A DNA stretch of 64,000 bases from Rhodothermales bacterium (GTDB lineage Bacteria; Bacteroidota; Rhodothermia; Rhodothermales; UBA10348): positions 62,001-126,000 of the forward strand of contig JAEPNP010000001.1 of NCBI GenBank assembly GCA_017643395.1, written 5' to 3'. The first letter of the stretch is position 1. Each line of letters opens with the position of its first letter. Position numbers and translations under genes: made by a program. Of this stretch, positions 1 to 64,000 are shown one piece after another. The notes under the pieces are model-generated. The model had not been told where the DNA came from. It searched no databases and worked only from the letters and a program-made list of their open reading frames with translations.

Positions 1-297
1 GAGAAAGGGGTAGTAGCGGACGTGAGACGTCCTGCGAATCAAGACCAAGGCTGCGATTCCCTGAAACCATGTAACCAGGGGGCCGGCAAGTGCCACCGCT
101 ACGAGGTGGATTGTGGAGTTGTACGTCCCCTCCACCAATCCGACGTGATTGAACGTCATCCACATATCGTAGCCCAGCACAGTGCCCATCGCCCAGTGCG
201 CCGATTCGTGGAGCGGCCAGGTAAGAATGACAGCCGGGAAAAACCAGAGTGCCAGAGCCCGGTAGTCCGATCTGGTCCAAAGAGGTCGGTTACTCAT
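1..297 (-). CDS. M50-like integral membrane metalloprotease, N-terminal part (runs off the left edge)
   Basis: Read on the minus strand from the ATG at 297-295, there is an uninterrupted 99-codon frame to the window edge, so only the N-terminus is visible. It starts MSNRPLW. A hydrophobic stretch lies at about residues 15-29 and leads straight into HESAH (30-34), which fits the HExxH zinc motif. A second hydrophobic segment at about 63-87 contains AGP (71-73). A zinc motif at the edge of a membrane segment is the layout of site-2/M50-type intramembrane proteases and of the small 'M50 family' membrane proteins. Substrate and length are unknown because the rest is outside the window. No clear Shine-Dalgarno is seen before the ATG. 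The frame and the HExxH are seen directly; the family is inferred. Confidence 0.6.
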   Translation of the reverse strand, partial: MSNRPLWTRSDYRALALWFFPAVILTWPLHESAHWAMGTVLGYDMWMTFNHVGLVEGTYNSTIHLVAVALAGPLVTWFQGIAALVLIRRTSHVRYYPFL

Positions 298-449
298 GGC
301 TCATTGTACGGCCCCGCGGAAAAAAGCTGCGCGTGGCTCCTGGGGCGGCCGGTTGTGGGCTCGGCCGGTTCGCGGGGCGGTTTCAGTCGATTCTCAACAT
401 CCGGCCGGCCAACTCCCCCGCCGCCTGCCGTAAACTCCGGCTTCCACCT

Positions 450-532
450 GCCCCGGTGGCGGAATTGGTAGACGCATGCGACTCAAAATCGTATGTCCTT
501 TGGACGTGTGGGTTCGAGTCCCACCCGGGGTA
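450..532 (+). tRNA. tRNA-Leu (anticodon CAA)
   Basis: An 83-nt class II tRNA. The acceptor 5' strand GCCCCGG (450-456) pairs with CCGGGGT (525-531) apart from a terminal G-U, followed by discriminator A (532). The D-arm reads GGCGGAATTGGTAGACGC. The anticodon stem TGCGA/TCGTA encloses loop CTCAAAA, giving anticodon CAA, which reads UUG. A long variable arm typical of Leu follows, and the T-arm is GTGGG-TTCGAGT-CCCAC. CCA is not encoded. Confidence 0.95.
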
Positions 533-1189
533 CAGCGGGCGAATGGCATATCGCTGCCGGGCATGTGATTATGCCTCCGATCGGCGCCGAGATCAGAGGT
601 GCTATTAAAGATTAGTGTCGGCTAGTTCCGACGAGAACGTGTATCGTGATCACACCCTAGGATCTGGGAGATCGCGCCATGCCCTACTCGGCATTTGATG
701 CTGCCGGACATGGCGACCGTCCAGGGGACAGCGCTGGCCAGGTACGCCTAGATTGAGTACGGAGCCACGAGGATGACGGTGGCTCGGCCGACGGGAGTCA
801 CCTACTCGTCGATCCGCGCGCCTCGAAGCTCACGATTCGCGAGTGCCACGACCGCGAGAATAACCTTGGACTGGATCGTGGAGGGCAGTAACCAGGTCGC
901 TGCGAAGGGCCGGATTTGATTGCCGATCAGTTCTTTGCCATCGCCGACTTCATTGCAGGTGCAATTAAACTCGACTTCTCGCCAGACATATTATGTGAGT
1001 GCTCCGGCGAACGCTCAGAGACCTGTTCTCCTCGGCCTGATCAACGATCTGTCCGAAAGAAGATCGATTCCGGCCGTTTCGAGGTCAGGCCACGCCGCAG
1101 ACCATTGCGGCCCGATGCGAAGTGCTCGAACGCGGACCTCCAGGCACTTCCTAGAGGTTGCCCTCCTCAGCCAGACGAGAAGGGGCCAG
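533..1189. other. Gene-poor stretch 3' of tRNA-Leu, with a possible minus-strand gene remnant at 802-990
   Basis: No convincing complete gene is seen. On the minus strand a 62-codon segment is open between a TAA (993-991) and a TAG (804-802). It reads like real protein (for example GKELIGNQIRPFAATWLLP) but has no usable ATG or GTG near its beginning. It could be the tail of a decayed gene or chance. I saw no exact copy of the tRNA 3' end in this stretch and no integrase or transposase. Gene-poor DNA beside a tRNA suggests an old integration or deletion site, but that is inference only. Confidence 0.3.
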
Positions 1190-2119
1190 TCAGTCCCAGT
1201 TGTGCCGGTGAACCTTGGTTTCGTCCCCTGGCGTTACAGGCGGCATGAACGGCGACTCGTCGATTTGTGGTGGCGCGCCGGAGCTTTGAGGGCAGACCTT
1301 CAGGCGCAGGCCTGCTTGGTTGTAGTCGATGTCCCACAGCACGTGTCTGGAGATGGCGAGCCCTGCGAGAAATTCGGCGAACAGCCCGTCGGCAAGGCCG
1401 TCCAGGTCCAGTTCGGCAAGACGCCGGCGCATTTCGGCTGTCGCGCCAGCAATCAGTGCGCTCGCCTCCTGACGCTTCCACGGCGGTAGCGCCGGCGGCA
1501 TTTCGATTATTATGGTCCGGGGAATCTGGTGTTCGACTTCGCCGGCAGAGGCCCAGGAACGAATCCAGACATCAATCCGCCCGTCCGAGTCGAACCAGTC
1601 CTCGACGTGAACCCGGAAGGACGCATTAATATGTATTCCGTTGAATGGGTTCGTGCTGATCGAGAGTGGGCGCACCTCCCTCACTCGAGGATGGCTCTGC
1701 AGATCCTCGAGAAGTGGCACCAAGGCTTCCCGGAGTCGGTGCTCCAACACTTGCAGCGGCGCGTTGTGCCACACGCAGCGCTCTGGTTCTTCGATACCTA
1801 CGAAAGTGGGCTCAGCAAGCCGACGTTCGCCGTTCTGGAACGTCGCCCAAAACGTCACGTCCGTGGGATCATCCGTTGCAATCCGGAACGTGACCTGGTG
1901 GCTCCCTGACTGGTAGCGATGGGCGAACCGGACTCTCCGGCCCTCGCGAACTTCAACCAGTGGGACTGGGGTGTTGGCATCGATGACTCTCACGGCGAAT
2001 CTGACCCGCACCGACTGTCCCGGACGCACGTTTCGAGGTGTGATCTCGATGTTGTTCAGTTCGATGTTGTTGAGGGCGTCCAGCACAAAGTGTTCGCGTT
2101 CTTTCCAAGCGAAGGGCAT
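1190..2119 (-). CDS. Hypothetical protein, 309 aa, family not recognised
   Basis: The frame stays open upstream to about 2461, but the ATG at 2119 is preceded at good spacing by AGGAG (AAAAAGGAGAAGACAAAAAATG), which decides the start. The product begins MPFAWKEREHFV and has no signal peptide or membrane segment, so it is probably cytoplasmic. Residues about 15-115 look beta-rich and immunoglobulin-like. Residues about 120-290 are mixed, with an Arg/Ala/Leu-rich helix (about 215-260). The tail is Pro-rich. It is encoded alone, downstream of tRNA-Leu and next to the DUF2513 gene, in a region that looks accessory. I cannot assign a function. Confidence 0.6.
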   Translation of the reverse strand: MPFAWKEREHFVLDALNNIELNNIEITPRNVRPGQSVRVRFAVRVIDANTPVPLVEVREGRRVRFAHRYQSGSHQVTFRIATDDPTDVTFWATFQNGERRLAEPTFVGIEEPERCVWHNAPLQVLEHRLREALVPLLEDLQSHPRVREVRPLSISTNPFNGIHINASFRVHVEDWFDSDGRIDVWIRSWASAGEVEHQIPRTIIIEMPPALPPWKRQEASALIAGATAEMRRRLAELDLDGLADGLFAEFLAGLAISRHVLWDIDYNQAGLRLKVCPQSSGAPPQIDESPFMPPVTPGDETKVHRHNWD

Positions 2120-2444
2120 TTTTTGTCTTCTCCTTTTTCTTGCCAGTCCCGCGGGGGCGATCAGTGACATCGGTCCCGCGCGCGGGATAACGGTGAATGG
2201 AGTCCCGCCAACGCGGCTCACGATGCCTGTGAGTAGAATGTTCGGCGGGCTTTGTATCCAACACGTCGTGCCGGCGCCAAGGGGATCACTCTCCCCGCCA
2301 GTCGCAACCTCCCTCCCGAGCATGATCGGGGCCCCTCGGTGCGAAATGCCTATAGCAGCCAGAGCAGGTACGCTCCTTTCCTCACAAGCCGGCACGAGGT
2401 TGTGCCGGAGTTTGTAGCCGGCTCGGAACGAAGAAGGACGAAGA

Positions 2445-2561
2445 GTGGACTTCGCCACCATGGTGAACGACGAGCCTGTGATTCCAGATGAGGCGACTCC
2501 GCAGGCGATCGCCAGTCAGGTGGATGTCCAGGCGGGGCTTGAAACAGGAACTCCTCGGTAG
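2445..2561 (+). CDS. Possible 38-aa peptide in the 2120-2601 gap
   Basis: The 482-bp gap between the minus-strand genes on either side holds no large gene. On the plus strand, a GTG at 2445 preceded by AAGGA at 6-nt spacing opens a 38-codon frame ending in TAG (2559-2561). An internal ATG lies at 2460. The predicted peptide is acidic and hydrophilic (MVNDEPVIPDEATPQ...). It could be a real small protein, the tail of a lost gene, or chance. No homology is recognised. Confidence 0.2.
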   Translation: MDFATMVNDEPVIPDEATPQAIASQVDVQAGLETGTPR

Positions 2562-2601
2562 GCAGAGACCGGCAAAAGACAATAACCGGCCGCTCAAGGG
2601 T

Positions 2602-2988
2602 TCATGGCGCGGCCAGCTGACCTACGAACTGAATGAGTAGGGGCCTCAGGGTGGCCCAGACCGCTGCCTGCCCGACTGACCTAGCCTTATCCATCATGTA
2701 GGTGAACACGGTGTCCTCTTCCAGAGCCGCGAGCTTCTCTTGCCCCAGCATTGACAGGCCGTACACATGTGCCGAAGGCCACTCCTTGTTTCCCACCACA
2801 CCTATCGGCTGCGAAGGCAGATGCGTGATGAAATGTCCAGACTCCAACAAGAGATACGTGTGGTATGCGACCACCCCGTCTTCGTAGCCCTCTAGCTGCA
2901 CGGATGCCGTCGCAATCGCGCTGGAGAGACTGGCCTCCGCGCGAACCTTCAGCATTACCTCTCTCAACACGGCTAGGTCTAGTTCCAT
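2602..2988 (-). CDS. DUF2513-like protein, 128 aa
   Basis: The chosen ATG at 2988 follows a strong Shine-Dalgarno (GGAGGAAGGGAATATG); the same frame extends upstream without a better start. The sequence shows the layout I associate with DUF2513: an N-terminal helix MELDLAVLREVMLKV, then 'EGYEDGVVAYHTYLLLESG' (about 35-53), a short beta segment, and 'YGLSMLGQEKLAALEEDTVF' (about 76-95), followed by a C-terminal helix. Such proteins look like small winged-helix domains and are often found in mobile or phage-like DNA. Their biochemical role is unknown. It lies in the gene-poor region after tRNA-Leu and overlaps by 10 nt the end of a possible upstream frame (2979-3344). Confidence 0.7.
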   Translation of the reverse strand: MELDLAVLREVMLKVRAEASLSSAIATASVQLEGYEDGVVAYHTYLLLESGHFITHLPSQPIGVVGNKEWPSAHVYGLSMLGQEKLAALEEDTVFTYMMDKARSVGQAAVWATLRPLLIQFVGQLAAP

Positions 2989-3344
2989 ATTCCCTTCCTC
3001 CATTTGTTCAGTTCCAATGTCCGTCGGATCCTCCGGACACTCGACGCAGGCGCTCTCAACATATACCACTCAATCTCTAACCTGGTTGTAGACTTTGTAG
3101 AGGCCGTGTCGGGCAGGCCGCCAGAGTCTATCACCCGGTAGCCCAAGAAATCGGCTACCTCCACGGGTACCGCAGAGTCCCTGGGGCGCCGGGTCAAATA
3201 GCACCCGACTCCTGGCAATCTGCGTTGTCGGCCGTCGGAGGTACCAGAACCCTCGCCCCAATCGACATCGGCACCGGTTCGATGGAAAACAGCGGCCACC
3301 CGGGGAGCAGATAGGCCGGTCGGCCCGCTCCCTGCTCCCCGCAT
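2979..3344 (-). pseudogene. Possible degraded gene upstream of the DUF2513 gene
   Basis: On the minus strand the frame ending in TAG at 2981-2979 reads like protein over its last 65 or so residues (PVEVADFLGYRVIDSGG..., RLEIEWYMLRAP, RRIRRTLELNKW). It overlaps the DUF2513 start by 10 nt, as operon partners do. Further upstream this frame loses protein character. A second minus-strand frame over about 3194-3360 looks better there (RPAYLLPGWPLFSIEPVPM) and stops near 3194. A frameshift near 3190-3250 would join them. This may be a broken gene, two fragments, or chance. The divergent gene starts at 3372, leaving little promoter space. Confidence 0.25.
3301..3341. repeat. 10-bp perfect inverted repeat with an inner hairpin
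   Basis: CGGGGAGCAG (3301-3310) is the exact reverse complement of CTGCTCCCCG (3332-3341). Inside lies a second self-complementary stretch, GGCCGGTCGGCC (3314-3325). The structure ends 30 nt before the ATG of the 916-aa secreted protein. It has no T-tract on the plus side. It could be a 5' UTR hairpin or a protein-binding palindrome. Confidence 0.5.
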
Positions 3345-3371
3345 GGGGACACGGGCATATCCTTCTGACCT

Positions 3372-6122
3372 ATGAGGATCCCCGCGTTCATATCCCTTTG
3401 CGTCTGCCTGCCGATGGTCGTCCATGCGCAAACCGGGGGATGGAGCGACGCGCGAATGGTGAAGAACATCAACACTCGCGGCGTCAATCCGTGGATGTCG
3501 GATGTTGTCGTGGCCGGGGGCAAGGCCTACTTCTCCGCCGAGGTCGACGGGGTCCGCAGTATCTGGGAGTCGGACGGCTCGGAGAGTGGCACCAGCTTGG
3601 CAACCAGCGTCACGGGAACCCACGGACACCACCTTCTCCCGTTCGCTGCCGCTGGAGACCATGTGCTTCTCGCTCCATTTGGGAGCAGCGAGGTGTGGGG
3701 ATTCGGCGCATCCAACCGCGGGTCACGCCTGCTTTATGCAGGAACTGACCGCAGTATCCGCATTGTGGGAACACTGGCAGATCGGGTTATTCTGTCGGTG
3801 CCTGAGGCCGACACCACTTATGCACTCTATTCAACCGACGGGACAGTCGCGGGGACAGAGCAGCTCACCGACCAGCGGTTCAGGCACCGCATCGCGACCA
3901 GCGGCCTCATCAACCCCGGAGTCCTGTTCTTTGTCGTCTCTACGACTCGCGAGCTTCGCGAACTCTGGCGAACCGACGGCACCCGGAGCGGAACGTACCG
4001 TGTTGCGCCGTTCCTCTGGGCCGAGGGCCCGCTCGAGCGCGTCGGAGACCGCCTGGTGTTCAGAGGTCAGGAGGTCGGAACCGGACGATGGAGCCCAGAT
4101 CTCTGGGCCTTGGACGTTCATACCCTTATCCCATCTCGGCTGACGAATACGGGTAGCATGGGTGAAGTGCTCGGACTTGACGACTACGTCGTCGCGGTCT
4201 GGCGAGACGGGAACCGACGGACGTTGTACCGCACCGACGGAACGGCGAGTGGTACGACAGCCTATTCAAGCCTAGCGGCCGGACTCACTGTCCTCGGCCG
4301 AGCTGGCAAACGATTGCTCTTCACCACCTACACGTCGACCGAGGGGACCGAACTCTGGCGGACCAACGGAACTGCAGCTGGCACAGGTATGCTCGCTGAC
4401 ATCTATCCCGGACCCACAAACTCCGACATAGATCTTCTCGCATCCGCTTGCGGCAAGCTGTATTTCGCCGCCACCAGTCCCTCGACCGGCGCGGAGCTTT
4501 GGGTCTCCGACGGCCAACCCGAGGGGACCCGCGTCATAGACATTTTTGGCGGGCCTGGAAGCTCCACTCCCTTCTCGGCCGCAGCCTCTGGGTGCGACCT
4601 CTTCGTGATGGCTGAGACAGCCGACGCTGGAGGAACGCTGGTGCACGTCGACGCTGCCGCCGGCGTGACAAGGACCGTCTCTAGGCAGTTCTCCTCCCCG
4701 AAGGATGGCAACGCCGTCCCTCGAGGCCTACGCGCGTACGGATCCAGCGTGATCTTCCAGGCCACGCACGAAGAGCACGGGGAGGAGGTCTGGATTAGCG
4801 ACGGGACGGAGGCCGGCACCCGGCTCTTCTACGAGGCGGTGCCAGGAGCTTCTCGTGGAACCGTTGGCACCTTTGTAGGGCCGCGTGGTCACCTGTTCAT
4901 CTTTGCCATCCAGAACCCCGGCACGCTGGATCTCCTCCGATTCGACCCGCAGCCGGAGGCAACGCTGTCTGGGCTGGACAAGACTCTGCGTGCAGTCTCG
5001 CTCGGCGACCTGATGCTCATAACAGCCAGGGGAAGGCTTTGGGCGGGGACTGGCCAACCGGGCTCCATGGAGGAGATTTATGACAGCAACTCGCGCCGTC
5101 TAAAGGTTTACACTGGCACCCGCCTGGCGTACTTCATCGATGACCGCGAGCAGTGGTTCGCGACCGACGGCAGTGCAACGTTCACCTGGCCACTACCGGT
5201 CTCCCCATCCTCGCTCTTCAACGGGGCCGTCGTTATCAATGACACCCTGTACACCGCTGAGACCCGAGACGGGATGTCCGGTCTGTGGCGGATAACCGCC
5301 GATGGTTCAGCCGAGCTGGTATGGCACAACCCTCACGGTAGTACTCCCTCCTCCCTCACCGCATTTGGCTCTCGCGTGCTCATGGCCTCCGGGAACGGGC
5401 CAAGGGGCAGTGAACCGCTCGTCTACGAACCCTCGAGCAGGGATGTCTGGCCCCTGTTTGCGGACGGCATCGGCAACCGTGGAGATCTCAGTGGTTTCAT
5501 GGTTGTACAGGATCGCGCATTCATCTCTATGGGGGTCCATTCTGTCTGGCAAACCGACGGAACTCACCCTGCCCGCCACGTCCTCACAGCCGACGGCGCC
5601 GTTTATCTCCTTGGAGATGTCGATGGAGAGCTTCTTCTCAACTACAACGATGGCATCCACGGCGAGGAGTTGTGGATCACGAACGGAACGGAATCCCGGC
5701 TCTTGGCGGATCTGAATCCGGGACCCGCTTCATCCTCGCCCTCAGAGCCAACTCGTGTCGGGGACCGACTCTTTATCTCCGCCGAGGCCTATCCGCACGG
5801 GCGTGAACTCTGGGTGCTTACGTACGACTCGACGCCTGAGCCGTCCGATCGGGCCCGCCCCGTCCCTATTGTAGTCCCCCCTCCCTTTCCGAATCCGGCG
5901 ACAGGCCTTACGCGGATCGCAGTTCCGGCCCACCAAGGACCAATTGACATCACGCTCTACGACGTTCTCGGCCGCGAGGTCAGAACGATAGCCAACCTCT
6001 CGAACGTGACCAACTCCACCTCTCAAGCTGTCGACCTCGCCGGACTTTCCGCGGGAGTCTACCTGCTGACCGTGGACATTGCGGGTTACCGCGAGTCACA
6101 CCCGCTGATTGTCCGGCGGTAA
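3372..6122 (+). CDS. Secreted ELWxTDGT-repeat protein with T9SS sorting domain, 916 aa
   Basis: The protein begins with a Sec signal peptide (MRIPAFISLCVCLPMVVHAQ, cleavage after about residue 20). Residues about 50-820 carry repeats built around ELWRTDGT..GT / ELWVSDGQPEGT (for example IWESDGSESGT, LWRTNGTAAGT, VWISDGTEAGT). This is the known 'ELWxxDGT' repeat, expected to fold as a large beta-propeller-like surface domain. The last 80 or so residues are a type A T9SS sorting domain: PPFPNPATG, then LYDVLGREVR, then AGVYLLTVD and a basic tail. It should therefore be exported by Sec and T9SS and anchored at or released from the cell surface. The ligand is unknown. It is transcribed alone, away from the minus-strand genes on its left. 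An inverted repeat lies just upstream. Confidence 0.85.
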   Translation: MRIPAFISLCVCLPMVVHAQTGGWSDARMVKNINTRGVNPWMSDVVVAGGKAYFSAEVDGVRSIWESDGSESGTSLATSVTGTHGHHLLPFAAAGDHVLLAPFGSSEVWGFGASNRGSRLLYAGTDRSIRIVGTLADRVILSVPEADTTYALYSTDGTVAGTEQLTDQRFRHRIATSGLINPGVLFFVVSTTRELRELWRTDGTRSGTYRVAPFLWAEGPLERVGDRLVFRGQEVGTGRWSPDLWALDVHTLIPSRLTNTGSMGEVLGLDDYVVAVWRDGNRRTLYRTDGTASGTTAYSSLAAGLTVLGRAGKRLLFTTYTSTEGTELWRTNGTAAGTGMLADIYPGPTNSDIDLLASACGKLYFAATSPSTGAELWVSDGQPEGTRVIDIFGGPGSSTPFSAAASGCDLFVMAETADAGGTLVHVDAAAGVTRTVSRQFSSPKDGNAVPRGLRAYGSSVIFQATHEEHGEEVWISDGTEAGTRLFYEAVPGASRGTVGTFVGPRGHLFIFAIQNPGTLDLLRFDPQPEATLSGLDKTLRAVSLGDLMLITARGRLWAGTGQPGSMEEIYDSNSRRLKVYTGTRLAYFIDDREQWFATDGSATFTWPLPVSPSSLFNGAVVINDTLYTAETRDGMSGLWRITADGSAELVWHNPHGSTPSSLTAFGSRVLMASGNGPRGSEPLVYEPSSRDVWPLFADGIGNRGDLSGFMVVQDRAFISMGVHSVWQTDGTHPARHVLTADGAVYLLGDVDGELLLNYNDGIHGEELWITNGTESRLLADLNPGPASSSPSEPTRVGDRLFISAEAYPHGRELWVLTYDSTPEPSDRARPVPIVVPPPFPNPATGLTRIAVPAHQGPIDITLYDVLGREVRTIANLSNVTNSTSQAVDLAGLSAGVYLLTVDIAGYRESHPLIVRR

Positions 6123-6216
6123 GCGGTGCGCCGGAGAGGTCGGGAAGACCCACTGGCAGTCGCTTTAGGGCCAGTCTGCGGCAACCGATACCAGCAGCCT
6201 GAAGACTCATGACACC

Positions 6217-6864
6217 ATGAAGACACTGGTTGCTACGGCGTGCGCCGCCGTCCTTGGGCTCGGATATCTGGCACACGACCCCACTCCCGTTGCGAACTAC
6301 ATCCGGGTGGCATCCGAGGGCGCATTCACCATTGAACCTGAAGAATGGCTTGAGGAGGCGACTTCCGGTGTCAAGGCCGGGAATCCGTTCTGGATGAGCA
6401 CCTACGGTGTCCTCCTCCTCAACGGGTCCCAAGGGGTTGAGCCGCTGGAAAACCTTGTAGAGGCGGATCCAGGCCGGGGAGCAATTCTGATTGAACAAGC
6501 TGTCGACAAAGGTCTGACAAACGGCCTCTTCCTTTCGTGGTTGTTCACTGGTCAGTCCGATGAGACTCTGCTAACCAGGGCCGTCCAACTAGGGGATCCG
6601 AATGCCACCAGCGTGTGGCTGGAAAGGGCGCTCCTAGGTGCGGAGTGCTCGACGGAAGGACGAGCCGTCCTGGATCGGCCGCTGCCCTCTCGCGAAGAAC
6701 TGTTGGCGAACCAAGAGCGAACGGCAGTGCTCTTCGAGGAGTATGGCGTCGGCTGGTATAGCCGGGAGAGCGTTGAAGAGCAGTACGAGCAGGCTTACGC
6801 AGAGGCCTTGTCCAAACTTGAGAGGCTGGAAGAAGGGATCGAGTGCGATCCGGAAGCGACGTGA
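6217..6864 (+). CDS. Hypothetical exported protein, 215 aa
   Basis: The N-terminus MKTLVATACAAVLGLGYLA looks like an uncleaved or weakly cleaved signal/anchor segment. Residues about 40-135 are helix-rich with the pattern of Sel1/TPR-like solenoid repeats (GNPFWMSTYGVLLLNG, AILIEQAVDKGLTNGLFL, LLTRAVQLGDPNATSVWLE). Two cysteines occur, at C143 and about C210. The C-terminus (about 160-210) is a charged helix. It follows the 916-aa surface protein by 94 nt on the same strand and may share its transcript. I do not recognise a named family; the Sel1-like reading is inference from helix periodicity. Confidence 0.6.
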   Translation: MKTLVATACAAVLGLGYLAHDPTPVANYIRVASEGAFTIEPEEWLEEATSGVKAGNPFWMSTYGVLLLNGSQGVEPLENLVEADPGRGAILIEQAVDKGLTNGLFLSWLFTGQSDETLLTRAVQLGDPNATSVWLERALLGAECSTEGRAVLDRPLPSREELLANQERTAVLFEEYGVGWYSRESVEEQYEQAYAEALSKLERLEEGIECDPEAT

Positions 6865-7030
6865 TCTGAGCACCGGTGGTCCCCTGACCTCCGCAGGCAC
6901 CTGTCATCGGAAGAGTCTCATCGCAGTGGCGCGAATCTCTCCACCGGTCCCGCTAACTTCAACGGAACCGCCACGAGCGCTCACACGGCCTGCTGGCGGC
7001 ACACCATCGCCCACTAAATCAGCCGGAACC

Positions 7031-7456
7031 ATGGCCGACATCGCGAAAGACACCACGGCCACCGTGATTCCGACGCTACGCTACAACGACGCGGCCACCG
7101 CCGTGGAGTGGCTGTGCGAGGCCTTCGGCTTTGAGAAGCACCTCGTGGTGCCAGGGGAAGACGGCACCGTCATCCACGCCCAACTCACTTTCGGGAGAGG
7201 AATGGTGATGCTGGGGTCTGCCCGATCTGACGAATTTGGCGCGGTCCAGAGGCCACCGGACTCCGCAGACGCTCCGGTGACCCAGAGTCCGTACATCGTT
7301 GTGTCCGATGCCGACGACCACTACGCACGAGCCGTAGCAGCAGGAGCGCATGTCGTCATGGAGCTCGCCGATCAGGACTACGGTGGGCGCCTCTACACCT
7401 GCCGCGACCTCGAGGGTCACGTTTGGAGCTTTGGCTCTTACGACCCGTGGGGCTAA
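7031..7456 (+). CDS. VOC (glyoxalase/bleomycin-resistance fold) protein, 141 aa
   Basis: The ATG at 7031 (MADIAKDTTATVIPTLRY) starts the recognisable domain; the frame is open further upstream but has no family signal there. The pattern is the PhnB-like branch of the vicinal-oxygen-chelate superfamily: 'PTLRYNDAATAVEWLCEAFG' (14-33), 'VIHAQLTFGRGMVMLG' (about 47-62), 'PYIVVSDADDHYARAVAAGA' (about 87-106) and 'YTCRDLEGHVWSFG' (about 122-135). These match the beta-alpha-beta halves and the usual 'RDPxGHxW' ending. Proteins of this type bind small molecules or metals; the substrate cannot be told. A strong hairpin follows the stop. Confidence 0.85.
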   Translation: MADIAKDTTATVIPTLRYNDAATAVEWLCEAFGFEKHLVVPGEDGTVIHAQLTFGRGMVMLGSARSDEFGAVQRPPDSADAPVTQSPYIVVSDADDHYARAVAAGAHVVMELADQDYGGRLYTCRDLEGHVWSFGSYDPWG

Positions 7457-7503
7457 GTCTGATTCAATCCAGGCGCTTTTGTGTGCTGGCGCCACCATAC
7501 AGA

Positions 7504-7538
7504 AATCCCCCGACCTCCATCTTGGAGACCGGGGGATT
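7504..7538. terminator. Strong hairpin between convergent genes (likely bidirectional terminator)
   Basis: AATCCCCC (7504-7511) pairs with GGGGGATT (7531-7538), and the inner CTCCA...TGGAG extends the stem. It sits between the plus-strand VOC gene (ends 7456) and the minus-strand 1540-aa gene (ends 7599). There is no long T-run, so efficiency is uncertain. Confidence 0.65.
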
Positions 7539-7598
7539 CCCCCACCCAGGAGTCAAGCTCGGCGGCCGGTAAGCTAAAACCGCCGGTGCCCTCTCATC

Positions 7599-10500
7599 CT
7601 ATTTCATGAGAACCAGCTGTTTGGTGAAGCTGCCAGCCTTGGTCTCAAGTCGGTAGATGTACGTGCCCGTGGGGAGGCCCGCTGCGTCAAACTGCACTTC
7701 GTGCTGACCCGCCTGTACGGTGCCGTCGATCAGCACTTCGACCTCGCGACCCAGCACGTCATACACGGCCAGGCGTGCGGTGCCGGTCTGCGGAAGCGAG
7801 AATGCGATGGTCGTCACCGGATTGAACGGGTTGGGATAGTTCTGGTCGAGCGCGTATCCGGTCGGGATCTCGACTTCAGTGGTCGGCTCGGGCTCAACAT
7901 CCGTTGATACTGAGGCGGCCGGCATGAAGTGGATTCCACCTTCCTGGACACCCATCAGAACCTCACCACCACTCGGGCTGATCGTGACAAAGGTCACGTT
8001 CGCACCACGAAGGGCGAAGGAACTCATGGACGAGGCCGTCGAAGGCGCGCTCGAAGTGAAGGCGCCGTGTCCCCACGTCGTGACGTAGAGGTCTTCACTC
8101 TGATCGAACGCGAGGCTGCGAGCTTCAGGCGTGACCGTTCCGCTGTCCAGCGTTACGTCCGTATCGATTTGGCTCCAAAGGCCGGTGGCCAGCCCGTCAC
8201 CGTCGAGCGACATGCGGTAGACACCACTGCCGGTGGCGGCAAAGATGAATCCACTGGTGGCATTCGACGACGGAAGCAGCTCCAGGTCGAAGATGTGCCC
8301 GGCGTTGTTGGAGATCAGCAGATTGTTGATCACAGTGCCACCAAGCTCGGTCCACGTGAAGCCGAAGTCTTCCGAGGTGAATACCCCGCCGCCGAAGGTA
8401 CCGGCGTACAGTCGGCCGGCTTCTGTCGGGTGTGCGGCCATGGACCACGGCGTGTCCGTGGAGACGGCCGGCAGGCTGGAGACCTGCTGCCAGGTGGCCC
8501 CGTTGTTCAGCGAACGGAACACCAGTCCATCGTTCGCGGAGACATACAGGAATCCGCTGTTGTCCTCCAGGATCGAGTACACATTCGTCCATCCGGGAGT
8601 GCCGTTTCCGAGGTCCGGCTCTGCTGCGGTGAAGTTCTCGCCACCATCGGTTGAGATGTAGAGACCATCACTGCCCCAGGACGCCAGGTACAGCTTGTCG
8701 TCCGTCGAGTCGGCAGGTGTGCCGGCGTTGTCCAGGTACATGTCATTCACGTACAGCGGGTACGGGAGTCCGTTGCCGCACTCGCGCCAGAGGTCAGCCG
8801 GGAAGCCGGTGATCTGCTTGACGCGGCACAGGACAGCGCTGTTGAGCCCGGAGAATCCATTCGCCAGACCAACAACCAGGCGCTCGTTCGTACCAGAGCT
8901 GTACCATGCGGCAGAGGTCGCCTGCGCACCGGTCGGGAAGGAGAACGCCGGAGCTACGGTCAGGCTGACCGAGTCATCGGTCGAATCCGGATCACTCTCG
9001 GGCGAAGACACCGTCGCGGTTGCCGTGCCATTGAAGATGTGCTTCACGATTGCCGTGTAGGTGATCGTCGCACTGTCTCCAGAGCCCATCGCGCCGACAC
9101 TCCAGACTCCTGTTGAGGAGTTGTAGGAACCGACCGAGAAGGTCGGACCGGTCACGATTTCGAGCACGGTGCCAGAGGCGCCGTCGCTACCGAACAGGAT
9201 GTCGTCAACCGTAACACACGTCGCGGTATCGGGGCCTGCATTGGTGACGGTCATGGTGATCGTCATCTGGTCGCCCGGATTGACGCTGGTGCCCGCCGAG
9301 GAGGACATCGCCAGCGACAGGTCGGCAGACTGGTCCGCGAAGGACTCGATGCCACTGAAGCTCACGGTCTTGTGGGCGCTGGAGAACGTAATCGTTCCAG
9401 TGCCACCCGCATTCGTGATGGTATCAATGGTCGCGCCGCCGCTCGTATTCATGTCGAGCACGTCGCCCGCGCAGGTCGTCGGAGTGCTACCGGCGACTGT
9501 GGCCAGGCTGAGACTACTCGAGTTCGAGATCGGCAGGATCGTGAGCGTGTCTGCTCCCTCCTCACCATTGATGGTAATCGTGGTGGAAGGAGATCCGGTC
9601 TCGTCGAGGCCCTGGAAATCAACCGTGTCTGCGCCGTCGCCGGCGTTGATGACCAGCGTCGTGGTAGGCGTTTTGAACGTGATCGCCTCAGAGCCATTCG
9701 AATCGATGAACGACATGCCGTCTACGCTCGATGCATTGTCGCGAAGGACGATGTTGTCATCGATCGCATCCGAGAACGTAAACGTGGCGTCCGACACGGT
9801 GATGGTCGATAGGACCGGCGCCAGGTTCTGGTAGTCGACGCCAAGCGTCGTACCGCCGGATCCGAATGTGAACTGACCAGCAGATGAACTGACCGCAACG
9901 TGGGTCGACGTCCATGTGTTGTTGTTGGGATCATTGATTTCCAGTGCGTCTGCACCGTCGCCACCATCCCATAGCAGGTCGAGGTTGGGATCCAACCCTC
10001 CGAGACTCACCGCCAGCGTGTTCGCGTTGGCATTGCCGTTTATGGTGAAGTCAGGATCGCTACCGGTACCGTAGGTAGCCGAGAGCATCGTATTGCCGTT
10101 GCCGTCGACCAGGGTCAGGTTGCCACCGACCTCAGAAACTGTGACGGGCTCAACGGTGCCAGTGGGCAGCGTTACCGAGGTAGGAGCCGCGCCGACTGCG
10201 ATGGAGTAGTCCTCCACCTCACCGTCATTTGCAGTCTCGGTTGCGTCGTCGCAATTGTCGATGGTCGAGCACAGGCGGAATCTCAGAATCTCCGGGTTCG
10301 TGGCACCGACAGCGACAGAGACGGCTACCCAGTTGGAGCCCTCGGTTACCGCCAGGTCGGTCACATCCGTAATCGCGCCATCTCCAAAGATGCTGAGGTA
10401 GCCGCTTCCGCCGGTCACCTGCACATGGAAATAGGCCGTCGTGTTAGCCGTCATGACGTTCCCGAGGATCGAGACACCGTCATCGCCGTCTCCGTCATCG

Positions 10501-12221
10501 TTCGGATTCGAGGTCTCGGCATCAATCGCTGTTCCCAGCCTGAGATCGCTGCTGATGAGGTGTGAACCCAGAGCTGCGCCACCACTCGTGGTCAGGTCAC
10601 CGAAGTCAACGCCGACCAGCAGGGCCGAATCGGTATCGGCATCGTTGGAGTTGTCGGTTTCGGTGTTGCCTGCCTGGGATACGGTCATGCTGGCCGTGGA
10701 GCCCGCGGCACCGTCGGCGTTGACGGTGAAGACCACCGTCTCAGACTCGCCGGCACCAAAGTCAGCGAACTGAAGCACACATGAGCCGCCCTGCAACGAT
10801 GGACTGCTGTCGCAGGTCGTATTTCCACTGCTATCGCCGGTGTAGGAGCTCGCGGTAGCGGTGCTCATGTTGAACCCGGTCTCGGTGATCGTCAGCGTGA
10901 TGTCGGCCGTCGCCGCAGCAACACCGTTGTTCGTGACGACCACATTGACAGTCGCCCCGGGGGTGCCATCCAGGTTGATGGTCGCATCGGTGATGTTCAC
11001 GGCCACCGACAGGTCAATGCTGTCGTTGGCGTTGATAAGACCGATGGCATTGCCGTTGCCGGCATTGACATCGTAGTCCGCGCCATCGGTAATGGTCACG
11101 ATGAGGGACTCGTCGCCCTCGGCATCCGAGTCATTGATGGTGACGACGGTCAGGGTCGCAGGCGCGGAAGGCGTAACGGCAGACGTGATGGACAGGCTCG
11201 GTGTGGGCGTGTAGTCCGCCCCGGCCGTCGTCGTGACGTCCTGGTAGCTGAAGAGGGCTGTGTAGCTGGCCTCTGCTGCCACGCTCGGCGTTACGGTGAA
11301 CGTCAGGTTCGCCCCTTCCGCTACAGGAGATGCATCCGAGATGGAGAGCTCCGGCTGCGACTCGTTGTCGAGGATGGTGGCGACGCCGATGCCGTCGGAC
11401 AGCGAATAGCGGGCGTTGGTCGCAACCTGTACGTTGAACGTTTCAGTGCCTTCGTAGACGAGATCGTCGATGATCTGCACGAGAAGGTCTGTCGAGGTCG
11501 TCCCCGCGGCGAGAACGGCCGTGTAGGCTGCCAGGCCGGTTCCGTCACCGTCGTTGTAGTCCGTGTCGTCGCTTCCGCCGGCCCCGTTGTCGGCATCGGT
11601 GGAACCATCGATGAACGCGATGTCAGGGGTCCCTGCGTTGGTACCAAACGTGAGATCTTCGTCGATGGGACCCGAGAGCGTAATCGTCATCGGGATCGTG
11701 CCCGCGTTCTCAGCCGCGGATCCGTCCGCGATGGACAGCGTCGGGTTCGACTCATCGTCGACAATGACGATTTCCTGATCGTCGTCGACGATCGTGCCGC
11801 CACTCGCATTGGAAATGACGAGTTGGAAGCACTCACTGGCGTTCTGCGCCTGATCGGCGTTCTCGCGGATGGAGTCCTCCAGCGTCTGGACACTGACCGG
11901 CTGGCTCGCCGTGGAGCCCGACAAGAAGGTCAGGGTACCGGACGCTACTACGAAGTCAGTCCCCGCCGTAGCGGAGTTGACGGTGCCCACGGAACACGTG
12001 GCTTTCGGTAGCACCGCATAGTCGACGGTGATGTTGGCGCCGGGTGCCGCGTCGACGGTCACCTGAGCGGTCAACGTATTCCCCTCGGTCACGGTCGCAT
12101 CCGCGGGGACGTTGAAGTTCTGGGCTTGGGAGGGTAGCACTGACGCGAATGCCAGAAGCACCAGCCCAATGAGGGTTTTACCCAGCGTTAGTATCCGCCC
12201 GTGAGTAGTAACAGAATTCAT
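7599..12221 (-). CDS. Giant secreted Calx-beta/GEVED/BNR protein with T9SS sorting domain, 1540 aa
   Basis: The start is set at ATG 12221 because AGGAAGG precedes it and a signal peptide follows directly (MNSVTTHGRILTLGKTLIG..., cleavage near LPSQAQ, residue 34); the frame extends 19 codons further upstream. Order of domains: three or four Calx-beta-like repeats (about 35-400), a CARDB-like adhesion domain ('NVVVTNNGVAAATADITLT'), a GEVED domain (about 560-690, ending GEVEDYSIAVG), beta-rich linkers with 'DGGDGADALEI' and 'NAGDGADTVDF', a DUF11 domain (PGDQMTITMTVTNAGPDT), a BNR/sialidase-like propeller (about 1130-1430, STDGGENF), and a T9SS sorting domain (1455-1540, NYPNPFNPVTT, YDVLGREVEV). 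It is probably a very large surface adhesin or stalk protein. It is very acidic. It is the largest gene in the window, with a 376-bp motif-rich region upstream. Confidence 0.87.
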   Translation of the reverse strand: MNSVTTHGRILTLGKTLIGLVLLAFASVLPSQAQNFNVPADATVTEGNTLTAQVTVDAAPGANITVDYAVLPKATCSVGTVNSATAGTDFVVASGTLTFLSGSTASQPVSVQTLEDSIRENADQAQNASECFQLVISNASGGTIVDDDQEIVIVDDESNPTLSIADGSAAENAGTIPMTITLSGPIDEDLTFGTNAGTPDIAFIDGSTDADNGAGGSDDTDYNDGDGTGLAAYTAVLAAGTTSTDLLVQIIDDLVYEGTETFNVQVATNARYSLSDGIGVATILDNESQPELSISDASPVAEGANLTFTVTPSVAAEASYTALFSYQDVTTTAGADYTPTPSLSITSAVTPSAPATLTVVTINDSDAEGDESLIVTITDGADYDVNAGNGNAIGLINANDSIDLSVAVNITDATINLDGTPGATVNVVVTNNGVAAATADITLTITETGFNMSTATASSYTGDSSGNTTCDSSPSLQGGSCVLQFADFGAGESETVVFTVNADGAAGSTASMTVSQAGNTETDNSNDADTDSALLVGVDFGDLTTSGGAALGSHLISSDLRLGTAIDAETSNPNDDGDGDDGVSILGNVMTANTTAYFHVQVTGGSGYLSIFGDGAITDVTDLAVTEGSNWVAVSVAVGATNPEILRFRLCSTIDNCDDATETANDGEVEDYSIAVGAAPTSVTLPTGTVEPVTVSEVGGNLTLVDGNGNTMLSATYGTGSDPDFTINGNANANTLAVSLGGLDPNLDLLWDGGDGADALEINDPNNNTWTSTHVAVSSSAGQFTFGSGGTTLGVDYQNLAPVLSTITVSDATFTFSDAIDDNIVLRDNASSVDGMSFIDSNGSEAITFKTPTTTLVINAGDGADTVDFQGLDETGSPSTTITINGEEGADTLTILPISNSSSLSLATVAGSTPTTCAGDVLDMNTSGGATIDTITNAGGTGTITFSSAHKTVSFSGIESFADQSADLSLAMSSSAGTSVNPGDQMTITMTVTNAGPDTATCVTVDDILFGSDGASGTVLEIVTGPTFSVGSYNSSTGVWSVGAMGSGDSATITYTAIVKHIFNGTATATVSSPESDPDSTDDSVSLTVAPAFSFPTGAQATSAAWYSSGTNERLVVGLANGFSGLNSAVLCRVKQITGFPADLWRECGNGLPYPLYVNDMYLDNAGTPADSTDDKLYLASWGSDGLYISTDGGENFTAAEPDLGNGTPGWTNVYSILEDNSGFLYVSANDGLVFRSLNNGATWQQVSSLPAVSTDTPWSMAAHPTEAGRLYAGTFGGGVFTSEDFGFTWTELGGTVINNLLISNNAGHIFDLELLPSSNATSGFIFAATGSGVYRMSLDGDGLATGLWSQIDTDVTLDSGTVTPEARSLAFDQSEDLYVTTWGHGAFTSSAPSTASSMSSFALRGANVTFVTISPSGGEVLMGVQEGGIHFMPAASVSTDVEPEPTTEVEIPTGYALDQNYPNPFNPVTTIAFSLPQTGTARLAVYDVLGREVEVLIDGTVQAGQHEVQFDAAGLPTGTYIYRLETKAGSFTKQLVLMK

Positions 12222-12339
12222 GACAGCCTTCCTGCTGATGTTTGCACAACGTTGCCGGGCGGCTGCCGCTGTCGTCATGGGGGACGTACGACACTCCGCA
12301 CCGCTAACCAGTCACTGAAAACGGACGTGAGTAGCTGAA

Positions 12340-12560
12340 TTCGGTCACATGTCCCATTTGTGTCGTCTTTTGTCCGATTTGTGATAGCGGATGTCTGCTA
12401 TCCGTTGGCCCCCTGTCCGAAATGCGTCCTTTCGCACCCTGCCACACCGATTGGAATCAGCCCAAAACGGCCGATTTTTGTCCAGGAGCGGCCGAATTGG
12501 ACAACGGGCCGTCCGATTCCCTCCAGTCGTGTCCGAATCGCTTCAATTCGGCCCTGAAGG
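12340..12560. repeat. Cluster of degenerate TGTCCGAWW motifs upstream of the 1540-aa gene
   Basis: The intergenic gap 12222-12597 holds no gene. It contains TGTCCCATTT (12350-12359), TGTCCGATTT (12371-12380), TGTCCGAAAT (12414-12423), CGTCCGATTC (12510-12519) and TGTCCGAATC (12530-12539), plus related GGCCGAATT and GGCCGATTT copies. Some neighbouring copies are inverted and can pair: GAATTGGAC/GTCCGATTC, and CCGAAT/ATTCGG. Reading toward the gene (minus strand) the motif is AAATCGGACA. It could be a clustered operator or the remains of a tandem repeat. Confidence 0.4.
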
Positions 12561-12597
12561 GGCATTAGGGCCCAAAAACGGCAGGGAGAGTCGGCAC

Positions 12598-14292
12598 CTA
12601 CCGGATCAACTGGATCGGCACGGCGCGCTCAGCGCCATCTGCACTCCGGACCAGCAGGAAATAGGTGCCACCTGCCAACTGTTCGGGCAGGCGCCATTGA
12701 ACGGGACTCCTTCCGAGCTGGACGGACAAGCCGGTGACCCTTCTCCCAATCGGATCAACAAGCAACAGCGAAGCGGCCAGCGGGGCTCGGTCGAGTCGAA
12801 CGTTCAGCAGTCCCCGGGTAGGATTTGGATATACCTCCAGGCTCGGTGCATCTGGCAGCGACGGCTCGCCACCCATATAGAGCGATCCCTGATACGCGCC
12901 CGCATCGGACGCGAGGCCGACGGGCCGGATCACACCGTCGAGGTCCGTGCCGACCGAGTACTCCGGGGCACCCAGGTTCATTGCAGGGCTGCCGGGCTGG
13001 AGGCGGTAGTTGCCCTCTTCGCCCGGGGCCGCCGGAGCCACGAACAGGGGATCGGCATAGATACTTGTCGGGAATGCAGATGAGAAGTCGTCCGCAACGA
13101 TTCCGTAGGTGTGGCTGCTAAAAACCTCCTCGGACTCCGGAAAAAAGAACACGCTCGATTCGATGCTCAAATCCACCTCGTCCGCCGCGAACAAAGCCGA
13201 CCTCTCGTTGCGGGCGTTGAAGATGCTGTTGGCAATCAGCACTTGAATCCCGTCATGGGGTGGGTCGTACTCGATGTGCATGATGTAGTTGTTGCCGACG
13301 ATGTCGTCCACGGTGATGTGGCGAAATTCGAACGTTTCGTCGGCCCCGTCTGCTTCTATCACGATTGCCGAGTATGAAGTCGGCTCCGTATAGGTGCCCC
13401 CTCGGCCGTAGATCAGCGTATTGGTGACCGTGCTGCCCCCGCCCCAGAGCTTGAGTCCGTCGGCTTCGTTGTGCGCAATCACCGAGTCCCAGATGTGTGT
13501 GCTGTCGGACTTTGAGTCGAGTCCATCGCCCCGATTGTACAGAACCCGAACACGCTCAAACTCGATCGGGCCATCCGAGGGCTCGATTCCGAAGCCGTCG
13601 GGACGGTCAAAATGATTCGGCCCAAAGACGCCCTGGTAGTAGAACCCGGACCAGGACAGCTCCGTGTCCCTGATCATCACTTCTCTCCAGTTACCGTCCT
13701 TGGAACCGATAATCCCTCCGAGGCCACAATAGGTGAAGCGAGAATCTGATATCACGAGACCGTGCACGTTGTGCATGTTCACCGCGGCCTCATCCATGTG
13801 ATGGATGTACAGGTCTTCCAGATGGATATCGGTCTGCGACTCATCTCCAAGAATGGCGTCCCGCGAGGGCGCTCCGTTGTCGGAGGTCAGTTCGAGACCC
13901 TTGAGGTGAACGTGAGACTGATCGGTGATGTCCACCAGCGCCAGCAGATTGCTCGATCCTGCGAGGATGGGGCGCTTGCCCGGCTCTCCCCTTATCACCG
14001 TTCTCATCCCTGGAATCCCGGAGGGTGGACGCACGATATCATCGTCGAAAACGCTCAGGCTGTAGCGTCCCTCAAGAATGACCAATGTGTCTCCAGCGGC
14101 CATCTGCCGGGAGGCGAAGCCCGGCGTTGCCCACGGATCGGCCATCGTCCCCGAACCGGCGTCGCTTCCCGCCGGGGAGACATAGTGTGTCTCGGGCATG
14201 GCGTTTCGCGACGCGTAGGATGGGAGGAGGTTTTCGGGGCCCTGATTCCCCGTCAAGAGCACGGCCGCAGCCGTGAGTACGGCTCTGTTCAT
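12598..14292 (-). CDS. Secreted right-handed beta-helix protein with T9SS sorting domain, 564 aa
   Basis: The start at ATG 14292 is preferred because the hydrophobic export signal (MNRAVLTAAAVLLTGNQG) begins there; the open frame runs 32 codons further up without one. Residues about 35-90 hold the 'HYVSPAGSDAGSGTMADPWAT' type entry seen in polysaccharide-binding beta-helix proteins (kept here as a domain clue). Parallel beta-helix coils follow at about 100-420 (VHLKGLELTS, VHGLVISDSRFTYCG, VTNTLIYGRGG). 'GSPAMNLGAP...D' and 'IRPVGLASDAGAYQG' near 450-480 are the usual C-terminal cap of these proteins. A T9SS sorting domain (VYPNPTRGLLNV...) ends the protein. Likely a surface pectate-lyase-fold protein acting on or binding polysaccharide; catalytic residues cannot be assigned. 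Confidence 0.8.
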   Translation of the reverse strand: MNRAVLTAAAVLLTGNQGPENLLPSYASRNAMPETHYVSPAGSDAGSGTMADPWATPGFASRQMAAGDTLVILEGRYSLSVFDDDIVRPPSGIPGMRTVIRGEPGKRPILAGSSNLLALVDITDQSHVHLKGLELTSDNGAPSRDAILGDESQTDIHLEDLYIHHMDEAAVNMHNVHGLVISDSRFTYCGLGGIIGSKDGNWREVMIRDTELSWSGFYYQGVFGPNHFDRPDGFGIEPSDGPIEFERVRVLYNRGDGLDSKSDSTHIWDSVIAHNEADGLKLWGGGSTVTNTLIYGRGGTYTEPTSYSAIVIEADGADETFEFRHITVDDIVGNNYIMHIEYDPPHDGIQVLIANSIFNARNERSALFAADEVDLSIESSVFFFPESEEVFSSHTYGIVADDFSSAFPTSIYADPLFVAPAAPGEEGNYRLQPGSPAMNLGAPEYSVGTDLDGVIRPVGLASDAGAYQGSLYMGGEPSLPDAPSLEVYPNPTRGLLNVRLDRAPLAASLLLVDPIGRRVTGLSVQLGRSPVQWRLPEQLAGGTYFLLVRSADGAERAVPIQLIR

Positions 14293-14407
14293 GGTCGTCT
14301 TGCCAGCTATTGTTGGATCGCTCGCCACTGGTTGACACGAAGAACCGCGACCTACGGGATCAGGCTTACCTGGAAAGGGTCGCGCCAATCTGACGCGTTC
14401 TTAGTGC

Positions 14408-17400
14408 CTACCGACGAACGATCATTGAGGTAGTAGCGTGACCGCCGGCTTTCGCCAGAATCAGGTACACGCCACTTGCAAGACCCTCGAGATCAACGCT
14501 GACCTCGTGATTCCCGGGGAGATAGAACTCCTCTTCTGTAACCGTGACCAGGCGGCGACCCAACGTGTCGTAGAGTTCCAGCGTGACCCGGCCCGCGTGG
14601 GAGACCGCGAACGGTACGGTCACGCTCTCCAGGGCGGGATTGGGGAAGGGCGACCTCAGGCTGATCCCAAGGGAGGACGGAAGCTCAGGCGGGCGGGCCG
14701 TCGCAGTCCACGAGTCGAACGTCGCTTCCTCCATGTTCCCTGCCAGATCGGACGCTACAGAGACAAACTGATACGTTGCCAGCGTGTCGCCATGGAATAC
14801 ACCGTTGGTTTCAGAAGTCCGCAGCCATCGCTCGAAGTCGTTGCCGTCCCGGGATACGTAGATGCTATACGAGGCGATACCGGCGCCGACGTCAGACCCA
14901 GACCATGAGACGACGTAGTTTGATGAATCTGCTTCCTGCACAGACTCGATCATGGAGACCGGGGGATCCGCGTCGAGCACGTTGGACCACTGATTGGTAC
15001 GGATAGACGGGTTCGAGTCGAACACGATGTCCGCACTTGCCGAGAGTACAGAACCCGTGGTCAACTCTCCGCGAGGCCTGACAGAGAATGAGACTGCGCC
15101 TTCGCCCCCAGGTGGAAGGTGATTGGGTGGCAGGAATCCGTTGAGGGGGTTCGTCGTCATGGACCCGGTCGATGGGTCCAGTGCCGTCATGACCCAGCGA
15201 ACCTCTCCCGAGGTCTCGTCAAGACTGGATGTGAGGTACACGAGGGCATCGACGGCAGGACGCAGGTCCAGGAGCGAAGAGGTGCTGGAACGATTCCAGG
15301 CGTCCCCAGCGATCGTCGAGTCAGCAAGCGAGACGGTGCCAAAACCAAATGTCTCGAGATCGAAGAGTTCAGGATCCAGGATGGTGGAGATCTCAACCCG
15401 GCGAGCGGGAGCGGTCGCGGAAACGAGGTTCTCGAAGAGGATGGTATACGACAGCACCGACTCGGCCGAGACCATTCTGCGTTCGCCGTGGCCGAGTGGG
15501 CCTCGGAGTTCGTTGGGGTCCTCAGACCTCCGGTGTGGCAAAGGCACTGAGTGCGGTCCCGGCCAATCGAGTGGCCGCTGCAGTTCCTCCTTCCATTCGT
15601 CTTCCAGGCATTTGTCGATGGCCTCGATGCCACGGCCAATCGATCCTGATAGACTGAGCGCCAATCCGATCGCCGTCGAACCGCTCAGGGCATGCCCGCT
15701 GCAGACGAGGGCCTGCTTGAAGGTCTCGAACAGCAGCTTGATGTAGTCAATCGGGGCATCCGAGTCACCAGCCACATTGATCCCCAAGCCTGCCAAAGTC
15801 GACAGGTGGCCAATCATCTCGTTGATGCACTTCATCTTTATTCGCCCCCCATAGGCCGAAGCAACCTCCTCAAGCGCGGCGAGTAGTCCGGCCTTGAGGC
15901 AGGCGTCCCCTATGCGCCCCCCCTTTCCGGCCGAACTGGACAACGGATCCACGCCAACCAGCGGTGGAGAGGTGGCCAGGGTCAACCTAACATCCGCGTC
16001 CGACGTCCCCGGCCGCACGTACTCCATATCCAGAAGGCACGGGATCCCAGGTGGGACCCGGGGGATCAGCAAGGAAGTTGCGAGAGCCGCATCTGTGCTG
16101 TCCAGAACCAGGTCAGATTCCGGCAGACTCGGAAACCAGTCGCCCACGCCTCCTCGTAGTCTGGGCGGGGCATCTTCGGGAAAACCGCCCACTCTGAGCG
16201 GAACGAGGATTGCGTCGACATTCCCGGAGTTGGTCAACTGGATGGTCGCGTTGTTCAGTCCCTCGGTCGTAGCTGGAGGCCCGACGTACGAGGCTAGCAC
16301 AACTGGAGCCTCGAGAGGAACAACGTGCAGCCCGTCCACAAGACTAGCTCGTTCCGAACCCGCTCCGCTAGCCACGACGGTCCACGAGTCCAGAAACCTC
16401 CCTCCCGTGTCGAGCTGGATGGACAGCAGGTTCCCCGTCGGAGACACGCGGAGCCGTAGCGGCTCCCAGATCTGTGCCCCCCTCTCAAGACTGACGGTCG
16501 TCGACTCGGTGAATCCGCTCCCCAGGATGGACACCGTGACCACCCCACCCTCCCCGACGGATGTCGGATAGACCGCATCGACTGCCATATGGCCGGACCG
16601 GGGCAGGCTCTCGACGACAGACGCCCCGCCGCTCGTATTCGTGAAGTTGGACCCGCCTACGACAATTCGACTCGAATCCAGGGCGATGTCCCAGGTGGAA
16701 TCATCGGGGATCGCGGCCACCGCAACCATCCCTTCCTGCACCCAATGGCCACCATGTCGGGATAGCAGCCGCAGTTCGTTGTTGCCAAAGATCTGGCCAA
16801 CCGGGACAACGGGAACGGCTATGAAGTCGTCGTTCATTTGAGTCGTTGCTGCCGCAAAGATGCTGCCTTCCAGGACAACCTTGGACTCGACCTCCCACTC
16901 TGCCTCGGACCTTACGTAGACGGTGACTTCGACCCCGCCGCCAGACTGATTGAGCACTGTCGCAAGCCGGGCACCCGAAGGCGCGATATCGGCGACGGGA
17001 GCACCGAAGAAGGCCCGCTCAAAGCTCCACGCATCGCCTCTAAGCACGTAGGTGCTGAAGGTGTGATAGGAGTTGACCGCCAGCGTTCCACCGGACAGGG
17101 AAATAGTCGCGGCGAAGCCGTCCGAGGCTACAGGGGTCGGCGCGACAAGGGTCTGATCCAAAACGACCGTTGATTCGGTCGCTTTGTAGAGGTAGACGAT
17201 TCCCTTGCCGTCCGGCTGTGCCCCGGCGACTGCGACCCACTCCCCCCAGACATCCAGAGCGTACCCGAAGAAACCATTAGGAAGGGGATCCCTCAGAGTC
17301 GCCAGAAGCGTCCACTCGCCTCCTGTTCGTCGATATACCGAAACAGCATCCCGACAGTCCTGGGCGCACTGTCGCCCTTCGTCCAACACGGCCAGGCTGT

Positions 17401-17725
17401 CTCCTATCGCGACGCCGCGGCCGCCCTGTGGAAGTTCTACCCCGGCCTCCCATCCGGAGGCTCCCCTATTGAAAAACTGTGCGGTACCGCGCGAGGCGTA
17501 TCCGAGAATCACGCCAGCAGCGCTCACATCGACCGCTTCAACGCCCTCCGACGTCAGGCTGGTCTCGAATAGCCCAAGATTGGCAGCGTGAACGGCTTGG
17601 CCACTGACCGTCTGTAGAGACCCGGCCACCACAAGCAGCGACGCGAACAGTCGGCTGAATCCCCACACTGCAATGCTCTTGGGCCAGGCGCGCGTTGCCG
17701 GGCGGGAGGCGCAGCGCCGTGTCAT
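14408..17725 (-). CDS. Large secreted FG-GAP/TIG protein with T9SS sorting domain, 1105 aa
   Basis: The start ATG at 17725 overlaps the stop of the gene before it (ATGA, 17722-17725), which both fixes the start and implies translational coupling. A positively charged N-terminus leads into a hydrophobic core (SRLFASLLVVAGSLQTVSGQ) cleaved at about residue 43. Residues about 50-370 repeat the FG-GAP/integrin-like unit (VSVYRRTGGEWTLLATL..., YALDVWGEWVAVAGAQPDGK). A TIG/IPT-like Ig domain follows (VDAVYPTSVGEGGVVTVS). The middle is a conserved-looking region seen in large exported proteins (ATAPARRVEISTILDPELF), and the last 80 or so residues are the T9SS domain (FPNPALESVTV, YDTLGRRLV). Likely cell-surface; ligand unknown. 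Confidence 0.82.
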   Translation of the reverse strand: MTRRCASRPATRAWPKSIAVWGFSRLFASLLVVAGSLQTVSGQAVHAANLGLFETSLTSEGVEAVDVSAAGVILGYASRGTAQFFNRGASGWEAGVELPQGGRGVAIGDSLAVLDEGRQCAQDCRDAVSVYRRTGGEWTLLATLRDPLPNGFFGYALDVWGEWVAVAGAQPDGKGIVYLYKATESTVVLDQTLVAPTPVASDGFAATISLSGGTLAVNSYHTFSTYVLRGDAWSFERAFFGAPVADIAPSGARLATVLNQSGGGVEVTVYVRSEAEWEVESKVVLEGSIFAAATTQMNDDFIAVPVVPVGQIFGNNELRLLSRHGGHWVQEGMVAVAAIPDDSTWDIALDSSRIVVGGSNFTNTSGGASVVESLPRSGHMAVDAVYPTSVGEGGVVTVSILGSGFTESTTVSLERGAQIWEPLRLRVSPTGNLLSIQLDTGGRFLDSWTVVASGAGSERASLVDGLHVVPLEAPVVLASYVGPPATTEGLNNATIQLTNSGNVDAILVPLRVGGFPEDAPPRLRGGVGDWFPSLPESDLVLDSTDAALATSLLIPRVPPGIPCLLDMEYVRPGTSDADVRLTLATSPPLVGVDPLSSSAGKGGRIGDACLKAGLLAALEEVASAYGGRIKMKCINEMIGHLSTLAGLGINVAGDSDAPIDYIKLLFETFKQALVCSGHALSGSTAIGLALSLSGSIGRGIEAIDKCLEDEWKEELQRPLDWPGPHSVPLPHRRSEDPNELRGPLGHGERRMVSAESVLSYTILFENLVSATAPARRVEISTILDPELFDLETFGFGTVSLADSTIAGDAWNRSSTSSLLDLRPAVDALVYLTSSLDETSGEVRWVMTALDPSTGSMTTNPLNGFLPPNHLPPGGEGAVSFSVRPRGELTTGSVLSASADIVFDSNPSIRTNQWSNVLDADPPVSMIESVQEADSSNYVVSWSGSDVGAGIASYSIYVSRDGNDFERWLRTSETNGVFHGDTLATYQFVSVASDLAGNMEEATFDSWTATARPPELPSSLGISLRSPFPNPALESVTVPFAVSHAGRVTLELYDTLGRRLVTVTEEEFYLPGNHEVSVDLEGLASGVYLILAKAGGHATTSMIVRR

Positions 17726-18789
17726 CGGCTCCGGTGCATCAGACGACTCGCACTCCACGCTCCAGCTCGAACTGTCCAGATATAGACCCCCGGAGGGTAT
17801 CCACTTGCATCGATGCTCCACTCATGAGGGCCCGGAGCGAGCACCCCGTCAAACACCGTGGCCAGGCGACGCCCCAGAATGTCGGTTAACTCGATGCGCG
17901 CGGATTCTGCCGAGGGCATGTCGAGCCACAGGGTCGTGTTGGTGCGGACTGGATTCGGATACACGCCCCATGGGATGCCTTCACTTGCCGCCTCGTGGGC
18001 TTGGTGGACATTGGTGCCCCCGCCGGAATGGGCCCACCTGACATCACCGGTCACCCTGCCCTCGGTGACGCCCGTTGAGTCGGGTTCCTCCAGGGAAACT
18101 CCGTAGCCATCGGACGTGAGGAATGAAATGTCTTCCATTACAGTCGTGCCCGACAAGGACCGAAAGACGCGCGTGCTCCTCACCCGAACAGCCGGTCGAG
18201 AGATTCCGTCCGGCAGAATGAGTTGTCCCGTCGCGTCAACGACGCTCTCCGCGTGCACGCTGTCGGCGAGCGTAATCGTGGTCGTCCCGAGGGTAGTTGT
18301 CGTAGTAGCCAAGGCACTTGAGGACACGGCCCTTCCCAATTCCAGCGGAAACTCCAGGACGACCAGAGCAGGGCTGTAGACCAGCTTCCCTTCTAACCCC
18401 GGGACATTGCTCGCTGACCCCAATTGCGACAGCCTGGTGTCGCGAAGAGCCTGATAGACCCAGGCCTCCCCCTGAAAATCAGTATCCGCTACCTCGCCAT
18501 ATGTAACGTGCGTCGCGCCAGAAAACTCCGCAGCAAACGGGGTCGCCGCTGGAGCCAGGATTGAAGTCTGAGTCGACAGGGCCGGGAGGTAGCTGAAGAC
18601 CCATTGATTGCCGCTCCCAGGTGTGCCGATGTCCAACTCGATTCTTGCGCTTTCGCTGGCCATCACCACCGTACCCGGCTGGACGGTGGCTGCAAAGTCG
18701 GCAAACGTGATCGTCTGGGCGGTCGATCCGGTGGCCCACAAGAGTGAGGCCAACAGGCATGCTCGGTAGATGGATGTGGAGTGCGCCAT
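17722..18789 (-). CDS. Secreted protein of unknown function with T9SS sorting domain, 355 aa
   Basis: The ATG at 18789 begins a clean signal peptide (MAHSTSIYRACLLASLLWAT..., cleavage near STAQ, residue 25). The mature N-terminal 240 or so residues are beta-rich with no family I recognise; a Thr run (ATTTTTLGTTTITLADS) lies near 180. The last 80 or so residues form a T9SS sorting domain (VYPNPVRTNTTLW, LTDILGRRLATVFDG, GVYIWTVRAG). It is the first gene of a two-gene unit: its stop overlaps the start of the 1105-aa FG-GAP protein by 4 nt, so the two are probably made together. This style of protein often reports as a 'T9SS type A sorting domain-containing protein'. Confidence 0.75.
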   Translation of the reverse strand: MAHSTSIYRACLLASLLWATGSTAQTITFADFAATVQPGTVVMASESARIELDIGTPGSGNQWVFSYLPALSTQTSILAPAATPFAAEFSGATHVTYGEVADTDFQGEAWVYQALRDTRLSQLGSASNVPGLEGKLVYSPALVVLEFPLELGRAVSSSALATTTTTLGTTTITLADSVHAESVVDATGQLILPDGISRPAVRVRSTRVFRSLSGTTVMEDISFLTSDGYGVSLEEPDSTGVTEGRVTGDVRWAHSGGGTNVHQAHEAASEGIPWGVYPNPVRTNTTLWLDMPSAESARIELTDILGRRLATVFDGVLAPGPHEWSIDASGYPPGVYIWTVRAGAWSASRLMHRSR

Positions 18790-18920
18790 CACTTTCACGA
18801 ATTGTGTGCAAGCCTGTACACGCAATTCGCGGCCGGGCGGGATCACCGAGCGTCCAGCCTGAAACGACCACCGCCTACCTCATGGGACTCCTTTCGACAG
18901 AATTCCCCGCGGAGCCCGCC

Positions 18921-21900
18921 CTACGGCACCTGCAACCGCATCGCCCGCGGCAACCCTCGATTCACACGAGGCAGCCACCGGGTTCGCATCATCCCCGCCT
19001 GCTCGGCCAGCCGGCCGAGCATCTCGCTGTAGTACGCAAACATGCTCTCCTGGTCCGCCGTCATCGGCCCGGTCCAGCCGCCGACCTGCCCATACAGCGA
19101 GCGCACTCGGGACATGAGCTCCTGATACTTGCGGCTCAGCTCTGCAATCTCAGAGCGCTCGCTCGAAGCGCGGACCGCATCGCCCAGAGAGCTTAGGTAC
19201 GCCTCGGTGTGCACCACGAACTCGGCGTCTCGAGCAACCGTATTCCAAAGGTCACCGATTGCGAACTGCGTCTCCGTCCAGTCGGAGCGCACGGCCGGAT
19301 CCACCTCCAGGCGCGGATCTTCCATCACCGTCAACGGCTGTTCAAATACCTCGCCGGCCAGCGTCAGTCGAACGCGATACTGCCCCGGCAACGCCATGGG
19401 ACCAGAGGGCGCAAAACCCGTGCGCCCCGCGCGCCCGCCGGTCGTGTCCGCCGGCGCCGGCGCCAGATCCTCGTGCCGGAAGTTCCAGGTTGTGCGATGC
19501 ATTCCCGCTGAGGTGTCCACGCGCAGCGATCGCACGTGACTGCCATCCAGACCGAGGATGTCCAGAGCCACATCGGAGGCAGACACGCCGCGAGCCAGCT
19601 GGTACGTGATCAGCGCCCCGCGCGCCGGATTTTGACCGTAGAAAATCATGTCCCCGGCATGCCCCCGCTCACTGCGATAGCGAATCATGCGGGCCGTCGG
19701 CGGCTCGAACAGCGGCGAAGCATCGCCTCGCGCCGCCGCCTGAATCGGCCCGAGATCGTCCAGTATCCAGATGCCCCGGCCGTGGGTGCCCAGCACCAGG
19801 TCGTTGTCCCGCGGATGCACGACAAGATCGTTCACGGCGGCCGTCGGCAGATTGGCCGTCCATTCGGTCCAGGTCTCTCCCCGATCCACGGAGACAAACA
19901 GACCGATCTCCGCTCCGAGGTAGAGTGCATTCGGCTCTCTGGGGTCCTCCCGCAGGGTGCGCAGCACGCGGCCGTGCGGCAGCCCCGTGGTGATCGAGCG
20001 CCACGTCTCACCAGCGTCGTCCGTCACGTAGAGGTAGTTGCCGTAATCGTCATTCCGATAGTTGTTGACCACCACGTACGCGGTGCCCGCGGCGTGTCGC
20101 GAGGCCTCGATCCCGGCGACCCACAGATCGTCTGGAGCTCCAGGCAAGCGCTCCGTGACGTCCGTCCAGGTAGCCCCGGCATCGTGCGAAACATGCAGCA
20201 GCCCATCGTCCGTGCCTGCCAGCAGGAAATCAGCGTCCAGTGGGCTCTCGGCAATCGAGGCGATGGTCGGCCAGTACGGAATGCCGTCATCCAGTGACAG
20301 CGTGGAATCGTGCGGCACCTGCCCCATGATGGTCATGTAGCGCCGGTCCGTCCCCGTGGTCAGATCACCGAGCGCCTCCCAGGTATCACCGCCGTCACGC
20401 GAACGCCAGAAGATGTTCGTGGCGGCATAGATCGTCTCCGGGTGGTGCGCACTCAGCACAAACGGTCCGTCCCAGTTGGCGGGAGCCATGGCGTTGCCCA
20501 GCTCGGGCTCCGGCACGCCCGGCCCCCAGGACGTCCAATTACGCCGAGGACCAATCCTTCCCTGCGGATCCCCGGGACGAATGGACCGCCGCTCACCCGT
20601 GCCGAGGTCGAGCATGGACAGCCCCAGGTACTGCGATTCCGTGTAGAGCCGGTCGGGATCGGATCGGGACACGTGATTGACAAACCCATCGCCCCCACCC
20701 GTCTTGATCCAGTCCTCGTTGAGGATGCCTCGGTTACGGTAGGTCTCGCTGGGCCCAGCCCAACTTCCATTGTCCTGCAGACCCCCGTACACCCAATAGG
20801 GATCACGCATGTCGACATCCACCCGGTAGAACTGGGCGATGGGCAGCGAGGTCACATAGAGCCACGTCAGCGCTCGGTCGTAGGAAATGCCGATGCCCCC
20901 ATCGTCCCCCTTGATCACGTGCCGGGAGTCGGCGGGGTTGACCCATACGATGCGGTCGTCGCCGTGGAGGGACTGGCGCGCGCGTGTGAACGTCCGGCCG
21001 CCGTCATCCGACCAGCTGAAGCTGTTCTGCATGTAGATGCGCTGGTCGTCGCTCGGGTCCATGTACGGCTGGCTCGCGTACATCGGGCGAGGATTCCAGT
21101 CGCTCATGAATGTCCAGGTCTCCCCTCGGTCTTCGCTGCGATACACGCCGGCCCGGCGCTCGCCGTAGGCCGTGGAGGCGTTGTACTGCCAGCCCTGCTC
21201 GACGCTGATGGTGATCACGGACGGATCCGCTTCCCAGAGTGCAATGCCGATGCGTCCAAAGTCGCCCTCCGGCAGACCGTTGCGCATCTCCCGCCACGTG
21301 CGGCCGCCGTCTGTGGACTTGTGCAGGCCGCTGCCCGGACCACCCCCGTGAAAGCCGTAGGCCCGGCGCTGACGCTGGTAGGTTGCCGCATAAAGAATGT
21401 CGGGGTTGGTGTGATCCACCGCGACATCCACCACGCCCGTCTCGTCATCGACAAACAGCAGTCGTTCCCACGTCGCGCCGCCGTCGCTCGTTTTGTAGAG
21501 GCCTCGCTCAGGGTTCGGTCCCCACAGGTGTCCCATGCCGGCCACCCACGCCACGTCAGGATCGCTCGGATGAAGGGCGATGCGGCCTACATGTCGGGTC
21601 TCGTCGAGCCCGAGATGGGTGAACGTCTTGCCGCCGTCGGTCGATCGATAGACGCCGTTCCCCCAGGACGAACTCTGCCGATTTGCACGTTCTCCGGTGC
21701 CCACCCACAGGATGCTGTCCGCGATGGCGTGCAGCGCAATGTCACCGATGGAGTGCACCGCCTCGTTCTGGAACTGCGCCTCGAACGTGACGCCGTTGTT
21801 GGTGGTCTTCCAGACTCCGCCGGTCGCGGACGCCACGTAGAACGTGTAGGGATCGTCGACCTGAACGGCGAGGTCGACCACGCGACCACTCATGGTGGCA

Positions 21901-22007
21901 GGGCCGATTTCGCGGAATTCCAGACCGTCAAGGAAGCTGTCCGGCAGGGGCTGCGCGTTGGCCGTGAGGGAGAACGCGAACAGGGCTAGGCAGAGGAGGC
22001 GAGGCAT
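18921..22007 (-). CDS. Secreted BNR/WD40-like propeller protein (sortilin/VPS10-type), 1028 aa
   Basis: The start at ATG 22007 gives a short signal peptide (MPRLLCLALFAFSLTANAQ). Residues about 20-720 hold at least nine BNR/Asp-box units (STDGGKTF, TSDGGATWERL, STDGGRTWREM, SEDRGETW, DDGGRTF, SRDGGDTWEAL, SHDAGATWTDV, TDDAGETWRSI, SVDRGETWTEW). That predicts one or two tandem beta-propellers, as in the VPS10/xyloglucanase-like 'glycosyl hydrolase' proteins common in this phylum. Residues about 760-870 form a separate Ig-like region (FRHEDLAPAP, GPMALPGQYRVRLTLAGE) and the C-terminus is helical. No T9SS sorting domain is present. No catalytic residues of a glycosidase can be assigned, so the enzyme name often given to this family is not supported here. 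Confidence 0.8.
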   Translation of the reverse strand: MPRLLCLALFAFSLTANAQPLPDSFLDGLEFREIGPATMSGRVVDLAVQVDDPYTFYVASATGGVWKTTNNGVTFEAQFQNEAVHSIGDIALHAIADSILWVGTGERANRQSSSWGNGVYRSTDGGKTFTHLGLDETRHVGRIALHPSDPDVAWVAGMGHLWGPNPERGLYKTSDGGATWERLLFVDDETGVVDVAVDHTNPDILYAATYQRQRRAYGFHGGGPGSGLHKSTDGGRTWREMRNGLPEGDFGRIGIALWEADPSVITISVEQGWQYNASTAYGERRAGVYRSEDRGETWTFMSDWNPRPMYASQPYMDPSDDQRIYMQNSFSWSDDGGRTFTRARQSLHGDDRIVWVNPADSRHVIKGDDGGIGISYDRALTWLYVTSLPIAQFYRVDVDMRDPYWVYGGLQDNGSWAGPSETYRNRGILNEDWIKTGGGDGFVNHVSRSDPDRLYTESQYLGLSMLDLGTGERRSIRPGDPQGRIGPRRNWTSWGPGVPEPELGNAMAPANWDGPFVLSAHHPETIYAATNIFWRSRDGGDTWEALGDLTTGTDRRYMTIMGQVPHDSTLSLDDGIPYWPTIASIAESPLDADFLLAGTDDGLLHVSHDAGATWTDVTERLPGAPDDLWVAGIEASRHAAGTAYVVVNNYRNDDYGNYLYVTDDAGETWRSITTGLPHGRVLRTLREDPREPNALYLGAEIGLFVSVDRGETWTEWTANLPTAAVNDLVVHPRDNDLVLGTHGRGIWILDDLGPIQAAARGDASPLFEPPTARMIRYRSERGHAGDMIFYGQNPARGALITYQLARGVSASDVALDILGLDGSHVRSLRVDTSAGMHRTTWNFRHEDLAPAPADTTGGRAGRTGFAPSGPMALPGQYRVRLTLAGEVFEQPLTVMEDPRLEVDPAVRSDWTETQFAIGDLWNTVARDAEFVVHTEAYLSSLGDAVRASSERSEIAELSRKYQELMSRVRSLYGQVGGWTGPMTADQESMFAYYSEMLGRLAEQAGMMRTRWLPRVNRGLPRAMRLQVP

Positions 22008-22082
22008 GGGTCGTGGCGCTTGGTCGGTGCAACAATACCCCGGGCGCGAGTAGGCTTCCAGCGTTGTCACGCCCGCGAAAGT

Positions 22083-23207
22083 CTACTCCCGCAGGTACTC
22101 CGCGGCCGCCAACCTCACCGCGTTCAGCACGGCCCTTGTATCCGGTCCAGTCTCATCCCCACCGGCAGTGTTGAATGTCGCCAGCACCCCACGCCCTTCC
22201 TCCGGATCGAACAGCATGAAGGAAAAGAACCCCCGCTGACTCCCGGTATGTCCGACCAGCCCTCGATCCGGATAGAGCCAGAACGTGAGCCCCATGCCTT
22301 CATGGCCGAGTTCCATCTCCCCCACGGGCACCACCTCCTGCCACATTTCAGCAAGGCTCTCCCGGCTCAGGACCGGGGCATCCACGGCGCCGGTGAGGAA
22401 GCCGATCCACTTCGCCAGATCGTCCACCGTGGCATTCAGCCCGCCGTTGGACACCGTGATGCCCGTGTTGAAATCGCCGTTTGCGACGGGGCTCCCTTCG
22501 ACGAGCCGATAGTTCTCCGACCTGTGCTCAGCCAGATGCCACGGCGCCACGTCGAAGTAGGCCGAGCGCATGCCGAGCGGCCGGAAGATGTTTTTCTCGA
22601 TGTAGGCTTCGAACACATCGCCCGTCACCGCTTCAATCATGCTTCCCAGGAAGACGATGCCGGGATTCGAGTACTGGAATCGTGAGCCGGGCTCGAAAGC
22701 GATGTCCGTGTAGGGCATCATGGCCACCAACTGACTCCACGCCGTGGGCTCCCAGGGCTGCCAGTCCTCACCGCCGTCCCAGGGCCATGTCGAACCCCGG
22801 AATCCGGCTGCGTGCGCCATGAGGTGCCCGACCGTGATGTCCTGCATCGAGCCGAACGGGTTGTGCGCCTGCCGCAGCTCCGGCACGTATTCGACAATCG
22901 GGTCCTCAAGCGAGATGAGTCCGCGGTCCCTGAGCTGCATGACCGCGACGCCTGTGAAAGTCTTTGTGATGGACGCCCAGTGAAACAGGGTCTGGATGTC
23001 GACTGGTCGCTTGTCTACGACCGCCCACCCAAGGTCCTGCCGCTGCGTTACGGCACCGCCCTCAACCAGGGCGAGCGTGCTTCCGACGATGCCGGAGGAG
23101 GCAATCAGCCGTTGATGCTCCCGCTCAACAGACGCCCAGTCCTGGGCGTGGGCCGAGGAGGCAGCGGACAGGATCAGGACCGAGAGCAGGAAGCGTGCGG
23201 GTCGCAT
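22083..23207 (-). CDS. Exported serine hydrolase (beta-lactamase/class C PBP fold), 374 aa
   Basis: The start at ATG 23207 opens a signal peptide (MRPARFLLSVLILSAASSAHAQ). The nucleophile motif SxxK appears as S79-I-T-K82 (HWASITKTFTG), and the second motif YxN as YSN in RFQYSNPGI (about residue 196). A C-terminal GHTGSQRGF fits the HxG/KTG position. This is the beta-lactamase/DD-peptidase (S12, AmpC-like) family. Relatives include esterases and D-aminopeptidases, so the periplasmic substrate is open. It sits 75 bp downstream of the BNR-propeller gene on the same strand but is probably an independent unit. Confidence 0.85.
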   Translation of the reverse strand: MRPARFLLSVLILSAASSAHAQDWASVEREHQRLIASSGIVGSTLALVEGGAVTQRQDLGWAVVDKRPVDIQTLFHWASITKTFTGVAVMQLRDRGLISLEDPIVEYVPELRQAHNPFGSMQDITVGHLMAHAAGFRGSTWPWDGGEDWQPWEPTAWSQLVAMMPYTDIAFEPGSRFQYSNPGIVFLGSMIEAVTGDVFEAYIEKNIFRPLGMRSAYFDVAPWHLAEHRSENYRLVEGSPVANGDFNTGITVSNGGLNATVDDLAKWIGFLTGAVDAPVLSRESLAEMWQEVVPVGEMELGHEGMGLTFWLYPDRGLVGHTGSQRGFFSFMLFDPEEGRGVLATFNTAGGDETGPDTRAVLNAVRLAAAEYLRE

Positions 23208-23278
23208 GGGCGTTTGTGTGTGGCGAGGGCTGATGGCAATACCGGGCATCGTGCAGAGAAGGTCAACCCAGACTGGTC

Positions 23279-24451
23279 TCAACGCCCGATGACGACACGC
23301 CTGGCCCACCGAAGGTCGCCGAACTCCAAAGCGACCAGGTATACCCCAACAGGCAACCCCGCCGTCTCGACCAGAAGCTCCTGGCTCCCGACAGACACAT
23401 GATGGGAGCGGTTGCCACCCAGTGGCCGACCCAACACATCGAACACGGCGATCTCGACCAGGCCGGGGCGTGCCACTTGCACGGGAATCGAAGCCGAGCC
23501 GTTGGCTGGATTCGGAAACACGGCCCCGACCTGAAATCTCTCCAGCCGGTGAGAAGACTCGACGCCCACCGGCCCCGTCGGCGGCCCAAAAACAATACTG
23601 TTCGGAGTATCCAGCCCGGCACCGGCAATGAACTTGCCCTGACGCTCTCCCGTGGCAAAGTCATAGCGATATACCGCGTTCGCCGTCCAGTCGCAGACGT
23701 ATAACAACTCGTCCTCCGGCCCGAACGTCCACCCCTCGGCGTGTTGCAAGCCCTCAGCCACTACCCGCGTGAAACCACGGGTCTCCAGGTTGTACTCCAC
23801 CACGCGCCCGGATCCGCGGGTGCTCGTGCCCCATTCCACGATGTACGCCTGGTTCGAATCGCCCAACCAGACATTGACGGGCCCGGAAAGCCCGGAAATG
23901 AGCACCTCGAAGCTGCCGTCCTCGTCGTAGCGCCGCAATTCCCCGGCGGCGAAGGTGACCACATGGAGTCGCACCTGACTGTCCCAGGCCTGGCCCATGG
24001 GTGCGACGTCTGAGCCGTTCGCCGTGACCTCGTCCACGAACACACCGGTCGCACCGTCGAATCGGGCGACCTCTGGCTGACCGGCTCCCCATTGGCTCAC
24101 GTACAGGTATCCGTCGGGACCGAAGGCCGCCTTTGTGGGCCTCGAAAGCTGGTATCCCGATGTGAAGTCGCCCAGGTAGGTGCCTGACTGCCCATCGTAC
24201 TTCTTGACCGCCGAGTTTCCGTGTCCCGTCACCAGCAGATTCCCGTCGGGGGCCCACAGCACCTCCTGAGGATGCAGCAGACCACCGGCTCCCGACTCCA
24301 CGAATTCGTCCACGTAGGCCCCGGTGTCCGCTCGATAGCGCTTGACGGACGATGTGTTGCGCGAACTGATGTAGATGTATGCGCTCGACTGTGCGACCGC
24401 GACATCCGGAACCAGCAGCGCCAGAAGGACCAGCGCTGTGGCAAGCCTCAC
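23279..24451 (-). CDS. Secreted NHL/SMP-30-like propeller with T9SS sorting domain, 390 aa
   Basis: The start is a GTG (24451-24449) whose bases overlap the stop of the upstream lipoprotein gene (GTGA). GGTGAGG lies just before it, and a signal peptide follows at once (MRLATALVLLALLVPDVAVAQ). Residues about 25-295 repeat the NHL/SGL propeller unit: VKRYRADTGAYVDEFV, HPQEVLWAPDGNLLVTG, AAFGPDGYLYVSQWG, NSIVFGPP. The last 80 or so residues form the T9SS sorting domain (FPNPANGSASIPVQV, FDVLGRPLGG, GVYLVALEFG). It may bind or sense extracellular ligands. No catalytic metal site is evident. Confidence 0.82.
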   Translation of the reverse strand: MRLATALVLLALLVPDVAVAQSSAYIYISSRNTSSVKRYRADTGAYVDEFVESGAGGLLHPQEVLWAPDGNLLVTGHGNSAVKKYDGQSGTYLGDFTSGYQLSRPTKAAFGPDGYLYVSQWGAGQPEVARFDGATGVFVDEVTANGSDVAPMGQAWDSQVRLHVVTFAAGELRRYDEDGSFEVLISGLSGPVNVWLGDSNQAYIVEWGTSTRGSGRVVEYNLETRGFTRVVAEGLQHAEGWTFGPEDELLYVCDWTANAVYRYDFATGERQGKFIAGAGLDTPNSIVFGPPTGPVGVESSHRLERFQVGAVFPNPANGSASIPVQVARPGLVEIAVFDVLGRPLGGNRSHHVSVGSQELLVETAGLPVGVYLVALEFGDLRWARRVVIGR

Positions 24452-25125
24452 TGCTGCCTCACCGCCGGGAAGATCTCCCAGCTCGTCTCATCGATTGTGC
24501 CGTCCTCGGCCGCCGCGTTGGCAGACCAGGTGGGGTCAACCACGTACCGGGTCAACTCGAACTCACTCCCGGCCAGGGTCCATGTGCCGGCCTCCCACGC
24601 ATCGCCCAGGCCCCGCCACTTGATGAACGAGTTGATCTGCCCGGACTCCGGATCGAAGCTGCTGTTCACCAACATGTTGCTCTCCCGAAATCCGGTCACC
24701 TCCGGCGGAGAAGTCAACTGCGTCTCATCCTCATCGGCATAAGCATACGTGACCTCAGGCGTGCGAAACGTAAGCGCCTCCAACTGACCGTCCCCGACCT
24801 GTCGAAGCCACACCTCGGAGGAATTGTAGGCACCGAGCGCGCAGGACATCCTGAACAACCTGGCCGTTCGACCATCGGCGAGCACGACATCGACGCTCTC
24901 GTCCGGAATCATGGGCTCTTCGCCGGGTTCGCGGTCGATGCAATCGTCGGCAAACGAACTCGTCAACAGGGCAGCCGCGTCCTCCATGGTCGCGGTCGGA
25001 TTTACCCGGACCACCGATTCAACGGGCGTCTCAGGACCGGCTTCGTCCACCGTCTGATCACCGCCCTGCCGCTCTCCGCATCCCAAGAGTGCGAGGGCTA
25101 TCAAACAAGCGACAATCCGGGTCAT
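24448..25125 (-). CDS. DUF1176-like lipoprotein, 225 aa
   Basis: The start at ATG 25125 gives MTRIVACLIALALLGCGE, with lipobox LLGC and the lipidated Cys at 17. The frame remains open 42 codons upstream but without a signal. 'RLFRMSCALGAYNSSEVWL' at about 105-123 and the paired segment 'INSFIKWRGLGDAWEAGTW' at about 160-178 resemble DUF1176, a periplasmic/lipoprotein family of unknown role. Cysteines at C66 and about C111 could form a disulfide. Its stop overlaps the GTG of the propeller gene, so the two are coupled. A divergent DUF1304 gene starts 78 bp away, sharing the promoter interval. Confidence 0.65.
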   Translation of the reverse strand: MTRIVACLIALALLGCGERQGGDQTVDEAGPETPVESVVRVNPTATMEDAAALLTSSFADDCIDREPGEEPMIPDESVDVVLADGRTARLFRMSCALGAYNSSEVWLRQVGDGQLEALTFRTPEVTYAYADEDETQLTSPPEVTGFRESNMLVNSSFDPESGQINSFIKWRGLGDAWEAGTWTLAGSEFELTRYVVDPTWSANAAAEDGTIDETSWEIFPAVRQQ

Positions 25126-25203
25126 GGCGGCAGCAACTGGCGACAAGGAATCCGAATATAGGTCCACGCTCTCTGCGCGCACGTTGCGGCGTATGTTGTC
25201 GGC

Positions 25204-25560
25204 ATGCAGACCGCCGCGCTCCTTGTCACTGCCCTCGTAGCCCTCCTGCACCTCTATTTCCTGGTGTTGGAGATGTACCTCTGGGACAAGCCGTATGGCA
25301 TGCGGGTCTTCGGCAACACGCCCGAGAAAGCCGCGGCGACCAAGGTGCTAGCCATCAATCAGGGCCTCTACAACGGCTTCCTGGCCGCAGGCCTCATCTG
25401 GGGAATCTGGCTGGGCGATGCGGGGGTTGCCATCCGGCTCTTCTTTCTCGGCTGCGTGATCCTGGCGGGAATCCTCGGCGCGATTACCGCGTCGCGCAAG
25501 ATTCTCTGGGTTCAGGCGGCGCCGGCAGCGCTTGCGCTGGCGCTGACGCTCGCGTCCTAG
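25204..25560 (+). CDS. DUF1304 family membrane protein, 118 aa
   Basis: Four hydrophobic segments at about 3-24, 56-74, 76-96 and 100-117 predict a small four-helix inner-membrane protein. The family signature is clear: 'LEMYLWDKPYGMRVFG' (22-37), then 'AINQGLYNGFLAAGLIWG' (50-67). Length is normal for DUF1304 (about 115-120 aa). The function is unknown; members are found widely as single genes. It is transcribed alone, divergently from the DUF1176-like lipoprotein, and ends 18 bp from the convergent serine hydrolase. Confidence 0.88.
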   Translation: MQTAALLVTALVALLHLYFLVLEMYLWDKPYGMRVFGNTPEKAAATKVLAINQGLYNGFLAAGLIWGIWLGDAGVAIRLFFLGCVILAGILGAITASRKILWVQAAPAALALALTLAS

Positions 25561-25578
25561 GCCGATCCGGCACGCCCC

Positions 25579-26901
25579 TCACTGCACCATCAACACCTGG
25601 CCACCCCTGCTCCCTGGCGCTACAACCACATAGAGCCCGGCCGGCAGCGCAGAGATGTCCAGCGTGGTAGGGGCACCGGTACTCGCGACCCGCAGGACCC
25701 GCCTCCCCAGCACATCAAACAGCTCCAGCTCTCCCGGCTGGTGCCCGCTGACCATCACCTGTCCGTCAGCCGGGTTTGGATACATGTACAACTGTGGCCT
25801 TGAAGGGTGAGCCTCGGCCGAGCTGGAGGACGAGATCACCATACGAAGTCGCTGCCAGATTTCGTCGTGGAAATCAAGCGGTGCCAGACCACCACCGGGA
25901 TCGCGCCCCATGCGGACCATGATCAGATCCAGCGACGGCGCAACGGAAATGAACTGACCTTGAGAACCCGCCGCGATCAGGGCGTCGGCAGGGGCGTGGG
26001 TCGAAATAGCGCCCTGCATCGTTTCCGGACTGTCGGCCGGGATATAGGATGCTTGCCCATTCAGCCACCAGAGCAGCCCGTAGGACGGGTTCAGCTCCTG
26101 TGACGGCACCAGCATGGCCCGGGTGAACGCGGTGTCGGGCAACACCTGGGTGCCTTGCCAGTCACCTCCCGACCGAACAAGCAGACCGAAGCGAGCGGCG
26201 CTGCGCGCAGTCGAATAGAAGAAGTTGTTGAAGCCGCTTGCCTGCCAGTGGCCTGTGAATCCGGTCGTGGAGGTAAGCCGGTTCCGCGTGAAGTCGGTCA
26301 GATCTTCGCCCGATGCCTGTTCAACCACGTCCCTCAGCAAGCTGTACGGGGCGTTGTGATACACCCACCGCTGGCCGGGCTCCACGCGTTTCTGCAGGCA
26401 CAACCGAAGCGTGCAGCCAAAAGAAACGTCTTCATCCAGTCCGGTTGTCATGGTCAGCTGGTGCCAAACCGTGATGCGCCGCTCGTCCTGTTCCGGCATC
26501 GAGGTCCACCGACCCAGATAGTCCGTCGTCGCACTGTCCAGGCTCACGAGCCCCTCGTGTTGCGCCATGCCCACCAGGGCGGCCATCAGACTCTTCCCGG
26601 CCGAATACCAGACCCGCTCGTCGTCTCTGGCAGCTCCCGCGAAATACTCCTCCACCACGATGCGTCCCCGGTGGAGCACGACGAAGGCCCGCGTATTGCG
26701 ATCGTCCAGGAACGCCAGCAGCTCTGCCAGCGCCTCGGAGTCCCAGGACAACGAGGCCGGACTGACGCTCTCCCACTCTTCGCCCTCGGTGGGCGGGAAG
26801 TATTGCGCACGCACGCCGGCCGCCCCGAGAACCAGGAGCAGCATCAGGAGAATAGAGCCCTGCAGGACCCGCTCCGAACACCTGCACACGAACTCGGTCA
26901 T
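25579..26901 (-). CDS. Secreted serine hydrolase (beta-lactamase fold) with T9SS sorting domain, 440 aa
   Basis: A signal segment (residues about 12-32, cleaved near GVRAQ) is followed by a class C beta-lactamase/esterase-like domain. The nucleophile motif is S100-A-G-K103 in VWYSAGKSLMAAL and the second motif is YHN in RWVYHNAPYS (about 186). 'YGLLWWLNGQ' and 'AAGSQGQFISV' fit the late part of the fold. Residues about 370-440 form a compact T9SS sorting domain (MYPNPADGQVMV, ELFDVLGRRVLRV). The catalytic domain is thus predicted to be displayed at the surface rather than held in the periplasm, unlike the 374-aa hydrolase at 22083-23207. The substrate is unknown. The start region is shared with the divergent FG-GAP gene (63 bp apart). 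Confidence 0.85.
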   Translation of the reverse strand: MTEFVCRCSERVLQGSILLMLLLVLGAAGVRAQYFPPTEGEEWESVSPASLSWDSEALAELLAFLDDRNTRAFVVLHRGRIVVEEYFAGAARDDERVWYSAGKSLMAALVGMAQHEGLVSLDSATTDYLGRWTSMPEQDERRITVWHQLTMTTGLDEDVSFGCTLRLCLQKRVEPGQRWVYHNAPYSLLRDVVEQASGEDLTDFTRNRLTSTTGFTGHWQASGFNNFFYSTARSAARFGLLVRSGGDWQGTQVLPDTAFTRAMLVPSQELNPSYGLLWWLNGQASYIPADSPETMQGAISTHAPADALIAAGSQGQFISVAPSLDLIMVRMGRDPGGGLAPLDFHDEIWQRLRMVISSSSSAEAHPSRPQLYMYPNPADGQVMVSGHQPGELELFDVLGRRVLRVASTGAPTTLDISALPAGLYVVVAPGSRGGQVLMVQ

Positions 26902-26964
26902 GCAGCAACCTACGTGCAGGCCCGACCTTCGGCAACGCAGTCCGGGCTCCCGTGTCCTATCTGC

Positions 26965-28059
26965 ATGATTGCCCTGCTAGTTGCTCTGTTCATCGCGCAG
27001 CCAGACACCGTCGTGCTGGCCGGCGTCCCCTTCACGCTCCAGAGGCTCGATGCCGGTCCCGGGGAGGTAAACATGGCCGCCGGTGATTTCACGGGCGATG
27101 GGCGCATGGACACGATTGCCGTTTCGGCAGGGTCCCATCGTCTGACACTGTTCGCGGGAGACGGCCGTGGTCGCTTGACGCGCCGCACCTCCGTGCAGGC
27201 CGGACGTAATCCCACCAGCGTGCAGGCCGTCGACCTCAACGGAGACGGGCACCTGGACGCCGTGATTGCAAACCACGAAACGAGCCATGTCACGCTGCTG
27301 CATGGCGACGGTGCGGGCGGCTTCGTCGAGGCCCCTAACTCCCCTGTTCGAGTGGATGTGGAGCCGCACCCCCACGTGGCCAGAGCTCACGACATAGACG
27401 ACGATGGCGTGCTGGACCTCCTGGTCGATGATCGCAACCGCGGCGGCATCCGGGTGCTGCCGGGATTGACTGGCCGCTCGTACCTGATCGACACAGGAGG
27501 CGACCCCTACCTCGGGTTCGATCTGGCGGACCTCGACGGAAACGGGTTTCCTGACCTCGTGACTCCGAATCCCCGAACGGCTGCAGTCGCCATGAACCGG
27601 GGCGGATCCTTCTCGCCACCTCAGGCCATCGGAACACTGGCTCCGTTCGGCGTGGCCCTTGCAGACCTCGACCATGACGGGGCGCCTGACTTGGTTGCGG
27701 TGTCCGGCGAAGGCTCAAACGACATCGAAGTCTGGGCCGGACCGAACTTTTCGTCCCGCATCGCCCGGATTCCCATGAGCCGCGGCGCCAAGCTGGTGGC
27801 CACCGGGGACCTCAATGGAGACGATGTGGACGACGCAGTGGTATGCGGCTGGAGCGCCGGTCTCCTGGTTGTCGCCGGCGGGACCCTCACTACGGACTCC
27901 CTCTCCTTCGAAGGCAACGCGTGGGGTCTTCTACTGGCCGACTTCAACGCGGACGGCAGGGATGATCTGGTCGTGGCAGACGGCTCAAGCTCCAGAGCGG
28001 TGCTGTACCTGAGCGTCACTTCTGAAACACCCGCCCCGAATTCGGGGGACCGACGGTGA
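26965..28059 (+). CDS. Secreted FG-GAP/VCBS repeat protein, 364 aa
   Basis: The frame extends far upstream, but that part is antisense to the serine hydrolase. The ATG at 26965 starts a plausible short signal (MIALLVALFIAQPDTVVLA). From about 30 to 350 there are repeats with a calcium-binding DxDxDGxxD core: GDFTGDGRMDTIAV, VDLNGDGHLDAVIAN, HDIDDDGVLDLLVDD, ADLDGNGFPDLVTPN, GDLNGDDVDDAVVCG, ADFNADGRDDLVVAD. This predicts a seven-bladed propeller of the FG-GAP/VCBS type. It has no T9SS sorting domain. Its last 44 nt overlap, tail to tail, the end of the LpxR-like gene on the other strand. Confidence 0.82.
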   Translation: MIALLVALFIAQPDTVVLAGVPFTLQRLDAGPGEVNMAAGDFTGDGRMDTIAVSAGSHRLTLFAGDGRGRLTRRTSVQAGRNPTSVQAVDLNGDGHLDAVIANHETSHVTLLHGDGAGGFVEAPNSPVRVDVEPHPHVARAHDIDDDGVLDLLVDDRNRGGIRVLPGLTGRSYLIDTGGDPYLGFDLADLDGNGFPDLVTPNPRTAAVAMNRGGSFSPPQAIGTLAPFGVALADLDHDGAPDLVAVSGEGSNDIEVWAGPNFSSRIARIPMSRGAKLVATGDLNGDDVDDAVVCGWSAGLLVVAGGTLTTDSLSFEGNAWGLLLADFNADGRDDLVVADGSSSRAVLYLSVTSETPAPNSGDRR

Positions 28060-28861
28060 GGCGGAATCCAAACTGAGGCAATCCCGTGCCGTGTTCGTTT
28101 CGGCTTACCAGGAGGCCCATTGATCCACGTCTCGCCCACCAGACGCGTGCGTTGAGCGAGCGCGCCCAGCCCCGTTCAAACAACGGGGCCGTGACCCAAT
28201 CGGTGCCGAACCAGGCCACGTAGGCGAGGTCTGCACGCAGTTCTCCGCTCACACCGCCTGAGCGAAACAGCCGGCAGCAACTCACGAATCCGCCAGCCAG
28301 CACGTTACCCGGCACGACCCCGCCCGTCACCTCGGCCTCTGCGTAGGCGGCGGAGCGCATCGCCCGCAGCTTCTGCACCGGTGTCCTGGCTGCGAGCGTC
28401 AGCAAGGGGACGAGCCCTCCCTGGGCGTACTGCAAATCCAGCTCCCTGGCACCGGTCCATCGGTGGTACCGGTTCTGCACCGCCTCGCCGCCGAATTGTC
28501 CCCGCAAGGCCACGCCGCCACCCGCAGACAGCTCAAACCCAGCCGGCCGGATCACGTAGGCGCCGGACAGCTTGAGTACATCCGCGCGATAGCCGGCTCG
28601 ACGATTGGTCAGCACGTTCAGTGATCCGTCGACTACCCACGACCCACCCTGCCACCGCAGCCACAAACCGGTCGTCACGTAGTCGTCGGGGCCGGTGCGA
28701 AAAGGTCCCAGTCGATCCCCAAACGGGGCACTGTCGTTCTGGTACTGATAGAAGAAATACGGGCGATGAGCTCTCTGAGCATCCAGCGTATCTGCCGGCA
28801 CGTCGTGCGCATGCGCCGCGTGACCCCAAATCAGGATCAACATGGCAGGGGCCAGCCTCAC
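28016..28861 (-). CDS. Outer-membrane beta-barrel, LpxR (lipid A deacylase)-like, 281 aa
   Basis: The first possible start is a GTG (28861-28859) that overlaps the DUF4249 stop as GTGA; an ATG six codons later would also leave a signal (MLILIWGHAAHAH). The protein is made of alternating-residue beta strands. 'YQYQNDSAPFGDR' and 'PDDYVTTGLWLRW' (about 39-69) resemble the ND..D.YYT.G...W start of the LpxR/DUF2219 family, which removes the 3' acyl chain of lipid A. It ends with a hydrophobic aromatic strand but a terminal Lys. The LpxR identification is tentative. It is third in an overlapping operon with a DUF4249 lipoprotein and a TonB receptor. Its 3' end overlaps the convergent FG-GAP gene by 44 nt. 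Confidence 0.6.
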   Translation of the reverse strand: MRLAPAMLILIWGHAAHAHDVPADTLDAQRAHRPYFFYQYQNDSAPFGDRLGPFRTGPDDYVTTGLWLRWQGGSWVVDGSLNVLTNRRAGYRADVLKLSGAYVIRPAGFELSAGGGVALRGQFGGEAVQNRYHRWTGARELDLQYAQGGLVPLLTLAARTPVQKLRAMRSAAYAEAEVTGGVVPGNVLAGGFVSCCRLFRSGGVSGELRADLAYVAWFGTDWVTAPLFERGWARSLNARVWWARRGSMGLLVSRNEHGTGLPQFGFRLTVGPPNSGRVFQK

Positions 28862-29712
28862 TCCACCGGTACCACGGCGAACGGCATGGCCACCCCGGCA
28901 AACGCGCTGAACACGCCCAGTCCGCCTTCAATGTTGGATGGCGGCTCGTTCAGGTCTCGCGAGTCCTGCTCGCGGCCTGCATAAAGATCCGCGTACTCCT
29001 TGTTCACGCGGTAGACTACGGCCTGGTGGGCACCGAACACCTCAAGGGTGCGCAGATTGACGTCGAAGGCGCTGTCATCGGTCGGTTCGGTAACGAGTCG
29101 GAACGGCTCGAAGCGCACGCGGATGAACTCCGGCAGGATGTAGCGCGGGTTCTCACCGACCAGGCTGTTGACCACCACGAAGTGCAGGTCTCGACGGCTG
29201 TTCTCCCAGCCGACGCGGATACTGGCCCGCTGGAGGCTTTCCCGTACGCGCGACTCTCCACCCGGAGTCTGAAGGCCGCCCGGCCCGATGACAATGCGCA
29301 CAATCTCGACCCGATCCGACGATAGCGCCACGCCTTCCGGACGTTCTGGCACGGTCGTCTCAGCCTGAATCGATGTATTGCCGCGTTCCACGGTCAAACG
29401 AAACGTATCCCCTTCTTCCACCGCGAGGTCATCGCCGTCGTAGTGGTAGAAGCCGTCCGTTCCCGAGGCCTTGAGGCGGAACGGCACGCCCTCCTTGAAG
29501 AGCGTCACTACCGCATCGTTCACCGGGGTCTCGAGCGAGTCCGACTCGGACGTTTCGGAGAGTGGGATGGCCTCCGTGATGCGGATGTTGTTCACCGGCT
29601 CCTCGGTGAACAGGAACGCCTCTACCACCAGGTCATCGCCTGCCGGCTGCGTGGCGGTCGAGTCGCAAGCCGCCAGCAGGAGCGCGGCGCCCATCAGACA
29701 GAACCACCTCAT
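28858..29712 (-). CDS. DUF4249 lipoprotein, 284 aa
   Basis: The start ATG at 29712 overlaps the TonB-receptor stop (ATGA, 29709-29712) and begins a lipoprotein signal (MRWFCLMGAALLLAACDS, lipobox LAAC, Cys16). The family layout fits DUF4249: an N-terminal Ig-like part (VVEAFLFTEEPVNNIRITEA, ending in 'VNDAVVTLF'), then 'YHYDGDDLAVEEGDTFRLTV', and a helical/beta C-terminus with 'VYRVNKEYADLYA' (about 235-247). DUF4249 lipoproteins sit on the periplasmic or outer-membrane side next to a TonB-dependent receptor and are thought to be its partner in uptake. The neighbour here is exactly that. Confidence 0.85.
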   Translation of the reverse strand: MRWFCLMGAALLLAACDSTATQPAGDDLVVEAFLFTEEPVNNIRITEAIPLSETSESDSLETPVNDAVVTLFKEGVPFRLKASGTDGFYHYDGDDLAVEEGDTFRLTVERGNTSIQAETTVPERPEGVALSSDRVEIVRIVIGPGGLQTPGGESRVRESLQRASIRVGWENSRRDLHFVVVNSLVGENPRYILPEFIRVRFEPFRLVTEPTDDSAFDVNLRTLEVFGAHQAVVYRVNKEYADLYAGREQDSRDLNEPPSNIEGGLGVFSAFAGVAMPFAVVPVE

Positions 29713-32177
29713 AGCTCCACCCTCACGGACAGGTTGGGAGTGAGGCCGAGAAACGACACATCCGTCGTCACGAACGGCGATTGCGACAGATCGAACTGGC
29801 GATACCACACGTTCTGGCGATTGTACAGGTTGAAGATGGAAACGCCGAAATCCACGGTGGAGCTTCCCACGGGAAAACGATAGTGCGCCGAGGCGTCCAG
29901 TCGGTGATATGCCGGCAGCCGCACGCCATTCTTCTGTCCGACGTGGATGTACGTCTGCTCGCTGCCGTCAAGCAGCGTGATGGCGTACTCGGACTCGGGC
30001 GTGGTGTACGGTTTGCCTGTCGCGAGCGTGAAGGTGGCTGCCACGTTCCACCGCTCGTTGATGCGTGAACTCTGCACCACCTTGAGCTCGTGGCGCTGAT
30101 CATGCAGGGCCGGGAACGGCTTGCCATCGTTCAAACCGGGGAATGTGTGCTCGACCTCGGCCAGGGTATATGACAGCCATCCCGTGGTCGGGCCGAACTT
30201 GCGCTGCAGCAGGAATTCCAGTCCACGCGCGGTCCCCGTGCCCTGGAAAAACAGATCGCTGGCCTCAAAATCGGCCTCGCCACGGCGAAAGCGCAGCGTG
30301 AACTCGGACAGTCCCGTCAGATCCTTGTGGTACGCCTCCACGTCCAACAGCCAGTTGGGCGTCTCGTAGGCGACACCCGCCAGATAGTGGGTAGAGCGCT
30401 GCACTCCGACGTCCTGCCCATCGGCCAGGAGCCAGAAATCCCGAGCCCCTTCGGTCACATTCTCGTTGACCACGCGCGCCACGAACTGGTTGTAGCGCCC
30501 GATGCCTGCCTTCAGCCGAATGCGTTCCGACAGCGCGATGCGGGCCGAGGCGCGCGGCTCGACCACCGTCTCGTCTGTCAGGTCGTGGTTGACCACGCGC
30601 ACTCCGGCGATCAGGCGCACGCGGTCTGACGGGGACCAGGTGTCCTGTACGTACATCGCGAGCAGTCGAGACTGCTGATCCGCGTCCAGAATGCTGAGGG
30701 TGTCGTTGCGGGTCAGGCGATACCCGACGTCGGTGCCGGTCAGCTGTGCACCAAACCCCAGCCTGTGAGCCCCGGACACGGCCAGCTCATTGTCGATGCG
30801 CAGGGTGGCATCCGAAAGCGAGTTGTCCTCGAGGCTGCTTAGCTCCCGGCTGAAAGCCACTGTGTCGGCGTCCAGCGGAAATCGCTCCAGCAGCGAATTG
30901 CGGAGACTCTCCGAGAAATACTCCGTGTAGGACAGCATCGCGTTTGAGTACAGCTTGGAGTTCCATTGCCGGGACCATTTGCCGCTGATGCCCTGATTGC
31001 CCCAACTGGTAACGTCGAAAATATCGTTGTCCAGGCGGGCCCCGATCGTGCCGTTGCCAATCTCGTTGGAGGTGAACCGGGACTCATCCAGGTTGTCCTG
31101 CCCACCATAGAGACTCATCGCGATCACGTCGCGATCTGTCGGTCGCACGGTGACCTTTGCGTTCAGGTCGTAGAAGTAGAAATCAGGCTGCACCACGGCC
31201 TGACCCGGTCCCGTGAATGCGGCGTTGAAGGCTCCCCCAGGGCGACGCCCCCCTCCCGGAGCGGCGGGCTCAGGCGTGGTTTCCTCGCCGGTCAGGGTCT
31301 CGAAAATGGAGGTATAGATGCCGGTCTGAAGCACGTCCGTGTAGGACCGGCGCGCACTCACAAGCACGGTAGCGCGGCTGCCCAGCGGCGCTTCAATCAC
31401 GGACGATGCGCTCAGCAGGTTGACTCCGACGGCGGCGCGCAGGTCGTTCGCGCCGCTCTTCCCTGTGAGATCCACCACGCTCGAGGTACGCCCGCCGTAG
31501 GAGGCCGGAAAACCACCCTTGTACACCTGAACGTCCTTGATGGCATCGGCATTGAAGGCGCTGAAGAAGCCAAAGAAGTGGTCGACGTGATACACGGTCA
31601 TGCCGTCCAGCAGCACCAGATTCTGGTCCGGGGTACCGCCTCTCACATACAGCCCGGAGGAGCCCTCGTTCGTACCGCTGATACCGGGAAGCAGCTGCAA
31701 CGACCTGAAAATGTCTACCTCCCCCACGCTCGGCAGTGCGGCGAGCTCTCTCGGCGAAACGGTAATCTGGCTGATGGCCCCTGAGGTGCGCATCATTTCG
31801 TATTGTTCCGCGGTGACTAGGACCTCATCCAGCTCGCCCGTCCGGGGCTGCAGGTTGATCTCGATGGGCCGCATGCCGTCGACGGCCTCGACGACCAGAT
31901 CCAGCGTCTGATAGCCGATATGGGAGACGCTAAGCGTGTGGCGACCTTCGGGCACACCGAGCAGGGCAAAACGGCCGTCCAGATTGGTAGCGGCCCCCAG
32001 GCTCAGGCTGTCGATGCGCACACTGGCATAGGGCAGGGTCTCGCCCGAGTCGGCGTCGAGCACCGTACCGGAAAGGGTGGTGGTCTGGGCCCGGAGCTGC
32101 ACTGCGAAGACCAGGCTCAGCGCCCATATTGCGGTCAGCGGGACCGCCGCGATTCGTTGCATCGAGGGTGAGGCCAT
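29709..32177 (-). CDS. TonB-dependent outer-membrane receptor with carboxypeptidase-like N-domain, about 822 aa
   Basis: The real start is near ATG 32177 (MASPSMQRIAAVPLTAIWAL) or five codons later (MQRIAAV, 32162). The long open frame upstream has no signal peptide, and neither ATG has a good Shine-Dalgarno. After the signal (cleavage near QLRAQ), residues about 32-115 are the CarboxypepD_reg-like domain (TLSGTVLDADSGETLPYASV...). The plug follows ('ALPSVGEVDIFRSLQLLPG', then 'GLYVRGGTPDQNLVLLDGM'). About 600 residues of 22-stranded barrel come next, ending with 'LSVRVEL'. It transports an unknown substrate using TonB energy. It heads the operon receptor - DUF4249 - LpxR-like, all with 4-nt overlaps. 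Confidence 0.92.
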   Translation of the reverse strand: MASPSMQRIAAVPLTAIWALSLVFAVQLRAQTTTLSGTVLDADSGETLPYASVRIDSLSLGAATNLDGRFALLGVPEGRHTLSVSHIGYQTLDLVVEAVDGMRPIEINLQPRTGELDEVLVTAEQYEMMRTSGAISQITVSPRELAALPSVGEVDIFRSLQLLPGISGTNEGSSGLYVRGGTPDQNLVLLDGMTVYHVDHFFGFFSAFNADAIKDVQVYKGGFPASYGGRTSSVVDLTGKSGANDLRAAVGVNLLSASSVIEAPLGSRATVLVSARRSYTDVLQTGIYTSIFETLTGEETTPEPAAPGGGRRPGGAFNAAFTGPGQAVVQPDFYFYDLNAKVTVRPTDRDVIAMSLYGGQDNLDESRFTSNEIGNGTIGARLDNDIFDVTSWGNQGISGKWSRQWNSKLYSNAMLSYTEYFSESLRNSLLERFPLDADTVAFSRELSSLEDNSLSDATLRIDNELAVSGAHRLGFGAQLTGTDVGYRLTRNDTLSILDADQQSRLLAMYVQDTWSPSDRVRLIAGVRVVNHDLTDETVVEPRASARIALSERIRLKAGIGRYNQFVARVVNENVTEGARDFWLLADGQDVGVQRSTHYLAGVAYETPNWLLDVEAYHKDLTGLSEFTLRFRRGEADFEASDLFFQGTGTARGLEFLLQRKFGPTTGWLSYTLAEVEHTFPGLNDGKPFPALHDQRHELKVVQSSRINERWNVAATFTLATGKPYTTPESEYAITLLDGSEQTYIHVGQKNGVRLPAYHRLDASAHYRFPVGSSTVDFGVSIFNLYNRQNVWYRQFDLSQSPFVTTDVSFLGLTPNLSVRVEL

Positions 32178-32282
32178 TGGGGTTGCTATTGAGAATACAC
32201 AGCCGGGCACCATCTCCCCCAACCGTCGCTGATCCCGGACTGGGAAGTCCTGCGTCTCTGTGTGCGAACCTGGAGCACACTC

Positions 32283-32366
32283 ATGACACAAAACGCCGAC
32301 GACTACTTTGTCCGGGCCGACATGGGCCCTCGGAGACGACCCGTGTCCACGGAGTGCCCGCACTGA
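32283..32366 (+). CDS. Possible 27-aa leader peptide before the kinase
   Basis: An ATG at 32283 with GGAG about 8 nt upstream opens a 27-codon frame ending in TGA at 32364-32366. That is 17 nt before the kinase start codon and right where the kinase Shine-Dalgarno begins. The peptide is basic in its second half (MGPRRRPVSTECPH). Its spacing suggests a translated leader that could couple to kinase expression; it could also be chance. Confidence 0.3.
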   Translation: MTQNADDYFVRADMGPRRRPVSTECPH

Positions 32367-32383
32367 AGGAAGGGAGATTTCAC

Positions 32384-33475
32384 GTGACTCAACACTACTC
32401 GGCGGAAGACTGGGCTCGGGTCGAAGACGCTGTCGGGCTGGCATTGCGCCAATCAGAAGCCGAGCGCTCCAGGATGCTGCACGCCCTGAGGACGAGCGAC
32501 CCGAACCTTGCGCGACGTGTCGAGCAGGTGATTGGACTCCAAGACAAGGCAGAGGCGTACTTTCACGGCCTCGCAAGGCGAATGCTGGGCGGCAGTCCGC
32601 TAAACGGGCTGACAGGCCGACGACTGGGGCGATACGAGCTTGGTGCCGTAGTTGGCCGTGGGGGAACCGGCTCGGTACTCCGAGCCAGAGATACCTCCTC
32701 CGGCTTGCATGTCGCCGTCAAGGTTCTGCACGGCCGCCTGCGTCTGGACCCGGAGGCGAGAAGGCGATTTCTGGTGGAAGCCCGTGCTGTGGCCCGAATG
32801 GAGCATCCCTACATCGCACGGATTCTGGATGTGGGAGAAAGTGAGGATGGCACGACCTACCTGGTCATGCCCCTGTATCACAGCGCATTGAGCACCGGTC
32901 GACGCTGGCCGGAGCAGGAGGCCGTTTCCTTTGCGGCGGCCGTTGCGAACGCGCTGGCGTATGCGCACCGCAAGGGAGTTCTTCATCGGGACATCAAACC
33001 GTCCAATATCCTCATGACAAAGGAGGGAGACCCGGTGATTGTGGATTTTGGTATCGCCAAGATCCTCGCGGACCCTACACTCACCCCGATGGGGGCCAAG
33101 CTCGGCACCATCGCCTACATGAGCCCTGAGCAAGCTCGTGGCGAGCGGACGGCGGCAACCACCGACATTTGGTCCCTGGGAGTCGTTCTCTACCAACTTC
33201 TTTCTGGAAGACGTCCGTTCGAGGGAGCAAACCCTCTCGAGGTGATCGGAAAGGTCCGGGACGAACCGCCGCCTCCCTTGCCATCGGACATCTCCAGTGC
33301 CTGTGCCAGGATCGTGTTCCGGTGCCTGCAAAAACGGCCGCGAGACCGGTGGGCGTCTGCAGCTTTACTCGAGCGGCAACTCCGGAGATTGGCGCCCGGG
33401 CCTCCTCAAGGGTTCTGGAGGCGCATTCTGGCCGGCGGGCGTTACTCCCCGTGGCGGAGGGGTCGCGATGCCTGA
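32384..33475 (+). CDS. Cytoplasmic serine/threonine protein kinase, 363 aa
   Basis: The start is a GTG at 32384, chosen for the strong GGAAGGGAG 7 nt upstream; the open frame reaches back into unrelated sequence. Residues 1-70 are the helical N-terminal segment (DWARVEDAVGLALRQSEAER) typical of kinases in this group. The catalytic domain runs about 84-350: Gly loop GRGGTGS (91-97), Lys113, HRDIKPSN (201-208), DFG (221-223) and a SPEQ variant of APE. All key Hanks-type residues are present, so it should be active. There is no membrane segment, unlike the second kinase. Its stop overlaps the ECF sigma factor start by 8 nt, which makes a kinase-sigma pair. Confidence 0.92.
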   Translation: MTQHYSAEDWARVEDAVGLALRQSEAERSRMLHALRTSDPNLARRVEQVIGLQDKAEAYFHGLARRMLGGSPLNGLTGRRLGRYELGAVVGRGGTGSVLRARDTSSGLHVAVKVLHGRLRLDPEARRRFLVEARAVARMEHPYIARILDVGESEDGTTYLVMPLYHSALSTGRRWPEQEAVSFAAAVANALAYAHRKGVLHRDIKPSNILMTKEGDPVIVDFGIAKILADPTLTPMGAKLGTIAYMSPEQARGERTAATTDIWSLGVVLYQLLSGRRPFEGANPLEVIGKVRDEPPPPLPSDISSACARIVFRCLQKRPRDRWASAALLERQLRRLAPGPPQGFWRRILAGGRYSPWRRGRDA

Positions 33476-34058
33476 CGTGGACTCCATTCTACGGGGCGTG
33501 GAAGATGGCCACGCAGAGTCTGTGCAGCAGCTTTTTGACCTGCTGTATGGCGAGCTCAGAGAGCGCGCCCACGGGCAGCGTCGTCGGTGGGACGGCAATC
33601 TCACGTTGAATACAACGGCCATTCTGCACGAGGCCTACATCAAGCTCGCAGGCAGTGCCCTGGAGCGTGTGCAGGACCAGGCACACTTTCTGGCACTGGC
33701 CTCCCGAGCCATGAGGCAGGTACTTATGGACTATGCAAGGCGGGCCCAGGCCCAGCGTCGGGGTGCCGGTGCTCGCCATGTCGCACTTGACGAAGCCCTG
33801 CCCGCGGGGTCAAGCATGCCGCACACCGTCGTCACGGAATTACTCGATCTGGAAAGGGCCCTGGAACGTCTCGGGACTCAGCATCCGGATGCGGTAGCGG
33901 TGGTCGAGTGCCGCTTCTTCGGCGGCATGACCGTAGCGGAAACCGCCGCCGCACTCAACATCTCGACGCCCACGGTCAAACGAAGATGGGCCGTCGCACG
34001 CAGTTGGCTGTACGCTGTGGTGGTCTCCGATCACGGCGAGATTGTGCAGGGCGCTTGA
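33468..34058 (+). CDS. ECF sigma factor, TIGR02999/ECF-STK-associated type, 196 aa
   Basis: The ATG at 33468 lies inside the end of the kinase gene and follows GGAGGGG. Region sigma2 is at about 5-75 (ILRGVEDGHAESVQQLFDLLY, ILHEAYIKLAG), with the 'AxRAMRQVLMDYARRRxAQ'-like segment at about 78-100 that marks the ECF group linked to kinases. Region sigma4 is at about 120-185 (LERALERLGTQHPDAVAVVE, FFGGMTVAETAAALNIS, VKRRWAVARSWLYA). It should direct RNA polymerase to a small regulon, controlled by the neighbouring kinases. The target promoters are not known. No anti-sigma gene is adjacent, which is normal for this group. Confidence 0.9.
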   Translation: MPDVDSILRGVEDGHAESVQQLFDLLYGELRERAHGQRRRWDGNLTLNTTAILHEAYIKLAGSALERVQDQAHFLALASRAMRQVLMDYARRAQAQRRGAGARHVALDEALPAGSSMPHTVVTELLDLERALERLGTQHPDAVAVVECRFFGGMTVAETAAALNISTPTVKRRWAVARSWLYAVVVSDHGEIVQGA

Positions 34059-34104
34059 TCTTCTGGCCGGTCGCCTACTTATTGGTGGACTAGCGATCCT
34101 AGGC

Positions 34105-36675
34105 ATGGTCGGCTCCCATCTGGCACACTACCGCGTCGAGTCTCTGCTTGGTCAGGGCGGGATGGGAATAGTGTATCGCGCGTACGATACCCGTCTTCGG
34201 CGCGTGGTGGCCCTGAAGGTCATGCTTCCCGGCATCTTCGGAAAAGGTCAGGATCGATCCCGCTTTTTCCGAGAGGCCCGCGCGGCGGCCGGGCTTCGGC
34301 ATCCTGCCATCGCGACAGTTTACGAGATCGGTGAGGCGGTCCCGTCGCACGACTCGACGACCCCGGCTCTTCCCTTTATCGCAATGGAGTTTGCGGAGGG
34401 TCGCACGCTCAAGGAGCGGCTGCGTGATGGACCCCTGCCTGAACGGTTGGCTCTGAAGATCCTCCAGGATGTCGCTGCGGGCCTCGGCGTCGCTCACGCA
34501 CACGGCATCGTGCACCGAGACATAAAGCCCTCCAACCTCATTGTCGGGGGCCCCGTGACCAAGATCCTGGATTTCGGGCTGGCCAAATCCGCGGAATACA
34601 CAGATCTGACACTGGCTGGATCGACGCTGGGCACGGTCGCCTACATGAGCCCAGAGCAAGCCCAGGGCGTGCCGGTAGACGGGCGCACCGATCTCTGGTC
34701 ACTCGGTGTCGTCCTGCACGAGATGCTGACGGGCAAACGACCATTTGATGCGGATTTCCCGCAGGCGGTGATCTACCGCATCCTCCACGACCCGGTGCCA
34801 CCCCTGCCCGGTGGCGTATCGGCATCGACGCGCACCATACACCGTGAGTTGCTCACGAAGGAGGCAGAGGACCGGCTCCAGCGGGGTGAGGATGTGCTGT
34901 CGCGACTGGGAAGTGAGGATCTGTCTCGCATCCGCTCGCGAAGGTGGCGCATCGCCAGCTTCCGGAAGGCACGGTCTCTTCTTCCGGCCGTGACCGTGCT
35001 GGCCGGCCTTACGCTTCTGATGGCGATTGCCTTGTCCGGCGAAAGCGATCCGGTGCCGGAATCGGCTCGGCAACTCACGTATGACGGGCGCTCTCGGAAC
35101 GGGGCTATCTCACCGGACGGCACCCAGTTTGCGGCCTACCGCGCCGACAGCGATTCGACCGGTATCCTCACGCTCACAGATATCGGCTCCAGCGAGTCCA
35201 GAACCCTCGTTTCGGGCATCACAAAGCCGATGCTGGTCGATGCGCCCATTCGGTGGTCTCCGGACGGCACGCAGCTGGCATTTTACGCAGAGATCCACGG
35301 CCTCCGAGCGAATTGGGTCGTATCTCGAGCCGGGGGACCGCCTCGTCAGATGCCCGTACGGGGCCATCTCGCCGCCTGGTCTCCGGACGGAGGGCGGATA
35401 GCCATTGCAGCCCGAGGTTCCCGGGAGGTCCAGCTCGTGGACCTGAGCAACCTTGACACCACCCCCATAGCTCTTGCCGCCGGCCATGCCTTCCTGAACG
35501 GACTGAACTGGTCTCCTGACGGAAGCCGACTGGCGCTGGTCACGGATCGAAGTCAGGTGTGGTCCTTGAGCCTAAGCGACACGTCACTGGCCCTCGTACA
35601 TCAGGACAGCACGCGATACCTTGAAAACCCCACCTGGGCCCGGGATAGCCGTTCGCTGTATCTCTTCCGATGGGGAGCTGAGGAGCGCGCCATCATCAAT
35701 ACCCCGGTTCGCACTGGCAGGCAAGTCCGCGCACGGCTGGTCCGCACCGGTGTGCGCCTCTGTTGCCCGTTTTCACTTTCCGACAGCAATCAGCTGGTGT
35801 ACTCAAGCGATAACTCGGAATGGAACGTGCACACCAAGGAACTGGGTAGCGCCGATCGGCGGCAGTTGACGACCGGCAATGCTCACCACACGGGAAGCCG
35901 TATTTCGCCGGACGGGCAATGGGTAGCCTACTCCAAGAGAGTGCCCAGTGGTCGTGACGTGTTTACGAGGCCGGTGAGCGGAGGGGCGGAAACCCGCCGA
36001 ACCTTTGAGGCAGGCCGGGCGCAACTCGTCGCCTGGAGTCCCGACGGCTCCGAGATCGCATTTACGCTCAGCGACAATCCGGCCGCGCCCCTGCGCGTGG
36101 TCCGCCTTTCTGACGGCGCCGTGAGATCCGAACCGGTTTCCGACGCTTCTTTTCAGGGTCTGGAGTGGCTGGCTGACGGCACGCTCCTCGTCCCCCGCGC
36201 CGATAACCGAACCTGGTTTGCGCTGCGAGAAGGCAGACAGAAGCTCGTCATATCGGATGACTCAACCGGCTGGGCGCTCTTCGCCCGCGGATCACAGGAC
36301 GCGGGGCGGGTCGCCTTCTGGCGTAATTCCCGCGATTCAGCAGCTCGCGGACTACTGGTGGTCGACCTGGTCCAGTCCTCGGAGAAAATCATCCACGTGG
36401 TTCCTGCCAGTGAGCGTTGGCAGCCCGTGGCCTGGAGGGGAGACTGGATCTATGCGCTGCGGGTCGCCGGCCATCGGGAGACACTGATGCGCATTCGCCC
36501 CGACGGATCCCAATTCGAGGCGCTGGAGGAAATCCCCATTGTCACGGAACACGACTTCATCTCCATAGACCTCAGCCCGAATGCCACGACCATGGTGTTC
36601 AGCTTCCTGGAGTTGCAAAGCGACGTCTACCTGGTCGGCAACTTCGATCCGGTCTCAGGCGTGGGACGACGCTGA
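34105..36675 (+). CDS. Membrane serine/threonine kinase with C-terminal PD40/TolB-like propeller, 856 aa
   Basis: The ATG at 34105 gives the usual start of this family (MVGSHLAHYRVESLLGQGGMG); a TTG at 34042 would only add unrelated residues. Kinase domain about 9-275: GQGGMG (16-21), Lys38, HRDIKPSN (137-144), DFG (156-158). One transmembrane helix lies at about 291-310 (LLPAVTVLAGLTLLMAIAL). The outer part (about 320-850) carries PD40/WD40-like beta-propeller repeats (NGAISPDGTQFAAY, IRWSPDGTQLAFYA, AAWSPDGGRIAIAA, LNWSPDGSRLALVT). The propeller is predicted to be periplasmic and may sense a ligand and signal to the kinase. It follows the sigma factor by 46 nt. Confidence 0.9.
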   Translation: MVGSHLAHYRVESLLGQGGMGIVYRAYDTRLRRVVALKVMLPGIFGKGQDRSRFFREARAAAGLRHPAIATVYEIGEAVPSHDSTTPALPFIAMEFAEGRTLKERLRDGPLPERLALKILQDVAAGLGVAHAHGIVHRDIKPSNLIVGGPVTKILDFGLAKSAEYTDLTLAGSTLGTVAYMSPEQAQGVPVDGRTDLWSLGVVLHEMLTGKRPFDADFPQAVIYRILHDPVPPLPGGVSASTRTIHRELLTKEAEDRLQRGEDVLSRLGSEDLSRIRSRRWRIASFRKARSLLPAVTVLAGLTLLMAIALSGESDPVPESARQLTYDGRSRNGAISPDGTQFAAYRADSDSTGILTLTDIGSSESRTLVSGITKPMLVDAPIRWSPDGTQLAFYAEIHGLRANWVVSRAGGPPRQMPVRGHLAAWSPDGGRIAIAARGSREVQLVDLSNLDTTPIALAAGHAFLNGLNWSPDGSRLALVTDRSQVWSLSLSDTSLALVHQDSTRYLENPTWARDSRSLYLFRWGAEERAIINTPVRTGRQVRARLVRTGVRLCCPFSLSDSNQLVYSSDNSEWNVHTKELGSADRRQLTTGNAHHTGSRISPDGQWVAYSKRVPSGRDVFTRPVSGGAETRRTFEAGRAQLVAWSPDGSEIAFTLSDNPAAPLRVVRLSDGAVRSEPVSDASFQGLEWLADGTLLVPRADNRTWFALREGRQKLVISDDSTGWALFARGSQDAGRVAFWRNSRDSAARGLLVVDLVQSSEKIIHVVPASERWQPVAWRGDWIYALRVAGHRETLMRIRPDGSQFEALEEIPIVTEHDFISIDLSPNATTMVFSFLELQSDVYLVGNFDPVSGVGRR

Positions 36676-36721
36676 AGAGTGCCGCCGCGGCTTTACACTT
36701 AGGCTCGCCCCGCACGCCGAC

Positions 36722-37876
36722 ATGCGCACACTAGCCCTCTTCCTTACCTCGATCATTCTCGCGTCCTGCGACGACGGCTACGTCACCGGCGACGCCCAGG
36801 GACCACCGGGTGCCCCCGCCACCACGGAACTGCTCAGCGCGCAGATGGAAGTGGTGGCCGATGGGCTCATCATCCCCTGGGGCATCGAAATCATCGGGGA
36901 AAACGAGTATCTGCTTTCCGAGCGCATGGGGGACGTCTACCACTACCGGGACGGACAGATGCGTTCGCTCGAAGGCATTCCCGAGTCGTTCACCGTCGAG
37001 GTCGCCGGACTGGTTTACGGGGGCATCATGGACGTAAGCCTGCACCCGGGATTCGCCGAGAACCGCCTGGTCTACTTTGCCTACGTGAATCCCCAGGGCC
37101 TGATGTCCGTGGCCCGGTTCCGGCTGGGAGATCAGCATGCCGAAGATCTCGAAGTCATCTTCGAATCCGACTCCTTCTCCATCGGCTCCCGCATCGCGTG
37201 GCTGGACGAGGATCATTTCCTGGTGACACAGGGAGTTGGCGGAAATCCCTATCCGGAGCCAGGTCCACAGGATCTGTCGAGCGATGCCGGCAAGATCCAC
37301 AGGCTGCACGCCGATGGCTCGGTCCCTGCCGACAACCCGGTTTTTGTCGGCAGCACACGGCCGACCAGCATCTGGAGCTACGGGCATCGCGACCCGCAGG
37401 GCCTCTGGGTAGACCCGGAGGACGGAACGGTCTACTCCCACGAGCACGGCCCCCTGGGGGGCGACGAACTGAACATTATCCGCAAGGCCGGCAACTACGG
37501 CTGGCCCATCCACTCGTACGGAGTGAACTACAATCGCACCGAGGTCACCCGCATCTCTCAGGAGGAAGCCGAGCGCACGACGGTGCTGCCCATCCAGTTT
37601 TGGGGAGAAGGCCTGAACGTGGCCCCGTCCGGCCTTGAGCGCCTCGAGGGCAGCCTCTTCCCCGAGTGGGACGGCTACTTTCTGATCGGGTCCTTGCCCC
37701 AGGAGCGCCTGATCGGCTACAACGCGGAGCTGGATGACACCGTAATTCTTCTTGACGACCTGGGCCGCGTGCGCGATGTGGCGCAGCTCCCGAGTGGCGC
37801 CGTGCTGCTGCTGATTGACACAGGAAGCCCGCGCCGGACCGATTCGGGCCGGGTGGTCAAGCTCACGCCGCGGTAG
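36722..37876 (+). CDS. PQQ-dependent sugar dehydrogenase-like (Asd/YliI) lipoprotein, 384 aa
   Basis: The ATG at 36722 begins a lipoprotein signal (MRTLALFLTSIILASCDD, lipobox LASC, Cys16). The rest is the soluble-quinoprotein glucose/sorbosone dehydrogenase propeller: 'PWGIEIIGENEYLLSERMG', 'VYGGIMDVSLHPGFAENRL', 'SDAGKIHRLHADGSVP', 'SYGHRDPQGLWVDP', 'EHGPLGGDELNI', 'KAGNYGWP'. These are conserved family blocks, including the catalytic His region HPGF. It should oxidise aldose sugars or other alcohols in the periplasm with PQQ. No PQQ synthesis genes are in the window. It is 46 bp downstream of the kinase and on the same strand, so it may be in that operon. Confidence 0.9.
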   Translation: MRTLALFLTSIILASCDDGYVTGDAQGPPGAPATTELLSAQMEVVADGLIIPWGIEIIGENEYLLSERMGDVYHYRDGQMRSLEGIPESFTVEVAGLVYGGIMDVSLHPGFAENRLVYFAYVNPQGLMSVARFRLGDQHAEDLEVIFESDSFSIGSRIAWLDEDHFLVTQGVGGNPYPEPGPQDLSSDAGKIHRLHADGSVPADNPVFVGSTRPTSIWSYGHRDPQGLWVDPEDGTVYSHEHGPLGGDELNIIRKAGNYGWPIHSYGVNYNRTEVTRISQEEAERTTVLPIQFWGEGLNVAPSGLERLEGSLFPEWDGYFLIGSLPQERLIGYNAELDDTVILLDDLGRVRDVAQLPSGAVLLLIDTGSPRRTDSGRVVKLTPR

Positions 37877-37884
37877 ACTACCGC
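37870..37884. terminator. Palindrome carrying both stop codons of a convergent gene pair
   Basis: GCGGTAG-A-CTACCGC is a perfect 7-bp palindrome. Each arm contains the TAG stop of one gene (plus dehydrogenase, minus esterase), which end 1 bp apart. It could fold as a short hairpin with a 3-nt loop and end transcription from both sides. It has no T-tract. Confidence 0.4.
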
Positions 37885-39356
37885 ACTGTCTGGAGCACGA
37901 TGTGGCTTGAACCGGCGACCTGGAGCCTGATCGCATAGATCCCCGGCGCGGCCGGCGGTCTCCAGTCCACCCGGTGCTGCCCCGCCGGCAGCACGCCGCG
38001 AACCGGCACCGCCACCAATCGGCCGATCATGTCAAATACCTCGACGACGGCGGCTTCGGTTCCAGGCAGCGCAAAGACAATCGTCGATGCCCCCGAAGCC
38101 GGATTTGGGAACACCGTCAGGCCGCGTCTCTCGGGAATCTCGTCACGATGGGCCACGTCGGTGCTGCCGGCCTCAAAGAAATAGATGAGTACATCGTCCA
38201 GAAGCGCGCGCCAGGAGCCCCAGGAATGTCCTTCGTTGAGCACGACGGTCTCGAACGGATATCCCTTGTCCCGCAGGATGGTCTCCATCTGCTCTCCGGC
38301 CGTGCCGACATCGAAGATGGTGCCCCACGTCATGTGGATGCGCAGATCCCGGGTGGGCTGGTCGCGGTAAAGGCTGTAGATGGTACTGCCCGCATGAAAT
38401 GCCGGTGACTGAATGCCGATTAGGCCGAACACATCCGGATGGGTCGCGCCGACATAGGCCGAATTGAGTCCGCCCAGGGAGGTGCCCAGAATGCCACGAC
38501 TTCCGGCCCCGGTCAGGGTGTTGTAGCTGCCGTCGATTTCCGGAACCAACTCCTCCGCCAGAAAGGCCGCAAAGTCCGGGTTCTCCACGTACTGCTCGCC
38601 ACGCCGATTCTGCCCGCCCACACGTGGATCGACGAATACGGCAATTACCGGCTGGATGAGGCCTTCATGGATCAGGTTGTCCAGCACGATGCGCATGCTG
38701 CCGACCGCGTTGTCCGCGTATTCATGGCCGTCGGTCACGTAGATCGTCGGTAGCGCCGTGCCGGACGCGTCGTAGCCGGCCGGCGTGTACACCCGATAGG
38801 TGACGCTGTATCCCAGATGCGTGCTGGAGAGCGATCGCCCGCTCGTGTAGCTGCCGCCGTTCACCCAGGCCCAGCTTGTTACCCACGGCGAGGGCTCGTA
38901 GTCCGGCATGCGCAGCTCGGAGTTGTCGCCAAATCCGCCTCTCTGGCGATGTGGATTGCGCGGATCGAGAATCCACTGGCTCGACCCGATCACGAACTTG
39001 TAATCCAGCCTCGCGTCGGCTGGGAACGTCTCCTCACGAATCCAGACGTCGCTCGAGCCCAGCCGTGTCGCCGGTCCTGCGGCGGGATTCCACCGGTTGA
39101 AGTCCCCCGCGACGCGTACCTGGTTCCCCGACCCTCGGTAGAGGAAAGCGGCTTGAGAGCCCAACTTGAACGGAAGCTGATCCTGAGCAGCCAAGGAGTC
39201 CAGGAACACGCCGAGTCGCTCGGAGCGCTCCCCGGAATCCTGAATAGCTACAACCGCGTCCAGCGAGTCCCGGAAGGCCTGGTAGGTCGAAAACTGGGCG
39301 TGGGCGGAAGCGGCCGCCAGCGCGGTGGCCGCGCAGAGCATGAGGAGTCTGAGCAT
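37878..39356 (-). CDS. Secreted esterase (esterase-D/Fes-like) with CBM48-like N-domain and T9SS sorting domain, 492 aa
   Basis: The start at ATG 39356 opens a signal peptide (MLRLLMLCAATALAAASAHAQ). Residues about 65-145 resemble an early-set Ig/CBM48 module (VRVAGDFNRWNPAAG... LDYKFVIGSSQW). The alpha/beta hydrolase domain (about 175-395) contains the nucleophile elbow GTSLGG with Ser293 and a likely catalytic His in NEGHSWG (about 372), as in enterochelin-esterase/feruloyl-esterase-like proteins. A T9SS sorting domain (about 412-492; VFPNPASGASTI, FDMIGRLVAV) follows. It is predicted to be a surface esterase that could remove acyl or phenolic groups from a polymer. The promoter side is a 555-bp gap containing a repeat array. 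Confidence 0.85.
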   Translation of the reverse strand: MLRLLMLCAATALAAASAHAQFSTYQAFRDSLDAVVAIQDSGERSERLGVFLDSLAAQDQLPFKLGSQAAFLYRGSGNQVRVAGDFNRWNPAAGPATRLGSSDVWIREETFPADARLDYKFVIGSSQWILDPRNPHRQRGGFGDNSELRMPDYEPSPWVTSWAWVNGGSYTSGRSLSSTHLGYSVTYRVYTPAGYDASGTALPTIYVTDGHEYADNAVGSMRIVLDNLIHEGLIQPVIAVFVDPRVGGQNRRGEQYVENPDFAAFLAEELVPEIDGSYNTLTGAGSRGILGTSLGGLNSAYVGATHPDVFGLIGIQSPAFHAGSTIYSLYRDQPTRDLRIHMTWGTIFDVGTAGEQMETILRDKGYPFETVVLNEGHSWGSWRALLDDVLIYFFEAGSTDVAHRDEIPERRGLTVFPNPASGASTIVFALPGTEAAVVEVFDMIGRLVAVPVRGVLPAGQHRVDWRPPAAPGIYAIRLQVAGSSHIVLQTVR

Positions 39357-39490
39357 GCGCCTCAGATTCGGCTCGCCATTTGGGGTTCCTGTTGTGTGTC
39401 GACCCCGGGGCCCAGCCGCCCGGCAGGTCGGGCGACGGCCGCGGCTTTCAGCCGTCGTCCAGGCGTGGCCTGGTGGGCGGGGGCGAGGCC

Positions 39491-39530
39491 GCGGGAGGGC
39501 CGGCCGGCAGGGCTGCGGGAGGGCTGGCCG
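39491..39530. repeat. Short GC-rich direct repeat, two 16-bp copies 24 bp apart
   Basis: GCGGGAGGGCCGGCCG (39491-39506) recurs as GCGGGAGGGCTGGCCG (39515-39530) in the gap upstream of the esterase. The rest of 39357-39554 holds no gene. Confidence 0.5.
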
Positions 39531-39554
39531 AGCGCGTGCTCAGGTTGAATAACA

Positions 39555-39885
39555 CCCCCGAATGGAACCTCTGAGGCCAAACAACGCGCAAAAAGGTTGC
39601 ATATCGCCCCAAATGGAACCTCCGAGGCCCAAAAACGCGAAAAAAGGTTCCATATCGCCCCAAATGGAACCTCTGAGGCCAAGAAACGCGCAAAAAGGTT
39701 GCATACCGGCCCAAATGGAACCTCTGAGGCCAGAAAACGCGCAAAAAGGTTGCATAACGGCCCGAATGGAACCTCTGAGGCCAGAAAACGCGCAAAAAGG
39801 TTGCATATCGCCCCAAATGGAACCTCTGAGGCCAAGAAACGCGCAAAAAGGTTGCATATCGCCCCAAAATGGAACCTCTGAGGCC
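39555..39885. repeat. 51-bp tandem repeat array, six units plus a partial seventh
   Basis: Units begin ATGGAACCTCYGAGGCC at 39562, 39613, 39664, 39715, 39766 and 39817; the sixth is 52 bp, and a partial copy starts at 39869. All have an ATGGAACC...AACGCG.AAAAAGGTT.CATA..G.CCC core with only a few variable bases. Each unit pairs its end with the start of the next: AGGTTSCAT (39645-39653 in the best case) with ATGGAACCT (39664-39672), loop of 10. On the minus strand the hairpin is followed by TTTTT, giving the look of an intrinsic terminator. The array lies just downstream of the minus-strand operon ending at 39912. Confidence 0.9.
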
Positions 39886-39911
39886 CCAAGCCGGGCACTG
39901 CGCAAGAGGCC

Positions 39912-41810
39912 CTACCGTCGCACCAGAATCGCCGCCCGACGAGCCGGAAGGCTAACGTCCAGAGATCCGCGGGTCCCCGAGACGGAATACCCATCCAGCA
40001 CGTCCTCCCAGTCCCCACTCGTTGCCTGAAATCCGACGTTCGCGTCTTCCCGGGACGCGTTGAACACCGCGATGACCTCATCGCCCGTCTCGTTGAACCG
40101 CCGGAATGCCAGCACGCGAGCCTCGTCATCGATGACCAGGTACTCCAGCCCTCCGTGGGACAGCACCGGGTTCGACCGGCGGATCTCAACGAACTGCTGG
40201 TACCGCTCGAAGCGGGCCTGATCGAACTGGACCGTGTTCTTCGGCCTGTCGAGTCCGAGCGGATGCGCCGTCTCGTCGTCATACTCCAGGTCCGGCCAGA
40301 CCAACGGCTTTCGGCTGGAGGGATCGTCCGCACCCCACATGCCCATCTCATCGCCGGCCCAGATCTGGGGCGCCCCGATGTAGGTGAACTGATGGGCCAT
40401 CAGCAGGTCCAGCGTCTCCCAGGTCTCGGCGTCTGGTTGGTCGATGCGGTAGGAAGGATCTCCCACCGCGTTCACGTTGACCTTGTACTGCTTCGGATTG
40501 TAGAGCGAGGTGGATACCCGGGGTGCGTCATGACTCGCGGACATGTTCATCATGGCATACTGATGCCGGTCGGGATACCCCTCGTTGTAGCTGCGCAGGC
40601 TGTCCACGAACTCCGACACGGGCATGCGGTCCGGAGCCTCGGCGAAGAAGCGCCTTGCGGAACGGTACCAACGGTAGTTCATCACGGCATCGAACACATC
40701 GCCCTGAAGGAACGGCGCAGGATCCAGCAGGTCGTCCGGCCACTTTTCCCACCAAACCTCGCCCAACAGGTAGGCCTCAGGGTTCACCCCACGCACGACC
40801 TCCCGGTACTCGCGCCAGAACTCGAGGCCGATTTCCGCGGCCACGTCCAGTCGGAATCCGTCCACGCCGTCCGACGGATCACCGTCGCCGTTCGGATCCA
40901 GCCAGCGGCGGGACACGGCAAAGATGTGGTCCTTGACCGCCTGCGCGTGGATATCGGCCTCGTAGGCCTCAATGCGAATGCTGGGGTCATGGTAGATGGT
41001 CTCCCGGATCTCCGGCAATGAGACCACGCCGAACCAGCCCTTGTAGGCGAACTCGTCCTCCGGAGTGGTCGGGTCGTCGTACGCATCGATCCAGTACCAA
41101 TCCGCGTATTCGGAGGCTGCGCCGTTCTCCCGAACATCCTTGAAGGCCCAGAACTGGTTTCCGGTATGATTCCAGCTGAAGTCCAGAATCACCCGGATGT
41201 CGCGCGCATGGAGTTCGTCCAGCAGGTCCAGAAACATGCGGTCCGCTCCCGTCCACTGCCAGGTGGCTGGATCCGTCGGATCTTCGGCGGCCATGATCGC
41301 GGCGTCTTCGTCAGGGGTCGGACCAAAATTCCGATCCATGTGTCGCCAGTTGCGCGCGTCGAACTTGTGGAGCGAGGCCGCATCGTTCAGCGGATTGAAG
41401 TACACCGCGTTGATTCCCAGCGCTTCGATGTGGTCCAGCTGATCCAGCACGCCCTGCAGGTCACCGCCGTACCGCCGAAGTTGGGCAAACTGGCCGAAGC
41501 TCTCCACGGTCGAGCCGTCCCAGGCCTCTCGACCACGCATCTCCTCAAACCAGGGATCCGGCCGATACCAATCCCAGGACCACGGTGTCACCGCCCAACT
41601 GTCGGGTATGAAGCCCGGGTACGAACCGACGATATCGGCTGCGGTGGGGTCATTGAAGGGATCTCCATTCCGGAAGCGTTCCACGAAGATCTGGTACCAC
41701 ACCGCCTCGTGGCTCCACGACGGGGTCTTGTCCAGTGCCGTCGGCGCGGTCTCGCCCGGACCGCCCGAGCAACCTGCGAGCAGGACGACCAGCAAGAGTA
41801 CTCTTTTCAT
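39912..41810 (-). CDS. GH13 alpha-amylase/neopullulanase-like lipoprotein, 632 aa
   Basis: The start ATG at 41810 overlaps the sulfatase stop (ATGA, 41807-41810). The signal is MKRVLLLVVLLAGC, lipobox LAGC, Cys14. The GH13 barrel carries the expected motifs: 'VILDFSWNHTG' (207-217), 'DGFRLDVAAEIG' with nucleophile Asp322, 'LLGEVWWE' with acid/base Glu351, and 'SASHDAPR' with His427/Asp428. The long insert between beta-strands 3 and 4 and the C-terminal beta domain ('VLAFRRFNETGDEVIAVFN') fit neopullulanase/cyclomaltodextrinase-type enzymes. It should cleave alpha-1,4-glucans (and perhaps alpha-1,6) at the outer membrane. Third in the operon GH57 - sulfatase - GH13. Confidence 0.9.
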   Translation of the reverse strand: MKRVLLLVVLLAGCSGGPGETAPTALDKTPSWSHEAVWYQIFVERFRNGDPFNDPTAADIVGSYPGFIPDSWAVTPWSWDWYRPDPWFEEMRGREAWDGSTVESFGQFAQLRRYGGDLQGVLDQLDHIEALGINAVYFNPLNDAASLHKFDARNWRHMDRNFGPTPDEDAAIMAAEDPTDPATWQWTGADRMFLDLLDELHARDIRVILDFSWNHTGNQFWAFKDVRENGAASEYADWYWIDAYDDPTTPEDEFAYKGWFGVVSLPEIRETIYHDPSIRIEAYEADIHAQAVKDHIFAVSRRWLDPNGDGDPSDGVDGFRLDVAAEIGLEFWREYREVVRGVNPEAYLLGEVWWEKWPDDLLDPAPFLQGDVFDAVMNYRWYRSARRFFAEAPDRMPVSEFVDSLRSYNEGYPDRHQYAMMNMSASHDAPRVSTSLYNPKQYKVNVNAVGDPSYRIDQPDAETWETLDLLMAHQFTYIGAPQIWAGDEMGMWGADDPSSRKPLVWPDLEYDDETAHPLGLDRPKNTVQFDQARFERYQQFVEIRRSNPVLSHGGLEYLVIDDEARVLAFRRFNETGDEVIAVFNASREDANVGFQATSGDWEDVLDGYSVSGTRGSLDVSLPARRAAILVRR

Positions 41811-43183
41811 TGCGATACCTCGGCCATTATCTCAGTCTCCCACGCCTCGATGGCGCCCTTGAATCTCGTGATCAGTGCGGCATGCTCTGCCGCCACATCC
41901 TGCTCCGCCTCCGGATCGGCGACCATGTCGTACAGCTCCTCGCGGCCCAGGTCGCGCCACCACATGAAATGCCAGCGCTGATCGCGATAGTAGTACCCGC
42001 GAGTGCGCTGTCCCATGGGGTCGTCGTCCGACCGGGTCTGCGTGATGCGCCCGATCAGAGCCTGCCTGCTGTCAAACTCCCTGCCCTCGATCAGCGGCCG
42101 GAGTGACTGTCCCGGCAGCCCGTTCGGAATGTCCACGCCGGCATAATCCAGCAGGGTCGGCACAATGTCCGTCGTCGAGACGAGCTCGTCCTCGAACAGC
42201 TGTGGCTCGATCTGGCCGGCCCAGTGCACGATCACGGGCGTGCGGAACGTCAGGTCGTGCAAGCCGAGTTTGCCCTTCGTCCCGCCGTTCAGGAATAGGT
42301 CTCGCACCGGCGTGTAGTCCACAAACGGCGGCTGCTCCCAACCGTTGTCGTTGACGTACACGAAGATCGTATTCTCCAGCAGGCCCTTCGATTCTATGTA
42401 GTTGACCAGGTCCCCGACGCCCGCGTCCCACCAGGTGCAGTTGCCGTAGTAGAGTTTCGCGGACTCGGACAGGTCCGTGTTCTGGTAGTACTTGAGGTAC
42501 TTGTAGGGCGGATTCAGGGGCGTATGGGGCAACGACGGCCCGTACCAGATGTAAAACGGCTGGTCTGCGTGCACGTCAATGAAATCGTACACCGGTTCCA
42601 TCGTCTCTCGGGTGAGCTCCATGCCCTTGCCCCCCATGAACTCGTGAAACCAGCCCGGACCCTTCGGCGCATCCAGGTCCCAGCCGGTAGACATACCGTG
42701 CGAAAAGCCGCCGTTTTTGTAGGACTGTTCCCACCACTTGCCGCCCTGGAAGCTGGCATAGCCCTGCTCGTCCAGCAGTTGCGGCAGCGTGGTGAAGTAG
42801 TTCATGGCGATAAAACCGAAGTTGTTTTCCCAGATGCGTTGCTCGTCCGGGGTAGCCGCCAGGTAGTCCGGGTCCTGGGCCTTGGCAGCCTCCCGGAATT
42901 CGTCCACAAGATGCTCGTACTGGGCCGGGAAGAGACCGGTCATCAGCGTGGCGAGCGACGGCCGACAGTGGTTGTCGGTCACGTGTCCCAGCAGAAAGGT
43001 GGCACCATCGCGTGCCAGGAGATCCATGTTCGGCGTGTGCACGTGATCGGATCCCGTGAATCCGAAGTACGGGTATCCATGGTCATCGCCGAGCAGCAGG
43101 ACGATGTTCGGAGGCCTTGCCTCCTGGGCCGTTGCCGGCAGGGCCAGCGCGAGGATCAGAATCAGGAGCGCCACTCGTAGCAT
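41807..43183 (-). CDS. Exported sulfatase (S1 family), 458 aa
   Basis: The start at ATG 43183 gives a signal peptide (MLRVALLILILALALPATAQ); the frame continues upstream with no signal. The sulfatase fold is clear: Asp33-Asp34 in LLLGDDHGYPYFG bind Ca2+, and Cys73 in DNHCRPSLATLMTG is the formylglycine site. The common form of the site is CxPSR; here Arg is replaced by Leu at +4 (C-R-P-S-L). Relatives with CRPSLATL exist in my memory of the family, but whether they are matured is not something I can confirm. 'NGGTKGKLGLHDLTFRTP' and 'RDQRWHFMWW' are late family blocks. It follows the GH57-like lipoprotein gene by 4 bp, and its stop overlaps the GH13 start. Confidence 0.88.
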   Translation of the reverse strand: MLRVALLILILALALPATAQEARPPNIVLLLGDDHGYPYFGFTGSDHVHTPNMDLLARDGATFLLGHVTDNHCRPSLATLMTGLFPAQYEHLVDEFREAAKAQDPDYLAATPDEQRIWENNFGFIAMNYFTTLPQLLDEQGYASFQGGKWWEQSYKNGGFSHGMSTGWDLDAPKGPGWFHEFMGGKGMELTRETMEPVYDFIDVHADQPFYIWYGPSLPHTPLNPPYKYLKYYQNTDLSESAKLYYGNCTWWDAGVGDLVNYIESKGLLENTIFVYVNDNGWEQPPFVDYTPVRDLFLNGGTKGKLGLHDLTFRTPVIVHWAGQIEPQLFEDELVSTTDIVPTLLDYAGVDIPNGLPGQSLRPLIEGREFDSRQALIGRITQTRSDDDPMGQRTRGYYYRDQRWHFMWWRDLGREELYDMVADPEAEQDVAAEHAALITRFKGAIEAWETEIMAEVSQ

Positions 43184-43187
43184 GGAA

Positions 43188-45146
43188 TCAGTCCGAGTCA
43201 GAGATGAGTCGAAGAATAACGCGGACCGGTTGCTCAGGTCGAACGGTGGCACGCAGCGTGTGTCCGAATACCGTTTGTTCGCTGCGAAGGGCTGCTCCGG
43301 GCGGCATGCGAACCTCCGCACCGCGGCCCGTGACCTGGTTCATGACCTGCAGTCCGTCTGGAATGTGCTGCACGGTCAGGATGGAGGCTCCCCGGTCCAT
43401 GATCTCGACATAGCCTGGCGAGAGCCCCACCTCGATTTCCAGCTCAGCCTGCAATCCCGCCAGGGAGTAGCCGACTCGAACGCGGTTCTCGTCCACGCTG
43501 ACGGTCTTCTGAAGGGCTCCGGTTCCCACGGGCTCCACGAACGTCACGCCGTCCGGCGTCAGCCCTTCGACCCTGAACGTGGCATTCTGCAAACTGTCAA
43601 TCCGTGAGCCCGCCAGGAGCCGGTCGGCAAAGGCGGGGGTGCGGGCTTTGAACGTCGTCCCGAGAACCTCCGCGGCATGGGGGTTGTCGGCAGCCCATCG
43701 ATAGACGTCTTCCCCGCCCTGCCATTCGCGCTGGTACGTGTGGTTGAACTGGTACCGCTCGAAGTAGTCGCCGAAATTTTCGTTGCCGACCACCGAATCT
43801 CCCGTGCGCAGGTCAAACCAGTATTGCAGCCTTCCACCCAGCGGTGTCCATACCAGCATCTGCTCGGGGCGCACGATCACGACCTCCTGCACACCGTCAC
43901 CCGTCAGGTCCTGCTGATAGGCCTGGTACGTTGGCCCCGATGCGTGGCGACTGGCCAGCAGACTGATTCGGGCCTCCCTCGCGAAGTGAAAGTCCGCCCA
44001 GCCTTCGTCCCACGTCCAGCTGGCACCGTATTCGTACTCATGCGCGAGATACGTGCGCATTGCGCGATCGAACAATCTGCGAGCGGGCGAGTCGCCAGGC
44101 GGCAGCGCAGCGTCAGCCGCCGCAAGTTCCGCTCTGACCGGCTCCACCAACGAGCGGAAGTACGCAGTCGCCGAATCGCGGGCGGCATAGTCATACCAGT
44201 CCTCAAAGCCCAGGCTCGCTGAGAACTCGTTCATCCAATTCGCGGCGCCGGGCCCGATATCCATCGGTTCCTCTGCGATATCGTGTCCCGACAAGAAGGC
44301 TTCGGTTGTGGTAATCCGAATCCAGTCCTGGTCCGCGAGTGTGCGCAGTACGGTTCGCAACCTCCCTAGGGTCTCTTCCGGGTTTCCGCCCGCCTCAAAC
44401 TGCCAGAGGCCCGAGGCTTCGGCATCCTCGAAGTATGCGACCAGATACCGGTCCGCGGTATCCTCCTGGTACAGGGCCCGGAGATAGCTCAACAGGGAAT
44501 CGGTGGAGCCTGAATTGACGGCCTGGTTGAACAGGTGTTTGAAGGCCGTGTCGTCGTGAATGACCAGAATGCTGGCCGAATCACCCCGAGCCGGGCGCAC
44601 CACATGCAGACTGTCCGTGTAGCCGCTGGTCTGCAGGATGTGTGTCTCGACAGGCACATAGTCATACCCATGTCCGGACAGGTAGTCCGGGAGGTCCCGC
44701 GTCCACACCCGTTCCGGATTCCAGAAGCCCTGGGGCGTGACACGAAAATGATGGTCCAGAAGTCGCCGGTGCGTGAGAATCTGGGCATCATTGGTGACGC
44801 GGCTCCCGGTCGCCGCCAGGATGTTCTGCGAATAGGTGCTGCCCCAGATTTCGACCAGATCGAAATAGCCTCCCTGGCGGAGATAGTCCACGACACCACG
44901 ATCAAACCAGATCAGGGCGTTGAGCAACGTCCCCGACACCTGGGCCTGAAACGGGACTTCTTCGTTGAGCAGCGTCTTGAGGAGCGGCTCGTACTGTACC
45001 GCCGCGGCCATGGGTGCCTTGGGCACCAGGTCCTGGTTGAAATGGAACAGCAGGGACACATCCAGCTGCCGTTCCGGCGGAGCCGGGGTACAGGCAGTGC
45101 CACAGAAAGCGAGCAGGATGAGTCCGCGACGCAACATGGAAGGCAT
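43188..45146 (-). CDS. GH57-like exported glycoside hydrolase, 652 aa
   Basis: Two starts are possible, ATG 45146 or 45137 (MLRRGLILLAFC). A signal with a possible lipidation Cys at about 19 (FCGTAC) follows. The catalytic (beta/alpha)7 domain resembles GH57: FHFNQ (34-38) at the HQPH position, THRRLL (125-130), GFWNPERVW with Glu145 at the nucleophile position, and VAYFEDAEASG with Asp241 at the acid/base position. Its C-terminal half (about 420-650) is a beta-sandwich. GH57 members act on alpha-glucans (amylopullulanase, 4-alpha-glucanotransferase, branching enzyme) and are usually cytoplasmic, so export here is unusual. It heads the operon with sulfatase and GH13 lipoprotein; a shared 16-bp motif lies 62 nt upstream. 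Confidence 0.75.
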   Translation of the reverse strand: MPSMLRRGLILLAFCGTACTPAPPERQLDVSLLFHFNQDLVPKAPMAAAVQYEPLLKTLLNEEVPFQAQVSGTLLNALIWFDRGVVDYLRQGGYFDLVEIWGSTYSQNILAATGSRVTNDAQILTHRRLLDHHFRVTPQGFWNPERVWTRDLPDYLSGHGYDYVPVETHILQTSGYTDSLHVVRPARGDSASILVIHDDTAFKHLFNQAVNSGSTDSLLSYLRALYQEDTADRYLVAYFEDAEASGLWQFEAGGNPEETLGRLRTVLRTLADQDWIRITTTEAFLSGHDIAEEPMDIGPGAANWMNEFSASLGFEDWYDYAARDSATAYFRSLVEPVRAELAAADAALPPGDSPARRLFDRAMRTYLAHEYEYGASWTWDEGWADFHFAREARISLLASRHASGPTYQAYQQDLTGDGVQEVVIVRPEQMLVWTPLGGRLQYWFDLRTGDSVVGNENFGDYFERYQFNHTYQREWQGGEDVYRWAADNPHAAEVLGTTFKARTPAFADRLLAGSRIDSLQNATFRVEGLTPDGVTFVEPVGTGALQKTVSVDENRVRVGYSLAGLQAELEIEVGLSPGYVEIMDRGASILTVQHIPDGLQVMNQVTGRGAEVRMPPGAALRSEQTVFGHTLRATVRPEQPVRVILRLISDSD

Positions 45147-45208
45147 GGGAGTCCAGTATAGAGTATCCCCAATCGCAGACCCATCACGCTCCCCACCACA
45201 TTTCGAAT

Positions 45209-45224
45209 ACTGATACTATCTTGA
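45209..45224. promoter_or_regulatory. Candidate operator, copy 1 (ACTGATACTATCTTGA)
   Basis: This 16-bp element sits between the divergent GH57-like and AraC-family genes. It is 62 nt from the GH57 start and ends 4 nt before the AraC GTG. It matches the element at 50318-50333 at 14 of 16 positions in the same orientation. A binding site for the neighbouring AraC protein is the simplest reading (inference). Confidence 0.5.
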
Positions 45225-45228
45225 CCGG

Positions 45229-46074
45229 GTGAAGGCGCGCTTCGAATACGTCAGGCCAACCCGGGAGAATCGTTCGATCGTCTCCTACCTGCTCGAGTTG
45301 CCGGAATTCGAATTCAACTGGCACTACCACCCGGAATTCGAGCTCACGATGATCCTTTCGGGCCGCGGCTCCCGACTGGTTGGAGATCGGGCCGAATCGT
45401 ATCGCCCCGGAGACCTGGCCCTTCTTGGCGCCGACCTCCCCCACTCCTGGCAGTCTGAGCGCAGCAGCGGCGTCTGCCGGGCTGTCGTTGTGCAGTTCGA
45501 CGCCACCGCGCTGAGTGGACTCTGCGCCCTGGAAGAGATGGCGGATGTGGCTCGCCTTCTGGATGCGGCTTCCCGCGGACTGCACTTCCCGGACGGACAA
45601 ACGCTTGAAGCGGACCTTCATCAGCTTGTCGATGCCTCCGGCCCCAGTCGTGTCTCCAGGCTCATCGATATCCTGGGCCGGCTCACCGAGCTCAAGACGC
45701 GCCCACTGGCCTCGCCCGGCCATCGACCTGCGCGAGACGACCGCCTCAAGGACCGGCTGGACACCGTATTCCGCTACGTCGCCGAATCGTACACGCACGA
45801 TGTCACGCAGGCCAGGGCATCAGCTTTGGTGCACATGACGGAGGCCGCCTTCAGCCGGTACTTCCGCCGCATGACCGGGATGACATTCACCCAGTACGTG
45901 ATCGACCTGCGCGTCAGCCACGCGTGCGCCCTCCTGCAAACTACCTCCGAACCCATCGCATCCATTGCGTACGATGCGGGCTTCGGCAGTCTGGCCAACT
46001 TCAATCGCAGGTTCAAGGAGCGTCTCCAGGTCACGCCCCGCGCGTACCGGGCGCGGTTTGCCACCCCGCGCTAG
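45229..46074 (+). CDS. AraC family transcriptional regulator with cupin domain, 281 aa
   Basis: It starts with GTG at 45229; there is no strong Shine-Dalgarno, so this may be a leaderless start. Residues about 15-110 form the cupin-like ligand domain (FEFNWHYHPEFELTMILSG, YRPGDLALLGADLPHSW), of the type that binds sugars in AraC regulators. Residues about 175-275 are the two helix-turn-helix units (VTQARASALVHMTEAAFSRY, FRRMTGMTFTQYVIDLRV, PIASIAYDAGFGSLANFNRR, PRAYRARF). It is divergent from the GH57 - sulfatase - GH13 operon and 23 bp from the sugar transporter gene downstream, so it most likely controls this set in response to a sugar. Candidate sites are at 45209 and 50318. Confidence 0.92.
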   Translation: MKARFEYVRPTRENRSIVSYLLELPEFEFNWHYHPEFELTMILSGRGSRLVGDRAESYRPGDLALLGADLPHSWQSERSSGVCRAVVVQFDATALSGLCALEEMADVARLLDAASRGLHFPDGQTLEADLHQLVDASGPSRVSRLIDILGRLTELKTRPLASPGHRPARDDRLKDRLDTVFRYVAESYTHDVTQARASALVHMTEAAFSRYFRRMTGMTFTQYVIDLRVSHACALLQTTSEPIASIAYDAGFGSLANFNRRFKERLQVTPRAYRARFATPR

Positions 46075-46097
46075 TTTTGTCGCAAACCCTCGCGCGC

Positions 46098-47594
46098 ATG
46101 ACAACCCGCCCCCGCCTTTCGTTCTGGCAGATCTGGAATCTGAGCTTCGGATTCCTCGGCATCCAGTTCGGATGGGCACTGCAGCTGGCAAACGTCAGCC
46201 GCATTTTTCAGACGCTCGGAGCGGACATCGGCGACATCGCAATTCTTTGGGTTGCCGCCCCCGTGACGGGTCTGTTGGTGCAGCCGATCGTGGGCCACTT
46301 CTCGGACCGCACCTGGACCCGGCTTGGCCGCCGGCGTCCCTATTTCCTTGCGGGCGCGGTGCTGGCCTCCCTCAGCCTGCTCGTGATGCCGGGCGTCTCT
46401 GCCCTGTGGATGGCGGCCGGCCTGCTCTGGATTCTGGACACAGGGGCGAACGTCTCCATGGAGCCCTTCCGCGCTTTTGTGGGCGATATGCTGCCGCCGG
46501 AGCAGCGCACGCTGGGCTTCGCCACCCAGAGCTTCTTCATCGGCATCGGCAGCGTGGTGGCTTCGGCCTTCCCATGGATGCTCAACGAATGGCTCGGAGT
46601 CGCCAACACGGCGCCGGAAGGCGTGGTGCCGCCCACGGTGCGCATCGCCTTCATGGTAGGCGCGGGCATTTTTCTGGCGGCCGTTTGCTGGACCGTCTTT
46701 ACGACCAGGGAATACCCGCCGGAGCAGCTCGAAGCGTACAACCGGGCGGAACGCGGAGGCGAGGCCGAAATCTCCGCGCGCACCGTGCAGCCCATCGGCG
46801 GCCGCAGCTGGCCGGTCTGGCTGGGCGCCGGGGTGCTGCTCTCCGCGGCCGTCGAGCTGTTCGACATTGAGCCGGAAGTGCACCTGCTCGCCGTCTTTGT
46901 CGCCGTTTTCGGAGTGGCGATGGGCTCCGCAGCCATGCTCCAGCGCCGCGGTTCCGAAAACGGCTTCGTCGAGATCATTGGAGACATCGTCAATCTGCCC
47001 GACACGCTCAAGGATCTTGCCTGGGTGCAGGGCTTCTCCTGGTTCGGCCTGTTCTCGATGTTCTTGTACACCACCGCTGCGGTGACCGAGCATGTCTACG
47101 GCACCAGCGACACGACCTCCGCCCTCTACAACGAAGGTGCCAACTGGGTCGGCATCATGTTCGGGGCCTACAACGCGGTGGCCGCGGCGGTTGCCTTTGG
47201 CCTACCCGTCCTGGCCGGAAAGGTCGGCATGCGCTGGACGCACGCGGTGGCTCTCATCCTGGGCGGAATCGGGCTGGCAGGGATCTACATCGTGCCTACG
47301 CCCGGCCTGTTGCTTGTCCCCATGATCGGGGTCGGGATTGCGTGGGCGTCCATTCTGGCGATGCCGTACGCGATGCTCTCTGGCGGCATACCCGGCGGCA
47401 AGCTGGGCGTGTACATGGGGATCTTCAACTTCTTTATCGTGATCCCGCAGATCATCGCGGCCACGCTGTACGGCACCCTGCTGTCCAGACTGTTTGACGG
47501 CCAGGCCGTCCTGGTACTCATCTGCGGCGGTTTGTCACTGCTGGTGGCGGCCGCGCTGACGCTGCGCGTGAGGCTGCCCGAGGGCGAACGCTAG
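46098..47594 (+). CDS. Sugar transporter of the GPH/SLC45 type (MFS), 498 aa
   Basis: The start at ATG 46098 gives MTTRPRLSFWQIWNLSFGFL, the usual beginning of this family; the frame extends upstream over the AraC gene without meaning. About twelve transmembrane segments are visible. The first loop carries 'GHFSDRTWTRLGRRRPY' (about 64-80), the GPH/SLC45 signature. The middle insertion (about 215-250) has the acidic loop between helices 6 and 7. Relatives are proton or sodium symporters for sucrose, maltose and related disaccharides. It is 23 bp after the AraC gene, so it is likely one operon. It probably imports the oligosaccharides released by the GH57/GH13 enzymes across the inner membrane. 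Confidence 0.9.
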   Translation: MTTRPRLSFWQIWNLSFGFLGIQFGWALQLANVSRIFQTLGADIGDIAILWVAAPVTGLLVQPIVGHFSDRTWTRLGRRRPYFLAGAVLASLSLLVMPGVSALWMAAGLLWILDTGANVSMEPFRAFVGDMLPPEQRTLGFATQSFFIGIGSVVASAFPWMLNEWLGVANTAPEGVVPPTVRIAFMVGAGIFLAAVCWTVFTTREYPPEQLEAYNRAERGGEAEISARTVQPIGGRSWPVWLGAGVLLSAAVELFDIEPEVHLLAVFVAVFGVAMGSAAMLQRRGSENGFVEIIGDIVNLPDTLKDLAWVQGFSWFGLFSMFLYTTAAVTEHVYGTSDTTSALYNEGANWVGIMFGAYNAVAAAVAFGLPVLAGKVGMRWTHAVALILGGIGLAGIYIVPTPGLLLVPMIGVGIAWASILAMPYAMLSGGIPGGKLGVYMGIFNFFIVIPQIIAATLYGTLLSRLFDGQAVLVLICGGLSLLVAAALTLRVRLPEGER

Positions 47595-48355
47595 GCCCGC
47601 AAGACCGCTGCGAAGAACCGGAGCGTGTCCGGAAGACGGGCCCGCCAGTAGTTCCAGTCATGCCCGCCAGGGTATTCGGCCCAACCATGCGGTACATCAG
47701 CCAACGCTGCATGCATGTGCCGATTGGCTGCAATCAGTCCGTCTTCCGTGCCGCAGTCGAATCGGAACGGCGGCATTTCGGTCGCAGCCAGGATGTCATC
47801 CAGCAGGAAGCCGCCTTCCCACTGCTCCTGCACGCCTCCCATCAGCCCCTCCAGGGACGGCACGGAGGAATGGCCCACGGCTGCCGAAAAAACACCCGGA
47901 TGACGGGCCGCAAGGGACAACGACCCGAGACCCCCCATCGACAATCCGGCGATGCAGAGCGGGCCCCTTGCCGGGGTGAGTGCATGCACCGCGCGGGGGA
48001 CCTCCTCCACAACCCATCGCCCGTGATCCCGGCCGTCCCGTTCCACGTATCCGCTTCCGGACCCCCACAGGCCGTCCGACGGCATGGCGAGCACCATCGG
48101 CGGGATGTCCCCTGCCTGAATCAGGCGCGCTGCGGTCAGATGCGCGTCGCCCAGCAAGGTCCAGTTCCAGTGACTGCCATAGATGCCGTGCAGCAGCAGC
48201 CCCACGGGCGAGTGTGTGTGCACGCCCGCCGGCACGAACAGGGTTACATCCCCCCGGCCGCGAAGATGTGTGGAGTTCACGGTCACGTGACGCACCCCGG
48301 GCATGCCGGGGATCTCAGGAGACGCGTGCACGAACGGAGGATTGGGTGTGCTCAC
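47591..48355 (-). CDS. Alpha/beta-hydrolase esterase (esterase-D-like), 254 aa
   Basis: A GTG start (48355-48353) overlaps the stop of the alcohol dehydrogenase gene (GTGA), implying coupling. No signal peptide is present, so the protein is cytoplasmic. The esterase fold shows an oxyanion-hole HGI motif (LLLHGIYGSHWNW, about 54-66), the nucleophile elbow AGLSMGG with Ser139, 'FDCGTEDGLI' with a likely catalytic Asp, and 'PGGHDWNYW' with a likely catalytic His. It resembles S-formylglutathione hydrolase/acetyl-xylan-esterase-like enzymes. The role with PhyH and ADH is unclear; hydrolysis of an ester made or released by them is possible. Its stop shares CTAG with the stop of the convergent transporter (4-bp overlap). 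Confidence 0.85.
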   Translation of the reverse strand: MSTPNPPFVHASPEIPGMPGVRHVTVNSTHLRGRGDVTLFVPAGVHTHSPVGLLLHGIYGSHWNWTLLGDAHLTAARLIQAGDIPPMVLAMPSDGLWGSGSGYVERDGRDHGRWVVEEVPRAVHALTPARGPLCIAGLSMGGLGSLSLAARHPGVFSAAVGHSSVPSLEGLMGGVQEQWEGGFLLDDILAATEMPPFRFDCGTEDGLIAANRHMHAALADVPHGWAEYPGGHDWNYWRARLPDTLRFFAAVLRA

Positions 48356-49428
48356 GACAGGATCAGCACGCCCTTGGCAATGCGGCCGTTCAGCATATCA
48401 TCAAACGCATCGCCAAGATCATCCAGTGCGTAGGTCCGGGAAATCATCTCGTCCAGCAGCAGGGATCCGTCGGTGTAGGCGTCTATGAGGAGCGGGAAGT
48501 CTCGTGCGGGATCGCACTTTCCGTAGAGCGGGTTCAGGTACAGCTTGTCCCATTCGAAGAGGTTCATGTCGATGGTCAGGTCCTCCTCGATCCCGCTGAC
48601 CTGAATGGCCATGCCCGCGTTCCGCACCATGCGCAGCGGCGCGGCGCCCAGGCTGGGAATGCCCGTGGCCTCGAACGCGTAGTCAGCGCCCCGGCCGCCT
48701 GTCAACTCCGCCACCTGCGAGGCAGCTTCCACCAGGTCCCGGTCTTCCGGAGCGGGGCGTACCGCATGAGTCGCCCCAAACTGCCGAGCCATGTCCAGCC
48801 GGGAGTCCCGGATGTCGATGGCGATGATCGGGTGGGCGCCTGCCAGTCGAGCGCCCTGAATGACGTTCAGCCCCACGCCGCCACAGCCGATCACGACGAC
48901 AGAAGCACCCTGCTCGACCTGCGCGGCGTTCAACACAGACCCTACTCCGGTCATGACGCCGCATCCCATGATGGCCGCGCACGGGAACGGCACCTGATCC
49001 GGAATAGTGACGACGGCACGTTCGTGGACCAGCGAATGGGTAGCCATGGTGCCCAGATTGAACGAGCGGCTGACGGTTTCCGTGCCTACCCGCGCGCTCC
49101 CCTCGTGGGCCGCCTTTTGATCCTCGCAGAGCGACTTGTTGCCCCGTTCGCACTGGAAGCAGGTCTCGCACGGAATGGCCCAGTTGAGCAATACGCGATC
49201 TCCCGACGCGACCCGCTCAACCCCAGGGCCGACCTCCAGCACGACTCCTGCGCCCTCGTGGCCCATGATCATGCTTCGCCCCCAGGTTCTCGAGTCCCAG
49301 TCCGTGTGGCAGACTCCGGAGGCCTTGATGGCCACAAGCACTTCGCCATCGGACGGAAGTGCCGTCTGGATCTGGTCGATGCGCCAGTTGCCCTGGCCGT
49401 CGGTAACCGCCGCCCGCCCCTGTATCAC
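48352..49428 (-). CDS. Zinc-dependent alcohol dehydrogenase (MDR, class III-like), 358 aa
   Basis: The start is a GTG (49428-49426) overlapping the PhyH stop (GTGA). Catalytic zinc ligands are Cys40 (GVCHTDWD), His57-Glu58 (MGHEGAG) and Cys near 160 (MGCGVMTG). The structural zinc lobe has the four cysteines CETCFQCERGNKSLC (87-101). The nucleotide-binding motif is 'VVIGCGGVGLNVIQGARLAG', with Asp in 'IIAIDI' favouring NAD. It is of the formaldehyde/long-chain alcohol dehydrogenase branch. It should oxidise an alcohol or hemithioacetal produced by the pathway. Middle gene of the PhyH - ADH - esterase set. Confidence 0.92.
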   Translation of the reverse strand: MIQGRAAVTDGQGNWRIDQIQTALPSDGEVLVAIKASGVCHTDWDSRTWGRSMIMGHEGAGVVLEVGPGVERVASGDRVLLNWAIPCETCFQCERGNKSLCEDQKAAHEGSARVGTETVSRSFNLGTMATHSLVHERAVVTIPDQVPFPCAAIMGCGVMTGVGSVLNAAQVEQGASVVVIGCGGVGLNVIQGARLAGAHPIIAIDIRDSRLDMARQFGATHAVRPAPEDRDLVEAASQVAELTGGRGADYAFEATGIPSLGAAPLRMVRNAGMAIQVSGIEEDLTIDMNLFEWDKLYLNPLYGKCDPARDFPLLIDAYTDGSLLLDEMISRTYALDDLGDAFDDMLNGRIAKGVLILS

Positions 49429-50243
49429 GATGTGTAGATCACAGGATTGAGCGGCGTGTCGATTACTTCACCCACATCGGCGCCGGGGCACCAGGTATCC
49501 CAGTCATTCTGCTGATTCTCGTTTTCCGGAGCCTTCAGTTTCATCTGCTCATCCATGTAGATGATGCACATCACGCGCCGAGCCTGATCGGTGCTGTTCG
49601 GTCCCGCGCGGTGATACAACCAGCCCGCGTGGAAGCTGACCTCGCCCAGTTCGAACGGCTCCACGACGTGCTCGAAGCCAGCCTGCTCAAGCAGTGTGTC
49701 GATAGCCGCTTCGCTCTCGTCGGAGATCCCTAGACCCCGGCCGGCGCTGAGTTCGTGCGACGCGGCGCTGAATTCCAACGGTCCCATCTCGAGGGGAGTC
49801 GCCTGCAACGGGATCCACGCGGTGACGGTCTTGTCCGAGGCGAGCGGCCAGTAGTACTGGTCTGCGTGCCAGGGGGTGTAGCCGCCCGCGGGCTCTTTGT
49901 ACAGGGCCTGGTCGTGATAGAGTCGCACTCCGTCCACTTCCATGAGCTGCGCCGCAATGTGGGCCAGCCGCTTCGAGAAGACGAATTCCTTCACGACGTC
50001 GCTCTCCCGCCACAGGTTCATGACCTGCAGAAACGCCCTGGAGTAGGTGTCCCGCTCGTTCATGGGGAGATGCATCGTGTTCAGCTCGATCACTTTACGC
50101 GTGATTTCCCGGCCATAGTGGTCGAGCTCGTCAGCACTCAGGACGTCCTTCAGCTTGATGTACCGGTGCTCCCGGTAGAAAGCTACCTGATCGTGTGTCA
50201 GCGTGTAGCTGGTATCGTCTATCGTGGTCAATTCAGGGTGCAC
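49425..50243 (-). CDS. Phytanoyl-CoA dioxygenase (PhyH) family protein, 272 aa
   Basis: The start at ATG 50243 begins MHPELTTIDDTSYTLTHDQV. The Fe(II)/2-oxoglutarate oxygenase facial triad is visible: His126-x-Asp128 in PWHADQYYWP and a distal His in 'FHAGWLYHRAGPN' (about 205 or 211), with Arg222 to bind 2-oxoglutarate. Length and the 'WIPLQATPLEMGPLEF' block fit PhyH. The family hydroxylates diverse small molecules, so the substrate is unknown. It heads a three-gene set coupled by GTGA overlaps with the alcohol dehydrogenase and the esterase. A 16-bp motif shared with the GH57 promoter lies 74 nt upstream. Confidence 0.9.
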   Translation of the reverse strand: MHPELTTIDDTSYTLTHDQVAFYREHRYIKLKDVLSADELDHYGREITRKVIELNTMHLPMNERDTYSRAFLQVMNLWRESDVVKEFVFSKRLAHIAAQLMEVDGVRLYHDQALYKEPAGGYTPWHADQYYWPLASDKTVTAWIPLQATPLEMGPLEFSAASHELSAGRGLGISDESEAAIDTLLEQAGFEHVVEPFELGEVSFHAGWLYHRAGPNSTDQARRVMCIIYMDEQMKLKAPENENQQNDWDTWCPGADVGEVIDTPLNPVIYTS

Positions 50244-50317
50244 GGCGGATTGTCGGGTCTATACGATGGACAGTCTAGGGACTTCACCGTGTATCCGCGC
50301 TGCGTGCGCACGCCAAA

Positions 50318-50333
50318 ACTGATACTCACTTGA
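50318..50333. promoter_or_regulatory. Candidate operator, copy 2 (ACTGATACTCACTTGA)
   Basis: It lies 74 nt upstream of the PhyH start and just past the end of the amidohydrolase gene. It matches the element at 45209-45224 at 14 of 16 positions, with the same orientation and similar distance relative to a minus-strand gene. This suggests that the PhyH set and the GH57 set are controlled by the same protein. Confidence 0.5.
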
Positions 50334-50334
50334 T

Positions 50335-53300
50335 CTAGCGTTCAGGCTCGACGCGCCACCACCACTGGTCCGGGAGTGGCTGGTTTCGGGGCCAAATCTC
50401 GTCCATCGTCGCCGCATCATAGAGTCGCCCGTTTTTCATGACATACCGGATGTCGGCCGTGTTGTGGATGTCGTCCAGCGGGTTCGAGTCCAGGACAATG
50501 AGATCCGCCAGTTTGCCTGCCTCCAGCGATCCGAGGTCGTTGTCGAGCCCGATCGCATCCGCCGAATGAATGGTCGCTGCCCGGAGGGCATCCATGGGCT
50601 GCATGCCTCCTGACGCCATCATCCACAATTCCCAATGCGTGCCCAGGCCCTGCACCTCTCCGTGTGAACCGAGGCCTACCTTGCCTCCGGCCTCCACGAC
50701 CTTGGTCAGCTGCTCGGCGTGCAGAAAGTGCACATACTGGTCATCCCTGTACCAGGTAGCCGATTTCCACTTGTCGAGTTCGTCGTGCGGCGTGAAGCGC
50801 CGGAGCCGCTCATTCGCGTCGACATCTTCTCTGGTGATGTAGTAGTTGAACCCACTGGGCCCGCCGTAGGCCACCACAAGCGTCGGTGTGTAGAAGAGCC
50901 CACTTTCAGCCGTCAGGCGCACCACATCCTCATAGAAGGGACTGATCGGAAGCGCATGCTCCAGGCCGGCGTAGCCGTCCTGCATGAGGGTGAGGTTCAT
51001 GGTGAAGTTCGAGCCGCCTTCCGTCGTGGGAGTCAGCCCCAACTCGTTCGCCGCCATGATGACCCACTGCCTGACCTTGCGGTCGCCGGCCAGGTACTGT
51101 TTGATGGTGAGCGTATTGAAGTGGTCCGCGTAGCGCTTCAACACATTGCGGGCTTCCTCCAGGCTGGAGATCGCATCGCTCGAAAAAATGCCCGGACCCG
51201 TGGAGTAAATGCGGGGCCCCAGAATGTCCCCCGTCTCCACGAGGTCGCTGTAGGTCACCACGTCCTCCGAGCTGGTTTGTGGATCCCTTTGCGTAGTGAC
51301 GCCATAGGCGAGCTGAGCCAGGAACTGCGATACCTGTCTGCGGTGCACGCCCCAGGCCACCCACGTGTGGGCATGAATGTCCACAAGACCCGGTATGATG
51401 GTTTTTCCGGTCACCGGGATCTCCCGCGTTCCGTCCGGCACGGCGAGAGCAGGCCCGATACCGGCGATGCGGTTGTCTCGCACCCAGATGTCACCACGCT
51501 CCAGCACCTGATCGCCGTTCATGGTGATCACCCGTGCCCCGCGCAGCACCACATCGCCCGATGGACGATCCTTGGGCACGACGATTTCAATGTCGGTGCG
51601 CAGGGGGCTGTAGTCCGCCGGTGCGGTCAGCGTGGAGTCATCCTTGGCGGCCTCCTGAGCCGTCTCCACGTCCAGGCGGTCACTCAGGTCATAGCGGAAG
51701 AAGCTGCGCCCGATCGCATAGTGCACCGCGGACCCATCGTTCGCCCAGCCGACGAAGTCGCCGCCGATGTCGGTGATGCGCCAGGATGGAAAAGCACTCG
51801 AGGAGCGCACCGACACCGTGGGCACGTTGCCGCCGATCGGGGGCACCGTGATCGCGTACACGTTGCGAGCCACACGCACCAGGGCGCGCTTGCCGTCGGG
51901 AGACAGGACGACCTCATCCGGCGAAACCGGGCTACCGCCGGAACGACCGTTCGGTGTGCCGGAGACCTTGACGACGGTGCGCAATTCGGTGCCGTCGAAA
52001 CGCATCGAAAGCAGGCCGTCCGAGCCGTCCCAGATGTAGAGCCGCTCGGGGTCCGGTCCGATGTGCGGGGCGTTGCGGCCTTCCTGGGTGGAGGCACCGC
52101 CGACCCATTTGATGCGATTCACTTCTCCCCCTTCTGCCGGAATCCAGACGTACTCGGATTCGGAGCTCGCATGATGGCTTCCGAAATCTTCCAGCATCCT
52201 GGTACGGTGCATGCGCGAACCCCGCATTCCCATGATGCGGGTGCCGTCGCGTGAGTAGGCGATCTTGTCGTAGAAGGCGGCCGGTGTCAGCGTTTCCGGC
52301 TGCGCAGTGCCGTCAGCACGCACCCGCCTGATGTGGCCCCCGCGCGCATCGTCCCACGTGACGTAGGCAATCCAGCGACCGTCCGGACTCCAGACCGGAC
52401 CGTGTTCTACCAGTTCGTGGTCCGTGAGCCGGCGTGCGTCCCGTACCACAGCCATGGAATCCTGCGACAGCGGTGCCACCCACAGGCGGTCCAGTGCGGA
52501 GAACACCAATCGGCTGCCGTCCGGACTCGGCCGCGCGCCACGGATCTGGCTGACGGTCAGCGTGCTGTCGTTGACCGGATAGTCGTACAGGGCGAGCGGC
52601 CCCATCTCCAGTTCGACTTCGGCAGAAAACGGGATCTCGGTCAGAGCCCCGCCGGGAACGGATACGCGCCAGATCTTGCCCCCGAAACTGGTGATCAGCG
52701 CCGAGCCGTCCGGCAGAAACGCGGACCCCGGGTAGACGTCGCGATCGCGCGCTCCACCGCCCTGCGAGTCGTCGCGCTGCACATCCATGACCAACCACGA
52801 CTCATTCCCGTTTTCGAGGTCAAGCAGCTTCAGCGCACTCCGCGCGTCATGGCGCGTGGCATAAACCACGTAACGGCCATCCGGGCTGGGCACGGGTCGA
52901 AAGGCCCCTTCATGTTCGTGCGAGCGCACCCGAATCTCGCCATTGGAGCGGTCCAGCTCCGCAATCTGGTAGGTGCCGACCCTACGACTGGAGCTCTGAG
53001 GCGGCACCGGGTGGGCATGCGCGTCCCGAAAGGCCGCACCGGCGGAGCCTGCATCATCCGGCACGTCGATGCCGCGTGGCAGCGTGCCGCGGATGTTCAC
53101 CCAGACCACATCAGCGTCCGGCCCGAAGGCCGCCCCAATCAGGAAGCTGTCGGAAAGCTCGGCACCAGACCCCCCATCCCGGTGGTAGAGCCTCAGCCTG
53201 GTGCCGTCGTTGGCCACGATATACGTGCCGTCAGGCGTCCACTCGGGCGACATGAACGACTTCTTCTCTGCAGTGGTGCGCGCTCTGGGTTCACTGCCGT

Positions 53301-53685
53301 CTGCGTTCGCGACCCAGATGTTCTCAGACCCATTCCGATCGCTGATGAAGACAATGTGCTGACCGTCGGGCGAATACCTGGGCTGCATGTCGTACGCCAT
53401 GCCGCTCGTGATGCGCGTGGCCTCGCCGCCGGTGACCGGCATGGTGTACAGGTCGCCCAGCAACTCAAACAGGATGGTTTCCCCGTCCGGCGAGACGTCC
53501 AGCGAGATCCAGGAGCCCTCGGTTGCCGTATAGGCCATCGTGCGCGTCGGGATCAGGGGGAGTGCCTTCTCCTGCTTGGCGAGGGCGGCTGAGGAGTCGT
53601 TTTCCGCAACGGTTTGCGCTACGACAGGTCCGCAGGCCAGGGCAAGGAACAGGGCGGAGGCGATCTGCTTCACGGGTACTCGCAT
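50335..53685 (-). CDS. TolB-like propeller/amidohydrolase fusion, exported, 1116 aa
   Basis: The start at ATG 53685 gives a signal peptide (MRVPVKQIASALFLALACG...VVAQ). The N-terminal 650 or so residues are PD40/TolB-like propeller repeats (WISLDVSPDGETILFELLGD, PRYSPDGQHIVFISDRNG, SPEWTPDGTYIVAND). The C-terminal 420 are an imidazolonepropionase/aryldialkylphosphatase-like amidohydrolase: 'VDIHAHTWVAWG' with the HxH metal pair at about 769-772, later a His in 'GSHGEVQG' and 'TIHSADAIG', and the last part 'LADLIVLDSNPLDDI'. This fusion is a known architecture in this phylum. It is predicted to be a periplasmic metal-dependent hydrolase, with a peptide-like or amide substrate being most common for relatives. 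Confidence 0.9.
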   Translation of the reverse strand: MRVPVKQIASALFLALACGPVVAQTVAENDSSAALAKQEKALPLIPTRTMAYTATEGSWISLDVSPDGETILFELLGDLYTMPVTGGEATRITSGMAYDMQPRYSPDGQHIVFISDRNGSENIWVANADGSEPRARTTAEKKSFMSPEWTPDGTYIVANDGTRLRLYHRDGGSGAELSDSFLIGAAFGPDADVVWVNIRGTLPRGIDVPDDAGSAGAAFRDAHAHPVPPQSSSRRVGTYQIAELDRSNGEIRVRSHEHEGAFRPVPSPDGRYVVYATRHDARSALKLLDLENGNESWLVMDVQRDDSQGGGARDRDVYPGSAFLPDGSALITSFGGKIWRVSVPGGALTEIPFSAEVELEMGPLALYDYPVNDSTLTVSQIRGARPSPDGSRLVFSALDRLWVAPLSQDSMAVVRDARRLTDHELVEHGPVWSPDGRWIAYVTWDDARGGHIRRVRADGTAQPETLTPAAFYDKIAYSRDGTRIMGMRGSRMHRTRMLEDFGSHHASSESEYVWIPAEGGEVNRIKWVGGASTQEGRNAPHIGPDPERLYIWDGSDGLLSMRFDGTELRTVVKVSGTPNGRSGGSPVSPDEVVLSPDGKRALVRVARNVYAITVPPIGGNVPTVSVRSSSAFPSWRITDIGGDFVGWANDGSAVHYAIGRSFFRYDLSDRLDVETAQEAAKDDSTLTAPADYSPLRTDIEIVVPKDRPSGDVVLRGARVITMNGDQVLERGDIWVRDNRIAGIGPALAVPDGTREIPVTGKTIIPGLVDIHAHTWVAWGVHRRQVSQFLAQLAYGVTTQRDPQTSSEDVVTYSDLVETGDILGPRIYSTGPGIFSSDAISSLEEARNVLKRYADHFNTLTIKQYLAGDRKVRQWVIMAANELGLTPTTEGGSNFTMNLTLMQDGYAGLEHALPISPFYEDVVRLTAESGLFYTPTLVVAYGGPSGFNYYITREDVDANERLRRFTPHDELDKWKSATWYRDDQYVHFLHAEQLTKVVEAGGKVGLGSHGEVQGLGTHWELWMMASGGMQPMDALRAATIHSADAIGLDNDLGSLEAGKLADLIVLDSNPLDDIHNTADIRYVMKNGRLYDAATMDEIWPRNQPLPDQWWWRVEPER

Positions 53686-53810
53686 TGGTGGGAAGGCAGA
53701 ATACACGATTCCCGCTTTGAATTAACTTCGGCGCCCGACCCTGCCGGTCACCGGTCGGTGCGCTTCCGGGCCTCCCCCACCTACTCCCTCCCGTTCTGAC
53801 GACCTCTCTT

Positions 53811-54794
53811 GTGGATACCGTGCGCGACCGGCTCGCCGACAAGCGGGTACAGGCCGTGCTCAAATGGGGTGGGCGCGCGGTTACGGTCGCAATCCTCGCC
53901 TACCTGATCTATCGGCTCGGGCAGCTGGGCTGGCGAGACCTATGGTCGGCCCTGCCGAGGAATCCGCTGTTCTACCTGCTGTTTGTGGCCATTTACATGG
54001 CACAACCCCTGGCGGAGCTCTGGATCTACAGACAGATCTGGCCCCTGCCAGCCATGGCCGGCATGCGCGCGCTCATCAAGAAGCGTGTGTTCAACGAAGA
54101 GATGGCCGGCTACTCAGGCGAGGTGTATTTCTTCTGGTGGCTCCGGGACAGCCTGTCCACGTCGTGGTCTGAAGCGTTCCGGGCCGTTCGTGACATCAAC
54201 ATCCTGTCGTCGGTGGCGGCGCTCACCACGGCCTTCGGATTGCTTGGTGTGCTGACGGCTACGGGCGTGCTGGAACTGGAGCGTCTGTTCACCAACGTGG
54301 GGCGCGCGCAGGTCATCGTGGCCGGCGTGGTGCTGGTCGTCGTCGTGGCCATTCTGGCACGGTTCCGGAAGTACATCTTTGCCCTCCCCGGCGGCCTGTC
54401 GTCCCGGATTCTTGGCATTCACTACCTGCGGTTGCTGGTTGTGAACACACTGGTGCTCCTGCAGTGGATGGTCGGTGTGCCGGAGATCGGAGTGATGACG
54501 TGGCTCACCTACCTGTGCCTGCTCATCATCCTGAATCGCATCCCCTTCCTGCCCAGCAAGGATCTGTTCTTCCTGACCCTGGGGATCGAGCTGTCATCGA
54601 CGCTGGGACACGCTACAACGGCCATCGCCGGCATGCTGCTGGCCGCGAGCATGCTGGTTCGCATCACCAATGTGGTGCTGTTTATCGTCTCGCACTACGG
54701 AGATCAGCGGTGGAAAGCCGAAGCGGCTGCCCGGGAGTCGGCTGACGAGGCAGAGCAGGATGCCGCTCCAGAAGTCCCGGCCAAAACCGCATGA
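53811..54794 (+). CDS. Polytopic membrane protein of unknown family, 327 aa
   Basis: The frame begins with GTG at 53811. At least six hydrophobic segments are seen (about 22-40, 55-72, 130-152, 165-183, 205-222, 230-247, 268-290), so it is an inner-membrane protein. The C-terminus is acidic and alanine-rich (ESADEAEQDAAPEVPAKTA). It shows no CDP-alcohol phosphotransferase or flippase signature that I recognise; a resemblance to UPF0104-type membrane proteins is possible but weak. The stop overlaps the start of the CDP-glycerol-glycerophosphotransferase-like gene (ATGA, 54791-54794), so the two proteins are probably partners in making or moving an envelope polymer. Confidence 0.65.
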   Translation: MDTVRDRLADKRVQAVLKWGGRAVTVAILAYLIYRLGQLGWRDLWSALPRNPLFYLLFVAIYMAQPLAELWIYRQIWPLPAMAGMRALIKKRVFNEEMAGYSGEVYFFWWLRDSLSTSWSEAFRAVRDINILSSVAALTTAFGLLGVLTATGVLELERLFTNVGRAQVIVAGVVLVVVVAILARFRKYIFALPGGLSSRILGIHYLRLLVVNTLVLLQWMVGVPEIGVMTWLTYLCLLIILNRIPFLPSKDLFFLTLGIELSSTLGHATTAIAGMLLAASMLVRITNVVLFIVSHYGDQRWKAEAAARESADEAEQDAAPEVPAKTA

Positions 54795-55951
54795 ACGTTC
54801 TCGTCTGGGCCACCACGTTCGGGGCGGATCTGTGGAGCATGACCCGATATCTGGACGGGCTGCCGGACGTCAAGCGCTTGCGAGTCGTGATGGACGACCC
54901 GGCGCTGTATCTGGCCCAGGGTGTAGCCGATCTATTCCCGCTGAAGGCTGAAATCGTCGCCCGCAAGTGGCATCATGGGCGTCCCTCCCGCCACTGGGAC
55001 GTGACGCTGATGGACAACGGCGTTCCGCCATTTCGAACGTCTCGCAAGGCACTGATCCTGTGGCACGGGTTCGGATGGAAGGGTCCGAACGATGTGCGGG
55101 AGCTCTGGCTGCTGCACGCTCGACTGACCTGGACCTGGGGGAGCATTCGACGCGCCAACAGGCACCTCAAATGGCAGGCGTTCGGTCCCTGGGACCGCAA
55201 ACATCGCACGGAAATCAGTGGTGTGCACCCGGACAACTGTCTGACCCTCGGTGCGGCGAGCCACGATGATCTGCGCACTCCGATGGACCGCGTGCTGGCG
55301 CAGCCCTACTACCCCTTTGACATTGTCAACCGCAAGACGGTGCTGATTGCACCGACCTGGCACTATGGCGAAGTGTTTGCCCATTGGGGCCGGGACGCCG
55401 AGCTGTTTGACCGCTTGCTGGGGCAGATCCACGACCATGGCGCGAACGCCATCGTCCGCCTGCATGACTCGTTCCGGTTTGACCAGGCCTACCTGGACTT
55501 TCTGGACGGGTTGACGCGGCGGTATCCGAACGTCTGCCTCAAGTTCAAGAACCAGGCACCCGACAACTACCTGGACCTTCAGGTGAGCGATGCGCTGATC
55601 ACGAACTACAGCAGCATCGCCAACCTGTACTACGCGACCGGCCGCCCAACCCTGCACGTCTATCCGGTGCGCAGCGCGGACGAGGCCTTCATCTGGAGGC
55701 AGCTCACAGTCGCAGGCGTTCGCAAACGACGCGTTGAAAAAGCTTCGTACATCTGGAAGCTGCCTCCGGAAGAACACGGCGGTCTGCTGGCGCGGGACTT
55801 TGACCAGTTGCAGGCGCAGCTGGAGCTCGCCTTCGCCGATCCGGACTGCTGCCGCGAGGTGAGCAAGGAGTTCCTGAACAGGCACATGCTGGGCGCCGAT
55901 GGCGAGAATCGGGACCGGATTTGGGCTGCGATGCGGGATCTTGCGGGGTGA
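54791..55951 (+). CDS. CDP-glycerol glycerophosphotransferase (TagB/TagF)-like protein, 386 aa
   Basis: The start ATG overlaps the upstream membrane protein stop (ATGA). The family signs are the 'LILWHGFGWKG' block (about 88-98), 'PTWHYGE' (about 190-196), 'NAIVRLHDSF' (about 219-228) and the donor-site block 'VSDALITNYSSIANLYYATG' (about 266-285), where Asp and Ser in 'D.LITNYSS' are conserved. Teichoic-acid glycerol/ribitol-phosphate polymerases share these. There is no signal, which fits a cytoplasmic-face enzyme. It should transfer an alditol phosphate from a CDP donor. The window has no CDP-glycerol enzyme, but downstream genes can make CDP-inositol. Confidence 0.82.
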   Translation: MNVLVWATTFGADLWSMTRYLDGLPDVKRLRVVMDDPALYLAQGVADLFPLKAEIVARKWHHGRPSRHWDVTLMDNGVPPFRTSRKALILWHGFGWKGPNDVRELWLLHARLTWTWGSIRRANRHLKWQAFGPWDRKHRTEISGVHPDNCLTLGAASHDDLRTPMDRVLAQPYYPFDIVNRKTVLIAPTWHYGEVFAHWGRDAELFDRLLGQIHDHGANAIVRLHDSFRFDQAYLDFLDGLTRRYPNVCLKFKNQAPDNYLDLQVSDALITNYSSIANLYYATGRPTLHVYPVRSADEAFIWRQLTVAGVRKRRVEKASYIWKLPPEEHGGLLARDFDQLQAQLELAFADPDCCREVSKEFLNRHMLGADGENRDRIWAAMRDLAG

Positions 55952-56001
55952 AAGGCTCACACAGTCCTCAAATCCCTCATTCTGAGGTTTTCCCTCGTAA
56001 G

Positions 56002-56017
56002 GTTACCTTAGGGTAAC
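56002..56017. promoter_or_regulatory. Palindrome GTTACC-TTAG-GGTAAC before the inositol genes
   Basis: A perfect 6-bp inverted repeat with a 4-nt spacer lies 3 nt before a GTG and 33 nt before an ATG of the inositol phosphate synthase gene. It could be an operator or an mRNA hairpin over the start. The preceding 55952-56001 has only a weak stem (CTCA-TTC-TGAG followed by GTTTT). Confidence 0.4.
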
Positions 56018-56050
56018 ATTGTGTTGACGCAAACGCGGGCCACCCACTCG

Positions 56051-57379
56051 ATGACTCCCCTCCCTCTTGCGAGCCCCCATTCCGGCAAACTGCTGGTCCT
56101 GACGCCTGGCCTTGGCGCCGTTTCGACCACGTTCATGGCCGGGGTCGAGGCCATCCGACAGGGCATAGCGCAGCCCGTGGGATCGCTCTCCCAGATGCAG
56201 ACCATCCGCATCGGGGCCCGCTCGGAAGGCCGAAACCCGCTGATTCGGGACCTCGTGGACCTGGCCCCGCTGGAGGACCTGGAATTTGGTGCCTGGGACG
56301 TTTTCAGCGACACGGCACTGGAGGCGGCGAAACGGGCAGACGTGCTTCGTCCGGACCACCTGGATCCGGTAGGTGACTTCCTGAGCGGCATCAAGCCCAT
56401 GGCCGCGGCCTTCGACCGCAAGTACGTCAAGCGCCTGGACGGCCCGAACGTGAAGCAGGGGGCCAACAAGTATGAGCTGGCCGAACAGCTGCGGCAGGAC
56501 ATCCGGGATCGCCTGAATGAGACCGGAGCCGAGCGCGCCGTCATGGTCTGGTGCGGTTCCACCGAAGTCTATCTGCGGCCGGCTGCGTGTCATCAGACCC
56601 CGGAGTCGTTTGTGCAGGGTCTGAAAGACAACGACCCGGCCATCGCTCCCTCGCAGCTCTATGCCTACGCCGCCATCATGGAGGGCGTGCCCTACGCGAA
56701 CGGAGCGCCGAATCTCTCAGCGGACGTGCCAGCGCTCGAGATGCTGGCGGAAAAACACGGGGTGCCCATCGCCGGCAAGGACTTCAAGACCGGGCAGACC
56801 CTGATGAAAACCATCCTGGCCCCGGGCATGAAGGCCCGCATGCTCGGCATAAACGGATGGTTCTCCACCAACATTCTCGGCAACCGCGATGGGGAGGTGC
56901 TGGATGACGAATCCAGCTTCAAGGCCAAGGAGGTGACCAAGTCGGCCGTGCTCGACACGCTGCTGCAGGCGGAGACCTACCCGAATCTGTACGGCGACCT
57001 GTACCACAAGGTCAGGATCAACTACTACCCGCCTCGCGGGGACGAAAAGGAGGGCTGGGACAACATCGACATCTTCGGGTGGATGGGGTACCGCATGCAG
57101 ATCAAGGTGGATTTCCTCTGCCGCGACTCCATCCTGGCCGCACCCATTGTGCTTGACCTGGCGCTGTTCCTTGACCTGGCCGCCCGCTCGGGCCGCTCGG
57201 GCATCCAGGAGTGGTTGTCATTCTACTTCAAGAGCCCCCATGTCGGGGAGGGTCACGTGCCGGAGCACGACCTGTTCATCCAGCACTTCAGGCTCAAAAA
57301 CACCTTGCGGGTCATGGCGGGCCACGAGCCGCTTACGCACCTGTCGGAGAACTTCGACCTGCACGCGGACCTGCACTGA
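56051..57379 (+). CDS. ino1: myo-inositol-1-phosphate synthase, 442 aa
   Basis: The start is set at ATG 56051 (MTPLPLASPHSGKLLVLTPG); a GTG at 56021 would add ten residues. The Rossmann start 'LLVLTPGLGAVSTTFMAG', the 'WCGSTEVYLRP' block (about 170-180), 'DFKTGQTLMKTILAP' (about 248-262) with Lys250, 'GMKARMLGINGWFSTNILGN' and 'VRINYYPPRGDEKEGWDNID' are all signature blocks of inositol-3-phosphate synthase (INO1), including the Lys residues for catalysis. It converts glucose-6-phosphate to myo-inositol-phosphate with NAD. Its stop overlaps the ATG of the cytidylyltransferase gene by 1 nt (TGATG), so the two are coupled. Confidence 0.92.
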   Translation: MTPLPLASPHSGKLLVLTPGLGAVSTTFMAGVEAIRQGIAQPVGSLSQMQTIRIGARSEGRNPLIRDLVDLAPLEDLEFGAWDVFSDTALEAAKRADVLRPDHLDPVGDFLSGIKPMAAAFDRKYVKRLDGPNVKQGANKYELAEQLRQDIRDRLNETGAERAVMVWCGSTEVYLRPAACHQTPESFVQGLKDNDPAIAPSQLYAYAAIMEGVPYANGAPNLSADVPALEMLAEKHGVPIAGKDFKTGQTLMKTILAPGMKARMLGINGWFSTNILGNRDGEVLDDESSFKAKEVTKSAVLDTLLQAETYPNLYGDLYHKVRINYYPPRGDEKEGWDNIDIFGWMGYRMQIKVDFLCRDSILAAPIVLDLALFLDLAARSGRSGIQEWLSFYFKSPHVGEGHVPEHDLFIQHFRLKNTLRVMAGHEPLTHLSENFDLHADLH

Positions 57380-58119
57380 TGGCCACAACAGAACGTACCG
57401 GCCTCATTCTGGCCGCCGGCTTTGGCTCCAGACTGGCTGAGAACGGACACGCCGAGGTGCCGAAGCCCCTGATTCAACTCGGCGGTACTTCGCTGATTGT
57501 GCGCGCGCTGCAGGGACTGGAGGCCGCCGGATGCACACGCAGCGTCATTGTCCTGGGTCATCGGCACAGCCTGATACGGCGGGCGGTCGAGGACGAATAT
57601 GCCGGGTCGATGCCCATTCAGTTCGTATTCAACGAACGGTACGATCTGTCGAACGGAGTGTCTGTGCTCAGCGCGGCGCCGCACCTTGGGAACGAGTTCG
57701 TGCTCGTGATGGCAGACCACGTGGTGTCGGAAGATGTGATGCTCGCTGCGGGCGCCCACGTTCCGCCGGAAGACGGTGCCACCCTCCTGGTCGACTACCG
57801 GATTGACCAGGTGTTTGACCTCGACGACGCCACCAAAGTCGTTGAGCGAGACGGGCGCATCGCGGCCATCGGCAAGCACCTGACGGAGTACAATTGCATT
57901 GACATCGGCGTGTTTGTGTGCACGCGCGCGCTGCTGGATGCCATCCAGGTGGTCTACGACAGAGAGGGCGACGCGTCACTCTCTCACGGGGTGCAGGCCC
58001 TTTCCGGCAGAGGGACCATGCACGTGCTGGATATCGGCGACGGATTCTGGCAGGACGTCGACACGCCGGACATGCTCGATCACGTGCAACAGCGACTCGG
58101 ATTGCGCGCTGCGGGCTGA
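57379..58119 (+). CDS. CTP:inositol-1-phosphate cytidylyltransferase-like nucleotidyltransferase, 246 aa
   Basis: The ATG at 57379 lies in the TGATG junction with ino1. 'LILAAGFGSRLAENGHAEVP' followed by KPL (9-31) is the nucleotidyltransferase signature; then come 'VMADHVVSEDV' (Asp binding the metal), 'VDYRIDQVFDLDDATKV' and 'GDGFWQDVDTPDML' at the end, which fit IPCT/sugar-phosphate cytidylyltransferases. Next to ino1, the likely product is CDP-inositol. In archaea and Thermotoga this activity feeds di-myo-inositol phosphate or phosphatidylinositol synthesis and is usually fused to a CDP-alcohol transferase. That partner domain is absent here. The CTP and inositol specificity is inference from the neighbour. 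Confidence 0.8.
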   Translation: MATTERTGLILAAGFGSRLAENGHAEVPKPLIQLGGTSLIVRALQGLEAAGCTRSVIVLGHRHSLIRRAVEDEYAGSMPIQFVFNERYDLSNGVSVLSAAPHLGNEFVLVMADHVVSEDVMLAAGAHVPPEDGATLLVDYRIDQVFDLDDATKVVERDGRIAAIGKHLTEYNCIDIGVFVCTRALLDAIQVVYDREGDASLSHGVQALSGRGTMHVLDIGDGFWQDVDTPDMLDHVQQRLGLRAAG

Positions 58120-58127
58120 GTAGGGCA

Positions 58128-58961
58128 ATGTCTGGTCTCCTCCGTCGTTCGAACGGTGGAACCGCCTCAACCCCTGCCCGTGAACGCCATGTGCGCCCTC
58201 TCCTGACCATAGCCGCCCTGCTGCTGGCAGCGGCACCGGTGGCAGCGCAATCCATTGGACCCGCTTCTCCGACGGCCTCCGTGCCTGCCGGGGCCAGCAC
58301 GCCGTGTGTGCCCTTCTCAGGGTGCCTGGTGGTCGCCGACTTCGAACAGTTCGAGGCGGGCGGCCTGCCCATCGGCTGGCTGACCTATGAAAACAAGCGC
58401 GATGTGCGCCCGGTCACCGGAGAGCTGCAGACCGATGAGGAGCGCTTTGTCGTGGCCTCGGAGCGGGGTAACCGGTTCATCCGCGCCCTGGTCTATGGAA
58501 AGGCCCATCGCATCATTCTGCCGAACGATGGGGAGAAGCTGGACTGGGACGTCGACTCCCATCCGTTGTTGAGCTGGGACTGGCGTGCGCTGAAATTGCC
58601 CGTGGGAGCGCGCGAAAACATGTCCAGGCTGAACGACACCGGCGCGGCGATCTACGTGGTGTTCGACGAGGACTGGCTTGGCCGACCCCGCACCATCAAA
58701 TACTCCTACAGCTCGTCGCTGCCCAAGGGCCAGACGGCGTCCTACGGCGCGTTGCGTGTGCTGGTGGTCAGTTCGCAGGTCGAAGAAGGCATAGAGCGCT
58801 GGATCCCGGTCCGGCGTGACGTGCAGCAGGACTATCGCGACCTCTTCGGCAAGGAGCCGCCGTCGCGCCCCTCGGCCATTTTCCTCTGGAGCGACTCGGA
58901 CTCGGTTGACTCGGAGGCGGAAGTCGACTTCGACAACCTCCGCATCCACGCGAGCGGGTAG
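58128..58961 (+). CDS. DUF3047 family exported protein, 277 aa
   Basis: ATG 58128 gives a long n-region; a GTG at 58191 (MRPLLTIAALLLAAAPVAAQ) gives a tidier signal peptide, so the mature start may be 21 codons later. The mature part carries DUF3047 blocks: 'HPLLSWDWRALKLPVGA' (about 145-161), 'NDTGAAIYVVFDED' (about 168-181), 'RTIKYSYSSSLPKG' (about 187-200), 'DYRDLFGKEPPSRPSAIFLW' (about 240-259) and 'SDSDSVDSEAEVDFDNL'. It should be a periplasmic beta-sandwich of unknown function. It follows the cytidylyltransferase by 8 bp, so it belongs to the ino1 operon. Confidence 0.82.
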   Translation: MSGLLRRSNGGTASTPARERHVRPLLTIAALLLAAAPVAAQSIGPASPTASVPAGASTPCVPFSGCLVVADFEQFEAGGLPIGWLTYENKRDVRPVTGELQTDEERFVVASERGNRFIRALVYGKAHRIILPNDGEKLDWDVDSHPLLSWDWRALKLPVGARENMSRLNDTGAAIYVVFDEDWLGRPRTIKYSYSSSLPKGQTASYGALRVLVVSSQVEEGIERWIPVRRDVQQDYRDLFGKEPPSRPSAIFLWSDSDSVDSEAEVDFDNLRIHASG

Positions 58962-58964
58962 CCT

Positions 58965-59786
58965 CTATCCGCTGATGCAGGCGCAGTCCATCGTGGTCTG
59001 ACAGTCCACCTCCACCGCGCCCTCGGAAATGTCCTGGATCCTCTGGTTGATCGCTCCCTCCAGGTCAGTGTCGATCCCGCTGGTCGCGCGTATGCGATTC
59101 AACTCGGCGGAGACGGCATCGCCCGGCAGCCCGTAGCACTGGGCGCTGATCATATCTCCGGTCAGCACCTGACGCATCTGGTCCAGGTGCGGGGTGAATC
59201 GGCCTTGCCAATCCCGACCTGTCAGCTCGCTCCACAGCGCCTCATGAGCGCCCGAACCGAGCATGCTATACCCGCCATAGTCCCACGTGCGGGTAAAAAA
59301 CGCGGGCCATCCGGTGATCTGCCCCTGATATACCTGCGGATGGCCCCAGTGGTCGAACAAGAGGGCCACGAAGGCGTCGTCGAGTGAGTCGGGCGTGGCC
59401 TGGGCGATGCGGTCCCAGTCATCCCGCTCCATGCTCAGCGTGGCTTCCGTGCACTCGGCCACACAACTCGGACTCAGCCCCGGAAGTCCGAGATCGTTGC
59501 CCTGAAACCGGTAGCTGTATCCGGTGAAGGGATCCAGGGAATCGGCAGGAATCAAGTCCCCGGTCATCCGCAGAGCCCGTTCGAACAGGGCGTCGAAGTC
59601 GTCCGAGGTGCGAACGGCGGCTACCTGCTCCCGGAAGCCGTCGATCACGGCCACCGATTCCGCCGGCAACAGCGCCAGCCGGGCTGCTTCCTGCTCCGCG
59701 GTCACCGGATCGGGCTCGAACGATGGGGCCTTCTGCTCGGGGGCCGAACAGCCTGCCAGCACAAGGAACAGGATTAGCGCGCGCAT
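58965..59786 (-). CDS. Hypothetical lipoprotein, 273 aa
   Basis: The signal is MRALILFLVLAGCSAPEQ with lipobox LAGC (Cys13). The mature protein is acidic and has several Cys: C107 and C111 in SPSCVAEC, C217 in SAQCYGL, and a Cys-rich end CQTTMDCACISG. No family is recognised. It is last in the run LacI - MFS - DoxX - this gene, separated from DoxX by 12 nt, so it is probably co-transcribed. It ends 3 bp from the convergent DUF3047 gene. Confidence 0.65.
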   Translation of the reverse strand: MRALILFLVLAGCSAPEQKAPSFEPDPVTAEQEAARLALLPAESVAVIDGFREQVAAVRTSDDFDALFERALRMTGDLIPADSLDPFTGYSYRFQGNDLGLPGLSPSCVAECTEATLSMERDDWDRIAQATPDSLDDAFVALLFDHWGHPQVYQGQITGWPAFFTRTWDYGGYSMLGSGAHEALWSELTGRDWQGRFTPHLDQMRQVLTGDMISAQCYGLPGDAVSAELNRIRATSGIDTDLEGAINQRIQDISEGAVEVDCQTTMDCACISG

Positions 59787-59798
59787 CCTGAAAGGTAG

Positions 59799-60218
59799 CT
59801 ACTCGCCGCCAGCGCCGCGCCGGGCCTGCAACCACGCGTCCACGCTGTAGCGTCCGGGGCCGATGCCCATGAGCCCCACCAACACGAACATGTTCTTGAG
59901 GGCGTGGGCGGGCGTGCCCTGACCAGTAATCCAGTGGCGTGCAGAGGCAACCAGCATCGTGAACGCCAAAAGCGCCGCAACCGGCCGGAAGAACAGTCCC
60001 GCTGCGATCATGAGCGCACCGATCGACTCCGCGAACGCCGCAAGAAACCCGAACGCGGTATGCCCGAAGCCAATGCCGAACATCTCCATGGCACCTCCGA
60101 TGCCCTCCCAGCGCTCCGGTCCGCCGGTCAGCTTGGACCAGCCGTGGTAGTAGATAAACGCCAGCCCAAAGCCCAGACGGAGAATCAGGAGGCCGAGGTC
60201 GTGATAGCGGTCTTTCAT
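59799..60218 (-). CDS. DoxX family membrane protein, 139 aa
   Basis: The start ATG overlaps the MFS gene stop (ATGA, 60215-60218). Four membrane helices (about 7-25, 53-72, 76-92, 107-123) and the motif 'LILRLGFGLAFIYYHGWSKL' (10-29) followed by 'FAESIGALMIAAGLFFRPVA' (62-81) are typical of DoxX/DUF417-like proteins. The cellular role is unsettled; some relatives are linked to oxidative stress. It travels here with a LacI-controlled sugar transporter. Confidence 0.85.
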   Translation of the reverse strand: MKDRYHDLGLLILRLGFGLAFIYYHGWSKLTGGPERWEGIGGAMEMFGIGFGHTAFGFLAAFAESIGALMIAAGLFFRPVAALLAFTMLVASARHWITGQGTPAHALKNMFVLVGLMGIGPGRYSVDAWLQARRGAGGE

Positions 60219-61522
60219 GGTCGAGCCAGAGAGTGAGCGAGTTCTTCGAGCGGGCGCCCGGCGGTTTCAGGCATCATGTAGCGCACCCAGAGTAGTTGCA
60301 ACACCATCATGCCGGCAAACAGGGCAAACACGACGGCGGCCCCGATGGTGCCGAACAGAACCGGCACCAGTGACGGGATAATGGCGGCAAGCACCCAGTG
60401 CACGGAGCACCCGAAGGCCTGTCCGGATGCGCGCAGGTGATTGGGGAAGATCTCCGAGATGAACACCCAGATGACCGCGCCCTGTCCCACCGCGTGGGAG
60501 CCGATGAAAATGAACAGGAAGGCCGCCACCGCGAGTCCGCTCCAACCAAGGAAGAACGAAGCGGACACCAGAGCCAGCGAGATGATGTAGCCGATCGAAC
60601 CCCAGTACATCAGTTGCTTGCGGCCCTTGCGGTCAATCAGGTAGATGCCGAGCAGGGTAAAGACAAGATTCGTGATACCGATGCCAACGCTGCTCAACAG
60701 CGCCGTGCTGGCACCCAATCCGGCTTCCGCAAAGACGCGCGGGGCGTAGTACAGAATGGCGTTGATTCCTGAGGTCTGGTTGAAGAAGGCGATCAGAAAC
60801 GCCAGGGCCAATGGCAGTCGGTACTTCTTCTGGAAGATCGACTCCGAAGGACCCGACTCGGCGGCCATGTCGGCCAGGAGCTGCTGCGCGCTCTCTTCGG
60901 CGCCGACGAGCCGCAGGACTTCATCGGCCTCCTCGACACGTCCCTTGGTGAGCAGCCAGCGGGGACTGAGGGGCAGTCCCAGGGCCAGCAGGGTGTAGAT
61001 GACGGCCGGGATGGCCTCCACGCCCATCATCCAGCGCCAGGCATCGTCTCCGAGACCCGAGAGTAGAAAGTTGGAGACGAACGCCACCAGAATGCCGAAA
61101 ACGATGTTGAACTGGTACAGGCCTACCAGTCGTCCCCGGTCTTTGGCAGGTGCGATTTCGGAGATGTAGGATGGCGCGGCGACGGTCGATGCACCGACGC
61201 CCAGGCCGCCGAGGAATCGGAAGACCGCGAACGTGATCGGGTCGCCGGCGAACGCGGATCCGATGGCGGAGATGGTGTACAGCACACCGATCCCGATGAG
61301 GGTGCGCTTGCGGCCCAGGATGCGCGTGGGGATACCGCCGAGAATCGCGCCGGCCACCGTGCCCCAGAGGGCCATGCCGACGACAACGGCGCCGTGGAAC
61401 GCGTCCGAGGACTGCCAGAGCTCCTGCAGCCGGCCTTCGGCGCCGGAGATCACAATCGTGTCGAAGCCGAACAGGAATCCGGCCAGCGCGGCGGTCAGGG
61501 ACCAGGTGGTAACGCGTTTCAT
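60215..61522 (-). CDS. Sugar porter (MFS, XylE/GLUT type), 435 aa
   Basis: The start at ATG 61522 (MKRVTTWSLTAALAGFLFGF) overlaps the LacI stop (ATGA). Twelve transmembrane helices are visible. Sugar-porter signatures are present: 'GFLFGFDTIVISGA' (helix 1), 'GRKRTLIGIGVL' after helix 2, 'RFLGGLGVGASTVAAPSYIS' (helix 4), 'NQTSGINAILYYAP' (helix 7), 'DRKGRKQLMYWG' (between 8 and 9) and the end motif 'PETAGRPLEEL'. It imports a monosaccharide, most likely by proton symport. LacI control and the neighbouring fucosidase-like gene suggest fucose or a related sugar, which is inference. Confidence 0.93.
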   Translation of the reverse strand: MKRVTTWSLTAALAGFLFGFDTIVISGAEGRLQELWQSSDAFHGAVVVGMALWGTVAGAILGGIPTRILGRKRTLIGIGVLYTISAIGSAFAGDPITFAVFRFLGGLGVGASTVAAPSYISEIAPAKDRGRLVGLYQFNIVFGILVAFVSNFLLSGLGDDAWRWMMGVEAIPAVIYTLLALGLPLSPRWLLTKGRVEEADEVLRLVGAEESAQQLLADMAAESGPSESIFQKKYRLPLALAFLIAFFNQTSGINAILYYAPRVFAEAGLGASTALLSSVGIGITNLVFTLLGIYLIDRKGRKQLMYWGSIGYIISLALVSASFFLGWSGLAVAAFLFIFIGSHAVGQGAVIWVFISEIFPNHLRASGQAFGCSVHWVLAAIIPSLVPVLFGTIGAAVVFALFAGMMVLQLLWVRYMMPETAGRPLEELAHSLARP

Positions 61523-62526
61523 CGTCCGGTGCCGCACGAGCGGCGGACAATCAGTTCAGAAGGCAGCACAAACTCGCGTGGCTCGAGCTTTGGATCTGCA
61601 ATGCGGGCCAGCAGAGCCTCCGCTGCCTGCTTCCCCATTTCCTGAGCAGGCTGCCTCACTACCGTCAGCGGAGGGTCGATTACCCGGGACCAGGGGACTT
61701 CATCGAAGGCAACGACAGCCATGTCGTCCGGCACGCGCAGACCCAGCGCCCGAATGGACAGCATTACGCCCAGGCTGAGCATACTGGTACCGATGAAGAC
61801 GGCAGTCGGTGGGCGCTCAAGGTTGACCAGGTCGTGGAGCAGCACGCTTCCGTCCTCCTGAGTCGATTCCGCCTCCAGCACCAGTTCCGGATCCATGGGA
61901 ATGCCTGCCTGACTCAGGGCCAGCCGATACCCCGTGCGTCTTTCCACGGAGGTGGACAAATGCGGGAGACCTCCGATGTAGCCGATGCGGGTATGCCCCC
62001 CCTCGATCAACAGTTGCACGGCTTCCCTTGCGCCGCGCACGTTGTCGGTCAGGACCGCATCCAGGTACCGGCCCGTCAATCGGCGGTCAATACAGACGAT
62101 GGGCACGCGACTCTTTTGCAGGCGGTCGAGCGCCGGATCCCCCTCTACCACGGACGGCAGGATGACACCGTCGACCTGCTCCGTGTGCATGGTTTCCAGG
62201 CACACCCGCTGGCGATCCGGGTCCTCATTGGAATTGTTGAGGATGAGAGCAAAACCGTTCGCGTAGGCGACGTCTTCCACGCCGCGCACCACATCGGCAA
62301 AGAACGGATTCTGGATGTCCGGGATAACGATGCCGAGAATCTTGGACTGGCCGGATTCCACCCGCAAGCGGCGCGCCACTCGGCTTGGCCGATAGTCCAA
62401 CTCGTCTACGGCTGCCTGTATGCGGGCCCTGGTGCGCTCCCGAACCACCGAAGGGTCGTTAAAGAACCGGGACACGGTGGCCACGGACACGCCCGCGCGT
62501 CTGGCAACCTCAGTCAGAGTCGGCAT
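61519..62526 (-). CDS. LacI family transcriptional regulator, 335 aa
   Basis: The N-terminal helix-turn-helix is TLTEVARRAGVSVATVSRFF (3-22), followed by the hinge 'DYRPSRVARRLRV' (about 44-56). The periplasmic-binding-protein-like ligand domain (about 62-330) has 'ILGIVIPDIQNPFFADVVRG', 'HTRIGYIGGL', 'FDEVPWSRVIDPPLTVVRQP' and 'SCGTGR' at the end. It should repress or activate the operon it starts (LacI - MFS - DoxX - lipoprotein) when its sugar is absent. A palindromic LacI-type operator lies 9 nt upstream of its start, so it probably controls itself. Confidence 0.94.
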   Translation of the reverse strand: MPTLTEVARRAGVSVATVSRFFNDPSVVRERTRARIQAAVDELDYRPSRVARRLRVESGQSKILGIVIPDIQNPFFADVVRGVEDVAYANGFALILNNSNEDPDRQRVCLETMHTEQVDGVILPSVVEGDPALDRLQKSRVPIVCIDRRLTGRYLDAVLTDNVRGAREAVQLLIEGGHTRIGYIGGLPHLSTSVERRTGYRLALSQAGIPMDPELVLEAESTQEDGSVLLHDLVNLERPPTAVFIGTSMLSLGVMLSIRALGLRVPDDMAVVAFDEVPWSRVIDPPLTVVRQPAQEMGKQAAEALLARIADPKLEPREFVLPSELIVRRSCGTGR

Positions 62527-62535
62527 CGAAGAGAA

Positions 62536-62549
62536 TGAAAACGTTTACA
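62536..62549. promoter_or_regulatory. LacI/GalR-type operator TGAAAACGTTTACA
   Basis: The core AAACGTTT (62539-62546) is a perfect palindrome with a central CG, the hallmark of LacI-family operators. The full 14-mer matches its own reverse complement at 12 of 14 positions. It ends 10-23 bp upstream of the LacI ATG at 62526, so binding would block transcription. Confidence 0.75.
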
Positions 62550-62620
62550 AACTAAAATGAATGCCAATACCGGATCCATGCGAACCCTTCGACCTAACTT
62601 CATTAAGGAGCGCGGGCGAC

Positions 62621-63610
62621 TTAGCGACCGGCTACTTCCCTGGCGCGCATAAGGCGCTCTATGGACGCAGCCGGCAGCAGGCCGGAAGTATCCGGAGGTA
62701 CGTTCAGCAAGTAGTTAGCCGAGCGGGCGTTTGCCGTGGTCAGCATTTCTGCGATGTACTCCGCCGACTTGAGCGCCCAGGGCGTGTGTCCTTCGTTCCA
62801 AAACCAGCTGGGCCCGATGGTATCAGACACTTCGGCCGGCTCCGTGTTGCCGGTCGAGGGCAATCCTGCCGCCGGATCCGTGGCAGCATACAAGGGCAGT
62901 TCGTAGCTGTGAACGTCAGATTCCGAACTGGTGCGTTGCTCGTTCGCAAGGATGAGCGTGCTCGGAGAGGTCTTTCGGATGTGTCGGCGGAGCTTGTGCC
63001 ACGCGGCCTGGTCCATGTAGGGACTGCGCGCCTGATCGATCCATACAAGGTCTATCGGACCGTACCGGGTTAGCAACTCCGTCAACTGCTTGCGAGCGAA
63101 GCCTGCATAGTCCCCGTTGGCTTCCGGTGGAAATCCATGCAGGGAGGGCCCGGGCGGGACCGGGTTGCCAAAGCGCCCGTCGTAGTCTCCGGCCATGCAG
63201 TAGTACAGACCGACACGCAGTCCGCGGCTGCGAAACGCGTGAACGAATTCCGCGACCACATCGCCCGAGCCTTGTTGGAATTCGAGCATCGCCGACGCGT
63301 CGTGGTCGGTGTGCTCACTGTCCCAGAGCGCCCACCCGCCGGTGTGCTTGGTGGTCAGCACGCCATATTTCATGCCGGCAGCCACGGCTACGTCCGCCCA
63401 TTGCCCCGGATCGAACCGGTCAGGACTGAATGCCCTCGGGTCTTCGTATCCGTTCGTCCAGTCGCCACCTGTGAAGGTCGCCATGCCGAAATGGATGAAC
63501 ATGCCGTACCGCCAGGTCAGGAAATCCGCCCGCAAGTCTTCGGACGGGATCACCACGCTCTGGCACGAAAGCGTGCCGCACACCATAACCACCAATACTC
63601 CGCAGCGCAT
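62621..63610 (-). CDS. GH29 alpha-L-fucosidase-like lipoprotein, 329 aa
   Basis: The signal is MRCGVLVVMVCGTLSC, with a possible lipidated Cys16. The catalytic barrel shows GH29 blocks: 'WRYGMFIHFGMATF' (33-46), 'YGVLTTKHTGGWALWDSEHT' (82-101), 'GLYYCMAGDYDG' (134-145), and 'IDLVWIDQARSP' with Asp192 at the nucleophile position. The 'NYLLNVPPDTSGLLP' close fits the barrel end. The usual C-terminal beta-sandwich of GH29 is missing or very short, so the protein is shorter than most. It should release alpha-L-fucose from the outside of the cell. It is upstream of lacI on the same strand, 94 bp apart. Confidence 0.85.
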   Translation of the reverse strand: MRCGVLVVMVCGTLSCQSVVIPSEDLRADFLTWRYGMFIHFGMATFTGGDWTNGYEDPRAFSPDRFDPGQWADVAVAAGMKYGVLTTKHTGGWALWDSEHTDHDASAMLEFQQGSGDVVAEFVHAFRSRGLRVGLYYCMAGDYDGRFGNPVPPGPSLHGFPPEANGDYAGFARKQLTELLTRYGPIDLVWIDQARSPYMDQAAWHKLRRHIRKTSPSTLILANEQRTSSESDVHSYELPLYAATDPAAGLPSTGNTEPAEVSDTIGPSWFWNEGHTPWALKSAEYIAEMLTTANARSANYLLNVPPDTSGLLPAASIERLMRAREVAGR

Positions 63611-63632
63611 GCGCCGAGAATACGGACGGGAT

Positions 63633-64000
63633 TCAGGCCGTTGCCAGGGCGGCCTGGCGATGCACCGACGCGTGGCAATCGGCCGTCAGTTCCGGCGTTG
63701 CTGCATAACCACCCGAAAGCAGACAGGTCAGGGCACGCCCGCGTTCGGTTACCTGCTCGATCACAAAGCGGTCCCGACGGGCAAGACCGTGCCGGGTCAG
63801 TGCCAGTCGGCCGAAGCGGTCCCCGGACAGCACGTCTATTCCTCCCAGGTAGATCACGAGGTCGCACGGAAATCCATCGAGCGCCTTGGGCAGCACATCT
63901 TGCAGCGCCGCCATGTAGGCGTCGTCGTCCGCGCCGTCCGGCAACCCGACATCCAATGTGGACGGCTCTTTGCGAAAGGGATAGTTCTTCTCCCCGTGGA
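63633..64000 (-). CDS. Histone deacetylase/acetoin-utilisation family protein, C-terminal part (runs off the right edge)
   Basis: On the minus strand the frame is open from the window edge, so the 5' part is missing; the TTG at 63956 is internal, not a start. The visible sequence begins HGEKNYPFRKEPST, a known HDAC-family block, then 'DVGLPDGADDDAYMAALQ', 'LGGIDVLSGDRFGRLALTRH' with the Asp of the zinc site, and 'ERGRALTCLLSGGY' near the end. This is the arginase/deacetylase fold. It probably deacetylates a small acetylated molecule or protein lysine; no more can be said without the N-terminus. It is 22 bp upstream of the fucosidase gene on the same strand. Confidence 0.88.
   Translation of the reverse strand, partial: HGEKNYPFRKEPSTLDVGLPDGADDDAYMAALQDVLPKALDGFPCDLVIYLGGIDVLSGDRFGRLALTRHGLARRDRFVIEQVTERGRALTCLLSGGYAATPELTADCHASVHRQAALATA

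Follow-up and report, generated by a model that had tools for sequence, protein, structure and literature searches.

A TagF-like transferase as the likely user of CDP-inositol in a Rhodothermales gene cluster

The five genes at positions 53811-58961 of the window (the whole stretch of 64,000 nucleotides analysed from a Rhodothermales bacterium) raise the question of which enzyme uses the CDP-inositol that they would provide. To our knowledge, all enzymes that transfer inositol phosphate from a CDP-linked precursor to a lipid are members of the CDP-alcohol phosphotransferase family, and no CDP-alcohol transferase lies within the five-gene cluster. Direct reading of the sequence found all five genes in place on the + strand. 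A membrane protein gene (53811..54794) is followed by that of a 386 aa TagF/TarL-fold transferase (54791..55951), and the overlap of the two (ATGA, 54791-54794) supports their coupling as proposed in an earlier sequence-only reading. The ino1 gene (56051..57379) probably starts at ATG 56051, its reading frame being open from GTG 56021, and precedes the gene of IPCT (CTP:inositol-1-phosphate cytidylyltransferase, 246 aa; 57379..58119), for which the start was revised to ATG 57379. These two overlap by TGATG at 57377-57381 with one base common to both genes; this overlap bears out the second coupling that had been proposed. The last gene (58191..58961), with its start revised to GTG 58191 or alternatively ATG 58128, belongs to the set as described and encodes a putative accessory DUF3047 protein (PF11249, 81 bits, 1e-22 in the Pfam scan), of which the N terminus is hydrophobic and, judged by eye, signal-peptide-like.

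Sequence comparison shows clear homology of both IPCT and ino1 to enzymes making CDP-inositol. The ino1 product, a predicted myo-inositol-1-phosphate synthase, exceeds the cut-offs of both Pfam domains of this enzyme (PF07994, 295 bits against 25, 8e-88; PF01658, 111 bits against 27, 3e-32) and shows 73-82% identity in 15 of the 18 relative loci compared. IPCT matches PF12804 with 52 bits in the same scan, and its best solved relatives in phmmer are 2xme (8e-23), 4mnd (4e-22) and 4jd0 (1e-17), which we take to be the inositol-1-phosphate cytidylyltransferases of A. fulgidus and T. maritima. The aligned part extends from residue 6/8 to residue 232/234 of 246 and covers the catalytic domain; a CDP-alcohol transferase domain is absent from the protein, and the match to NF041135 (124 bits, below the cut-off of 580) falls on the cytidylyltransferase half of that model. 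Ino1 would form inositol-1-phosphate and IPCT would convert it to CDP-inositol; we infer the activity of IPCT on CTP and inositol-1-phosphate from this homology and from its coupling to ino1.

At E up to 0.001, nothing else in the genome matches PF04464, and the transferase itself scores below the family cut-off of 22.1 (21.4 bits; 20.7 in the genome-wide search). Structure models were compared using Foldseek and VIA-align against the PDB. The transferase model (pLDDT 91.6) gave Z scores of 22.9-26.1 to TagF, TarL and capsule polymerases, with the next family at 20.6, and aligned to 3l7l over 331 residues with a Z of 26.0 and rmsd of 3.5; as modelled, the protein has the GT-B fold of TagF/TarL. 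His92 (H92) and H225 are invariant in all 32 aligned homologues, and an ungapped offset from the fold-comparison ranges places H92 at TagF 444. The catalytic histidines of TagF are given as H444 and H584 in the available part of PMC5974469. The fold is common to TagF/TarL, the Gram-negative TagF-like capsule polymerases and the present enzyme, in which H92/H225 may lie roughly where the counterparts of H444/H584 of TagF would be expected. Unlike these polymerases, it is a lone 386-residue domain under the Pfam cut-off and is linked to IPCT and ino1. It is proposed to be a CDP-inositol-dependent inositolphosphotransferase.

The distribution of these genes was surveyed in 244 genomes of the class, own genome included, with p-values that disregard kinship and with the genes of the relatives' loci called by codon-trained gene calling. 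The TagF-like gene is present in 34 genomes and a close IPCT in 53 (57 matches minus 4 weaker ones). Both occur together in 32, i.e. in 32/34 carriers of the TagF-like gene, and the two carriers devoid of an IPCT match are 74% and 88% complete. The pair shares a contig in 28 of the 32 genomes, always on the same strand with IPCT downstream, and the gap among these 28 is below 2 kb in 15 and below 6 kb in 26. Outside the class, IPCT was found in 13 of 15 genomes with a TagF-like homologue (two had no IPCT match), and the two genes are on the same contig in six of the 15, with a different gene order in two. Among named strains, Fodinibius halophilus, Gracilimonas mengyeensis and Rhodohalobacter sulfatireducens carry both on one contig.

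The TagF-like gene is missing in 21 of the 53 IPCT carriers of the class. A CDP-alcohol transferase of the Rhodothermus type, which is located directly upstream of ino1-IPCT in all three loci of genus g12, is found (close or middle homologues) in 20 of these 21 genomes versus 1 of the 32 that have the TagF-like gene; across the 53 IPCT carriers, the two transferase types are almost mutually exclusive. The homologues were graded by identity alone after the data had been seen (16 at 49-100%, 7 at 27-32% and 8 at 24-29%), and the exclusion is given both ways: when all weaker homologues of the Rhodothermus enzyme are counted (E at most 1e-15), 7/32 carriers of TagF-like gene and IPCT have one, so the exclusion is not absolute. 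Both full transferase types are present in G046; in G014, which gave no IPCT match, the TagF-like gene occurs together with a middle Rhodothermus-type homologue. The best IPCT tree, built from 46 of the 53 class genomes and 13 from outside the class, shows six switches of transferase type, with weak deep branches and some long branches that meet; G002 (partial gene) and G188, G207, G208, G209, G210 and G212 (without a whole-gene locus) were left out. Co-occurrence, linkage, near-exclusion of the alternative transferase and the TagF/TarL fold sustain the earlier proposal that CDP-inositol is consumed by the TagF-like enzyme, a donor assignment that is probable and well supported by genomics.

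The sequence-only reading had also stated that no CDP-alcohol transferase is present, which holds for the cluster, but three such enzymes (192, 199 and 282 aa) are encoded elsewhere in the genome. One is over the NCBIfam cut-off for PgsA and one over that for PssA, while the remaining one stays under the NCBIfam cut-offs with its top scores to ClsA and PgsA. Their neighbours, named by reading the open reading frames, are pyrE-, psd- and ftsY-like. At least three CDP-alcohol matches occur in at least 53 of 60 relatives (own genome included), with or without IPCT, among the matches listed, and the three enzymes therefore look like an ordinary set. No transferase of Rhodothermus, DIPP or Bacteroides PIP type was found in the genome. 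Searches for the Rhodothermus-type enzyme came up empty there at both E 0.001 and 1e-15, neither a fused nor a separate DIPP synthase was seen, the best NCBIfam models of the three enzymes being PgsA, ClsA/PgsA and PssA, and the models for BT1523-type or mycobacterial-type PIP synthase (NF052561 and NF045883) reached at most 36 bits in the genome against cut-offs of 350 and 170. Synthesis of di-inositol phosphate or of Bacteroides-type PI was rejected, as no fitting CDP-alcohol enzyme was found.

In Rhodothermus marinus, a CDP-inositol pathway leading to dialkylether glycerophosphoinositol was reportedly described by Jorge, Borges and Santos in 2015. The earlier remark that no described bacterial system with this set was known has to be narrowed: CDP-inositol lipid synthesis is known from that organism, so only the transferase, the TagF-like partner, is new. 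Common to both is that IPCT makes (here, would make) the CDP-inositol which supplies the head group, and compared with the loci taken as Rhodothermus (L046-L048, genus inferred) ino1 is 74% and IPCT 53-54% identical. There, a CDP-alcohol phosphotransferase, presumably the enzyme of the 2015 study, precedes ino1-IPCT, whereas here a TagF-fold enzyme is found and the CDP-alcohol enzyme is absent. The alternative inositol lipid cluster of Bacteroides/Prevotella (Heaver et al. 2022, PMC9246714), as far as the available part of that paper describes it, resembles the present locus in MIPS and a nucleotidyltransferase predicted for CDP-inositol and in a nearby gene annotated as lysylphosphatidylglycerol synthase, but differs in a predicted CDP-alcohol phosphatidyltransferase and HAD hydrolase, no TagF-like enzyme being mentioned in that part. 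The Caulobacter CpgD/CpgA system for ceramide diphosphoglycerate likewise has an IPCT-like cytidylyltransferase and a CDP-activated polar group proposed for a lipid, but is set apart by its description, with phosphoglycerate as the substrate and CpgA as the next enzyme (passages of PMC12275187 and PMC13228409). In the open-licence PMC literature, CDP-inositol with glycerophosphotransferase gave nothing and CDP-inositol with teichoic gave the CpgD paper only; among the matches listed, no title named a TagF-like CDP-inositol user and nothing usable concerned Balneolaceae polar lipids.

The membrane protein gave no match in the Pfam scan, PF03706 included, and a sequence link to PF03706 was rejected (hhalign against a pair of PF03706-type proteins, probability 0.3%), hence its likeness to MprF comes from fold comparison. 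In VIA-align, its model (pLDDT 76, built from five sequences) matched six MprF chains with Z scores of 17.6-19.9 and 280-290 residues aligned, the next fold being at 5.1; the best Foldseek match was 7duw (E 0.027). The C-terminal synthase domain is absent, as the modelled helices of the 327 residues reach up to 318 with nothing beyond, and the protein is a putative lipid flippase with the fold of the MprF flippase domain. The family is found in 169/244 class genomes, which makes its co-occurrence with IPCT uninformative. The six top-scoring class members all come from IPCT carriers, but five of them had gone into the profile and the other belongs to the same genus. The five genes do not form a fixed set in the class: the membrane-protein family is widespread, and 21/53 IPCT carriers are without the TagF-like gene. 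The reading as an envelope operon of five fixed genes was rejected since DUF3047 and membrane protein vary between genomes. DUF3047 genes were labelled in 11 of 54 loci, every one in a genome with the TagF-like gene.

In the sister genome, TolC-like, MlaC, MprF-like, TagF-like, ino1, IPCT and DUF3047 genes stand in a row on one strand. MlaC-, TolC- and MMPL-type genes adjoin the locus in relatives, and no cluster of them is seen among the genes called at 44001-64000 of the window. Assignment of the MMPL and MlaC neighbours as HpnN and HpnM was discarded; these were the top-scoring models, yet below cut-offs.

These observations lead to a reading to which we give a probability of about 0.6. Following the formation of CDP-inositol, the TagF-fold transferase would transfer inositol-1-phosphate from it to a hydroxyl of a membrane-embedded acceptor with release of CMP, and would be a non-homologous substitute for the CDP-alcohol phosphotransferase by which Rhodothermus uses CDP-inositol. 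The MprF-like protein may act as the flippase that moves the product through the inner membrane, from where, in relatives, the MlaC-, TolC- and MMPL-type proteins may bring it to the outer membrane. A lipid or short glycolipid is a likelier acceptor than a long capsule, and neighbours of the MprF-like, MlaC, TolC and MMPL types speak for a lipid or glycolipid rather than a polymer, the lipid type being held at somewhat better than even odds. The TagF-type gene, in the position of the lipid enzyme of related bacteria, suggests a second route for inositol phosphate onto envelope lipids or lipid-linked sugars. More tentatively, at slightly under even odds, the TagF-fold enzyme may be a second, evolutionarily independent inositol-phospholipid synthase of Rhodothermia, Myxococcota and other phyla, feeding an outer-membrane phosphoinositol (glyco)lipid flipped by the MprF-like protein. 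If true, inositol lipids would be reached by a new enzymatic route via a TagF-type enzyme, CDP-inositol would join the donors of the TagF-fold enzymes, and cultured Balneolaceae and Myxococcota would be expected to have an inositol-phosphate component in the envelope that has so far gone unrecognised. The proposal is directly testable, with few genes, a confident transferase model and named strains carrying the gene and IPCT.

The strongest competitor, though unlikely, keeps CDP-inositol as the donor and takes a lipid-linked oligosaccharide as the acceptor, placing inositol phosphate in or on a surface polysaccharide. Those TagF-fold enzymes that have been characterised work on membrane acceptors of teichoic acid and on capsules (parts of PMC12275187 and PMC5974469), and genes of polysaccharide synthesis or export (Wzx, Wzi-like, glycosyltransferases, sulfotransferases) are common around the locus in relatives, where a Stealth protein also lies. 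These neighbours also fit a glycan acceptor. A group-1 glycosyltransferase neighbouring the locus in relatives occurs, at E up to 1e-40, in 16/244 genomes, of which 15 carry the TagF-like gene, but it is absent at this threshold from the three genomes of the window's genus. As a PimA-like hint this glycosyltransferase was rejected: its best solved relatives are PimA chains, matched with 6e-8 only within residues 192-368, and its NCBIfam scores were far under cut-offs, so no substrate is claimed for it. Against the oligosaccharide, the near-exclusion with the Rhodothermus lipid enzyme, the MprF-like fold and the relatives' MlaC/TolC/MMPL genes indicate a lipid.

It is improbable that the TagF-like enzyme takes another donor, e.g. 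CDP-glycerol, with CDP-inositol consumed by one of the three CDP-alcohol enzymes. Known family members use CDP-glycerol or CDP-ribitol (structure titles; PMC5974469, in part), TagF-like domains can also transfer hexose phosphate (same part of PMC5974469), and one CDP-alcohol enzyme of the genome scores under all cut-offs; but the tight linkage and frequent company of IPCT within and outside the class, the ordinary look of the three enzymes and the absence of any CDP-glycerol cytidylyltransferase seen within the cluster speak for CDP-inositol. Far less credible still is that CDP-inositol serves the soluble solute di-inositol phosphate with the TagF-like gene a mere neighbour. IPCT is known from that pathway (portions of PMC12275187 and PMC9246714), but it depends on a CDP-alcohol-family DIPP synthase, and none was found beyond the PgsA-, ClsA/PgsA- and PssA-like enzymes. 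Fused IPCT-transferase proteins do occur in two relative loci (L050 and L051), which differ in this from the present locus.

The five genes of the sequence-only reading are confirmed; all lie on the forward strand of the window, and both gene pairs overlap. The membrane-protein gene (53811-54794, no Pfam match) and the gene of a 386-residue TagF-like transferase (54791-55951) share an ATGA overlap, and ino1 (probably 56051-57379) shares a TGATG overlap with the gene of the CTP:inositol-1-phosphate cytidylyltransferase (IPCT, 57379-58119), so that translational coupling is probable within each pair. A DUF3047 gene follows, probably at 58191-58961. Pfam supports Ino1, the DUF3047 protein and the nucleotidyltransferase domain of IPCT; the TagF-like protein scores 21.4 bits with PF04464 against a cut-off of 22.1. 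The solved IPCTs 2xme, 4mnd and 4jd0 align to nearly the entire length of the window IPCT, which is devoid of the CDP-alcohol transferase domain found in bifunctional enzymes.

The model of the TagF-like protein, built from a 32-sequence alignment, had a mean pLDDT of 91.6. Among solved structures it comes closest to TagF, TarL and Gram-negative capsule polymerases (Z 22.9-26.1), ahead of UDP-GlcNAc 2-epimerases (Z 20.6) and other GT-B proteins. None of the 32 aligned sequences varies at His92 (in LWHGFGWKGP) or His225 (in RLHDSF). The catalytic histidines of TagF are H444 and H584 according to PMC5974469; judged from the aligned range alone (1-386 on 353-719), His92 would correspond to about TagF position 444 and His225 would lie near 584. 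On account of these fold matches and invariant histidines, the protein looks like an active but divergent TagF-fold phosphotransferase falling below Pfam acceptance.

CDP-inositol-driven lipid synthesis is already known; Rhodothermus marinus reportedly (Jorge et al. 2015, cited in PMC9246714) makes CDP-inositol and has its head group moved onto dialkylglycerol. In three relatives of one genus (loci L046-L048), which look like Rhodothermus, a 311-residue CDP-alcohol phosphotransferase is encoded directly before ino1-IPCT; PF01066 was shown for the protein of L046, and L047 and L048 have its relatives. In the window, by contrast, the TagF-like gene occupies that place, as it does in the sister genome and in three genomes of one family (f9). 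The new element is a TagF-fold transferase standing where the CDP-alcohol enzyme is found elsewhere, and it is kept across several families and phyla; no description of it was found in searches of open-licence PMC papers, for some of these searches among the matches listed.

The class-wide distribution of the two transferases is consistent with such a replacement. Among 244 class genomes, own genome included, the TagF-like protein was found in 34, IPCT in 57 (E up to 1e-20) and the Rhodothermus-type enzyme in 31 (E up to 1e-15; 16 close matches at 49-100% identity, seven middle at 27-32% and eight weak at 24-29%). Four IPCT matches of only 34-35% identity (G003, G144, G147 and G148) were set aside, leaving 53 IPCT genomes. 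IPCT is present in 32/34 TagF-like carriers, the exceptions being G014 (74% complete, with a middle homologue) and G183 (88% complete), and in 16/16 carriers of the close Rhodothermus type. Close or middle Rhodothermus-type enzymes occur in 1/32 IPCT genomes with the TagF-like gene versus 20/21 without it (Fisher p 2e-12, ignoring kinship). The weak homologues found in six TagF-like carriers could represent a second CDP-inositol user and so argue against assigning this role to the TagF-like protein; when they are added, the proportions become 7/32 versus 20/21 (p 9e-8, again ignoring kinship). Twelve of the 26 IPCT genera have the TagF-like gene and no close or middle type (three of these with some weak homologues), twelve show the reverse, one has both and one neither. 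In G046, which has both, the TagF-like gene adjoins ino1-IPCT and the Rhodothermus type sits on another contig, and the IPCT genome with neither, G182, is 80% complete and has a genus-mate (G183) carrying the TagF-like gene. In 28/32 genomes the TagF-like and IPCT genes share a contig, and in each of these IPCT is the downstream gene and has the same orientation; the other four genomes have them on different contigs.

The sequence-only reading had seen no CDP-alcohol transferase beside the pathway. The own genome (4.5 Mb, 98% complete) holds three elsewhere; no match to the Rhodothermus type was found in it. One is above the PgsA cut-off and another above the PssA cut-off, whereas the third has ClsA and PgsA as best models, yet stays under their cut-offs. 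They are adjoined by what we take to be pyrE-, psd- and ftsY-like genes. Of 60 genomes, own included, at least 53 have three or more CDP-alcohol transferases among the matches listed, whether or not they carry IPCT. The window's TagF-like gene is the sole PF04464 match of its genome at E up to 0.001.

A scan of genome contigs for the TagF-like profile yielded 37 loci. The record titles place 15 of these in other phyla, namely in Deltaproteobacteria/Myxococcota families and, with one record each, in Alphaproteobacteria, Acidobacteriota and Spirochaetes. All 15 are MAG contigs and may therefore be mis-binned. IPCT lies within the same locus in 24/37 cases and 6/15 outside ones, with a different gene order in two of the latter (L248 and L251). 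When the genomes of these 15 loci and of four further ones lacking a linked IPCT were searched, 16/19 were found to encode IPCT, among them 13/15 outside ones; these figures describe TagF-like carriers only. The two outside genomes with no IPCT match speak against the link. In a tree of 59 IPCT proteins, which covers 46 of the 53 class genomes and 13 outside ones, the two transferase types require six changes, and well-supported branches alone force at least three changes of the TagF-like label; support is weak for the deep branches, and there are places where long branches meet. This topology suggests that the transferase was exchanged repeatedly beside a conserved donor pathway.

Both donor and acceptor of the TagF-like transferase are predictions from sequence and modelling. 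A phosphoinositol lipid or glycolipid is favoured as product (probability about 0.6), since the MprF-like protein and the TolC-like, MlaC-like and MMPL neighbours in relatives are lipid-handling types. The membrane-protein model (pLDDT 76, five sequences) matches the MprF flippase domain in six chains at Z 17.6-19.9, the next fold being at 5.1; Foldseek alone was weak (E 0.027). In L201, L202 and L209, which have the close CDP-alcohol type, a gene assigned to one cluster directly precedes the CDP-alcohol transferase, and PF03706, the lysylphosphatidylglycerol synthase membrane region, was shown for the one in L202. The gene order in the sister genome is TolC-like, MlaC-like, MprF-like, TagF-like, ino1, IPCT and DUF3047, and several Balneola-type relatives continue with an MMPL transporter (most similar to HpnN in L186). 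Among genes called at 44001-64000 of the window, the MlaC, TolC-like and MMPL clusters were absent, which counts against this reading. A gene annotated as lysylphosphatidylglycerol synthase is placed near inositol lipid clusters in PMC9246714. Decoration of a polymer with inositol phosphate is considered less likely, but Wzx flippases, glycosyltransferases, Wzi-like proteins, sulfotransferases and a Stealth protein also occur near the gene in relatives; one glycosyltransferase is found in 16/244 genomes, 15 of them TagF-like carriers, but not in the window's genus. The proposed CDP-inositol envelope pathway is partly supported, the TagF-fold enzyme being the likely user of CDP-inositol. The membrane-protein family is present in 169/244 class genomes, too many for it to mark the pathway.

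DUF3047 genes were labelled near TagF-like or IPCT genes in 11/54 loci, all of TagF-like carriers; in L200 one directly follows the TagF-like gene on a contig without ino1 or IPCT. In 12/54 loci, mostly of Balneola-type relatives, the gene of a 350-residue protein with no Pfam or NCBIfam match (as at L186:12971-14020, reverse strand) lies downstream of IPCT and in the opposite orientation. G003 (L051:5857-8278) and G008 (L050:7959-9476) encode proteins of 443 and 505 residues whose IPCT-like N-terminal part is 34-36% identical to the window IPCT, and their open frames also contain a weak match to CDP-alcohol transferases; these are probably of the bifunctional IPCT/DIPP-synthase type. In the window, the reverse strand at 50335-53706 encodes a 1123-residue protein in which an amidohydrolase domain comes after WD40-like (PD40) repeats. 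The reverse-strand genes at 60215-63610 apparently form a sugar-use cluster unrelated to the TagF-like/IPCT finding; we take them to encode a sugar-transporter-like protein, a LacI-type regulator and a fucosidase-like protein.
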